In this document: in pieces, positions 1 through 36,693 of the stretch | Position numbering within the stretch: the stretch's first letter is position 1 | Layout of the letters: the number at the start of each line of letters is the position of its first letter | DNA from: a virus | Virus record (IMG/VR): IMGVR_UViG_3300008448_000282 | Span: 1 to 36,693 of that record | Length of the DNA: 36,693 bases | Direction: 5' to 3' (one strand) | Notes under the pieces: generated by a model | What the model was told of the DNA's origin: nothing | Database searches by the model: none | The model's input: only the letters and a program-made list of their open reading frames with translations | Program-made: the position numbers and the translations under genes

Positions 1-3000
1 TTTGCATTTGCTCTTTGGAAAACAGAAGTTGTATAATAGTCTGCTAAGTTAGGCATTTTATCTATAGCAGACAATGTTTCGTTATAAATAGTTAAGAAAT
101 CCTCATAAGGAAGAAGTGTTGTGAAAGAAACAGGAGAAGTGGAAAGACCACTCTGTAATACAGCAAGTCTTAAAAACTTACTGCGTAATTGTGGATTTGT
201 TTCTTTTAAGTTGTTAATCAATTCGTTAAATGAGAAAATGATTTGATTTTGGTCATAGGTTTTGTTTCCCTTACCCACTATTTCCAAATTATCTGGAACA
301 CCTTCTTTAAATCCAGGACGCAATTTAAATGAATTGATTAATATGTTGTTAAATAAAGGATGTTCTTTGTCCTCCTTCACCTTTTTAACAAATTCCATAA
401 TCTCTTTGGCAGCACTAGCTTTCCCATCCTTACCAAGAAGGATAGTTTCTACTTGTGTATTAACTTGTGTATTTGTCTGTGTAGCCCAATCAAAAAGATC
501 ACTTACAGCTTTTCTTGCTATTTTAACAAAGTCTCTATCATTCTCAGTGACATAAGGTAGTAGAACAGCTTCCAACACCTCTCTTGTAGAAACTGTTGTA
601 GGATCTTCAGAAGGTCTGTCTGAAATTAAGAATGTTGCAAAGGCATCTCTTACATTGAAAATAGCATCTTTTAGCTTTCCAACAAATGACTTTTGTAACA
701 AACCATCTACAGCAGGGATAATGTTATTGTTCTCATCTAGAGAAGAAAGGATAGTTTGTCTGCCTTTTTGCAGTTGCATTTTCTTTTTAAAGATAATGAA
801 AGGATCGTTAATTGTAGCTGTGTCAAAGTTAGACCCCTGAGTTACATGCAATAAGTGCTCAGCCATCTTTGCGTATTTCAAGAACTCTTTCAGAATAAAC
901 TGTTGTTGCACCTTTTGTAAATCTGTCAACTCTGCCTTCTTTCCAATCTGATTATACTTAAGCATTTTGAAAAGGGCATCTTCTGATGGAATTTCTGTAG
1001 GTTCAGCAATATCTTCTGATTGAGGAGAATATGCATCTAACACATCACTAATAATTCTATCATTAAATAACCATGTATATCCAGAGCTTTCAATGTTTCT
1101 TAATAAATCACGAACAATAGGTTGGTTCATGAAGTATCCTACAGATCTAATAGGCACACCAAGCTTAACTAAAAACAGCCATGTAGAAGCAACATTTGGT
1201 GTAGCTCTAAGCTGCATAATCCAAGGACCTTTAGAAATATCCACATATCCATCAATAAACTGACCAATGACATCAGAAATAAAGTTTCTTTCCTTTTTTT
1301 CTTCATTAGCATCTCTACTCATTGAAAGTGTAGGACGCTTTTTACCATTTACAACTACTGAATTATATTCTCTAAACTTAACCTGGGCATCTCCCAAATA
1401 CTTCTTATCCGTAAGACTTATTCTATCGGATTCTAAAAGATCATCGTTTACAAAGAACAAACCTCTTTGGCTCTGAGCATGGTTTGTTTGTGCAATAGCT
1501 GCAATACCAATAGCATATTTACCTGTTACAAACGCATGTCTTAACTGAGACATGAAGTTTCTTTTTAACATGTTTCCTACAGAGGTGTAGTCAAACTGAG
1601 CTTCTTTTGTCTCATCTAGAATGTCCTTTGTAATCTGTTTCATCTGATCAGCAGAGTTTGCTTTAACCAGATTATCAAAGTTAAGAGGATGTGACACTAA
1701 TTCCTCCATAGATTCTATGTATGCATTCTCTAATGATTGGGAGTACTTTTTGTTTTTAAACTCGTCTGCAAGAACTTCTTGTATATCAAAATCTGTAAGC
1801 TTATCAATATCTTTTCCAAGCTTCTCCATTTTATCAATAAAGAACTGTTCAACAACTCTTACAGGAATTTGATCATCTACTAACTCATCAGCAAACATTT
1901 CCTTAAATATAGGAACCCATTTAGCTCTAGTTTTATCTGTTGACTTTCCAAGACTAAGCTCTCCAAAAAGAGTTTGTAAATTGGTTGTAGAAATTTTCTT
2001 TGCTTCTTTTCTATCTATTTTACTTTGCAGAATGTTATAGAAAAGATCCTTAAATTTCTCTTTAGCTTGTTCTCCAAAACCATAAAAAGGAACAACCTCA
2101 AGCTTTCCACCTATCCCAGAGAAGGTGTTTTTGAGATACATAGAAAGTTTATCTATATCAAAGTCAGATCCCACTTTTTTAACAAGGGCTGAAGGAATCA
2201 CTACGTTATCACCAAACTCTTTAGGAAGGAACTGTTTAATTCTAAAGACATCTATTGAGTTTTGTTTCTGTGTAGGAATACGAAATGCTACACCCTTTAA
2301 TATCTTTTGACCTTCTGGGGTTTCATTCAAATACTTTAACAATTCCTCATCAGACATAGGACTGTCAAACCATCTACCCACCATAACCTCACACACACGT
2401 TCGCCATCTTTATTCTCATAAAACTTCAGAAAATCTGATTGGTATGTATTGGTGGATTTTCCTTCTTTGTTTACAATCACCTTAGCCTCTCTAGGTGTTC
2501 CTTCAAACAATGTAGAAGGAATCTGTACCTTTTGACCTCCACTAATCTTTTGAGAAATTACATTCTTGTCAGCAATTGAAAACAGAACATATCTTATCTG
2601 CTGGTAGGCAGGGGTGGCTTCTAGAACCACTTGTCCTTTTGCATATCCTTTAAATGCAGCAAATATGTTAGCATTTACATCTCTTTTAAGGATTTCACTC
2701 TCAAGAGATTCTATGAGTTTCTTAGGATTGGTTAATTTAAAACCTTCCTTTGTTTCTGTTATACCAAGTTTATCAAGAAGATTCTCATATCCATTCTGAA
2801 TCTTTTCTTCAAGAATCTTCTGATTGTTCTTTACAAGTCTGTAGATTTCAGATTTTTCCTTTTCTTTTTCTGAGAGACTTATCCATTTAGCAAATCTAGT
2901 ATCAATGTCTCCACCTGGTTCAAAATCAATAGGTACACCTGCTTCAAGCATGTCCATAGTAACAAGTTTAGTAACCTGTGATCCTTGTGTTACACGCTCA

Positions 3001-6000
3001 TCTTCTTTAGAAGGAACCTCTGTTTGAATACCCATTATGGAGAATGGTATCTTATTTATCTCATTAAACGGTGCATCATTAAATGTTCCATCCTCTTTAT
3101 ATAAAGGTGTAGAAACTGTAGACCCCACCTTTCTACCAGTGTTATAAACAGCATAATCTAAGTTCTGCTCGTCCATCTTTTCAGCAAACTTGACAGCATT
3201 TGATTCTGGGTTTAGCTGATGTGCTATTCTAAAAGAAACAGGCGTAAGTGCAAACTTATCTAATACAATATCGTTGTAATCTTTTCCATCCTCTTTGTTT
3301 CCAGAAACAATAGGTTTAATAGTAGTGTATGCACTTCTTACACCAGGATTGAGCTTTAAGAACTTAGGGAAATCTTGTTTCGCATCTTTTATACCATACT
3401 TCTCTTTTTCAGCTTTTGTAAGAGTTTCAGGCTTTCTCACCATTTTATAATAAGCAACGTCATATCTATATTGATCTTCCTCACGATCATTCCAATTCCC
3501 TGCTTTAATTCTAATCCAGCGATTGGCTTTCATAGAAACAAATCCGCCACCATCTGTTTCTTCAAATGTTTCATCAGGATATAAATCATTAGAAGACATA
3601 ACATCATCTACTGCTGTTGAATTCAGGTAGTTTCTTGACATTTCTGTATATCCAAAATCACCTGGTTTATATCCTTCGTTATATACCTTTTCAATAGAAA
3701 CATTTGCATCATCAGAATCCATAAGAGCCTGTCTTGGAGAACTAAAACTTTTTACACGTTTCAATTCATCCTTGTATTGATAGGGATCTGAATAAAGAAG
3801 TTTATGTAATTCTATATTAGCAATCATGTAATTTACAGAAAGCATCTTTAGATTTCTTGTTAAGTCTTCCTCTGTAAATCCTTCTTTTTCAGCAAATTCC
3901 AAACCTTCTACAACCATCCCTTCTTCTGAGTTATACACTATTTCATATTGTCTTAGCGTATTTTCTACATCCTTAACATCTTCATTTATAAAGTTTTCAA
4001 TAGCAGCATTGATTTCCTTTTCATTGTTCTTGTAGATTTCTTCTGCTGACTTCTTACTTAGTATAATTTTATTATGCAGTTTTTCTCCTAATATAGATTT
4101 GAAAAATCTCAAATCCTTACTGTCTCTACCTGCTATATTAACTATCTTACGACCATCTCTTGAGAGCTCAACTTCAGAAATAAAATAATCTTTGAACAGT
4201 TCGAAAACCTTTTTATATCCTGTGGCTCTAATCATTTCCTCACCAACAAAAGGATCGTCTGAATTATGTAGTTTTACAGCATGTTCAATAGAAGCATCCC
4301 CAGGTACAAGGTTTAAATAATACCCATTTACATTAAGGTTTATTTCTTGTACAAAACGCTCTTTGTAATTTAGCTTAGAGGATTCTTTATTCTTGTTCTT
4401 CTCCTCGTTCACTGTACCATCCACATACGCTGTTTGTAAAATGTCTTCTGTATTAGAGAATCTTTTACCTGTTCCACCATCTATGTTAAATATCTTTCTA
4501 AGAACAAGACTACCTCCACCAGCAATAGGATTTCCGTTTTTAACAGTGCTTACAAAAACATCTGTAAGAAGGTAATTGTATGCTGTACCAGCCAACTCAC
4601 TGAAGTTCTTTGCTTTAGAAATAACATCATGTAAATTACTTAATGCATTAGGATTGAGATAGGTTTGTACACGCTCACCATTTAAGTTAAAATACGTACT
4701 CTCAAACTCAGGATTCTCAATAACAGCTTGCACTGTACCAAGTTGCATTAATCTTTTATCTACGTCTAATGTCTTCTTAGTGAGAGATTTAATACCTTCA
4801 TAAGCTGACATACTTTTCTTAATACCGTTAACAGCATCTATGAATAAACTCTTTTGACTGTCTTTCAGTCTTTTAACTTTCTTAATGTCAAAAGGTATTC
4901 CTATCTTATCAAGAAACTGTACATAGGTTTCTAATTTAGAAGGATCTAAATTAACCTTATTTATGTTTGTTGTAGCGTTAAACGTTTTTTCAGTGGTGTT
5001 ATAACTTACATATGGGTTCTTACCATCTCTTATTGTGCCTATGATGTCATTCATGAAATCATATTTAGCCTGGGCAGCAGCACTAGATAGGCTTGAATCA
5101 CCCACAACAACATCTCCTGTAGGAAGAACAAAGACAGTTTTAACATCAGGATTCTGTCCTTTCATCACTTTCCAGAAACCACTCATCAACTGCCAATCAT
5201 GTTTAGCAGTTAGTTTTCCATATTTATCAGTTTCTGTAGGGAGATTCTTTGTAAGTCTTCTGTATAGGGACCAGTAGTTAGGATTGTTTAGAGCAAACTT
5301 CCTAAACTTTTCCAACATAGTGTCTAAGTTGGTAGCATCATAAAGTTCGTTCTTCAGAGTGATGAACACTTTATCTGCAGGAAGAAGAGTGGCACCACCT
5401 ATTGTATTAGGAACTATTTGAGGTTTACCATCTACAATTCTAGAAATAGGAACAGTGGCAAGCAACATTTTAATAGCAGCATTTGCTTTTCTAAATCCGT
5501 CTACCTTTCTAGCATCGATGAAGTCACTTTCTTTAACTTTGTTCTCATCTGTTAATTGAAGATCATCGTTCTCATCAAACTCAATACCGTAAGGCTTTAA
5601 GAAATCCTCATGCTCTTCAATAAACTCTTCCCAATTATCATGCACCTCATTGTAAAGTTTTGCAATAGGTTCCACTTTAGAAGCATGTACTTCTTTTGTA
5701 ATTAAACCCTCATTAAGATCTTTATCATACGAGTCTGCTTTATTTCCTAATACATCAAGTACATTCTCTCTAAGATCATCGTATGTTTCTTTCTTTTTAG
5801 CCCCAAGTTTAGATATTTGGAATATGCTTTGATTGGTCTTACTGAGACTAGACAAAAGGGTGTATGTCATGTGTTGCATGATTTCACCTCTTTGTACACC
5901 AGGAACTCTATCCAGTCTATACTCATCTTCAACTGTTGGAGGAGCATCTTCTATATCAATAATGCCTGTTTTTGCGTAAGATAGATTGGTTTCAAATGGA

Positions 6001-9000
6001 ATATAGTCTTTGTAATATCCATTTCCTATTTTAGCAAATAGATTAGCTGTGTTTGTTTGAGCTTTCACACCAGTGAAAAACTCCTTAATAAAGGATGCAA
6101 GATCAGCAAATAGCTTGAGAATGAATGGTTTACCCACTGTAGGTTTTGCAGGAATCTTACCAGACATTACATAGTCTCTAAACTCTTCAGCTAATTGTTC
6201 TTTTATTTCTTGATCTGTAGCTGTAGCATATTCTACTTGTTTACCAGTGAATGCATCTGTGTAAGATCCTTTTCTTGCTCTAAACTCTTTAAGAACAGCA
6301 ACACGTTCATCTGCATCAGCAAACATTTTCCATACAGCCTCAAACACCTCATGGTAGGCTGTACCCACCTCAGCATTTTGATAAATGTAAATAGCTCCAT
6401 CTCTAAACTTACCCCATGCCTGTAAACCATTTGTTGTTCTAAGCACGTTCTTCACTCTATATACAGGAATGTTTGGAAAGTTCTTTTTAAGCCATTGTTC
6501 TAGTTTAGTCCAATTCTCTCCTTCAAATCTATTTGCTTCTTCTGCTAGTTTCAACCTGTATGCCTCATTATCAACATTGTTCCCTTTCTTTCTGTTTGCA
6601 AATGCTCCTCCTGTAGGAGCAGTAGGTTTAGCTCCTTCTAAAGCAGCTAGTTCTTTAACAATATCTTTATATGTTCTTTTTAAACCATACTTTTGCTGAA
6701 GAGCGTTTTGAGCTTCAAACTGGTCTCTTCTTGTTTCAGGTTGTTTAATATTAGTATCCTTATATATAGAATCTATTAAACTTCTTAATCCAGATGTATC
6801 AACAAGTTTCTGTAATTCTTCTTCAGAAATACTCTGAGCATAGTACGTACCTTTGTCATTGAATTTTGACAAAGTTAAATACTGTTTACCATCTCTTTCA
6901 TCAATTGAAATTAACCATTTACCTGTTGGTCTTTCAAACCAAATATAAGATTTATCACCAGCCCTAGGTTCAATTGCTGTTACAGTAGTATCTCCAAATT
7001 TTAAAGGTGTTTTTAAATTGGGATCAGCTGAATCAGCTAGTGTAGAACTATTATACTTATCAGTAATTTGTTTAATGTTATTATATAACCAATCAGCTTC
7101 TTCTGCTGTTAATTGATTAGCTTCTATATCAGAAACTACAGGAGCTGTAGGAGCTGGTGCTGTAGGAGCAATTCCTGTAGAAGGAACTTCTATTTTTACA
7201 GAAGTAGATGCTTTCTTTATTATAGAAGTGACAATAACCGCCCTTGCAAAATCTTTTCCTTTTCCTTTAGCTTTGTCAACAGCATCTTCAACTGTTTCAG
7301 GAATTTCAAAATTTAATGCTCCTCTATCAATTAATTCCTTTTGAACATCAACTGTCACTTTAAATGGTTCTCCTGTTTCCTCCATTTGCTTTTGCATTAT
7401 TTCAGCAAACACCTTACCATCAATTGAAAACTTGACATCTCCAAATGTACCCAATGTCATAGTTTCCATTGTACCATCCAGCTTGTAAGAATTTGTAGCT
7501 GGTTGTGCTGCAGGAGCAGTGGGAGCAGCTTGTGGAGCAGGAGCTGATTTTACAACAGGTTTTTGAGGAATAATGTAATCATCAATTGTGTCATTTAATG
7601 TAAAATATATACCTTCTCTATTTACATCACCTTCTCCTTTAAGAGGTCTGAATTTTGTTGTAAGTGGAATATCCGCACCAGTTCTTTTTTTACCATCAGC
7701 ATCTTTATCTGATAGCAGGTAGGACTGATAATTTTTCCATTCTTTGAATATAGGATTCCCCTCTTTGTCAAGACCTACTATTTCAAAATATGGTTGTTTG
7801 AATTTACCCTCAGCATTAAGAGATGTAGCATTTGCGTTATGGTACATTCCCTCCAGGAGAGCAATTATTGTGTCTCTGTTTTGCTCAAGACCTGTTGGAG
7901 AAAATTCAAAACTTGCACCTCTTCCCGATATAAACAATCTAGTTTCTGTGGTTCCATCAGCTGTAGGAACATCTTCAAAGAACACACTGTTAAATTTAGC
8001 TTCTTTACGTTCTCCTGTTTGAAGATTCTTTGGTATACCCCAATACACCACTGATTTTAACCATGTCATGAGTCTTTGTGATCTATCTGTTTTCACAGAC
8101 CCATCTTCAAGAGAGTTTTTAGCAAGTTGATGAATTACATCATATATGAGAGTGGCTTTTTTGTTGGAAAATTTAGTGTTAAACAATTTAGCCATCCCAC
8201 CAGGAACTTTCAAAAACACCCTACCTAATGGTGTATTGAATGTAACAGATCCATTAGATACAGCATCATTGTTTGTAGCAACAGTGATGAGATGCTTTTC
8301 TGCAAGATCTGCAAAGGTGATTAGTCCAGCATCTTCTGCAGATGTACGAGCATCATGATCTGTTTCTTCTTTCCCACCAGGAGTTATATATGTTACATAC
8401 TTAGGAATACCAAAAGATGCAGATATGCTCTTTGGTTCACCAAGTTCTGTTTCCTTCAGTCTTTCCTCTCTCCACTTAGCATATTGTTCTCTGAGAGCTT
8501 TTTCAACATAATCTGGTGTTGTGTCCCTAAACATTGTTTGTGTCTGACCATCGTAATTTGCTGTAAGCTTAGACTCTGGAAACACTTGAAACACAGCAAG
8601 ATCTAATAGATTTGCACCCTCAGGAATAGGAGCACCAAATTCATCCACAGGTGTGAATGTACCATCTCCATTATCCTGCACCATTACAAGAGCAATAATC
8701 CCATCTGTAGGAATGTTTGTTCCTTCTACAAGCTTATTTGTAAGTCCAGGAATAAGCTGATCTTCTGTATTAGCTGTGACAACTATTCCCTTGATATCAT
8801 CCCTGTTCTCTAGAGAATTAAATCTGAATCCGAACCTATTTGCTCTTTGGTTAAAAGGTTTTTCAGCATCTTTATAGGAAGGAGCCATTGTACTACCTAC
8901 AACAGCCAAATCCTCTTTTTTGGATTCTTGCTGATAGGTTTTAGACTCGCTTACATTATTAGCTACGTCATTACTATTTGTACCAAGTAGTTGAGTTCTT

Positions 9001-12000
9001 AACTCTTGATTCTTCTTAAGTTTTGCCTCTTCTTCTTTCTGTTTCTTTATTCTTTCAGCATATTCCTCAAGAGTGTCTAGCACCTTTTGTTTTGCCATCT
9101 GTTCTATCATCAGACCATCTATTCCTAACTCAAGTTCTTTAATCTGTTCTGTTAAAGATTCCACTCTCTTCGTTAAATCAGGAATTTTCAATTCTTCTCC
9201 AAAAGAATCTATTTGATCCTGTAGTTCCATTACAAGTTCTGTAAATCCAAGCTTTTCAGAAATAAACTGTTTAGCTCCTTCTTCTCCCTGATATTTCTCA
9301 AGGCGAGCTTGTAATTCTTCTACAGAAAGAGGAACATTGGGGTTTTCTTCTTTAATTCTTCTAACAAAATCATTCATTAAAGAAAGAGCATTGTCAAGAG
9401 CACTTTCCACAGACTTTAATAATGACTTCCCAGACTTAATAGCAGTGTCTGTATTATCAATCATTTCTTCAAGACTTCCGATTTGTTCCTTCAACTCACT
9501 TAAGAGTTCTCCACCCTTTTCTGGAAGTTCTTGTGCATTCTGTGCCAAGTCCTGAAAATAAGGAAGCATCAATTCAAGCTCTTCCTTCTCCACCTCTAAT
9601 TGTAAAATTTCAGTTTCAACATCAGACTTTATTTTTGTAAGAGTGTCAATTGTTTTTCTAATAGCTTTTGTAAACTTCTTCCTAGGAAGTCCTTCTTTTG
9701 TTTTAGAAAGATTGTCCAAAGCTTCCACTGTTTCAGAAAGCTTTTTCTTGTTAGACTCTAATTTCTTGTTTATCTCATCAAGTCTACTTTTACTACTATC
9801 ATACAAATCAGCAATTATCTGATTTCTTGTAGCAAGTTTTTCATCTAGAGATACAGGTTCTTTAGATGCTTGTTCAGCTATTTGTGTAAATTTTTTGTTA
9901 GAATATATTTGAGCTACATTATATCCTTCCTTGGGAGAGAATTGATCTCTTGTCACTCTTTTAATAAATTTTCCATCAAAAGATTTGAATGTAAGAGAAT
10001 CATTTGTTTTATCATAAAACAGTCTACCTTCAACTTTTTTACCACCCCCTCTATTATAAGTGAATATATGATCATAGGTTTCTACAAAAAACTTAGCATT
10101 ATCTGTATCAACATCAGCCACTCTTCCCAATGTAATCTTTTCAAATGCCTTTTTACTAACTGTGTGAATTTTACCATCAGGAGTTTGTAATTTTATATTC
10201 CCTTCAGGAGTTTCTTCAAGTATTTTGAACCTGGTGATGTCCAACACCTTTCCTTCAGTTTCTTTTACACTAACTCTTTTTCCAGCAAAATATTCTTCTC
10301 CTACAATAATTTCACCATCACCTTCTTGTGTAACAACCTTAATCCTTGGTCTTTTAGCTATGTCTTCTGGTTTAACAACTTCTTTACTAACTTCTTTATA
10401 CTTTTCTGGAGATTTTAGAATGTCGTTATAGTCATCTATAAACATTCGTCTTCTTAAAACTGATTCAGACAAAGATTCAACTAAATCCACTTTATCTTGT
10501 ACATCATCGTCTGTAGCACTTGTTTCCTTTATTTGATCCTCTATATATTTAATTGTTTCTTCTGATAATTTCGCACCTTTTGTAAGTTTCCCTGTTTTTA
10601 AAAGTTCATCAACCAATGGTTGCGTATCAATTCCAACTATACCAGAATTAATTTCAGGAATTCTTTCATCATAAAATCTAATCTTTGATGCTGCATAAGT
10701 GAGCTTATCTATTACACCATCATCCATTGAACCACTATACTTATCAGAAATAGCAGAATATATTTTTTCTGTAGATTTTACAGTGTTTCTTATTTTGTTT
10801 ATCCTACTAAGAAATTGTTCTCTTGTTTCATTCTTATTAACTATTTCCTCATTTTGAAGTTCACGAAAACCATCGTCATCCATTGCCTGTTTCTCATACA
10901 TCTTTAGTTCGTTCTCAATAGAACTTCCTTTTCCATATTTTACTCTAGGCATAACATATGAGAACAAATAGTCGTTCTCATAATCTTTTTCAGAAAATGT
11001 ATCGTTTGCTTCTATAGCACCTTGTCTAAGTTTTTGAGAACCCATTGCTGCTCCCAAGTATTTAGCCTGATCTATTAAAACTTTCTTTATATTGGTTTTA
11101 TTCAGAGCACTTACAGCGATATCTGTATTTATTCCTTTTTCTCCACCAAGTCCAAACAACCCTTGTTCACCAAGAATACCAGATTTACCAAATCCAAACT
11201 TTGTATTTCCTTGTTCATCTTTGTAAGTACCAATATAACCAGCTTGCTGCATTCCCCCAGAAAGACCTCCAATTAATATACTTTCCAATCCTTCTTTTGT
11301 AGAAATTGCTTCTTCTAAACCCTCACCAAAAACATTTCCTACAGCATTATTAAAATCTTTAACAAAAGACTTAACATTTTCTGCATTATCATATCCTCTT
11401 TGGAAATAATTACTTACGCCTGATTCTATGGCAAACTGAGCACCTTCTTCAAAAGCCTCACTTGGAGCAAATAACAATCTACCAGCACCTCTTACACCAC
11501 TAATTAATTTTCCAGCATATGTTTTAGCAGTGTATTTTTGAAATACATCGCCAACTGTCTCTTGATAAACATCGTTTATTATTGCTCTTTCAGCTTTCTT
11601 CGATGAGTTTAATATCTTAGGGAGAGATATGTAGTTAGTTGCAGTTAGAAGAATTGAGTTCATTCCCCATGTGTACATTCCAATTTTTTTAGAAAAATCA
11701 TTAATTCTTTCTAAATCATCTCCTGTTGGATTGTATCCATATTTTTCTCTAAATTCCTCAATTGCTTTTTCTCTAAATTGATTCATGCTTTGCAATCCTT
11801 CAATAGAAGCCTCTCCAAATGTTCCCATTGTAGAAGTTAAAATTCTATCAGATTGCACTAATGCTGAAGCTGCCTTTTCTCTGAGATATTTACCAGCAGT
11901 CGAATTTAACGCACCCTCAAAAGCAGTAAATTTCTTCAGATTAGGAGCAGTGTTTATTGCAGCTTCTACAGCTGTAGCTGTTTCAAGCCCACGACCAACT

Positions 12001-12635
12001 TGAACTAATTTATTTGTAACTCCAATTGCTTGAAAAAGTTTACTCCAAGCAACACCACCTCCAAGGGCACCTAATGAAAATCCTAAATTTTTAATTATCT
12101 TATCAGACCAAAAATTTGCTGTAAGAATATTATCTGGTGAATACCATTCAGCATCTTTTTCAGTTTGAGTGTAATAGTTTGGAAGAATATTCTCTAAGTT
12201 TTTAGACATATTGTCTAAACTTCTAGTAACATCGTTATCTATAAGAGATGACCATCCTTTGAAAGGCACAGATAATGCACCATATACAAGCCCTAATGTA
12301 CCAGATCCAAATGATGTAGCAGCTGTACCAACCATTTTACCAACACCATTGGCAAGCTTATCCCAAGCAGACTGTTGTTGACCAGCCATTTCTTCATAAT
12401 TTGTACCTGGTCTAGTTTCATCATATCTATTTCCTATATAAACAGATGATATAGGAATATCTGCAACACCTTTAGGTTTTACAGCATTCATTTTTTCTGT
12501 AAAGTAATCATTTACAGAAAGAGTTTTTGTATCACTCAGATTACCTTTTTGTGTAGATGGGAATGGAACATTTGGTGTTTTAGGTAAACCCAAAGCCACC
12601 GCTGGTCTGTTAATATAGTTTTCTTTTTCTGGCAT
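1..12635 (-). CDS. Giant multidomain virion protein with crAss-like virion RNA polymerase (partial, C-terminus off the left edge)
   Basis: One uninterrupted frame of 4,211 codons; I read it codon by codon on the minus strand and found no stop. It starts with MPEKENYINR, whose ATG shares one base with the TAA of the upstream 928-aa gene (TAATG), so translation is probably coupled. Visible layout: Gly/Ala-rich segments near residues 99-124 and 452-470; a long charged coiled coil about 930-1215; Ala/Pro linkers about 1692-1711, 1812-1831 and 1992-2011; HEVFE at 2095-2099, a zincin-like HExxH variant; RIPTQKQNS from 3452, then VGSDFDIDKL with DFDID at 3491-3495; GKYAIGIAA from 3705. DFDID is the Mg-binding loop of the first double-psi barrel in crAss-like virion RNA polymerases such as Cellulophaga phage phi14:2 gp66. 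That enzyme is packaged, enters the cell and transcribes early genes. The N-terminal 2,000 residues have no assigned role; ejection or envelope passage is an inference. Confidence 0.85.
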   Translation of the reverse strand, partial: MPEKENYINRPAVALGLPKTPNVPFPSTQKGNLSDTKTLSVNDYFTEKMNAVKPKGVADIPISSVYIGNRYDETRPGTNYEEMAGQQQSAWDKLANGVGKMVGTAATSFGSGTLGLVYGALSVPFKGWSSLIDNDVTRSLDNMSKNLENILPNYYTQTEKDAEWYSPDNILTANFWSDKIIKNLGFSLGALGGGVAWSKLFQAIGVTNKLVQVGRGLETATAVEAAINTAPNLKKFTAFEGALNSTAGKYLREKAASALVQSDRILTSTMGTFGEASIEGLQSMNQFREKAIEEFREKYGYNPTGDDLERINDFSKKIGMYTWGMNSILLTATNYISLPKILNSSKKAERAIINDVYQETVGDVFQKYTAKTYAGKLISGVRGAGRLLFAPSEAFEEGAQFAIESGVSNYFQRGYDNAENVKSFVKDFNNAVGNVFGEGLEEAISTKEGLESILIGGLSGGMQQAGYIGTYKDEQGNTKFGFGKSGILGEQGLFGLGGEKGINTDIAVSALNKTNIKKVLIDQAKYLGAAMGSQKLRQGAIEANDTFSEKDYENDYLFSYVMPRVKYGKGSSIENELKMYEKQAMDDDGFRELQNEEIVNKNETREQFLSRINKIRNTVKSTEKIYSAISDKYSGSMDDGVIDKLTYAASKIRFYDERIPEINSGIVGIDTQPLVDELLKTGKLTKGAKLSEETIKYIEDQIKETSATDDDVQDKVDLVESLSESVLRRRMFIDDYNDILKSPEKYKEVSKEVVKPEDIAKRPRIKVVTQEGDGEIIVGEEYFAGKRVSVKETEGKVLDITRFKILEETPEGNIKLQTPDGKIHTVSKKAFEKITLGRVADVDTDNAKFFVETYDHIFTYNRGGGKKVEGRLFYDKTNDSLTFKSFDGKFIKRVTRDQFSPKEGYNVAQIYSNKKFTQIAEQASKEPVSLDEKLATRNQIIADLYDSSKSRLDEINKKLESNKKKLSETVEALDNLSKTKEGLPRKKFTKAIRKTIDTLTKIKSDVETEILQLEVEKEELELMLPYFQDLAQNAQELPEKGGELLSELKEQIGSLEEMIDNTDTAIKSGKSLLKSVESALDNALSLMNDFVRRIKEENPNVPLSVEELQARLEKYQGEEGAKQFISEKLGFTELVMELQDQIDSFGEELKIPDLTKRVESLTEQIKELELGIDGLMIEQMAKQKVLDTLEEYAERIKKQKEEEAKLKKNQELRTQLLGTNSNDVANNVSESKTYQQESKKEDLAVVGSTMAPSYKDAEKPFNQRANRFGFRFNSLENRDDIKGIVVTANTEDQLIPGLTNKLVEGTNIPTDGIIALVMVQDNGDGTFTPVDEFGAPIPEGANLLDLAVFQVFPESKLTANYDGQTQTMFRDTTPDYVEKALREQYAKWREERLKETELGEPKSISASFGIPKYVTYITPGGKEETDHDARTSAEDAGLITFADLAEKHLITVATNNDAVSNGSVTFNTPLGRVFLKVPGGMAKLFNTKFSNKKATLIYDVIHQLAKNSLEDGSVKTDRSQRLMTWLKSVVYWGIPKNLQTGERKEAKFNSVFFEDVPTADGTTETRLFISGRGASFEFSPTGLEQNRDTIIALLEGMYHNANATSLNAEGKFKQPYFEIVGLDKEGNPIFKEWKNYQSYLLSDKDADGKKRTGADIPLTTKFRPLKGEGDVNREGIYFTLNDTIDDYIIPQKPVVKSAPAPQAAPTAPAAQPATNSYKLDGTMETMTLGTFGDVKFSIDGKVFAEIMQKQMEETGEPFKVTVDVQKELIDRGALNFEIPETVEDAVDKAKGKGKDFARAVIVTSIIKKASTSVKIEVPSTGIAPTAPAPTAPVVSDIEANQLTAEEADWLYNNIKQITDKYNSSTLADSADPNLKTPLKFGDTTVTAIEPRAGDKSYIWFERPTGKWLISIDERDGKQYLTLSKFNDKGTYYAQSISEEELQKLVDTSGLRSLIDSIYKDTNIKQPETRRDQFEAQNALQQKYGLKRTYKDIVKELAALEGAKPTAPTGGAFANRKKGNNVDNEAYRLKLAEEANRFEGENWTKLEQWLKKNFPNIPVYRVKNVLRTTNGLQAWGKFRDGAIYIYQNAEVGTAYHEVFEAVWKMFADADERVAVLKEFRARKGSYTDAFTGKQVEYATATDQEIKEQLAEEFRDYVMSGKIPAKPTVGKPFILKLFADLASFIKEFFTGVKAQTNTANLFAKIGNGYYKDYIPFETNLSYAKTGIIDIEDAPPTVEDEYRLDRVPGVQRGEIMQHMTYTLLSSLSKTNQSIFQISKLGAKKKETYDDLRENVLDVLGNKADSYDKDLNEGLITKEVHASKVEPIAKLYNEVHDNWEEFIEEHEDFLKPYGIEFDENDDLQLTDENKVKESDFIDARKVDGFRKANAAIKMLLATVPISRIVDGKPQIVPNTIGGATLLPADKVFITLKNELYDATNLDTMLEKFRKFALNNPNYWSLYRRLTKNLPTETDKYGKLTAKHDWQLMSGFWKVMKGQNPDVKTVFVLPTGDVVVGDSSLSSAAAQAKYDFMNDIIGTIRDGKNPYVSYNTTEKTFNATTNINKVNLDPSKLETYVQFLDKIGIPFDIKKVKRLKDSQKSLFIDAVNGIKKSMSAYEGIKSLTKKTLDVDKRLMQLGTVQAVIENPEFESTYFNLNGERVQTYLNPNALSNLHDVISKAKNFSELAGTAYNYLLTDVFVSTVKNGNPIAGGGSLVLRKIFNIDGGTGKRFSNTEDILQTAYVDGTVNEEKNKNKESSKLNYKERFVQEINLNVNGYYLNLVPGDASIEHAVKLHNSDDPFVGEEMIRATGYKKVFELFKDYFISEVELSRDGRKIVNIAGRDSKDLRFFKSILGEKLHNKIILSKKSAEEIYKNNEKEINAAIENFINEDVKDVENTLRQYEIVYNSEEGMVVEGLEFAEKEGFTEEDLTRNLKMLSVNYMIANIELHKLLYSDPYQYKDELKRVKSFSSPRQALMDSDDANVSIEKVYNEGYKPGDFGYTEMSRNYLNSTAVDDVMSSNDLYPDETFEETDGGGFVSMKANRWIRIKAGNWNDREEDQYRYDVAYYKMVRKPETLTKAEKEKYGIKDAKQDFPKFLKLNPGVRSAYTTIKPIVSGNKEDGKDYNDIVLDKFALTPVSFRIAHQLNPESNAVKFAEKMDEQNLDYAVYNTGRKVGSTVSTPLYKEDGTFNDAPFNEINKIPFSIMGIQTEVPSKEDERVTQGSQVTKLVTMDMLEAGVPIDFEPGGDIDTRFAKWISLSEKEKEKSEIYRLVKNNQKILEEKIQNGYENLLDKLGITETKEGFKLTNPKKLIESLESEILKRDVNANIFAAFKGYAKGQVVLEATPAYQQIRYVLFSIADKNVISQKISGGQKVQIPSTLFEGTPREAKVIVNKEGKSTNTYQSDFLKFYENKDGERVCEVMVGRWFDSPMSDEELLKYLNETPEGQKILKGVAFRIPTQKQNSIDVFRIKQFLPKEFGDNVVIPSALVKKVGSDFDIDKLSMYLKNTFSGIGGKLEVVPFYGFGEQAKEKFKDLFYNILQSKIDRKEAKKISTTNLQTLFGELSLGKSTDKTRAKWVPIFKEMFADELVDDQIPVRVVEQFFIDKMEKLGKDIDKLTDFDIQEVLADEFKNKKYSQSLENAYIESMEELVSHPLNFDNLVKANSADQMKQITKDILDETKEAQFDYTSVGNMLKRNFMSQLRHAFVTGKYAIGIAAIAQTNHAQSQRGLFFVNDDLLESDRISLTDKKYLGDAQVKFREYNSVVVNGKKRPTLSMSRDANEEKKERNFISDVIGQFIDGYVDISKGPWIMQLRATPNVASTWLFLVKLGVPIRSVGYFMNQPIVRDLLRNIESSGYTWLFNDRIISDVLDAYSPQSEDIAEPTEIPSEDALFKMLKYNQIGKKAELTDLQKVQQQFILKEFLKYAKMAEHLLHVTQGSNFDTATINDPFIIFKKKMQLQKGRQTILSSLDENNNIIPAVDGLLQKSFVGKLKDAIFNVRDAFATFLISDRPSEDPTTVSTREVLEAVLLPYVTENDRDFVKIARKAVSDLFDWATQTNTQVNTQVETILLGKDGKASAAKEIMEFVKKVKEDKEHPLFNNILINSFKLRPGFKEGVPDNLEIVGKGNKTYDQNQIIFSFNELINNLKETNPQLRSKFLRLAVLQSGLSTSPVSFTTLLPYEDFLTIYNETLSAIDKMPNLADYYTTSVFQRANA

Positions 12636-15421
12636 TATTGTCCGTTTAATATAATACTTGCAAAAGTTGGGTTAATTTCAAGAAGTGCTTGTGTTGCTGC
12701 TCCTAAATTTGAATTTCCTGGAAGTTGTCTAACTTGTCTAGATTTTCCATCAGTTACATATAAGTATGGATAATATTTACCATTAGAGTATATTACATTT
12801 CCTTTTGCACTAATTCCACTACCTTTCAATCCTCTAAAATCAAGCTCATCAAAATATGCATCCCCTTGTATGTATGTAGATGTTTCCCCAGGATCACCTG
12901 CTGAACTTTTTCCTTTATTATAATTAATAAAGTTTCTAAGAGATGATGTTTGTCTCGATTCATACAATGTATTAATATCAATTCCTAACTTAAGAGCCTC
13001 GTCTGGTTGCACTGTCATACCCCCCTGTCTACTTAAATCAGTGTTGTTGTAAGCAACTACTTCAACAACAATCTCTCCATTTGCATTTATTGTAGGTTGA
13101 GCACTGAGTGTTATTTTACTAGGATCATCAATATTGGCAAGAGCTTTTTGGAATTCTTCAAAGTCACCAGAAACATTTATTCTACCTCCTGATTTTTTAC
13201 TATATTCACCAGCAAATCTTTTAATATTATACAATAAGTTTCTATCTGTTTCAGCATCTCCACTAAATACTGGAGCCTTTAGATTTGGTCTCATATTGTA
13301 AGCTTTTTGTATAACTTCGGACTTAGCTTTCAACATTTTAGCAAAATTAGGATCACTGATTTTATCATAAATACCAGTGGCTGTTTTGAAAGGATCTTTT
13401 GTATCTCCTGAATATTTAATATCTCTGTAAACTTTTCTTATTCCACCAAAGTCACTCAATAAATCAACTGCGCCTGTAATAGGTCCTCCAGAGTAAGCTC
13501 TTCTTCTTAAGTTTTCATATACCATCCCATCTGCCAATTCTCCTTTTCCTCTAGAATCAAGTCTGGCTTTTGCTGCCTTTCCTACTCTTCTAACTTCTTC
13601 ATCAACACCACCAAGTTCGCCCAATACTGAAATATTTCCATGTAAATATAATGCTAAGTCATATTGATCATCTTTTGTCAGAGTCCATTTCTTTCCATTA
13701 TATGTGATTGATTCTTCTTTTAAACCTTTTGTAAAATTATCTTTTGTATATTGGTTTCCGTAAACATATGATACTTGCTCGTCTATCTGCTTTTTAATAG
13801 TTTGTTGTGTTTTCCATTCTTTTTCTAATGTTTTAAATTGATTATATCTATCCTCAAGAGCTGGATTTTTTTTCTTCTGTTCAGCAGACATACTATTGTA
13901 TGTTTTTACAGATTTATTTACATATGTAGCCATAAAATCCTCAACGTTTTCTTTTCTTCTATCTGCTATCTCTTTAATGATTTTATACTTAGCTACTTCT
14001 GGTTTATCTCCACTAGCAATTAAACTGTTTAGTCTTTTTTGATTTGCAGGAATATCTCCAAACCCAGAGTTGTCCCATATGAAATCTGCTGATCCCATTG
14101 CAAAATTATTAGCAGCATCGTCATAGTTTTTTTCTGCAATTCTAATTACATCAATATCAGAAAACTGACTACCTTGTTCAAAATCATCTCTTGTCACTCC
14201 TGCTCCTACACCACGTTTAGATTGAATGTTTAATATTGCTATGTCTCTATCTTGTCTTAATTTGTCATAGTTATAATCCATTGTTCGATTAAACTCCCTT
14301 CTTTGTCTAGCCTCTGTTTGAGCCCATCTACTTTGATCATTTGCTTCTTTTTGCATATCAAACTGAGCTTGCCAAGCAGGGTTTGCTAACACTTGTTCTT
14401 TGTTCTTAATTTGTCCGAACATCGTCACATACCTATTATTAACATCTTCTTTATACAATTGTCCTCTTATAGCATCAGGGTTATTTTGTACAGTTTCTAG
14501 AAGTGTATTATAGTTTATGTCTATAGTTTCAAGTTTTTCCTCATAAAAATCAATTTGATTCTGAACATCTTCACCGTGTGTTTTTCTACTATATAAATCT
14601 GCTATTTTTTCTAAGTAATCATTTTTGATGTTATCTCGTTGATTGTTTATTTTTTGTGTGAGCGCATTCTCATCATAATTTCTATAATTATATTCACCTG
14701 TTATATTCAACTGCCTACTTACTCTAGGATCAGAAAATATTTGAGCTATTGTTTCCTGAACCTTTTTAGGAAACCTTCCCTCTTTTTCCAACCTTGTCAT
14801 GGTTGTTGAATATATAAGATTACCTTGTTTATCCTTTAAAGGTTTACCATCTGCACCAAGTTGATAAATTTGGTCAAATGAATATTCGTCTGGCTTTACT
14901 GCATCAAATGTTTCTTTTGCAAATTTCCATATATCAAAATAGGGCGTATAATTAGCACTAAACGATTCACCAAGATTAGTAGATGACATCCAAGCGTTAG
15001 CTTTTTTATCAAAATTGTATATATTATCAGGGCTTGACTTACCTTCATCTATATCTTTTTGTATCTTTTTTCTTTGTTCTCTATACCAAGCAGTTGAATT
15101 TACAGCATTTTTAATTGTAGGATCTTTTACAATCTGTTTTGTCATTCCTCCCACAGCATTTGTAAGCTGGAAATTAGAGAAATCTGCTGCTGCAAATTTT
15201 GTTAAATTGTTCCCTAGTTCATTGAGTTTGGATTGTAGATAGTTTTTATCAACGTCTCTTATTACATCCAACCCTGCAATATTATCTATTTCAGACTGGA
15301 TTTTTGTAACGTTCTGTTCATAAGCCTGTTGTTTGGCCATACCCACCTTAACCATTGCCTCAACGGGCAATTGTTGTACGTATGGGTTAAACTTAGGTAT
15401 AATGTCTGTAAACGAAGCCAT
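12635..15421 (-). CDS. Probable virion cargo protein, 928 aa, first gene of the RNA polymerase operon
   Basis: The ATG at 15421 is the only good start and lies 14 bases downstream of a Bacteroidota-type promoter. The protein is mostly helical and charged, with no signal peptide and no enzymatic motif I can recognise. The N-terminus (FNPYVQQLPVEAMVKVGM, then LDVIRDVDKNYLQSKLNEL) matches a pattern I associate with proteins placed just before the giant RNA polymerase in crAss-like phages. The middle is long helix (QRREFNRTMDYNYDKLRQ). The end is more beta-like. In phage phiCrAss001 the proteins coded at this place are internal cargo stored in the tail and capsid and expelled with the DNA; by position this one should do the same. 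The gene shares one base with the polymerase gene, so the two are probably made in a fixed ratio. Exact function unknown. Confidence 0.7.
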   Translation of the reverse strand: MASFTDIIPKFNPYVQQLPVEAMVKVGMAKQQAYEQNVTKIQSEIDNIAGLDVIRDVDKNYLQSKLNELGNNLTKFAAADFSNFQLTNAVGGMTKQIVKDPTIKNAVNSTAWYREQRKKIQKDIDEGKSSPDNIYNFDKKANAWMSSTNLGESFSANYTPYFDIWKFAKETFDAVKPDEYSFDQIYQLGADGKPLKDKQGNLIYSTTMTRLEKEGRFPKKVQETIAQIFSDPRVSRQLNITGEYNYRNYDENALTQKINNQRDNIKNDYLEKIADLYSRKTHGEDVQNQIDFYEEKLETIDINYNTLLETVQNNPDAIRGQLYKEDVNNRYVTMFGQIKNKEQVLANPAWQAQFDMQKEANDQSRWAQTEARQRREFNRTMDYNYDKLRQDRDIAILNIQSKRGVGAGVTRDDFEQGSQFSDIDVIRIAEKNYDDAANNFAMGSADFIWDNSGFGDIPANQKRLNSLIASGDKPEVAKYKIIKEIADRRKENVEDFMATYVNKSVKTYNSMSAEQKKKNPALEDRYNQFKTLEKEWKTQQTIKKQIDEQVSYVYGNQYTKDNFTKGLKEESITYNGKKWTLTKDDQYDLALYLHGNISVLGELGGVDEEVRRVGKAAKARLDSRGKGELADGMVYENLRRRAYSGGPITGAVDLLSDFGGIRKVYRDIKYSGDTKDPFKTATGIYDKISDPNFAKMLKAKSEVIQKAYNMRPNLKAPVFSGDAETDRNLLYNIKRFAGEYSKKSGGRINVSGDFEEFQKALANIDDPSKITLSAQPTINANGEIVVEVVAYNNTDLSRQGGMTVQPDEALKLGIDINTLYESRQTSSLRNFINYNKGKSSAGDPGETSTYIQGDAYFDELDFRGLKGSGISAKGNVIYSNGKYYPYLYVTDGKSRQVRQLPGNSNLGAATQALLEINPTFASIILNGQ

Positions 15422-15435
15422 AATAAGGGAATTAG

Positions 15436-15466
15436 CAAATTTAATTTAAAATATTATATTACCAAA
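15436..15466 (-). promoter_or_regulatory. Bacteroidota-type promoter for the cargo/RNA polymerase operon
   Basis: Read on the minus strand, TTTG (15463-15466) is followed after exactly 19 bases by TAAATTTG (15436-15443). This fits the Bacteroides/Flavobacterium consensus TTTG or TTG, N17-23, TAnnTTTG without mismatch. The ATG of the 928-aa gene lies 14 bases beyond the TAnnTTTG box, so the leader would be only about ten bases. It lies in an 86-base gap, and I found no comparably good match in the other intergenic gaps I read. This suggests that the host primary sigma factor transcribes the late cargo/polymerase operon. Confidence 0.6.
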
Positions 15467-15489
15467 CAATTGTAACAGATTTTGGTAAT
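15458..15489 (-). promoter_or_regulatory. Perfect 9-bp inverted repeat overlapping the -33 box
   Basis: ATTACCAAA (minus strand, from 15489) pairs perfectly with TTTGGTAAT (15458-15466) around a 14-base spacer. The right arm contains the TTTG -33 element of the promoter. It can be read as an operator dyad that would block the promoter when bound, or as the hairpin of a weak terminator for the upstream 1165-aa gene, since AT-rich sequence follows. No poly-U run is present, which favours the operator reading slightly. Confidence 0.45.
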
Positions 15490-15507
15490 TCACTATAACC
15501 AATAAGG

Positions 15508-18500
15508 TTAACCTTTATACATTTTCAGGATTGATGCGTTTGTAGAATGTTTTTTAGTTTTTCCACCATTTTTAGCATCAGTGGTTTTTTGTTTCTCATA
15601 TTTTACATTTCCACTATTTTCATCAACCACCTTTTTGTAGCCAGGTTTTTCAGGAAAATCAAAGAGTGTCAATCCTCTATTTCTAGCCATCATATCTGGA
15701 GTGAATCCGTATTGTGGGAAGAGGTTTGAATATGTAGCAAGTGTCCTGTTCTCAAGCTTGTTCTGAAGAGTTTTGCTAGCAATAGAGTTCATTGCTTCCT
15801 GGAATGTAGCTTTTGTGTTTGATCTAGCTTGTTCTTGTCTTGTGTACTGCTGATCCAAAATTGCAAGGTTTTTCAACTGAGCATCATTCAATAATTCTCT
15901 ATTCTTGTTAATCACCTCATTCTCCATCTGCTGATTCATTCTGAACTGATCAGCCAACACTTCACTGTTTGCTGCATATTTCTGACCAGCAAGTTGAGAA
16001 AGTGCTGCTGGGTTATATCCTAATATTCTTTGTAAAGCATTAAAGGTTGCCTGATTTTCATTCAGCCGATTTTGGAAACTTACGTCAGACATTGGTGTTG
16101 CTAACAACGGTTGGAATGTTTGTGCCTGTACAGATTGTAACTGGTTGTTTCCCAATGCTGTAAACTCTCCAAGAAACTGTAAAGCATTTAATTGTTCTTG
16201 AAGAGGTCTATTCAAAATAGGTGTCAATTGAGAAGACAGAGCTTTCGCATAGTCGTAAGTAGTCTCTTTTTTATCTGGAGGTTCTTTTTGTTTTATTTTT
16301 GTAGGTAAAGTTTGTGAGCCAGGCATTCTTTTCCCACCTGGTCCAACACCTTTTATTTCAAAATATTCACTAGGTCCAAAATCATCAGCTTCTGAAAAAT
16401 CTATACTTTCTCTAAACCCAGAAGGTGAGGTGAGGTTAATAGGCGTAGGTGCATTTTCAATCTCTCTACTTTTCTTTAACACTTCTGATAGTGATAATTC
16501 TTTTTGCTTTTTTTGTTTTTTACCTTTCTGTGCACTTTCTATTTCCTTACCATTTCTTGCCATATCATCTGCTTTAGCTGTCTTTATCTTACCCTTAGCA
16601 AGAGCATCTGCATCAACTCCCATTTCTTCAGCTGTTTTGTTTATTGCCTGTTGAAGAGCTGCAGCATTTATTTTGTATTGTGCCAATCGTTTTAGTTTTT
16701 CATTTTCAGCATCAATTATAACATTCTGAGTGTTAAGTGCTAATTTATCTAAAGAAGTGACAGGAGTTATGTTATCTAATGCACTTGTTGCTTTTTCTAT
16801 TTTCTTATTAGCTTTTTCTTCCTGCTCTGAATATTTCTTCACAAGGTTTTTGAATTTAATAGGTTTGTTGTGAGATAGAGAAGGATCACCTATTTCAGAA
16901 ATAGATTGTTTAGGTACCATTAAATTACCATACACAACCATACTTCCATCACCACTTTCTGTTGCTGGTTCACCTCTTTCCACTTCAACATCCACTTTAT
17001 TCTCAGCAGCCTTTGTGCCATATTCTGCATAATCTGTGTAAGTATCATTTCCTGTAGGACCGTAAGAAACACCAATACCTGTTCTTCCTTTACCATCACT
17101 TTCATCATGTGATTGTCCTCTGAACATAACTGTTTCTCCTGTTCCTGGTAAGTAAGGATTTTGAGAAATAGGTTCTGCATATCCTCCCCAATGAGTTTTC
17201 ATTTCACCGCCAAAAGCCATTTGTTCTTCTGGATCTACATAATTCTGACGAAGGTTTCCACCAGTTCTCAACATATCTGCATCAGCAGGAGGTTTCAACA
17301 AATCTTTTACATCGTATTCTCCAAACTTTGTAATCACCTGTGGCTGCCAATCATGACTCACCCATCCATGTTCTCCCATAGGAACATCTCCTCCGTTTCT
17401 AACAAATCCAGAATATTGACCTTGTATAGCTCTTGCTCCTTGTTGCGTGGATATTTTACTGAGATTTTTCTGTTGTTTCTTTTGTTCTTTCTCCATCTTT
17501 TCAGCACTTCTATCAACTAACCCTCCAATTAATTCTCCAACATTACCCATTCCTGGTATACCAATTAGTGATCCCACTACTTCACCAACACCTTGACCTA
17601 TACTAGATCCAGCATCTTGCCCCACACCTGGAACAATATTTGTAAATTGTCCAGCTACATCAAACCCTCCTTTATTAGCAAAGCTTTTTAAATTAAATCC
17701 TCCTTGAGCCATAGGAAGATAGCCACCTCTTTTATACTGTTTCACTCTATCACTATCTTGAAGAGGTTCAAATCCTAAGTCTGAATAAAGAGTGCCAGGA
17801 TTGTACATGTTTTGAATCTCTGTAGGATTACCACCAATCATGGCACCATCTTCAGCTTGCAGAAAGTTTGTACCTGTACCATAAGACATGAATGCTTGAC
17901 CAGGAGTAACCATGTTATCTTCTGGACGAGTGTATCTTCTTGCTGCAATTTCTGGTCTTGTTGAAGCAGCTTGTAGAGCTACATCACTAACAGCTGTTGC
18001 TTGTCTGGCTGCGCTAAGAGCTTCTTTTTGCTCTTTAAGCATTTGTATTCCTCGAATAATGTTTTGTGCAGCATCAGCTATTCCCATTGGACCACCCATA
18101 TTTCCAGCAAATTGTTGAAGTCCACCTTGACCTTTTTTAATCTTTGCACCTTTTTTACCTGATAATTCTGCAAGTTGTGAAACATCCTCAGCTGTTGCTC
18201 CTCCAGAAGTTACCCCAGAGCCACCACCTCCCATAATGTTTCCTAATAGATTTCCTAACATATTTTTTGAATCTTTTGCAGCCTGTTGTTTTTCTGCCTG
18301 TAACATTTGTTGCTTATAAGCTTCTTCTTTTCTCATCTCATCAGTCATCCCTGTAAGTATCAGGTCTTGTTGATCACGAACTTCTTGAAAGTTTATTGGT
18401 TGGAAATCTGTTACATCACCACCAACAAATTCACCAATATTACCTCCTGTTTGAAATTTACTTTTATTTACAGCAAAACCTTGTCTTTTTTCATTCAGAT

Positions 18501-19005
18501 ATTCTGAAGGAAACATTACAGACGTTGTATATTGTCCTGGATAACCATCTCCCCATTTTCTACCTTGTTGTTCATATTGATATATAAAAGGCATAAAATT
18601 AGAATAATCTTCATTTACTGGAAAATTAAATTTAACAGGACGAACACCTGTTTTATGACCTTCAATCACCCAATTACGATAGTCTTGTAATGTATTCTGT
18701 ATAGAAGGTATTGCTTCTTTTCCTAATCTGGTTTTAGGATTTAACTTACGATATTCTTCTAATTTCTTCAAACCTACACTGTCTTTGTCTAATTCTGGTT
18801 TACCTTTCATAGGACCTAACCATTGTACATAGTTATTCCATTCCTGCATTAATTCAGGATCTACAACTTGATCTCCTGTCTGAGCTTTTTTAACTTCTTT
18901 TTTAGCTTCAGGATGAGCTTTAAAAAATGCTGCTTCTGTAGGGTATTTCTTGTAGAACTCAGATTCGTTCTTAACACCAGCGATTTTGAGAAACTTTGCT
19001 TTCAT
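15508..19005 (-). CDS. Probable virion cargo/ejection protein, about 1165 aa, with glycine-zipper segment
   Basis: I chose ATG 19005 (MKAKFLKIAGVK), one base after the TGA of the preceding gene. An in-frame ATG at 19032 would add nine residues inside the end of that gene. Visible parts: an N-terminal helical segment ending KKAQTGDQ; a Gly-rich stretch around 18210-18260; a glycine-zipper-like hydrophobic stretch at 17515-17640 (SSIGQGVGEVVGSLIGIPG is its core); a block with ETVMFRGQSHDESDGKG and VEVERGEPA, which I associate with crAss-like virion proteins; a coiled coil (EQEEKANKKIEKATSALD); and a Gln/Asn-rich helical C-terminal third. Glycine zippers are common in phage ejection proteins that insert into or cross the host envelope. 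No enzyme motif was recognised. A role as ejected cargo rests on position and these features. Confidence 0.7.
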   Translation of the reverse strand: MKAKFLKIAGVKNESEFYKKYPTEAAFFKAHPEAKKEVKKAQTGDQVVDPELMQEWNNYVQWLGPMKGKPELDKDSVGLKKLEEYRKLNPKTRLGKEAIPSIQNTLQDYRNWVIEGHKTGVRPVKFNFPVNEDYSNFMPFIYQYEQQGRKWGDGYPGQYTTSVMFPSEYLNEKRQGFAVNKSKFQTGGNIGEFVGGDVTDFQPINFQEVRDQQDLILTGMTDEMRKEEAYKQQMLQAEKQQAAKDSKNMLGNLLGNIMGGGGSGVTSGGATAEDVSQLAELSGKKGAKIKKGQGGLQQFAGNMGGPMGIADAAQNIIRGIQMLKEQKEALSAARQATAVSDVALQAASTRPEIAARRYTRPEDNMVTPGQAFMSYGTGTNFLQAEDGAMIGGNPTEIQNMYNPGTLYSDLGFEPLQDSDRVKQYKRGGYLPMAQGGFNLKSFANKGGFDVAGQFTNIVPGVGQDAGSSIGQGVGEVVGSLIGIPGMGNVGELIGGLVDRSAEKMEKEQKKQQKNLSKISTQQGARAIQGQYSGFVRNGGDVPMGEHGWVSHDWQPQVITKFGEYDVKDLLKPPADADMLRTGGNLRQNYVDPEEQMAFGGEMKTHWGGYAEPISQNPYLPGTGETVMFRGQSHDESDGKGRTGIGVSYGPTGNDTYTDYAEYGTKAAENKVDVEVERGEPATESGDGSMVVYGNLMVPKQSISEIGDPSLSHNKPIKFKNLVKKYSEQEEKANKKIEKATSALDNITPVTSLDKLALNTQNVIIDAENEKLKRLAQYKINAAALQQAINKTAEEMGVDADALAKGKIKTAKADDMARNGKEIESAQKGKKQKKQKELSLSEVLKKSREIENAPTPINLTSPSGFRESIDFSEADDFGPSEYFEIKGVGPGGKRMPGSQTLPTKIKQKEPPDKKETTYDYAKALSSQLTPILNRPLQEQLNALQFLGEFTALGNNQLQSVQAQTFQPLLATPMSDVSFQNRLNENQATFNALQRILGYNPAALSQLAGQKYAANSEVLADQFRMNQQMENEVINKNRELLNDAQLKNLAILDQQYTRQEQARSNTKATFQEAMNSIASKTLQNKLENRTLATYSNLFPQYGFTPDMMARNRGLTLFDFPEKPGYKKVVDENSGNVKYEKQKTTDAKNGGKTKKHSTNASILKMYKG

Positions 19006-19006
19006 A

Positions 19007-21316
19007 TCAATTGTATTTATCAAGCCAACCATTCTTGGCTTTAGGTTTATTATAGTTAGTAAAGTTAAGTAATTGATCTAAATGTTGAACAGTCTTTTCA
19101 TCCTGTTGATTAACACCATTTTTAGCTACAGGATATTCTTTCACCTTCTTACCCTTGAATTTATAATCTTTTCCTGGTTCCATGTATTGAACATCTCCTT
19201 CATCTGAGATTCCTAAAAGAGGACCATATTCTACATTCTTCATCGTTATATCTGGAGAATCTATTTCCACCACCTTTCCCCAATTATCAGGATTCCAATA
19301 CCCATCATTATCTTTCACTACACCACCTTTTTTCTTTTGTTCAGGTTTATTTGATAATAATTTACCAACATCTTTTTTCAAATACGATATAGCTGGTAAT
19401 AAAAGAGGAGTTCCAAGAGGAGTAGGATTTTCTTTTGTTCCATATAGTTCATTTCCTACATACTGGGCTCCAGATGCTTTTATTCCATACCTCAACGCTT
19501 CCTCTGAACCATGTTGAATATTTGCTAATGTTGGATTTAATAATATCTTTTCTCTTAATGATCTTTTAGAAGGGTCTAACACTGATATTATAGGTATTTC
19601 GGTATATGCTGAAGAGAACGGAAATCTTCTAAATACACCTGTAGCTCCTTCAGATAAAGGTATTTCATTAAGAGAAGACTTATATCCTCTTTGTAAACCA
19701 GCTTTATTTTTATTAAGCATTTCTAATCCCTCTACTTGTTTTGGATTTACACCAACAGCAAAAGTTCCACGATACCCTTCCCAAGTTGTTTCAGGGCTAA
19801 AATAAGGAGCATCATAACCACCTCCACTTCTTATAGCACCACTTTCTATTAAATCCTTTATTCCACCTCCGCTTCCTATTTTTCTATAGTATTGATAATC
19901 CCCAAGATCGCCAAGAGCAGTGATTGGATTTAATGTATAAATAGATCCAAAGTTGTTTTGTTGAGGAGGAGGCAAAGCCTCTGATTTAGGTTTAGGAACT
20001 TCTTTATATCCTCTTAGCCAATCTTGTTTATAGAATTTAGCATTATCAATAGGAATAGGTTTGTCAAATATTACTTCAGATCCATCAAATTGAATATCTT
20101 TTGCATTTTTTTCTAATATTTTTGGTAATTCAACCATATGTTGTTTTCCTTTACCATATCCACCATAAGTTTCAGCAAATTCAAATGAAGGACTGGTGTA
20201 TAAATCTTGATATTTGCCTTTTGGATTAGGTCTAATTAAACCACTTTCTATAGCATCTCTATATCCTGCTTCTCCAATTCCTCTATATAAAGATTCAGGA
20301 TTAGGTTTAAATGCCCAAGGATTATATTTATATGCATTTCTTAAAGGAGTTTGTGTTGTAAGATATTCACCCACTTTTGGAGCAACGTTAACTATTCCCT
20401 TACCTCCTAAATATGCAAGTTCACCAACTGGCATGAGCGTTAAGGGAACATCTACAAGATTGTGAATGATTCTTTCTGACTGCTCTCTGTTTCTTTCTTG
20501 CAAAGATGTAGGCATAGTAAAATCTCTACCTAAAACTTCCTCTTCATATTTCACTCTATCTTCATAAGCTTGTCTATCTTTCTCTTTCTGTTTAGCTGTT
20601 CTTGTATCAGCACCTATTGTTGTTCTTGTTCTTGCTTCCTGTGCTTTCTTTTCTTTTGTTTTTTGTGTAGCTATTTCGGTTTTTAATTTTTGATTACCTC
20701 TTTGAGAGATGTCAGAAGACTTTCTCATATACCAAGGTATATCATCTCCCACTTGGGCTTTGTGAATTTCTGACCCATACTCACTTATGTTCTTAGGAGT
20801 CCAATCTAGTCCTTCTTGGTAGAATCTCATCTCCTGTCCATTCTGTGCTTTTGGATTATCGTTAGCACCTGTTACCTCCCAATTATCATTAAAATAAATA
20901 ACACTTCCACTTTTTGTTTTCACCTTTTTAGCTCCAAGCTTTTTAGCTTGTGCTGCCATAGCTTTCCAGTTAGGAACCCATACACCATCTTTAAAATCAC
21001 CAACATCTTCTATAACTGGAATAGATGCTCCATTCTGAGCACTAGGAACTGTTTTCTTTCCATAAGGACCTTCAGAAGGAATTCCTTGCGTGCGTGCGTA
21101 CGTGAATCCTACAGCACCAGGAATGTTTCCACCCATTGCATACATAGGAAGGGTTTGATTAGCACCAGCCATAGGGGGTTGTAAAATACCACCATCTCTC
21201 CAAGCTCCTCCCCATGCAGGAGAATAATTAAATCCTTTATCTGTCAATCCACCCATCGTACCTTCTATACCATTTTGGGCTTCAGGAATTTCATATTTGT
21301 CTAACCACTTCTTCAT
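19007..21316 (-). CDS. Virion cargo protein, 769 aa, with two tandem ADP-ribosyltransferase-like modules
   Basis: The ATG at 21316 overlaps the upstream TAA (TAATG). The first 200 residues carry the short motif AQNG or AQVG at 13-16, 93-96, 157-160 and 187-190; AKNG recurs at 731-734 and 760-763. WLDKY occurs at both ends (residues 4-8 and 764-768). The C-terminal block (GYWNPDNWGKVVEID onward) is one I associate with crAss-like phage virion proteins. Between these, two related modules start with LYRGIGEAGYRDAIESGLIR (343-362) and YYRKIGSGGGIKDLIESGAIR (one residue longer, first residue 476). The first has R345, T374/S375 in YTSPS and E414 in SEVIFDKPIPI, an order consistent with the R-S-E class of ADP-ribosyltransferase folds. 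The second has R478, FSPET and E573 as weaker counterparts. Such domains could modify a host protein after ejection; this is inferred from motif pattern only. Confidence 0.6.
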   Translation of the reverse strand: MKKWLDKYEIPEAQNGIEGTMGGLTDKGFNYSPAWGGAWRDGGILQPPMAGANQTLPMYAMGGNIPGAVGFTYARTQGIPSEGPYGKKTVPSAQNGASIPVIEDVGDFKDGVWVPNWKAMAAQAKKLGAKKVKTKSGSVIYFNDNWEVTGANDNPKAQNGQEMRFYQEGLDWTPKNISEYGSEIHKAQVGDDIPWYMRKSSDISQRGNQKLKTEIATQKTKEKKAQEARTRTTIGADTRTAKQKEKDRQAYEDRVKYEEEVLGRDFTMPTSLQERNREQSERIIHNLVDVPLTLMPVGELAYLGGKGIVNVAPKVGEYLTTQTPLRNAYKYNPWAFKPNPESLYRGIGEAGYRDAIESGLIRPNPKGKYQDLYTSPSFEFAETYGGYGKGKQHMVELPKILEKNAKDIQFDGSEVIFDKPIPIDNAKFYKQDWLRGYKEVPKPKSEALPPPQQNNFGSIYTLNPITALGDLGDYQYYRKIGSGGGIKDLIESGAIRSGGGYDAPYFSPETTWEGYRGTFAVGVNPKQVEGLEMLNKNKAGLQRGYKSSLNEIPLSEGATGVFRRFPFSSAYTEIPIISVLDPSKRSLREKILLNPTLANIQHGSEEALRYGIKASGAQYVGNELYGTKENPTPLGTPLLLPAISYLKKDVGKLLSNKPEQKKKGGVVKDNDGYWNPDNWGKVVEIDSPDITMKNVEYGPLLGISDEGDVQYMEPGKDYKFKGKKVKEYPVAKNGVNQQDEKTVQHLDQLLNFTNYNKPKAKNGWLDKYN

Positions 21317-22182
21317 TACTTATAAGAAACTTGAGATTGTGTAATAATAAATTGGCTCACTAAATGAACATCTGAACGATTGTCTAAGATGTGTCTCACT
21401 TTCAAATCCTTAGCTCTAAGAGGTTCTTTCTTAAAAGAACGTTTGTTGTAATCCATATTTGCCTGATTTACCACTTTATCAAAAGATAAACTTTCACAAG
21501 TGGCAAGAAATAATGGAGATCGTTTATCTTTCACCAGAGACCAGAATGTGTTATACTGGTAGAAACTATCGCTCTTTGTGAATGTTATGGTTTTACTGTC
21601 AGTGCTGTATATTGGATATTTCATGTAATCTTTAAGATTATTCACTGGTTTTGGAGCAAGCTCTAATATACCAGTTGATTGTTGTCCATTATATAATACA
21701 GCCTTGTTGAACCATAAATCATCCACTTGTATCTTATCGTTGTTATCAAAAACTCCTAGATTTGATGTAAAGTATTGGAATGCTTTTGTATAGTCTTTAA
21801 CAGATTGAAGAATCTCATCGTGGTATTGATAGGCAAATGGATATTCTATAATATACGGTTCTACATTTCCATAGAAGTAATTATAATTTACAACATTTGT
21901 CAAATGCTTCCACAAACATGCAGTGTTGGTTTCTACAAAGTCCAATCTTGCCTGTTCTGATGGTGTGAGAGTGGTTATTCCAAAACTAATTGTTTTCTTG
22001 CATTTTCCAAGAGATTCAAGAGTGACAACATTAACTGCATCATACACTGTGTAAACCACCCCACTAATGAGACTCTCAATAGGAACATTCTCACCTAACA
22101 CATTTCCAAACCCATCCTTTATGTTGAATGGACCACTTTTAGGAGAGGCTTTTACAAGTTTTATAATAATAGTTTTTGACAT
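21316..22182 (-). CDS. Conserved-position virion protein after the muzzle gene, unknown function, 288 aa
   Basis: I chose ATG 22182 (MSKTIIIKLV). A longer frame exists but would start with TTG at 22194. The leader before the ATG is A-rich (GAAGAAAATT). The first 60 residues look like a small beta-strand domain (KLVKASPKSGPFNIKDGFGN). A helical, aromatic-rich part follows, including QARLDFVETNTACLWKHL. No catalytic motif, signal peptide or membrane segment is seen. It sits directly between the muzzle gene and the first cargo gene and is coupled to the latter by TAATG. A tail-attached or cargo-assembly role is likely, but I do not recognise the family well enough to name it. Confidence 0.6.
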   Translation of the reverse strand: MSKTIIIKLVKASPKSGPFNIKDGFGNVLGENVPIESLISGVVYTVYDAVNVVTLESLGKCKKTISFGITTLTPSEQARLDFVETNTACLWKHLTNVVNYNYFYGNVEPYIIEYPFAYQYHDEILQSVKDYTKAFQYFTSNLGVFDNNDKIQVDDLWFNKAVLYNGQQSTGILELAPKPVNNLKDYMKYPIYSTDSKTITFTKSDSFYQYNTFWSLVKDKRSPLFLATCESLSFDKVVNQANMDYNKRSFKKEPLRAKDLKVRHILDNRSDVHLVSQFIITQSQVSYK

Positions 22183-22206
22183 AATTTTCTTCAATCACTT
22201 TTACAT

Positions 22207-25200
22207 TTAAGAACAACTCACCCCTCCACAAGTTCCCGAAGGAATATTGTTAGGAATATTTGCACTTGGAACACCTATTGTAGTTCCTACTATTTCATAA
22301 GTGAAACCATCATCACCTAAGTAGAACTGACCAATAGTCAATGAGTGAGGTGATGATACCAAAACACTACTTGCATCTAATATACAACTTCCACATACAT
22401 ATTTACTTGCTTCATAAACAACAGATGGAATAACTGTAGTGGTAGAAGTGGTTGTAGAAGTAGTTTCACCTGGACATAGACACAAAGGTGACTCACCTAA
22501 ATCAGCTATTCCAATTGTTGGAGAATAGATGTTGTAACAAACAACTGCTCCATAGTTATCAAACCCTTGAACAATAACACCTTCACAATTTTGATAAGTG
22601 TAATAATCAATGACATTAACAAATCCTTGATGACAGTCACATTGGAAGATTGTTGTAGTTGTTGTAGTGGTGGTGGGCTCTCCTGTTGTAGTAGTGGTGG
22701 TTGTTGTAGGTTCTAATGTTGTTGTGGTTGTTGTAGTTGGTGTAATTGTAGTGGTGGTAGTAGTTGTAGTTTCTTCCACTGGAACTGCTACAATTGCCTC
22801 AAAATCAGTACAACAATCATTTATACCAGAATAGAAAAAGTTATTCTCAGCTATGTACCAATTAGGAATGTAACTGTGAAAACTAACCCAAGCCCTTGTT
22901 ACAAAATTGTAAGAAAGAGACCATGATTTATTACAGAAGTATTCACGATCTGTTAATCTCACTGTATTTCTCACTACAGTGTCATTATTAGTTTCTTCTA
23001 TGTAAAACTCTTGGAGATCAGCATCGTATTTTATATCTTTATTCAGAGGGATGTAGTCAAGCTTTGTGATGATTATCCTATCAAACTTACTATCATACAC
23101 TCCATGTAATCCTATTCCATTGAAATGATTGTCTGTATTTACATTTGGAAAATATCTAAGGATTTCAAAAGCCAAATGATCTGTGAAGAACCTGTTCATC
23201 CCTGAACCAGGGGCACATAAATCTGTTGCTTGATTTCCAGATATTACAAATATCTGACCTCTTTTAGCATCAACAGTCACCTGTCCTTGTGGAATCTTCA
23301 AGAGCATCTTGTTCTGACTTCCTACATATCCAAGGTCTGTTTCCGCAAAATCAATTGGAGGAGCAGCTTTGAAAAGTGTATCATTACCAATATAAGCAGC
23401 TTGAGGGTTGCTTGTATTGATGGTGAGCATAGTGTTGTAGAGAAGAGATTTATTTTCAAATCTAGCTAATACAGCTTTATTCTGAATACCATCTAAAGAA
23501 ATAAGATCTCCATAGTTCTGAGGGAAGTCAAAAGAGCTTATTGGTCTGTATATCAACCAATTATTAATCCTGTTGTCTGTAAAACTTTGCTGTGTGTCAG
23601 AATAAATAGCTCTGAAAGGAAAGTTTGTATAACACAATTGCTCTCTCCAATCTAAAGGAAGATGACTGAAGAAATTCTCTTTGTTTTGTTTTGAGAATGT
23701 AGAATTGTAATAATATGTATTATCGTTTGCTATAGAAACAAACCTTTCCTGAAACCAGTCATCAGGAATACCAGAACTCACCCTTGGCCAGAAATCACCT
23801 TCTCTATTATTAAACGCCTGTCTTAAATCAACATTCACACTAGACTCACAATAGAAATTTGGTATTCCGTATGCAAACAAGTAAAACTTTCCATCATAGA
23901 AAGTTCTATTTGGGTTTACAACAGGAGGAGTGGCTGTTGGGTCAGGTGCAGGTAGTTGACTGTTAGGACAATCAAAATTGTGTGCCTTATAAGAAATAAT
24001 ATTTGTTAAGTATTCAGTGGGTCCTCCTACACTGTAAATATAATCAGAAAGAACAGATCTTGCTGAGTGCCAGTATTTTGGGTAGGCAACATTACCAATC
24101 TCATCGTAGAATATATCACTATCATCAGGTGCACCTACACGATTATCAATAAAGAATGGAAGCTTTGTTTTAAACGCAAATCTGCTAATAAATGTATCAC
24201 CTCCAAAGACAACACCACTTGTAGAAGAAGGTTTATCAATAAGTTCTTGATATCCTGTATCAATTGTGTTATATGAATATATTTGTCCCCATTGATTAGG
24301 GAAAACATTCTTCAAAGACCCATAATACGATACACCTTTTATTTTAAACAGTTTTTCTGGTTCGTTACATATACTTACCAGTCCTCCTGTATTAGAAGGT
24401 ACACTTGATGCAACAAATCTTGTTTCATCAGTTATTGCTGAAAACACACCGCCTATCAATAAACTTGGTACTCTATTTGGATAGACAAGTGGAGATATTG
24501 GTGTTGATTTTCTTGAATCAACAGTTTTAATGTAAACAGAAGATTCTCTGTTCCAGTTATTAATATTTAAATCATCCCCAACAGATTGTACTCCTGGGAA
24601 TAAATATTGACACTTATCAATCTCCCTTTGTTTAAATCCATTATTTTGAACAGCTGCTGAATAATCATAAGACAATCTTGAATTATAAGAATATGCATAA
24701 TTCTTTCTTGTAATCCCATTAACATATATAGTTAAATAGGACTGATAGGCAGCAAACATTGCTGATGCATTAAATGTTCCTGTAATCTCTGCAATTGTCT
24801 TACTTGCATCAAGAGCATCTTGTTGTGCCTCTTTTGTAAGCAGTTTATACTTAGCATTATCTCTCACTTTTACAAAATGACCTTCCCCAGCACCAAATAT
24901 AACATTCTCTATTTTTAATACACCTCCAAGAAAAGGTTGTCCAAAAGATGTTTCTGGAGAATTAAACACATGCCTATATTTAGAAGCATCTGATTCAAAT
25001 GCTTTTAAGTTTACAGGTTCGCAACTTAATACTGAATTACTACTAATTTCCTCAATTCCAAAATCACAACCTAAACATATTCCCTCAGGAAGAGAAAAAG
25101 ATTGTATAGTGAGGCTGTTTCCTTGAACCACTTGAATTACACTCACTGGTCCTGTTGGCGTAGTTTGTATCCTGAAAAGACAAATTCCTGATATACAAGT

Positions 25201-27279
25201 TAATCTGTATGATGTTGGTGTAACACGAGTTATTGTCACTGTACCAGGAGCTACTGGAGTTGAAAGAGAACACACCTGAATTGTTTGTCCTGCAGAAATA
25301 TTTCCTGAAGTTTGTGTATTTGTAAAACAATCTGTATATGTATACACTTCATTTGCAGTTGATGTCAGCGTGTATTCTTTACATTCATCGATAAACCCAT
25401 TACTTTTATCAAGAAGAAAAGGATCTTCTCTTAAATCATTATAAGGATAGTTGGGGAAGTAGTACTCTGTACCATCTCTTTCATATTTACCTACATTCCT
25501 TAAAATACCTTTTGCAACAATTGAGCTGTTTGTATTCCTATCACCACGAACAATTTTAAATCCAACAATTTGGTCTTTTTGTTCTCTGGTGAGACTAGAA
25601 GTTTCGATAAGAAGTGCCACCTGTTCAACATCCACCTTAACACCTATTGGAAAAACAGCATCATTCTGCATAACAGGATTTATATTTCCTGTTACAGAAT
25701 AGGTGGGAGATTCAAATATGGGGCTAACTAAAACATCTGGAAACTTGTGGTGTCTGATGGGTTGATTAGAAAGTTCTCCCCATACATCCTCATTACATGG
25801 ATAGAGCTCTGTTGATTCCCAATAAGCAAATTCTCCATATCGATAGGGAGTGGCATTTCCAATATTAAAACCTGTAGCAGCACCTATAACAGTGGCTGTA
25901 TTATAAATATTCCAATACTTACTATATCCTATTCCTGTGCCAGAATCTACATAATCAGGAACACCAATGAAATCAGGATTTGTTTCTGGAATATCAGGAA
26001 GTGTTGATTCTGCTGGAAATAAAGTTCTTCCAGGGATGTGAAAACCATCTGTTTGTTTACCGTTATCTAAAAGAAAAACTATCTCAAAAGCATACACTTC
26101 ATCCCTAAGATAACCTCTCAGATTTGTTGCATATATCTCTTTCGAATAGTCTTCATCAGAAGGAAGTCTGTAGGTTTGCCATTTCAAATCAATTTGATTG
26201 GCAATTCTCTGATAGTTTATTCTATCTATAGATGTAAGATTATCCCAGATGAGAATATCTTGCGCTGTTGTTAAATCCTGTGCTATTTCGTAATAAGGAA
26301 ACTTCTCAAATATATCATCTATTGTAAGACGTATCTGTGTAACATTCTGTCCACTGTAGGTGATATCCTTTACAGAATCATCAATGAAATATGTACCAAT
26401 CAATTCCACTGATGTAATTGCGTTCACTGTTTTTATTACAGCAACGTTGAAATATTTAAAATAACCAGTGGTATCAATGTTATTTATATTAACTACGATT
26501 GATTTCCCTACATTATAATTAAAATCAGGAGTGATGATGTTTTTATTTGCTATCGGTACAGGGTTAGTAACTGAGTAGTAGGATGTATATCCATCACCAG
26601 CAACATCACAATATTGTATAGCAAATTGATAAGTGCCAGCTGTAAGATTACCAATATTCACCACATCTACAATTTCTATCTGAGGAATTGTAAAGTTTGG
26701 TTGAACAGACAGTTTGTTACAATCTATTTCAGTTGTAAACTCTCTATCACAAACATCAGTGTTTGGTTTTATTTTATAAGGAGGTTCTGAGAGGTTTAAA
26801 TATCTTCTTGGATTTATACCGTCTGTCCAATAGATTTCTGTAAAACAGTTAGTTATTTTATGAACAGCTTTGTGAATAGGATGGTTTATATTAAAGTTTA
26901 AACAATCTGCATTTATGTAAGGAACATAAACACAATTGTTGTTTTCCATATATCCTATTTCAGATTTTCCTTCTTCAGTGTTGAGAAGAAAAAATATGTG
27001 CTTGTTCTGTTCCTGTATAAAATGTTTTCCTATCAAAACGTACCCTTCAGGAAATGAAACACAAAGTTCATTACCAGGTTCGTTCTGATAGGAAATAGAA
27101 TTATCGTCAAAGTTTTCAACAGCAGCATTCAATGCATATGTGAGAGAACCTTTTGCAATCTGATTTACAGATTGATCCATGTTCAGCCCAATTGAACCAG
27201 TGTTGTGGTTGATGTTTATAGCATCTGCACTAGGACTAACTAAATCTTTTATTTTCTTAATTATTTCGTCTCCAGCCAT
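22207..27279 (-). CDS. Tail stabilisation / muzzle protein, 1690 aa (P22 gp10-like nozzle in crAss-like phages)
   Basis: This is the large beta-rich protein that forms the distal end of the short tail. The N-terminal block is the clearest evidence: NMDQSVNQIAKGSLTYALNA followed by VENFDDNSISYQNE and FPEGYVLIG. I know this pattern as the start of crAss-like tail stabilisation (muzzle) proteins. The length and the place right after the tail tubular gene also fit. The start overlaps the end of the tube gene by 23 bases. Two Thr-rich linkers are visible near residues 1503-1543 and 1605-1615. They separate small Cys-rich domains (QCDCHQG; CLCPGE; VCGSCIL; CGGVSCS at the end). These C-terminal units look like added display modules not needed for the core fold. 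Receptor contact by them is inference. Confidence 0.8.
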   Translation of the reverse strand: MAGDEIIKKIKDLVSPSADAININHNTGSIGLNMDQSVNQIAKGSLTYALNAAVENFDDNSISYQNEPGNELCVSFPEGYVLIGKHFIQEQNKHIFFLLNTEEGKSEIGYMENNNCVYVPYINADCLNFNINHPIHKAVHKITNCFTEIYWTDGINPRRYLNLSEPPYKIKPNTDVCDREFTTEIDCNKLSVQPNFTIPQIEIVDVVNIGNLTAGTYQFAIQYCDVAGDGYTSYYSVTNPVPIANKNIITPDFNYNVGKSIVVNINNIDTTGYFKYFNVAVIKTVNAITSVELIGTYFIDDSVKDITYSGQNVTQIRLTIDDIFEKFPYYEIAQDLTTAQDILIWDNLTSIDRINYQRIANQIDLKWQTYRLPSDEDYSKEIYATNLRGYLRDEVYAFEIVFLLDNGKQTDGFHIPGRTLFPAESTLPDIPETNPDFIGVPDYVDSGTGIGYSKYWNIYNTATVIGAATGFNIGNATPYRYGEFAYWESTELYPCNEDVWGELSNQPIRHHKFPDVLVSPIFESPTYSVTGNINPVMQNDAVFPIGVKVDVEQVALLIETSSLTREQKDQIVGFKIVRGDRNTNSSIVAKGILRNVGKYERDGTEYYFPNYPYNDLREDPFLLDKSNGFIDECKEYTLTSTANEVYTYTDCFTNTQTSGNISAGQTIQVCSLSTPVAPGTVTITRVTPTSYRLTCISGICLFRIQTTPTGPVSVIQVVQGNSLTIQSFSLPEGICLGCDFGIEEISSNSVLSCEPVNLKAFESDASKYRHVFNSPETSFGQPFLGGVLKIENVIFGAGEGHFVKVRDNAKYKLLTKEAQQDALDASKTIAEITGTFNASAMFAAYQSYLTIYVNGITRKNYAYSYNSRLSYDYSAAVQNNGFKQREIDKCQYLFPGVQSVGDDLNINNWNRESSVYIKTVDSRKSTPISPLVYPNRVPSLLIGGVFSAITDETRFVASSVPSNTGGLVSICNEPEKLFKIKGVSYYGSLKNVFPNQWGQIYSYNTIDTGYQELIDKPSSTSGVVFGGDTFISRFAFKTKLPFFIDNRVGAPDDSDIFYDEIGNVAYPKYWHSARSVLSDYIYSVGGPTEYLTNIISYKAHNFDCPNSQLPAPDPTATPPVVNPNRTFYDGKFYLFAYGIPNFYCESSVNVDLRQAFNNREGDFWPRVSSGIPDDWFQERFVSIANDNTYYYNSTFSKQNKENFFSHLPLDWREQLCYTNFPFRAIYSDTQQSFTDNRINNWLIYRPISSFDFPQNYGDLISLDGIQNKAVLARFENKSLLYNTMLTINTSNPQAAYIGNDTLFKAAPPIDFAETDLGYVGSQNKMLLKIPQGQVTVDAKRGQIFVISGNQATDLCAPGSGMNRFFTDHLAFEILRYFPNVNTDNHFNGIGLHGVYDSKFDRIIITKLDYIPLNKDIKYDADLQEFYIEETNNDTVVRNTVRLTDREYFCNKSWSLSYNFVTRAWVSFHSYIPNWYIAENNFFYSGINDCCTDFEAIVAVPVEETTTTTTTTITPTTTTTTTLEPTTTTTTTTGEPTTTTTTTTIFQCDCHQGFVNVIDYYTYQNCEGVIVQGFDNYGAVVCYNIYSPTIGIADLGESPLCLCPGETTSTTTSTTTVIPSVVYEASKYVCGSCILDASSVLVSSPHSLTIGQFYLGDDGFTYEIVGTTIGVPSANIPNNIPSGTCGGVSCS
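22435..22464. repeat. Short Thr/Ser-codon repeat in the muzzle gene
   Basis: Low-complexity ACN/TCN codons encode TTSTTTSTTT on the minus strand, between two Cys-rich modules near the end of the muzzle protein. Same composition as the longer tract at 22651. Confidence 0.7.
22651..22770. repeat. Long Thr-codon repeat in the muzzle gene
   Basis: Four runs of seven to eight ACN (Thr) codons, separated by ITP, LEP and GEP, cover about 40 codons. On the plus strand this reads as GTNGTNGTN. Similar DNA occurs in the 127-aa and 385-aa genes. At protein level it is an extended, probably flexible linker. Confidence 0.8.
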
Positions 27280-28222
27280 ATCTGTTTACTCTATTAGGAA
27301 GTTCGTACATGTTAAATCTGTTCAAATCGTTCTTTATCCTTCTTTGTTTAGCGTATGCATCTTGTTTCTTGATTTCGATGTCTGCCATTATAAACGCCTC
27401 ATCAGCAAGTTGCTTGTAATAAACCAATTTTGTCTGAAGTTGATTGAAGGTTTCATCATTTGTTTGATTCGTAAGAGTTTCAAACACTTTATACTTGATG
27501 AAAGCTTCAACATATTCTCTTATACGATAGTTGTCAGGAATCAGTTGATTTCCCATTTCATCATAATCTGTAGCATAGAAAACCAAATGAACCAGTCCAT
27601 TTCTAAAATTTGTTACAAATTTATTATCCCTGATATCAAAAGAATCATAACTTGATGATGCAGGAGTGAACTGATTTGTTGGAGGAGATTCTTGATAGAG
27701 CTCCCAATCATTTGTATAGGAAACATCACAGTGTCTTCTAACAGAAATATTTCCTGGTTTAAGGAGATATTGTTTTCTGTAAGAAACTGCTGATTGATTA
27801 TTTGTCTTGTAAACAGCCTGTATAATATCTGGCATGCATGTACAGCTATCTGGAGGACAATTACTGTTACAAGGCACCTGATTAGTTATAACAGGACTCA
27901 CTTGAATAGTTGTTTCAGAAGCTGCTTGAGAATAGAATGAATTTGCACTTTGATAAGGAAATCCATTTACATCTGTACAAAACCAAGCTTCTCTAACAGC
28001 AAAAAAGTTGTCTGGAAGTCTGGCTTGAAAATCTTCAACATATAATGCTGCTTCACTTATAACATAAGTGGCTCTTCCAAGTTTCCTTAAACACTTATCT
28101 AAATAGGTGGGAAAGAGGAGATCATCTACAGCTCCTGTATCAAAATAGCTCTTAAGCTCTTCTTTTACAGTGGAATAGACAATTTCAGGAGAGGTAAAAT
28201 TATATCTGTAATAGTATGACAT
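27257..28222 (-). CDS. Tail tubular protein (P22 gp4 / T7 gp11-like ring), 321 aa
   Basis: The start MSYYYRYNFTSPEIVYSTVK and the pattern YLDKCLRKLGRATYVISEAA, then ARLPDNFFAVREAW, match my memory of crAss-like tail tubular proteins: an N-terminal helical core, a beta insertion and a C-terminal helical hairpin (FIKYKVFETLTNQTNDETFN, then a charged tail). These proteins join portal and ring assembly to the muzzle. A Cys-rich loop (CNSNCPPDSCTCMPD) sits in the insertion and could bind a metal or form disulfides. The gene overlaps the muzzle gene by 23 bases, and such tight coupling fits two proteins that bind each other. Length is normal for the family. The assignment rests on order and pattern, not on a search. 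Confidence 0.65.
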   Translation of the reverse strand: MSYYYRYNFTSPEIVYSTVKEELKSYFDTGAVDDLLFPTYLDKCLRKLGRATYVISEAALYVEDFQARLPDNFFAVREAWFCTDVNGFPYQSANSFYSQAASETTIQVSPVITNQVPCNSNCPPDSCTCMPDIIQAVYKTNNQSAVSYRKQYLLKPGNISVRRHCDVSYTNDWELYQESPPTNQFTPASSSYDSFDIRDNKFVTNFRNGLVHLVFYATDYDEMGNQLIPDNYRIREYVEAFIKYKVFETLTNQTNDETFNQLQTKLVYYKQLADEAFIMADIEIKKQDAYAKQRRIKNDLNRFNMYELPNRVNRYGWRRNN

Positions 28223-28226
28223 TTAA

Positions 28227-28739
28227 TTAATTTTTCCAGGTGTGATAAATGTGTTGGTATTTATCGTTCACTTTTATATAGTGAGAAAGCAATCTTGCTG
28301 TAAGTCTTGAAGTTTTGAAGTACCAAAGATCAGCAAACTTAAATCTTGCTGAATCCTTAAACCACATCCAGCCAAAAAAATATCCTTCTGTGTGGTAGTT
28401 GAAATTGTAGATGATTTTACCTTTTTCTTTAGTTTTTTTCCAATCTACAGGCAGGTTAATAAACTCTTTACCATCCACACCTTTTATCTTTCTTCTTTTT
28501 TTCTTGTTTATAGAGAACTCGCCAAACCCATAAGGAAGCCTAGCTTTCTCTCCTGTCTCAAGAATATACTCTTTGTAAGACTCTATGTAGATGTGAATAA
28601 TGTTCCTCCACTCATTAAACGATAGTTTTATTGAGGGGTGTTTTTTACAAAATTGGTTGTAATTGTCTTTACTTGCGCTTCTCCAATCAACTTTGGTTCT
28701 CACGTTAACTTGTTGGTTTTGCATTTGGTGCCTGACCAT
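28227..28739 (-). CDS. IHF/HU-like DNA-binding protein of the crAss-like virion module, 170 aa
   Basis: The central segment FNEWRNIIHIYIESYKEYIL followed by KARLPYGFGEFSINKKK matches the HU/IHF pattern: helix, helix, then a beta strand with GFGxF. The end (KTSRLTARLLSHYIK) fits the C-terminal helix. An unusually long, aromatic stretch lies between (NFNYHTEGYFFGWMWFK), where HU has its DNA-bending arm. crAss-like genomes code for IHF-like proteins at this place among ring and tail genes. The upstream overlap with the 242-aa gene is 35 bases. A second ATG at 28724 would shorten the protein by five residues. It may bend DNA near the portal or act structurally. Confidence 0.55.
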   Translation of the reverse strand: MVRHQMQNQQVNVRTKVDWRSASKDNYNQFCKKHPSIKLSFNEWRNIIHIYIESYKEYILETGEKARLPYGFGEFSINKKKRRKIKGVDGKEFINLPVDWKKTKEKGKIIYNFNYHTEGYFFGWMWFKDSARFKFADLWYFKTSRLTARLLSHYIKVNDKYQHIYHTWKN

Positions 28740-29433
28740 CTATACCATCATCTGTCATATCAGTTTTTATTCTGAAATATGTTGCAAGTAGTTTTTGAGA
28801 AGCAAGTTCTAAAACTTGTTTTTCTAGATAGCCTGGCAGGTAAAATTCTTTATCTAATGGATTTTTACAAATTTCTTCCACTGGAGTTTCTGGTGAACCA
28901 CATCCACATTCAGGATACATAATCTCATTAGGAACATCTTCTTCAAATAATGCAGCCACCCTGATTGATTGAAGAAGAGGGTTGCTTACATAAAGATATC
29001 CATTTACAATCCAGTAGTATTCTTCTTTCTTGATGATGGGAAGCTTGAGGAGATTTACATATCTGTTGATTGTAATCTCTTTTAACTTCTTTCCTTTTCC
29101 TCCCATAGCGTTTATGGAATAAACACCTTGGATGACATATTGATAGTTTCCTTCAGATATACGAGGAAGTTTATATTTACTTCTGGCAACAGTGCATTCG
29201 TCTGCATATTCACAACATTCAGAAATAGGAACTTCCACCATCTCTAAACAAGGAATGGTGGTAAACAATGTATCAGTTGCCCAAAGTTTTCTGAGATTAG
29301 TCTCTCTTTTGATTAACATAAGAGAGTTGTTTCTGATCTCAGAAGCAATCACCCTATCTGTAATAAGAGAGTCTGTAGAAAGCAACTTGTGCATACTACG
29401 TACATCCGAAACTAGCTTTCTTAATGTTGACAT
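28705..29433 (-). CDS. Probable ring/collar (connector) protein, 242 aa
   Basis: It lies between the phosphoesterase and the IHF-like gene, where crAss-like phages code for portal-attached ring proteins. The N-terminus is helical (STLRKLVSDVRSMHKLLSTD). A beta-rich middle holds EEYYWIVNGYLYVSNP, and the end is a helix (GYLEKQVLELASQKLLATYF). This layout resembles that of the 243-aa gene product further upstream, which ends TYLEDELLDLTVQNLAMY. Two Cys-rich loops are seen (SECCEYADEC and PECGCGSPE). No enzymatic motif. Ring function is inferred from context and layout. Confidence 0.5.
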   Translation of the reverse strand: MSTLRKLVSDVRSMHKLLSTDSLITDRVIASEIRNNSLMLIKRETNLRKLWATDTLFTTIPCLEMVEVPISECCEYADECTVARSKYKLPRISEGNYQYVIQGVYSINAMGGKGKKLKEITINRYVNLLKLPIIKKEEYYWIVNGYLYVSNPLLQSIRVAALFEEDVPNEIMYPECGCGSPETPVEEICKNPLDKEFYLPGYLEKQVLELASQKLLATYFRIKTDMTDDGIDGQAPNAKPTS

Positions 29434-29438
29434 ATTAT

Positions 29439-30674
29439 TTATATTCTACTTTCAAATTCTCCTATCTTTCCATAGATAGGATCGTAAATAAGAGCAATTC
29501 CTGCTCGTATGTTATTAACATAGTTATTATCCAAATGCCATCTGTCAGTTCCTGATAAACTAGGCATTTGTTGTATTCTCACACCTTTCACCTCTTTTGC
29601 CATATAATGATGCTTGTCTCCTGTGTGCACCTCACGATAGACAGCTTTTCCAAAACTGCAAGCTGAATTATTGTTAGTGGCAAATAAAAGAGGAAGGTCA
29701 TCTATTTTACAATTACCATGATGGTAACCAATAAATGTATTTCCTAATACAATAGATTTAGTTGTTGAATGTTCTCTCTGAAACACAACCTTGTGATTTT
29801 CTCTGAAGAACACATCCAGTGCGTGGGCAAGATAGAATGATTTGGTTCTATCATGATTTCCCTGTACCAGAATAACTTCTACACTATTAGCTACAGATTG
29901 TAAATAGTTAATTGATGTCACTAGCAAATCAAACCCTTCTTCATATTCATGATTGTATTCTACAAGAACATCTTGAGGAGTACCGTTTGTAGTTTGATTA
30001 TGATAGTTGTCTGTATGGAAAAAGTCATTTGATATTGGGAAAACAATCTTGTTTATAACAAATGAATTTCTAACTCTTTCTACAAGATCTGCAATCACTC
30101 CCAGATATTGGTTCTTCTTGTCTTGTATAGTTTCTCCTTCAAGAGTCTTTTTGGCTAAGTGAAAGTCACATACAGAAACCTCTACATCAACATGTGGTTT
30201 ATTAAAAGTGTCATCCACTTTTCTAATAATTATATCAGATGGTTTGTAGTTCTGTAAAAATTCAGCAAAGTCTTCTATTGTATAATCATCTGATTTTTTA
30301 AGAGTGGCAAATACAGAAGATGTAAACTTACCATTAGACTTTTGCTTAGTCCAATAGTTGGAGATTTTATACTTGTCAAGGTTTATCTTGTGAAGCTTAG
30401 CCAGCTCAAGATCATCTTTTGGTTCAAAGGTGGTTTCAATAGTGCTTTTCACTGTACCTCTCTCATTATTCACCTCTACAACATGTTCTTCAAGAGCACT
30501 TACATACACTGCTGTTTCTGCCTCATCCCTCACTGAATCTTTATTTCTTAGTTCTTTTATCAGATCTTCAACCTCTTCTTCTGTTATGTTAAGTTTTTTG
30601 GCATAAAAACTTTTACTTTTTTTCCAGCTGAGCATCTGTTCAAGCTGATGTAAAAGGCTGTGATTCTCCTGCAT
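29439..30674 (-). CDS. Calcineurin-like metallophosphoesterase, 411 aa, with helical N-terminal extension
   Basis: The C-terminal part has the metal-binding motifs of the calcineurin-like family: VCDFHLA (D170, H172), ISNDFFHTDN (D217), VQGNHDR (N273, H274, D275), IGYHHGN (H318, H319) and HTGDKHH (H350-H356). Such enzymes hydrolyse phosphoester bonds with two metal ions; the relatives SbcD and Mre11 act on DNA. The first 50 residues contain a helix-turn-helix-like segment (SKSFYAKKLNITEEEVEDLI), then a variable region to about 140. The gene is the first after a strong terminator and has a 117-base leader, so it probably starts its own transcript. Phosphoesterases near virion genes occur in several large Bacteroidota phages; substrate and packaging status are unknown. 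Confidence 0.75.
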   Translation of the reverse strand: MQENHSLLHQLEQMLSWKKSKSFYAKKLNITEEEVEDLIKELRNKDSVRDEAETAVYVSALEEHVVEVNNERGTVKSTIETTFEPKDDLELAKLHKINLDKYKISNYWTKQKSNGKFTSSVFATLKKSDDYTIEDFAEFLQNYKPSDIIIRKVDDTFNKPHVDVEVSVCDFHLAKKTLEGETIQDKKNQYLGVIADLVERVRNSFVINKIVFPISNDFFHTDNYHNQTTNGTPQDVLVEYNHEYEEGFDLLVTSINYLQSVANSVEVILVQGNHDRTKSFYLAHALDVFFRENHKVVFQREHSTTKSIVLGNTFIGYHHGNCKIDDLPLLFATNNNSACSFGKAVYREVHTGDKHHYMAKEVKGVRIQQMPSLSGTDRWHLDNNYVNNIRAGIALIYDPIYGKIGEFESRI

Positions 30675-30727
30675 AAGGAATGATTTAGTTAAAATTGGGG
30701 TAAAGATAGTAACTTATTTCAGATTTA

Positions 30728-30760
30728 CCAAATTATTTTAACTAGATGAATTATATACAA
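30728..30760 (-). promoter_or_regulatory. Weak candidate promoter upstream of the phosphoesterase gene
   Basis: On the minus strand, TTG (30758-30760) is followed after 22 bases by TAATTTGG (30728-30735), one mismatch from TAnnTTTG. It lies between the terminator at 30786-30814 and the start at 30674, where a new promoter is expected. The very AT-rich context makes chance matches likely. Confidence 0.3.
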
Positions 30761-30785
30761 TAATTAAATTAATTAGAAATTAAGC

Positions 30786-30814
30786 AAAAACCCCCAATGT
30801 GGATACATCGGGGG
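30786..30814 (-). terminator. Intrinsic terminator closing the fibre block
   Basis: On the minus strand CCCCGATGT pairs with ACATTGGGG around the loop ATCC (one G-U pair; further C-G pairing at the base), and TTTTTG follows directly. It lies about 50 bases after the stop of the 127-aa gene. It separates the capsid/fibre transcript from the phosphoesterase/tail transcript. Confidence 0.85.
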
Positions 30815-30862
30815 AAACTTCCTGTAAAACCAACAAAACAGGATTTTTGAAAATCATCAAAC

Positions 30863-31246
30863 TTACAATATAATAATAGTAGTAGTTGTTGTCGTTGTAC
30901 TTGTACTTGTTGTAGTAGTAGTGGTTGGTGCTATAGTGGTGGTTGTAGTAGTAGTAGTGGTGCAACCACTCAATATTTCACACAACAATAACTTTAATGA
31001 AGGATTTGTGTTTATAACATTTAATATTTGCAAAGCCATGTTTTCAGGACAAACTATGTCATCTATCTTCTGTAGAGCCACTGTTAATGGGTCACAGGTA
31101 GAAATTTCTGTACATGGCAGATTTCCTCCATTGTAAAAGACGTTATCTGTATTAGTTTTATAGACATTACAAGGATCAACACCACAATGTTTTGGATAGG
31201 TGTTTCCACTTAGATTATAACAAGGAGTACCAGATTTACAGCCCAT
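30863..31246 (-). CDS. Short fibre-base-like protein, 127 aa, with shared anchor motif and Thr-rich tail
   Basis: The protein starts MGCKSGTPC and has, at residues 36-58, NVFYNGGNLPCTEISTCDPL. This resembles residues 18-37 of the neighbouring 361-aa fibre (CVKYTGIDVPVLGIQKGDSL): shared V-x-Y-x-G-x-x-[LV]-P-x-x-x-I-x-x-x-D-x-L. I read this as a common anchor to the virion. A short helical part follows, then about 30 residues that are nearly all Thr, and the chain ends IIIL. No receptor-binding domain follows. It could be a fibre that lost its head, or a decoration protein. It is the last gene before the terminator. Ten bases separate it from the fibre gene. Confidence 0.65.
   Translation of the reverse strand: MGCKSGTPCYNLSGNTYPKHCGVDPCNVYKTNTDNVFYNGGNLPCTEISTCDPLTVALQKIDDIVCPENMALQILNVINTNPSLKLLLCEILSGCTTTTTTTTTIAPTTTTTTSTSTTTTTTTIIIL
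30881..30963. repeat. Thr-codon repeat in the 127-aa gene
   Basis: ACN codons repeat for about 28 codons with one IAP interruption; the plus strand reads GTNGTNGTN. Same unit as in the muzzle and 385-aa genes. Confidence 0.8.
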
Positions 31247-31256
31247 ATTTTAGATT

Positions 31257-32342
31257 TTAAGGAATGTACATTATGTAATAAGAACCAATAGCAGGCTGAT
31301 TATTAGCGTGTGCCTGTCCTCCACCAGCAGCATCAATTGTAACAGTGATACCTGTCACAGCAGTAGCTGTTTGTTGTGTAGCAGGGTCTCTGTATTCTAT
31401 ACTTGAACCACCTGTAGGGTGAGCAGTGTTTTCTTGTCCTGGGAAATTATGAAAGTGACCTGGATCAGTTACTGTAGCTACGTGCGTATGTGAAGGAATC
31501 TGGGTTGTTAAAAGTGTAACTGAATTAGCTCCAGCTGTTGTACCTACACCATAAGAAGGATTAAAAGCACTTAATGCAGGGTTAACAGCACTGCTCATAG
31601 TTCCACCTCCCATAGTGCCATCTGTAACACCCACTGGCATTCTTCCTCTTAAGTCTGGAGTGCCATTCAAACCGTTACATAAATATACATTTTCCCAATA
31701 TCCTATACCTTCACCAACAACATTCAAAGAATCCCCACCAGTAGGAAAGCCTGTGAGTGGTCCAAAATAAGGAATAGGTGAATATGGAACCATTTTGTTA
31801 TACGCCTTATTTGAAGGTGCTACACTTGCAAGATAGGCCGCAATCAATGTATTTAATTGAGATATCTTTACATAGTTTGTATCTACATCTAAAGCAAGTG
31901 CTTCAAGGTCAATTTCAAGAGCACAAACCTTATTAATGACAGCTTGTACAATAGCATGTGTGTTAGAAGAGCTTGTCACTCCAGAAAGACATTCTATTGT
32001 ATAATCTGCGTTCAATTCAGCAATGTCTGCAACAACTGCATCCACTTGTTCTTGTAGATCACAAGCAGCTTTTATAAGAGCGGTAATTAAATCTACAACA
32101 GTGATGTCTTGACACGTAGGGAGATTCTCTTGAACAAGGGTACAAATGATTTCTGAAGGAATATCTATCTTTATACCTGTACCATCTAAGGTGGATGTTA
32201 AAAACTCAATCAATGCTTGTTCTACATAAGAAAGACTATCTCCTTTTTGTATACCTAAAACAGGTACATCTATACCTGTATATTTAACACATTGATCAGA
32301 AACAATTTCAGCGCACCCATTAAAACAATTTGAGCAACCCAT
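31257..32342 (-). CDS. Fibre protein with C-terminal phage tail-collar domain, 361 aa
   Basis: The C-terminal half carries the signature of the phage tail-collar / microcystin-dependent-protein family: DLRGRMPVG (230-238), IPSHTH (282-287), DPGHFHNF and NNQPAIGSYYIMYI (347-360). This fold trimerises and forms the tip or base of many fibres; the clustered His residues may bind metal along the trimer axis. The N-terminus is Cys-rich (MGCSNCFNGC) and then has the anchor motif CVKYTGIDVPVLGIQKGDSL. A helical, heptad-like stretch (about 85-175) probably forms the shaft. It may be a head fibre or tail fibre; its place between capsid and tail genes does not settle which. Host recognition is the likely role. 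Confidence 0.8.
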   Translation of the reverse strand: MGCSNCFNGCAEIVSDQCVKYTGIDVPVLGIQKGDSLSYVEQALIEFLTSTLDGTGIKIDIPSEIICTLVQENLPTCQDITVVDLITALIKAACDLQEQVDAVVADIAELNADYTIECLSGVTSSSNTHAIVQAVINKVCALEIDLEALALDVDTNYVKISQLNTLIAAYLASVAPSNKAYNKMVPYSPIPYFGPLTGFPTGGDSLNVVGEGIGYWENVYLCNGLNGTPDLRGRMPVGVTDGTMGGGTMSSAVNPALSAFNPSYGVGTTAGANSVTLLTTQIPSHTHVATVTDPGHFHNFPGQENTAHPTGGSSIEYRDPATQQTATAVTGITVTIDAAGGGQAHANNQPAIGSYYIMYIP

Positions 32343-32350
32343 TTTATAGT

Positions 32351-32617
32351 TTATTTATGTATTAATAATTTAACTCTGCTAGCAATTTGTTCAACTGTGT
32401 ATCCGCTAGCATAATCAGGATTACAAAGTTTGTATTGTAAAATTCTCTTATAATTTAATAAGTCAAGTGTCAATTGTCCTTGTATCTTTCTGTTCAAAGA
32501 GAACACTGTATTGTTATACAGATCTTTAGCAAGCTCTGTTAATTTACAATCAATGTCTGCAAGTAAAACAGGAACACTAGAACAATTTATACAATCTGTA
32601 AGTCTTGGTAATAACAT
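32351..32617 (-). CDS. Small structural-module protein, 88 aa
   Basis: The start MLLPRLTDCINCSS follows an A-rich leader (AGAGTAAAAAATG). The rest is helical: LLADIDCKLTELAKDLYNNT, then a long helix and a C-terminal helix (VEQIASRVKLLIHK). Four Cys are present, two in a CINC pair near the start. It overlaps the 50-aa gene upstream by 41 bases in another frame and is followed after 8 bases by the fibre gene. I recall similar short proteins next to fibres in related phages but know no function; a fibre adaptor or assembly helper is possible. Confidence 0.6.
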   Translation of the reverse strand: MLLPRLTDCINCSSVPVLLADIDCKLTELAKDLYNNTVFSLNRKIQGQLTLDLLNYKRILQYKLCNPDYASGYTVEQIASRVKLLIHK

Positions 32618-32729
32618 TTTTTACTCTTTTTGTTCCTTGTTGAGCAATAGAATGACATGCTGCACAAAGACCGTTAATCAATTGACATCCACAGCCAAAT
32701 TTAGCTCCACACTGTTTACATTGTGCCAT
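32577..32729 (-). CDS. Zinc-ribbon-like small protein, 50 aa
   Basis: A short frame from ATG 32729 to TAG 32577 starts one base after the stop of the 187-aa gene and overlaps the 88-aa gene by 41 bases. The sequence begins MAQCKQCGAKFGCGCQLING and continues with LCAACHS, giving Cys at 4, 7, 13, 15, 22 and 25 plus His 26. The CxxC...CxC...CxxCH spacing fits a compact metal-binding fold, and the chain ends in a basic tail (KRVKNVITKTYRLYKLF). The density of Cys codons and the tight spacing argue for a real gene. Role unknown; a DNA, RNA or virion-protein contact is possible. Confidence 0.65.
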   Translation of the reverse strand: MAQCKQCGAKFGCGCQLINGLCAACHSIAQQGTKRVKNVITKTYRLYKLF

Positions 32730-32730
32730 A

Positions 32731-33294
32731 TTAATAAAAGTTTGTTATATAATTTGTTCCAGAACACTGACAACCATTCTTCATAAAATTGTTTAACATC
32801 TTACTTGCCTGGTTGTAAAGTTTGTTTGCTTCATTAACAGCACAATTATTAGCAGCAGCTATTGCTCCTTGTATAAAGAAGTATATACTGTTAAGGTCAA
32901 CTTTTGCCTGTGTTTTAATAGCTCTGTCACATTCCATCATGTCAAGCTTCATAAAAGCTTCATCAAACCTTTGTTGTAATTTGTCTACACGAATTATGCT
33001 TTTCTCAACATTGTTTAAATATGCAGGAGCAACTGAATATTTTAAATAATACACCCCATCAGGAAGAGGAAGTAAGGGATCACCTACTTCTGACAGTCCT
33101 AAAGAAGTGGAATTAAATAAATTAAGTTCATTTGGTTCAAAAGGAAGAGCCACTTTACCAAAACCAGGAATTGTTATTTCAATTGTTGGAGAAGAAACAG
33201 GAGGAGATACAGGATATGTGGATGCATCAGCAATACCTAAAACTTCTACGTTATATGTTGGTATTACTAATATGTCTAATTTTAAGTCTGGCAT
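32731..33294 (-). CDS. Virion structural-module protein, 187 aa
   Basis: The N-terminal half is beta-rich with an Ig-like look (PTIEITIPGFGKVALPFEPN, then LPDGVYYLKYSVAP). The C-terminal half is helical (VDKLQQRFDEAFMKLDMMEC) and ends in a Cys-rich tail (NGCQCSGTNY). This two-part layout fits an adaptor that attaches something to the capsid or tail. It starts 16 bases after a 9-bp hairpin in its leader. It is followed after one base by the zinc-ribbon gene. I know similar proteins from crAss-like and related phages only as hypothetical structural proteins. Confidence 0.6.
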   Translation of the reverse strand: MPDLKLDILVIPTYNVEVLGIADASTYPVSPPVSSPTIEITIPGFGKVALPFEPNELNLFNSTSLGLSEVGDPLLPLPDGVYYLKYSVAPAYLNNVEKSIIRVDKLQQRFDEAFMKLDMMECDRAIKTQAKVDLNSIYFFIQGAIAAANNCAVNEANKLYNQASKMLNNFMKNGCQCSGTNYITNFY

Positions 33295-33310
33295 TGTTTC
33301 TAAATAAATA

Positions 33311-33347
33311 TGCCAGAGGATTGAGTGCTATCCTCTCACCTCTGGCA
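33311..33347 (-). promoter_or_regulatory. Leader hairpin between the 385-aa and 187-aa genes
   Basis: TGCCAGAGG and CCTCTGGCA (9 bp, perfect) enclose 19 bases that can form a smaller inner stem (TGAG/CTCA). On the minus strand TATTTATTTAG follows, and the next ATG is 16 bases away. It may be a leaky terminator that lowers expression after the abundant 385-aa protein, or an RNA end-stabiliser. Confidence 0.55.
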
Positions 33348-33381
33348 TAGGTTATATGATCAGGTTTTCTCTATTTCCTCA

Positions 33382-34539
33382 TTAAGGAATTAAAGTTGTT
33401 GTAGTGCTTGTTGTAGGCCATACAGTGGTAGTAGTGCTTGTAGTTGTGATACAAGTGTTACCACCTTCAGGAACACCCAATGCATCTTCAAGAATAGCTC
33501 CAAGTGCAGCAGAAGCAGCCTGAGGAACAGCAATGATTACCATGCTATCTTCCTTAATGTAGTCACCCCAGCTATAAACAGACTTGTCATACTCATTAAA
33601 CTTAATGTAATAAGTGTCATAAGTAGTACCAGCACTCACCCAGCTTTCAAAGTTTTCGTTGTAACCAACCATTCTGTAGAGATGCTTCAAATAACCAGCT
33701 TGGTAGCTATAGAAGTTCTTTTCTAATTGGATGATTTCATCAGAAGTACCTGTAGGATAGGAAGCACGCTGTGTAATAGTTGCTGTAGCAACAATGTTAC
33801 AATTGTCAGCCACAATAAAGTCAGCAGTGGTAGCAGGACCAGAATAAACGAAAGTACGGAAGTACATTCTATCATATTCAAAAGGAAATGCTGCTACATC
33901 ACAAGGCTGGCCATATTTAGTCAGAGGCTTACCAGAGATGCGAAGAATTGCATTAGCATCGTTACCAATTCTTTGGAACTGATAGAAAGTGCTAAAGCTA
34001 ATGTTGTCAGGATTGATACCAGGTCCTTTTTGCTGAAGCTTAAGAATAAAAGCATCAATCAAAGCAGGAACATCAACAGTGTCACAAGGATCACCGCCAC
34101 AATCGCAACAAGGAGCTTGAACAGTTACACTACGAGTGAAACCGTTAAAGTAGAGAGTGTCAATGTAAGAAGAGTGTGCACGTAATGTTAAAGTTACAGT
34201 GTCACCACATTTTACGTTCCAACCACTAACATCAGTTACCTGAGTTGCAGCTGTAGGACATCCTGTTACAGTGTACCATTCAGTTACGTTTGATTTACAA
34301 TTTCCACCTTCACCACATCCAGAGATTTTGTCTGAACGCTTAGATCCTTGTAAATAAGTGTTAACCCTACCTTGGGCAATGTAGAAATAAGGGGCACTAC
34401 CAGGAGTGTTTGTAGCTACATAGTTGTTATCAAAGATACCAACTTGGCCAGCTGTAAGGTTCTGCGTAGAGCTACCAGTTGGGAATGAATTTTGCCCCAC
34501 TGGCACTACGAAGAGCGTAGTTAATGAAAAATCAGCCAT
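33382..34539 (-). CDS. Cys-rich virion structural protein, 385 aa, with Thr-rich C-terminal tail
   Basis: MADFSLTTLFVVPVGQNSFP begins a beta-rich protein. Features: a Cys cluster SGCGEGGNC; a second cluster APCCDCGGDPCDT; a helical piece (VPALIDAFILKLQQKGPG); a domain with FPFEYDRMYFRTFVYSGP; and a tail of TTTSTTTT and TTSTTTT units ending LIP. The leader is A-rich (TAAATATAAAACAAAATG). Its place, three genes after the capsid gene, and its size fit an auxiliary capsid or head-decoration protein, but I cannot name the family with certainty. The Thr tail resembles those of the 127-aa protein and the muzzle. Confidence 0.55.
   Translation of the reverse strand: MADFSLTTLFVVPVGQNSFPTGSSTQNLTAGQVGIFDNNYVATNTPGSAPYFYIAQGRVNTYLQGSKRSDKISGCGEGGNCKSNVTEWYTVTGCPTAATQVTDVSGWNVKCGDTVTLTLRAHSSYIDTLYFNGFTRSVTVQAPCCDCGGDPCDTVDVPALIDAFILKLQQKGPGINPDNISFSTFYQFQRIGNDANAILRISGKPLTKYGQPCDVAAFPFEYDRMYFRTFVYSGPATTADFIVADNCNIVATATITQRASYPTGTSDEIIQLEKNFYSYQAGYLKHLYRMVGYNENFESWVSAGTTYDTYYIKFNEYDKSVYSWGDYIKEDSMVIIAVPQAASAALGAILEDALGVPEGGNTCITTTSTTTTVWPTTSTTTTLIP
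33394..33449. repeat. Thr-codon repeat at the end of the 385-aa gene
   Basis: ACN/TCN codons repeat in two runs split by VWP on the minus strand. Same repeat type as in the muzzle and 127-aa genes. Confidence 0.7.
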
Positions 34540-34568
34540 TTTGTTTTATATTTAAATTGTGAAAAAAC

Positions 34569-35300
34569 TTATTCGTTTGTTTGAATCCTTATCTGTGAAC
34601 TTTGTACAGCAGATTGATTTTCTGTATACATAGCAAGGTTTTGAACTGTTAAATCCAGAAGCTCGTCTTCTAAATATGTCTCAAGTTCACAATCTTGGTC
34701 TACAGAAGGTGTTCCGTCAAACTTTACATATCCAGATTTATCAATGTAAACAGGATATCTCATGTAAGATATGTAAATCTTTTTAGGTGTAAATGTACCA
34801 TCTGTAAATATACTTATTTCATCAGATGACAGGAAGTTGAATGTTTCCTGATATTCGAAAGAAGGCTTATAATGGTTGTTGTTCAGAATGAACTGTAAGT
34901 CACCATGTTTAGCCAAATCTCTATTTATCCAAATCTTTCTATCCTTACATTTACCTTTATCTGCTAATACATAACTATCGACATAGAACATGTATTTTGG
35001 AGATAGCTCATTTATTTTAGCATACCATTGATTCAGCTCAGGATTTTTAACTTTTAATTCAAGAGGTTGATTAATATAGGTGATAACTAAACTTTGTAAA
35101 TCTTCATACCGTTTCTTAAAAGAATCGAGTCCCAATCCACTCAGTGTGCTAAACCCATCAACCTTTTGTTTTATCAGCTTAATTTGAGCTTCGTTCAAAG
35201 CTAAAATCTTATCTTCTAACTGTATCTGTTGATGTACATTAGTAGATAGTTTATTTAGTCTTTGATCAATCTTATATAATAAACTATCTACAGGTATCAT
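34569..35300 (-). CDS. Probable ring/head-completion protein, 243 aa
   Basis: The start overlaps the stop of the 322-aa gene (ATGA). The N-terminus is a helical coil (YKIDQRLNKLSTNVHQQIQL). The middle is beta-rich with KIYISYMRYPVYIDKSGYV, and the end is a helix (TYLEDELLDLTVQNLAMY). The order helix, beta, helix resembles the 242-aa protein and head-tail connector proteins in general. Position two genes after the capsid gene fits a portal-ring component. No catalytic motif and no Cys cluster are seen apart from single Cys residues. The function is inferred. Confidence 0.5.
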   Translation of the reverse strand: MIPVDSLLYKIDQRLNKLSTNVHQQIQLEDKILALNEAQIKLIKQKVDGFSTLSGLGLDSFKKRYEDLQSLVITYINQPLELKVKNPELNQWYAKINELSPKYMFYVDSYVLADKGKCKDRKIWINRDLAKHGDLQFILNNNHYKPSFEYQETFNFLSSDEISIFTDGTFTPKKIYISYMRYPVYIDKSGYVKFDGTPSVDQDCELETYLEDELLDLTVQNLAMYTENQSAVQSSQIRIQTNE

Positions 35301-36265
35301 ACAGACGCAAGTTTCTTAGTTTTTAATTTTTGTTCAAGAGTGATTAGCTCGTCTTGATTATCATCATCTGCCAAGAACTTAACTAAATCATCTTCATCTC
35401 TTGCCACTTCAAACTCTCCTTCATAAACTTTACCATTAGGTTTCAATCTATATATAGAGTGTGCAAGTGCTTGTTTTACTAAATCTTTAATATGGAGCAA
35501 GTTTTCCTTCATGTCAGCAAATCTGCCAAACACTTCAATAGGATTGAGTCCCTGATATTTACCATTCTTAAACTCAGTTTGTTTCAGAACGTTATCTACT
35601 AAGTTGTATACCACTTCTTCTTTTGTATCATCTGTTACAGGAAGTCCTAACAAACGAGCCACTTTTCTCTTTCTCTCAGGAGTCATACTATCAAACTTGA
35701 CAATAGCCTTGTTGATAAGTTGCTTCTTTTTGAACATTACAGCGTTTTCAATTTCATCATCAGCTACATAAAACTGTACGTCAGCAGCATATTCACCACG
35801 CTCCCAAGCTTGATAGCTAGAAGCAATTGTTGGATGAACACGTAACCAGGAGAAAGCTAACTCTTGCAGAGGAATACTAAGATCAAAATAGTTATCTCCA
35901 TCTAACAGTTTTACAGGTTGAACATGCAATGTGTCTTCTGTAGAAGTGGAAAGTCCATAGTTCCAGAATTTAGAACGAGGACCAAGATCAATACCTCCAA
36001 GAGCATCTTGTAACTTTTGTTTAAGTGCAGTTACACGTTCAATTTCTAATTCTTTTTCCATAGGATCAGAGATTCTACGTATGTAAGATGCTTGAGGATC
36101 AAGTCCTGTTCTGTAGGTTCCATCAAGTTCTTTATAAGGATACTTGAAAACACCTGTACCAGGAATCCTTGTTAAACCTTTTAACGCAAGGCCACCTTGC
36201 ATTGTCTGAAGTTGAGAGTTGTTGTACTCTTTCTTAATAGTGGAAATTTTCCCAATCTTGCCCAT
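35297..36265 (-). CDS. Capsid-associated structural-module protein, 322 aa
   Basis: This is the first gene after the major capsid gene, with an A-rich leader. Visible: a basic N-terminus (MGKIGKISTIKKEYNN); a region with PMEKELEIERVTALKQKLQD; SIPLQELAFSWLRVHPTIAS; a helical block with MTPERKRKVARLLGLPV; and an acidic stretch near the end (ADDDNQDEL) before a basic tail. No enzyme motif, membrane segment or signal peptide. crAss-like phages have a conserved gene of about this size at this place, but its function is not known to me. A capsid-inner or portal-proximal role is possible. Confidence 0.55.
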   Translation of the reverse strand: MGKIGKISTIKKEYNNSQLQTMQGGLALKGLTRIPGTGVFKYPYKELDGTYRTGLDPQASYIRRISDPMEKELEIERVTALKQKLQDALGGIDLGPRSKFWNYGLSTSTEDTLHVQPVKLLDGDNYFDLSIPLQELAFSWLRVHPTIASSYQAWERGEYAADVQFYVADDEIENAVMFKKKQLINKAIVKFDSMTPERKRKVARLLGLPVTDDTKEEVVYNLVDNVLKQTEFKNGKYQGLNPIEVFGRFADMKENLLHIKDLVKQALAHSIYRLKPNGKVYEGEFEVARDEDDLVKFLADDDNQDELITLEQKLKTKKLASV

Positions 36266-36296
36266 AATGTAGTTATTTTTTGTGGTTTTAATTTAG

Positions 36297-36354
36297 CAGA
36301 GATGCGAGGATCGAACCCCATAGCGACTGAGAGACACCCCAATCCCCATCTCTG
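36297..36354 (-). ncRNA. tRNA-like fold (58 bases), not a canonical tRNA
   Basis: Minus strand: an 8-bp outer stem (CAGAGATG with CATCTCTG) closes the element. Inside are a hairpin (GATTGGGG with TCTCAGTC, loop TGTC, two or three G-U pairs) and a T-arm-like GGGGTTCGATCC with the TTCGA loop. At 58 bases it is about 15 short of a tRNA, has no separate D-arm and no encoded CCA, and the T-stem pairs poorly. It could be a decayed tRNA, a tRNA mimic that recruits processing enzymes, or a chance fold. It lies in the spacer after the capsid gene, just downstream of the strong hairpin. Confidence 0.35.
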
Positions 36355-36361
36355 TAGTTTT

Positions 36362-36405
36362 GAGAAGACTCCCCCACTTTTGATTAGTGGGGGGAGATTC
36401 TTCTC
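36362..36405 (-). promoter_or_regulatory. Strong hairpin downstream of the capsid gene
   Basis: GAGAAGA with TCTTCTC and CCCCCAC with GTGGGGG give 14 strong pairs, plus two more around small bulges, with the 9-base loop TAATCAAAA. It starts 57 bases after the capsid stop. No U-run follows in either direction, so it is more likely an RNA stabiliser or processing site, or a partial terminator, than a classical intrinsic terminator. Confidence 0.6.
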
Positions 36406-36461
36406 GGTAGGTTATAGCTTCCAGAGGAAGCAGAGTTATAATTCTGAGACTATAACGTAAA

Positions 36462-36693
36462 TTAGAATTGTGGGATTTCTTCAATCAACACTGTACGAGA
36501 CAGGTCTTCAATGAATACATCACAACGGTCTTTCATCCAGATTTCATAACCAGGGAATTTGTTAGCAGAGCTCATACCCTGAGACTTAGCAAAGCCTAAG
36601 TGGTGACGAGTTCCATCAATATATCCCCAAGTCATAGAAGGAGCACCCTTCATACGCACCTCACGGATGTTGTTAACCAAAGAACCATCGCTC
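36462..36693 (-). CDS. Major capsid protein, C-terminal 76 codons (partial)
   Basis: The frame enters from the right edge and stops with TAA at 36462. The visible part reads SDGSLVNNIREVRMKGAPSM, then WGYIDGTRHH, GYEIWMKDRCDVFIEDLSRT and ends IEEIPQF. The pattern WGY-x-[ED]-G followed by GY-x-[IV]-W-x-KD, then VFI-x-D-x-[ST]-RT fits the end of crAss-like HK97-fold major capsid proteins as I remember them. The position at the head of the virion module agrees. Most of the protein is outside the window, so the call rests on the tail and on context. Confidence 0.6.
   Translation of the reverse strand, partial: SDGSLVNNIREVRMKGAPSMTWGYIDGTRHHLGFAKSQGMSSANKFPGYEIWMKDRCDVFIEDLSRTVLIEEIPQF

Follow-up and report, generated by a model that had tools for sequence, protein, structure and literature searches.

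The window analysed here, i.e. the whole stretch of 36,693 bases, is an unplaced virus record from a metagenome fragment. Its minus strand carries a giant open reading frame (ORF) that starts with an ATG at position 12635 and runs to position 3, encoding 4,211 residues with no stop codon and remaining open at the window edge. According to 78 alignments to relatives, a further 190-501 residues (median 231) lie past this edge, and the full-length chain would be about 4,440 residues long. The ORF is read as an N-chain, a zincin-like module and a virion RNA polymerase, in that order. The N-chain begins with the N1 module (residues 1-620, positions 10776-12635), which was matched by hmmsearch, by hhalign and to phrog_32390 and has no cysteine, and continues with residues 621-1720 (7476-10775), which are conserved in the clade. 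It is followed by a variable Pro/Ala-rich linker (residues 1721-2000, 6636-7475) with an identity of 4-28% in most alignment rows and no cysteine, by the zincin-like module (residues ~2041-2240, 5916-6515), by the N-terminal region of the polymerase (residues ~2241-2699, 4539-5915) and by a two-barrel RNA polymerase core (residues 2700-3899, 939-4538). The sole cysteine in the 4,211 residues is Cys3415 (2391-2393); a nearby position is a cysteine in many of the relatives.

The same strand encodes a 928-residue neighbour that is likely to be a cargo (ejected) protein (12635-15421), a 1,174-residue neighbour (15508-19032) and a muzzle-like virion protein (22207-27279) that is nearest to those of phages Lbo-JY46 and phi17:2. 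The muzzle-like protein is present as two ORFs, with positions 12-423 of phrog_15100 matching 22207-27279 and positions 1588-1781 matching 21316-22194. For the virion genes as a whole (15508-36265) the nearest named relative is the Leptolyngbya phage Lbo-JY46, followed by phi17:2 (epsilon group), neither of which is placed in Crassvirales by NCBI. crAss-like phages are held to infect Bacteroidota, whereas Lbo-JY46 is recorded from a cyanobacterium, so its host record deserves to be checked. The window contains no crAss-like terminase or portal gene; among relatives, the phi14:2 terminase was matched in 13/15 and the phi17:2 portal in 15/15. An Rfam search of the window returned nothing.

Recomputing the motif positions in the giant ORF gave the same result as the first-pass annotation, which had placed a DFDID polymerase motif at 2151-2165, at residue 3491 of a protein exceeding 4,211 residues, with RIPTQKQNS 39 residues ahead of it. 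In the recomputation DFDID occupies residues 3491-3495, and RIPTQKQNS, a conserved strand ahead of the active site, starts at residue 3452 (2256-2282). The motif was also found where it had been said to lie in the polymerase gp66 of phage phi14:2, at residue 1361. As a pattern, the motif carries little information: DxDxD occurs three times in the giant protein compared with 1.3 expected from shuffles, which is at chance level, and DFDID itself arose in 5/2,000 shuffles. However, the 100 residues around DFDID are the best-conserved stretch of the chain, with 63-84% identity to seven relatives, and GSDFDIDK was invariant both in alignments of eight relatives and in 63/63 rows of a larger alignment (A3). 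We therefore consider the motif real because it is conserved among relatives, and not because of motif statistics.

Searches with the whole 4,211-residue chain by hmmscan against PHROGs and Pfam gave nothing, and separate pieces did better; similarly, a single-sequence phmmer search of the PDB gave no match whereas a profile search did. A tblastn search with the giant chain matched crAss-like phages, including phi14:2 gp66 (E 7e-11). The profile of residues 2700-3899 matched the structure of that protein (6vr4_A) with E values of 2.7e-32 (8 rows) and 2.8e-44 (63 rows), well above all other PDB entries, and aligned GSDFDIDK with GSDFDIDK, so that the DFDID of the window coincides with the catalytic metal-binding motif of 6vr4. 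An AlphaFold model of the core (mean pLDDT 85.2, pTM 0.84) again gave 6vr4 as the top match, both in Foldseek (E 2.4e-32) and in VIA (Z 21.1, rmsd 3.3 over 926 residues), and the next VIA matches were two polymerases of RNA silencing, QDE-1 (Z 12.7) and RDR2 (Z 12.5); the fold was judged from these whole-model matches, rather than by tracing the barrels singly. The first-pass annotation had proposed a crAss-like virion polymerase related to RNA-silencing polymerases, a proposal that would have suffered had the motif fallen in a disordered loop. The profile and structural matches bear the proposal out: a 6vr4-like fold was predicted and the motif blocks, at core-model residues 781-800, lie outside disordered loops (pLDDT 87 and 73). 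The polymerase's own N-terminal region starts near residue 2240 (model residue 250 is window residue 2239) and matched 6vr4 from residue 96 of the latter (VIA Z 8.8, 389 residues, rmsd 23.4). DFDID is thus almost certainly the active site of a crAss-like virion RNA polymerase. The window core shares its catalytic core, fold and DFDID motif with phi14:2 gp66 (PDB 6vr4, Steigviridae), but gp66 stands alone, as a protein of 2,180 residues with cysteines at its termini, whereas the core in the window is the C-terminal portion of a chain formed by fusion, with no cysteine at the junction. According to the literature, phi14:2 translocates its polymerase along with its DNA, and this enzyme transcribes the early genes; the polymerase of the window phage is very probably packaged and ejected as well.

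What precedes the polymerase could be assigned by comparison with phages in which the parts are separate. In hhalign, residues 79-586 aligned with the N-terminal part of crAss001 gp47 (probability 100, E 6.7e-39), and residues 51-465 with phi14:2 g067 (97.4, E 1.1e-11). By hmmsearch, N1 was found in crAss001 (E 7.5e-59), phi17:2 gp039 (5.7e-61) and Lbo-JY46 (1.1e-56), csAssE-Sib was also matched, and phrog_32390 matched N1 at 1.8e-17. An equation of phrog_32390 with p-crAss gp45 (both 1,957 residues) was dropped, as that length is shared by phi17:2 gp039 and N1 gave no match to p-crAss gp45. Residues 621-1720 gave no confident match outside the clade, although part of them matched crAss001 gp47 weakly (probability 64.9). 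N1 of the window has no membrane-spanning segments at the cut-off used, and single borderline segments were seen in N1 of crAss001, phi14:2 and Lbo-JY46.

Both crAss001 gp47 and phi14:2 g067 are separate proteins in their phages. Mass spectrometry of crAss001 virions detected gp47, gp49 and gp50, each as a protein of its own (PMC10172136), and phi14:2 g065-g067 were annotated from proteomics. Like the window chain, both proteins carry the N1 module, and gp47 also shares the zincin-like C-terminal part; they differ from it in being separate and in ending in cysteine, and gp47 is in addition encoded on the opposite strand. Judged by these matches, the window chain is a gp47-like and a gp50-like protein in one piece, and there is next to no doubt that the residues ahead of the polymerase represent a gene fusion. 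The suggestion in the first-pass annotation that functions carried by separate proteins elsewhere are fused here thus finds its counterpart in the matches of N1 to these two proteins.

The zincin-like region matches the C-terminal part of crAss001 gp47 (hhalign 98.2%, E 3.1e-14) as well as the middle of chains from cr108_1, cr118_1 and cr55_1. In the window, HEVFE (residues 2095-2099, 6339-6353) stands in place of HExxH, i.e. the gluzincin HExxH is absent. The structural model of this region is weak (pLDDT 67.6, pTM 0.43); VIA matched it to a zincin-like domain (Z 6.2-6.6) and an aminopeptidase (Z 3.8), Foldseek gave no match below 0.001, and Pfam gave scattered weak matches only. A literature search for a paper on the module found none. 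The zincin-like label is therefore claimed from homology to crAss001 gp47 only. The position of the module at the point of fusion, between halves that are separate genes in other phages, would suit a polyprotein that its own zincin-like module cuts into N-chain and polymerase. Against this, an alignment of 75 rows has HExxE in 62 of them (the window and 61 others) and HExxH in 13, it is crAss001 and cr85_1, whose genes are split, that keep HExxH, and wherever the partner chain downstream of the polymerase was seen in a relative, it has a gene of its own. We set a self-cleaving polyprotein aside because HExxH is absent from the window, and consider such processing very improbable. The two forms of the motif differ at a second site: every HExxE row has K or R at position 2145 (window ~6200), whereas E occupies it in 11 of the 13 rows with HExxH. 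The forms switch about 8 times on the polymerase tree, and in 5 well-supported independent switch pairs the change was in the same direction on average 4.7 times and never against it (sign test p 0.0625).

We assessed how widespread the fusion is using the best 80 of at least 427 relatives. The set comprised 91 loci, of which 84 were examined, the others being the window itself (L001), named phages (L009-L011) and repeat contigs (L046, L069 and L088). One further locus, L078, was left out of the tally because its motif is followed by A instead of K, so that the motif was recognised at 83 loci from relatives, of which 80 are distinct; the three identical rows were removed from the fusion tally but kept in the clade cysteine counts below. 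N1, N3 and the motif lie in one ORF closed at its start in at least 56/80 distinct relatives. All but one of these 56 ORFs are complete, with 3,761-4,504 residues (median 4,262) and the motif at 2,948-3,587. Among the remaining distinct loci, those running off their contig comprise 11 with N1 (off the contig start), 3 with N3 and 4 in which neither was seen, and the closed ORFs comprise 4 with N3 only (three long ones and L004) and 2 with no N-module (L050 and L084). Fusion is, from these sequences, the norm in the window's clade. The recurrence of the fusion on independent contigs, together with the joining of zincin and polymerase in cr118_1 and cr55_1, makes it barely conceivable that the long ORF is an assembly artefact joining two genes, even though the window is a fragment of a metagenome contig.

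Fused zincin-polymerase chains are already known in deposited gut phages, and the window adds another. In the named phages, the polymerase lies past residue 3,100 of one ORF in cr118_1 (4,946 residues), cr55_1 (4,551 residues) and Fpv3 (4,287 residues), and the deposited records of cr118_1 and cr55_1, and likewise that of cr108_1, already join zincin and polymerase. The Suoliviridae gut phages cr118_1 and cr55_1, and Fpv3, resemble the window's clade in the late position of the motif and in having a separate partner chain with a cysteine pair, and cr118_1 and cr55_1 also in the zincin-like module ahead of the polymerase; however, N1 is not detectable in these three phages and their identity to the window chain is very low. 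In cr108_1, a group I intron (RF00028, 80 bits; L011:17346-17664) lies within the DxDxD codons. PMC10770324 mentions that crAss-like phages have virion polymerases fused to large uncharacterised proteins, and PMC7886860 describes large multidomain transcription proteins. The former also describes gp96 of P23-45, in which a two-barrel virion polymerase is likewise joined to a giant protein of the particle, but in another phage group, with the tail tape measure protein as fusion partner and with the polymerase N-terminal.

The cysteine content of these proteins is unusual. Cysteine makes up 0.048% of the giant chains of the clade, and the 928-, 1,174- and 769-residue proteins of the window have none, compared with 35 in the muzzle-like protein. 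The virion RNA polymerase of phage N4 (gp50), which we take to be a T7-like and not a two-barrel enzyme, also has no cysteine in 3,500 residues; like the window chain it is giant, ejected and purged of cysteine, but it is a single unbroken chain and so has no cysteine ends. On this evidence cysteine is, it seems, kept out of ejected proteins generally.

The few cysteines that are present in the polymerase block of named phages lie at particular places. We compared the N-chain, the polymerase and the partner chain (g065/gp49) in 23 named records, distinguishing inner ends, which face a neighbouring chain, from outer ends. The rule was found by inspecting ends, the end windows (6, then 9 residues) were fixed after seeing the data and the rows are related, so the counts given here for named phages and for the clade are not independent: a cysteine was present in the last 9 residues of 28/28 inner ends and in the first 6 residues of 26/27 inner starts, compared with 0/19 outer starts and 0/20 outer ends (together 0/39). 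The exception, crAss002, has an annotated start that is 32 residues too long relative to cr107_1, with MSCTPSN at residue 33. Ends broken by introns in cr108_1 and cr116_1 were excluded from these counts, as were the polymerase piece of cr124_1 and the non-polymerase partner chains in phi17:2, Lbo-JY46 and csAssE-Sib. In phi14:2, the 5,398 residues contain four cysteines, all at the four inner ends; the probability of this placement by chance is 1e-9 within this one genome, genomes not being independent of one another.

The cysteines follow the breaks in the block. Where the polymerase and its partner are fused, as in p-crAss and its relatives, only the first junction has a cysteine pair, and where the N-chain and polymerase are fused, as in the window's clade, only the second has one. 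In crAss001 and cr85_1, gp47 is encoded on the other strand and yet ends in cysteine. RNA-level coupling or overlapping genes were rejected as the source of the terminal cysteines on account of this strand change in crAss001, gaps of more than 100 bases and the use of both cysteine codons. In phi17:2, Lbo-JY46 and csAssE-Sib, the large ORFs tested yielded no polymerase, yet the cysteine-ended N-chain is kept, which suggests that the junction does not depend on the polymerase as such. In csAssE-Sib, the next annotated protein has no N-terminal cysteine. In phi17:2, a 517-residue protein, gp038 (L101:23597-25150), sits between N-chain and partner, where other phages have the polymerase, and its only two cysteines lie one near each end. 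A cysteine rule at chain ends was not found in the literature searched on cysteine junctions, the scope of which did not extend to Drobysheva 2021 and Yutin 2018.

In the window's clade, the giant chain has a cysteine among its last 6 residues in 79/80 cases and among its last 7 in 80/80, the sole miss at 6 being L070 (seven from the end). The next chain starts with M followed by a cysteine within 4 residues in 79/79 (pattern M-x-C), and in 70/79 this terminal cysteine is the only one in the chain; both TGT and TGC are used as terminal codons. In the controls, cysteine was found in 2/1,600 internal 6-mers, at 1/65 of the giant's own starts, at 1/72 of the next chain's own ends and at 1/38 of the upstream protein's ends. 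In 60 complete giants, the region around the zincin, where the chains are fused, is free of cysteine. The window behaves as the rule expects, with no cysteine at its outer start or its fused junction. The C-terminus of its chain lies outside the window, and a terminal cysteine there is a prediction.

Two relatives are informative about new breaks. L050 is the one relative with a convincing split at the first junction, where its N-chain ends ..KKCKG and its polymerase starts MGVC, and it has pairs at both junctions. In L029, which accounts for the 1/72 above, the partner chain stops after 422 residues with ..KIKCD and resumes with MACKY, and the break holds a GIY-YIG endonuclease gene (L029:14587-15276; Pfam E 2.8e-8); in L014, an unsplit relative of L029, the partner is unbroken, with one cysteine and without the new pair. 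L084 and L004, whose close relatives are fused, have no cysteine pair.

Because the lone cysteines lie only at facing ends, in cargo that otherwise has almost none, a joint between chains is the best reading of the pattern, and the cysteine ends probably serve to join successive chains. In such a scheme the N-chain, the polymerase and the partner chain would have to stay joined head to tail, and each junction would be closed either by gene fusion or, where the genes are split, by a cysteine pair at the facing ends, the upstream chain contributing a cysteine at its C-terminal end and the downstream chain one at its N-terminal end. Alternatively, the terminal cysteines might serve elsewhere, e.g. 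as a packaging signal or for attachment to another virion protein, with the fusion being ordinary. Disulfides occur in the crAss001 tail and hold virion parts together in the account of PMC10172136, making another partner conceivable, and the neighbouring cargo proteins of the window, all of which have no cysteine, would fit; but the cysteines are confined to ends that face a neighbouring chain, none of the outer ends having one, and the new breaks in L029 and L050 have gained a pair. We therefore regard attachment elsewhere as improbable.

The two sides of the junction in the clade are matched to each other. Tail types and head types correspond one-to-one in 79 junctions, with no tail type having two head types. 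A head cassette of ~50 residues moves alone, e.g. L022 and L091 share 80% identity over it and 14-36% thereafter, and the 19 head types require at least 28 changes on the polymerase tree (33.6 with shuffled labels). The type pairing and the head-type changes suggest that the joints travel as cassettes, although linkage of adjacent DNA explains part of this. The same observations, i.e. the one-to-one types, the solitary movement of the head cassette and the number of changes, would also fit a docking pair in which the terminal cysteines join the chains without a disulfide, through a shared zinc or other metal site or by non-covalent docking, with fusion as the equivalent of docking. That reading is doubtful: most junctions offer a single cysteine on each side, which would not suffice for a zinc site of four cysteines without further ligands, and adjacent DNA is exchanged together, so that the type pairing may reflect linkage alone.

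We consider it reasonably likely that the bond between the chain ends is a disulfide. The disulfides of the crAss001 tail (PMC10172136) indicate that a phage particle can carry them. On the proposed mechanism, the disulfide would form in the particle and be reduced in the host cytoplasm, releasing the polymerase. The cytoplasm is a reducing environment, so the bond would have to form late. The leader half of the chain would pass through the tail first, with the polymerase following in the same chain.

As an account of the whole pattern, a fused chain in which cysteine pairs replace fusion for ejection seems to us a fairly likely best explanation. We lean slightly towards its fullest form, in which separate cargo chains would make up one covalent thread of ~5,400-6,500 residues held by single disulfides, with fusions and pairs interchangeable, cassettes portable and even a fresh homing-endonuclease break provided with its own pair, the thread being pulled through the tail in order and freed in the cytoplasm.

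The problem that such joints would address is that of threading polymerases of several thousand residues, in order, through a channel narrower than the folded protein. If the reading is true, covalent joining by end cysteines would be a simple physical basis for ordered ejection, with release by reduction coming free, and would explain why fusions and splits in the block look interchangeable. The cysteine pattern could also be used in uncultured phages to recognise the order of the chains and the genuine ends of genes, and to tell real splits from frameshift errors, as in L084 and L004, where the pair is missing.

What the first reader, a model, noticed from the sequence alone, without database searches (positions are those of the whole stretch)
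19562..20326. Tandem ADP-ribosyltransferase-like modules in a packaged protein
Two segments of the 769-aa protein share YR-x-IG, then D-x-IESG-x-IR. The first also has YTSPS and SEVIFDKPIPI in the order of R-S-E transferases (R345, T374/S375, E414). Modules of this kind inside an ejected protein would reach the host with the DNA, as the T4 transferases Alt and ModA do by other means. The second copy has weaker active-site residues and might be a partner or decoy.
Basis: partly seen in the sequence, partly recalled or inferred. Interest (0 to 1): 0.7.

Follow-up and report, generated by a model that had tools for sequence, protein, structure and literature searches.

The report
Swappable ART-fold module in ejected phage protein
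A crAss-like phage protein that is probably carried in the virion holds two related modules, the first with the fold of ADP-ribosylating enzymes, and relatives show that phages trade this module through nearly identical DNA edges while its middle changes, so it may be an exchangeable weapon used on the host at the start of infection.

Summary
The 769-aa ORF (19007-21316, minus strand) lies in the cargo-protein cluster of a crAss-like phage and holds two related modules. Module 1 (327-443) is predicted confidently (pLDDT 86) and its best PDB structure matches are all ADP-ribosyltransferase (ART) superfamily folds (KptA/Tpt1, DUF952, TreTu, RhsP2). No sequence library recognises it. Module 2 is related to module 1 by profile, has G522 where module 1 has E396, and could not be modelled. 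Packaging is supported by synteny and a shared domain with MS/MS-identified virion proteins of Cellulophaga phages. Its two edges are alike in DNA (synonymous codon identity 0.81 and 0.77, against 0.48-0.54 for neighbouring genes), while cores can be unalignable. I read it as an ejected, recombination-swapped ART-fold effector: a new family in the polyvalent-protein style. Catalysis is unproven.

The parts
19007..21316 (-). 769-aa mosaic cargo-type protein holding both modules
   Evidence: ORF; lies after the muzzle gene and a 292-aa gene and before the large cargo/RNAP-size genes, as in phi4:1 and phi17:2, where the syntenic proteins are annotated as virion proteins, in phi4:1 from MS/MS
21020..21316 (-). 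N-terminal frame (residues 1-99): WLDKYEIPEAQNG ... GFTYAR ... PSAQNG, shared by relatives with different modules
   Evidence: BLASTP matches of residues 1-62 and 58-99 to many loci at 40-81% identity, at differing spacing
20402..20470 (-). hydrophobic segment (about residues 283-305) before module 1; the hydropathy peak of the whole protein
   Evidence: window peaks at 283 and 287; in 35 of 41 relatives the 95 aa upstream of the module exceed the 90th percentile of random segments of the same protein
19988..20338 (-). module 1 (residues 327-443), ART-fold domain
   Evidence: AF2 mean pLDDT 86.3, pTM 0.78; Foldseek PDB top 28 hits ART superfamily or ART-like; profile family
20267..20338 (-). 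module 1 N edge (residues 327-350, NAYKYNPWAFKPNPESLYRGIGEA), holds strand 1 with R345
   Evidence: identical-codon fraction 0.811 vs 0.551 amino-acid-matched expectation, above expectation in 84/84 loci
19988..20056 (-). module 1 C edge (residues 421-443, IPIDNAKFYKQDWLRGYKEVPKP), last strands
   Evidence: identical-codon fraction 0.767 vs 0.538 expected, above in 83/84 loci
20282..20284 (-). R345, strand 1 (52/55 R, 3/55 H)
20192..20200 (-). Y373-T374-S375, strand 2 (column 373: Y 38, F 8, H 5 of 55; column 375: S 18, T 11, N 10)
20129..20131 (-). E396, strand 3 (53/55 E): the near-invariant acidic residue of the family
20075..20077 (-).
19517..19948 (-). module 2 (residues 457-600), diverged paralogue; R478, Y505/S507, G522 at the E396 position
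   Evidence: profile match 23.5 bits vs shuffle maximum 6.9; alignment; poor model
19112..19336 (-). C-terminal frame domain (residues 661-735, ...SPDITMKNV...GISDEG...)
   Evidence: matches phi17:2 gp041 (annotated by likeness to MS/MS-detected phi4:1 gp040) at E=6.5e-15 and Lbo-JY46 XAI97386 at E=1.3e-24 in a 5-protein search
22207..27279 (-). muzzle protein, identifies a crAss-like phage
   Evidence: PF25731 crAss_MUZ E=2e-38

Best explanation
The 769-aa protein is a cargo protein of a crAss-like phage: packaged in the virion and ejected into the host with or ahead of the DNA. It is a mosaic in which a shared frame carries interchangeable effector modules. Module 1 is an ART-superfamily domain that, once inside, most likely transfers ADP-ribose from NAD to a host molecule (or cleaves NAD) at the start of infection, using R345 with the strand-2 Y/S and probably E396 instead of a classical strand-5 glutamate. 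A hydrophobic segment before it may help it through the envelope. Phages swap the module, or its target-determining core, by recombination at conserved DNA edges that encode the first and last strands of the fold. Module 2 is a diverged copy that has lost the conserved glutamate and is probably inactive or has another role. Shown: sequence family, predicted ART fold, residue conservation, mosaic architecture, excess synonymous identity of the edges. Inferred: packaging of this particular protein, ejection, NAD chemistry, the host target, and that recombination caused the edge identity.
For: Fold: AF2 pLDDT 86.3; top 28 PDB matches all ART superfamily or ART-like, probability 0.89-1.00. Conservation: R345 52/55, E396 53/55. 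Packaging: crAss muzzle upstream; phi4:1 genes gp040 and gp041 in the same place detected in virions by MS/MS; the C-terminal frame is homologous to phi17:2 gp041, the phi4:1 gp040 counterpart; phicrAss001 cargo proteins gp45/gp46 follow its muzzle and are proposed to be ejected (PMC10172136). Effector company: phage lysozymes in L013, L014 and phi17:2 gp042, HExxH motifs in 12 of 41 module-bearing proteins. Swapping: edge codon identity 0.81/0.77 vs 0.48-0.54 in neighbouring genes, edge above muzzle in 58/58 loci; edges match at DNA level in phages with no other DNA match to the window; window vs L013 edges 88%/95% nt with no core BLASTP match; L050 shares residues 423-768 at 75% (module 2 at 93%) while neighbouring genes are 37-62% identical, and lacks module 1.
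Against: No sequence-level match to any ART family in Pfam, PHROGs or PDB. Foldseek E-values are modest (best 2e-3 in PDB, TM about 0.5). The classical strand-5 E/D is not conserved, so many members may not be NAD enzymes. No MS data exist for this protein itself. Model geometry could not be inspected. Edge DNA identity could also reflect a DNA- or RNA-level constraint.
Confidence: 0.6

Rival explanations
1. ART fold without ART chemistry: the module is a binding domain (for example of nucleotide, RNA or protein) or a structural packing module of the cargo protein, and R345/E396 are conserved for folding or binding.
For: The strand-5 acidic residue E414 is missing in 53/55 members; one of the best structural matches, CC0527/DUF952, has no enzymatic role that I know of; edges are conserved more than the core.
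Against: R345 and E396 stay near-invariant while the rest of the core diverges beyond alignment, which looks more like a functional pair than a scaffold; fast-diversifying cores beside lysozyme and HExxH modules fit effectors.
Confidence: 0.3
2. A classical R-S-E transferase of the Alt/ModA kind, with R345, S375 and E414.
For: R345, Y-T-S and E414 are in the right order, and E414 begins a predicted late strand as in ARTs.
Against: E414 in only 2/55 relatives; no Pfam or PHROG match; closest folds are KptA, DUF952, TreTu and RhsP2, not Alt.
Confidence: 0.1
3. The excess synonymous identity at the module edges comes from a DNA or RNA signal at the edges (a nested element) and not from recombination.
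For: Both edges show it in nearly every relative, which a functional element would also give.
Against: The module sits at very different places in its proteins, usually once per phage; codon identity grades off into the core (0.64); relatives with nearly the same edges carry unalignable cores; L050 shows a sharply bounded shared stretch.
Confidence: 0.25
4. The protein is not injected: it is a tail or head structural protein, and the modules are degenerate remnants.
For: Module 2 is diverged; no direct proteomics for this phage.
Against: Module 1 is a widespread family with constrained residues, and syntenic proteins carry lysozymes and HExxH motifs (and the sequence).
Confidence: 0.15

Closest known systems
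Polyvalent proteins of phages and mobile elements (Iyer et al. 2017, PMC5512222)
   Same: Large multidomain, probably virion-borne proteins combining ART, lysozyme and metallopeptidase domains, predicted to act early in the host
   Different: Their ARTs are the H-Y-D Tox-ART-HYD2 clade; here strand 1 carries R, the strand-5 acid is not conserved and a strand-3 E is; the term crassphage does not occur there; conserved exchange edges are not described in the passages read
T4 Alt / ModA / ModB (Alt/VIP2 R-S-E clade)
   Same: Phage ART, Alt packaged and injected; R on strand 1
   Different: No sequence match, no conserved strand-5 E; module embedded in a mosaic cargo protein
KptA/Tpt1 RNA 2'-phosphotransferases
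   Same: Best PDB fold matches (9ldi E=2e-3, 8tfz, 6e3a)
   Different: Only about 95 of 180 residues are matched; no sequence match
Rhs-borne ART toxin domains TreTu and RhsP2
   Same: Compact ART fold (7zhl TM 0.39-0.44 over 77 columns); variable toxin domains on a conserved carrier
   Different: Those are C-terminal and secretion-delivered; here the variable core sits between two conserved edges inside one fold and the carrier is a phage cargo protein
phicrAss001 cargo proteins gp45/gp46 (PMC10172136)
   Same: Genes next to the muzzle, virion proteins proposed to be ejected, hydrophobic segment (gp45 TM helix)
   Different: No ART-fold module is mentioned in the passages read

Membership tests
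ART superfamily (fold) | Split beta-sheet ART core with strand-helix order | tested here: met
   AF2 pLDDT 86.3; Foldseek PDB top 28 hits all ART superfamily or ART-like; module 1 only
ART superfamily (fold) | R or H on strand 1 | tested here: met
   R345: R in 52/55, H in 3/55
ART superfamily (fold) | S/T or Y on strand 2 | tested here: met
   Column 373 Y/F/H in 51/55, column 375 S/T in 29/55
R-S-E ART (Alt/ModA/VIP2 clade) | Conserved E at the strand-5 position | tested here: not met
   E414 in 2/55
R-S-E ART (Alt/ModA/VIP2 clade) | Profile match to Pfam or PHROG ART families | tested here: not met
   No such match; best ART-like hint DUF3990 E=0.14 in one member
Active ART enzyme | NAD binding, hydrolysis or ADP-ribosyl transfer | not testable with these tools
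   Needs biochemistry
Polyvalent-protein ART (Tox-ART-HYD2) | H-Y-D active site | tested here: not met
   R, not H, on strand 1 in 52/55; no conserved D at the strand-5 position; no Pfam hit
Polyvalent protein (architecture) | Several enzymatic domains in one large virion-associated protein | tested here: met
   For relatives: L013 lysozyme + HExxH + module; phi17:2 gp042 lysozyme + HE-x-x-H motifs read in its sequence, its phi4:1 counterpart gp041 detected by MS/MS. For the window protein itself only the two modules are seen
crAss-like phage cargo protein | Gene next to the muzzle in the virion cluster | tested here: met
   (one 292-aa gene lies between)
crAss-like phage cargo protein | Present in the virion and ejected | tested here: inconclusive
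   Homologous C-terminal frame and synteny with MS/MS-detected proteins; not shown for this protein
Module 2 as an ART | ART fold | tested here: inconclusive
   Profile match to module 1, but pLDDT 52.7 and no informative fold match

The most novel reading that the evidence does not exclude
crAss-like phages share a pool of injected ART-fold effectors whose cores (target specificity and even active-site layout, R or H on strand 1, with a strand-3 glutamate) are exchanged by homologous recombination at conserved DNA edges lying inside the fold: an in-fold cassette system for host takeover or counter-defence.
Probability: 0.35. Interest if true: 0.82.

Novelty: new variant of a known kind. Interest (0 to 1): 0.62.

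Why it matters
crAss-like phages are among the most abundant phages known, and what most of their ejected cargo does is unknown. A recognisable effector family in that cargo, with two near-invariant residues to mutate, makes the question testable. The exchange edges give a marker for finding further cargo effectors, and they suggest how such phages diversify what they inject.

Tried and rejected
Pfam, PHROGs and PDB sequence searches found no ART or other relative. Whole protein and a relative's module against annotated phages: none. Module 2 relatives: only one 93% copy besides the identical protein, hence the poor model and uninformative fold search. E414 as catalytic residue: rejected on conservation. 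Multi-copy gene conversion within a genome as the cause of edge identity: unlikely, as nearly all records hold one module. Diversity-generating retroelement: considered and set aside, because cores differ by large insertions and deletions, not by substitutions at fixed positions; no search for a reverse transcriptase was made. Search in cellular genomes: a single hit in a Dependentiae MAG contig that looks like a phage.

Full report
WHAT IS THERE. The window is a piece of a crAss-like phage: the 1690-aa ORF at 22207-27279 matches the crAss muzzle family PF25731 (E=2e-38) and its closest named relatives are Leptolyngbya phage Lbo-JY46 and the Cellulophaga phages phi17:2 and phi4:1. On the minus strand the muzzle is followed by a 292-aa gene, the 769-aa gene of the finding (19007-21316), then genes of 1174, 928 and more than 4200 aa.

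MODULE 1 HAS THE ART FOLD. Relatives of residues 327-443 were collected from IMG/VR (55 distinct at 85% similarity). With 29 sequences AlphaFold2 gave pLDDT 86.3 and pTM 0.78. Foldseek against the PDB returned only ART superfamily or ART-like structures in its first 28 places: KptA/Tpt1, CC0527 (DUF952), TreTu, RhsP2, with probabilities of 0.89-1.00. Among predicted viral structures six matched below E=1e-3, one of them a 'structural protein' of Flavobacterium phage elemoC. PDB E-values are modest (2e-3) and TM-scores about 0.5, so this is superfamily-level likeness. Sequence libraries find nothing.

THE ACTIVE SITE IS NOT AS PROPOSED. R345 is conserved (52/55, otherwise H) and strand 2 begins with an aromatic residue or H in most; but E414 is shared only with L045 (2/55). 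The near-invariant acid is E396 on strand 3 (53/55). Module 2's model is poor. That E396 is catalytic is inference.

THE PROTEIN IS A MOSAIC CARGO PROTEIN. The gene after the muzzle in phi17:2 (gp042) encodes a phage lysozyme (PF18013, E=9e-32) plus HE-x-x-H motifs, and its phi4:1 counterpart gp041 was detected in virions by MS/MS. The C-terminal frame of the window protein (661-735) is homologous to phi17:2 gp041, whose phi4:1 counterpart gp040 is also MS/MS-detected. In phicrAss001 the cargo proteins gp45 and gp46 are proposed to be ejected and to form the channel (PMC10172136). In relatives, module 1 occurs anywhere from about residue 120 to 1450 of proteins of about 430-2500 aa, together with lysozymes (L013, L014) and HExxH motifs (12 of 41). 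It is preceded by a hydrophobic segment (35 of 41 above the 90th percentile of their own protein).

THE EDGES ARE EXCHANGED. At DNA level the module's two edges match phages that share no other detected DNA with the window (for example L013, L014, L017, L024-L031). Between window and relatives, codons for identical residues are the same in 0.811 (N edge) and 0.767 (C edge) of cases, against 0.48-0.54 in the neighbouring genes and 0.55/0.54 expected for the same amino acids; 84/84 and 83/84 loci exceed expectation, and the edges exceed the muzzle in 58/58 loci that hold both. Some of these loci are near-duplicates, so the counts are not independent events. The search patterns were degenerate, so codon choice was not selected for. 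Cores can be unalignable behind nearly the same edges (window vs L013: 88% and 95% nt, no core match; 31 of 119 high-edge pairs). The near relative L050 shares the stretch from residue 423 to the end at 75% (module 2 at 93%) while its neighbouring genes are 37-62% identical, and it has no module 1. Nearly all records hold one module. The simplest reading is recombination at the edges; a DNA- or RNA-level constraint is not excluded.

WHAT IT IS LIKE AND WHAT IT IS. It works like an injected phage ART (T4 Alt) and sits in a protein built like the polyvalent proteins of Iyer et al. (PMC5512222), but it fails the defining residues of both the Alt clade (R-S-E) and the polyvalent ARTs (H-Y-D). I therefore place it in the ART superfamily as an undescribed family, in a polyvalent-style cargo protein. 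In the papers held, ARTs or polyvalent proteins are not linked to crAss-like phages: PMC9503650 and PMC5512222 have no occurrence of the crAss terms searched, the Crassvirales review has none of 'ADP-ribos', and joint searches gave nothing relevant.

LIMITS. Catalysis, target and delivery are not shown. Module 2's fold stays open.

Noticed in passing
window 19007-21316; also L050:759-4682: An A-[QK]-N-G-type motif (PEAQNG, PSAQNG, PKAQNG, PVAKNG, PKAKNG) recurs between modules: 8 matches to the wider pattern in the 769-aa protein against 1.75 expected (shuffle maximum 6). In L050 it sits near most module boundaries. It could be a processing site or an exchange joint.
   Followed up: partly
L118 (RXKB01000023.1, 103,683 bases): A contig filed as a Candidatus Dependentiae MAG encodes a module-bearing 772-aa protein between very large phage-type ORFs; it looks like a crAss-like phage contig binned into a bacterium.
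   Followed up: partly
PP438436.1, L117: Leptolyngbya phage Lbo-JY46 (recorded host a cyanobacterium) has a crAss-type muzzle and cargo genes and is the closest named relative of the window's muzzle; host assignment worth checking.
   Followed up: no
L007:3633-7160 and L018:4422-8159: A module variant with YHRSPN in place of YRGIG (H on strand 1) and a quite different core between the same edges, possibly an H-type ART core.
   Followed up: no
L004:2805-6803, about residues 1115-1200: By eye, a GNAT-like acetyltransferase segment (ELRRQGLASKIYKDI) lies beside the module; no Pfam match at E 0.01.
   Followed up: no
window 30863-31246, 33382-34539 and 22207-27279: Low-complexity threonine-rich tails (TTTTTTT) in three virion-cluster ORFs.
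   Followed up: no
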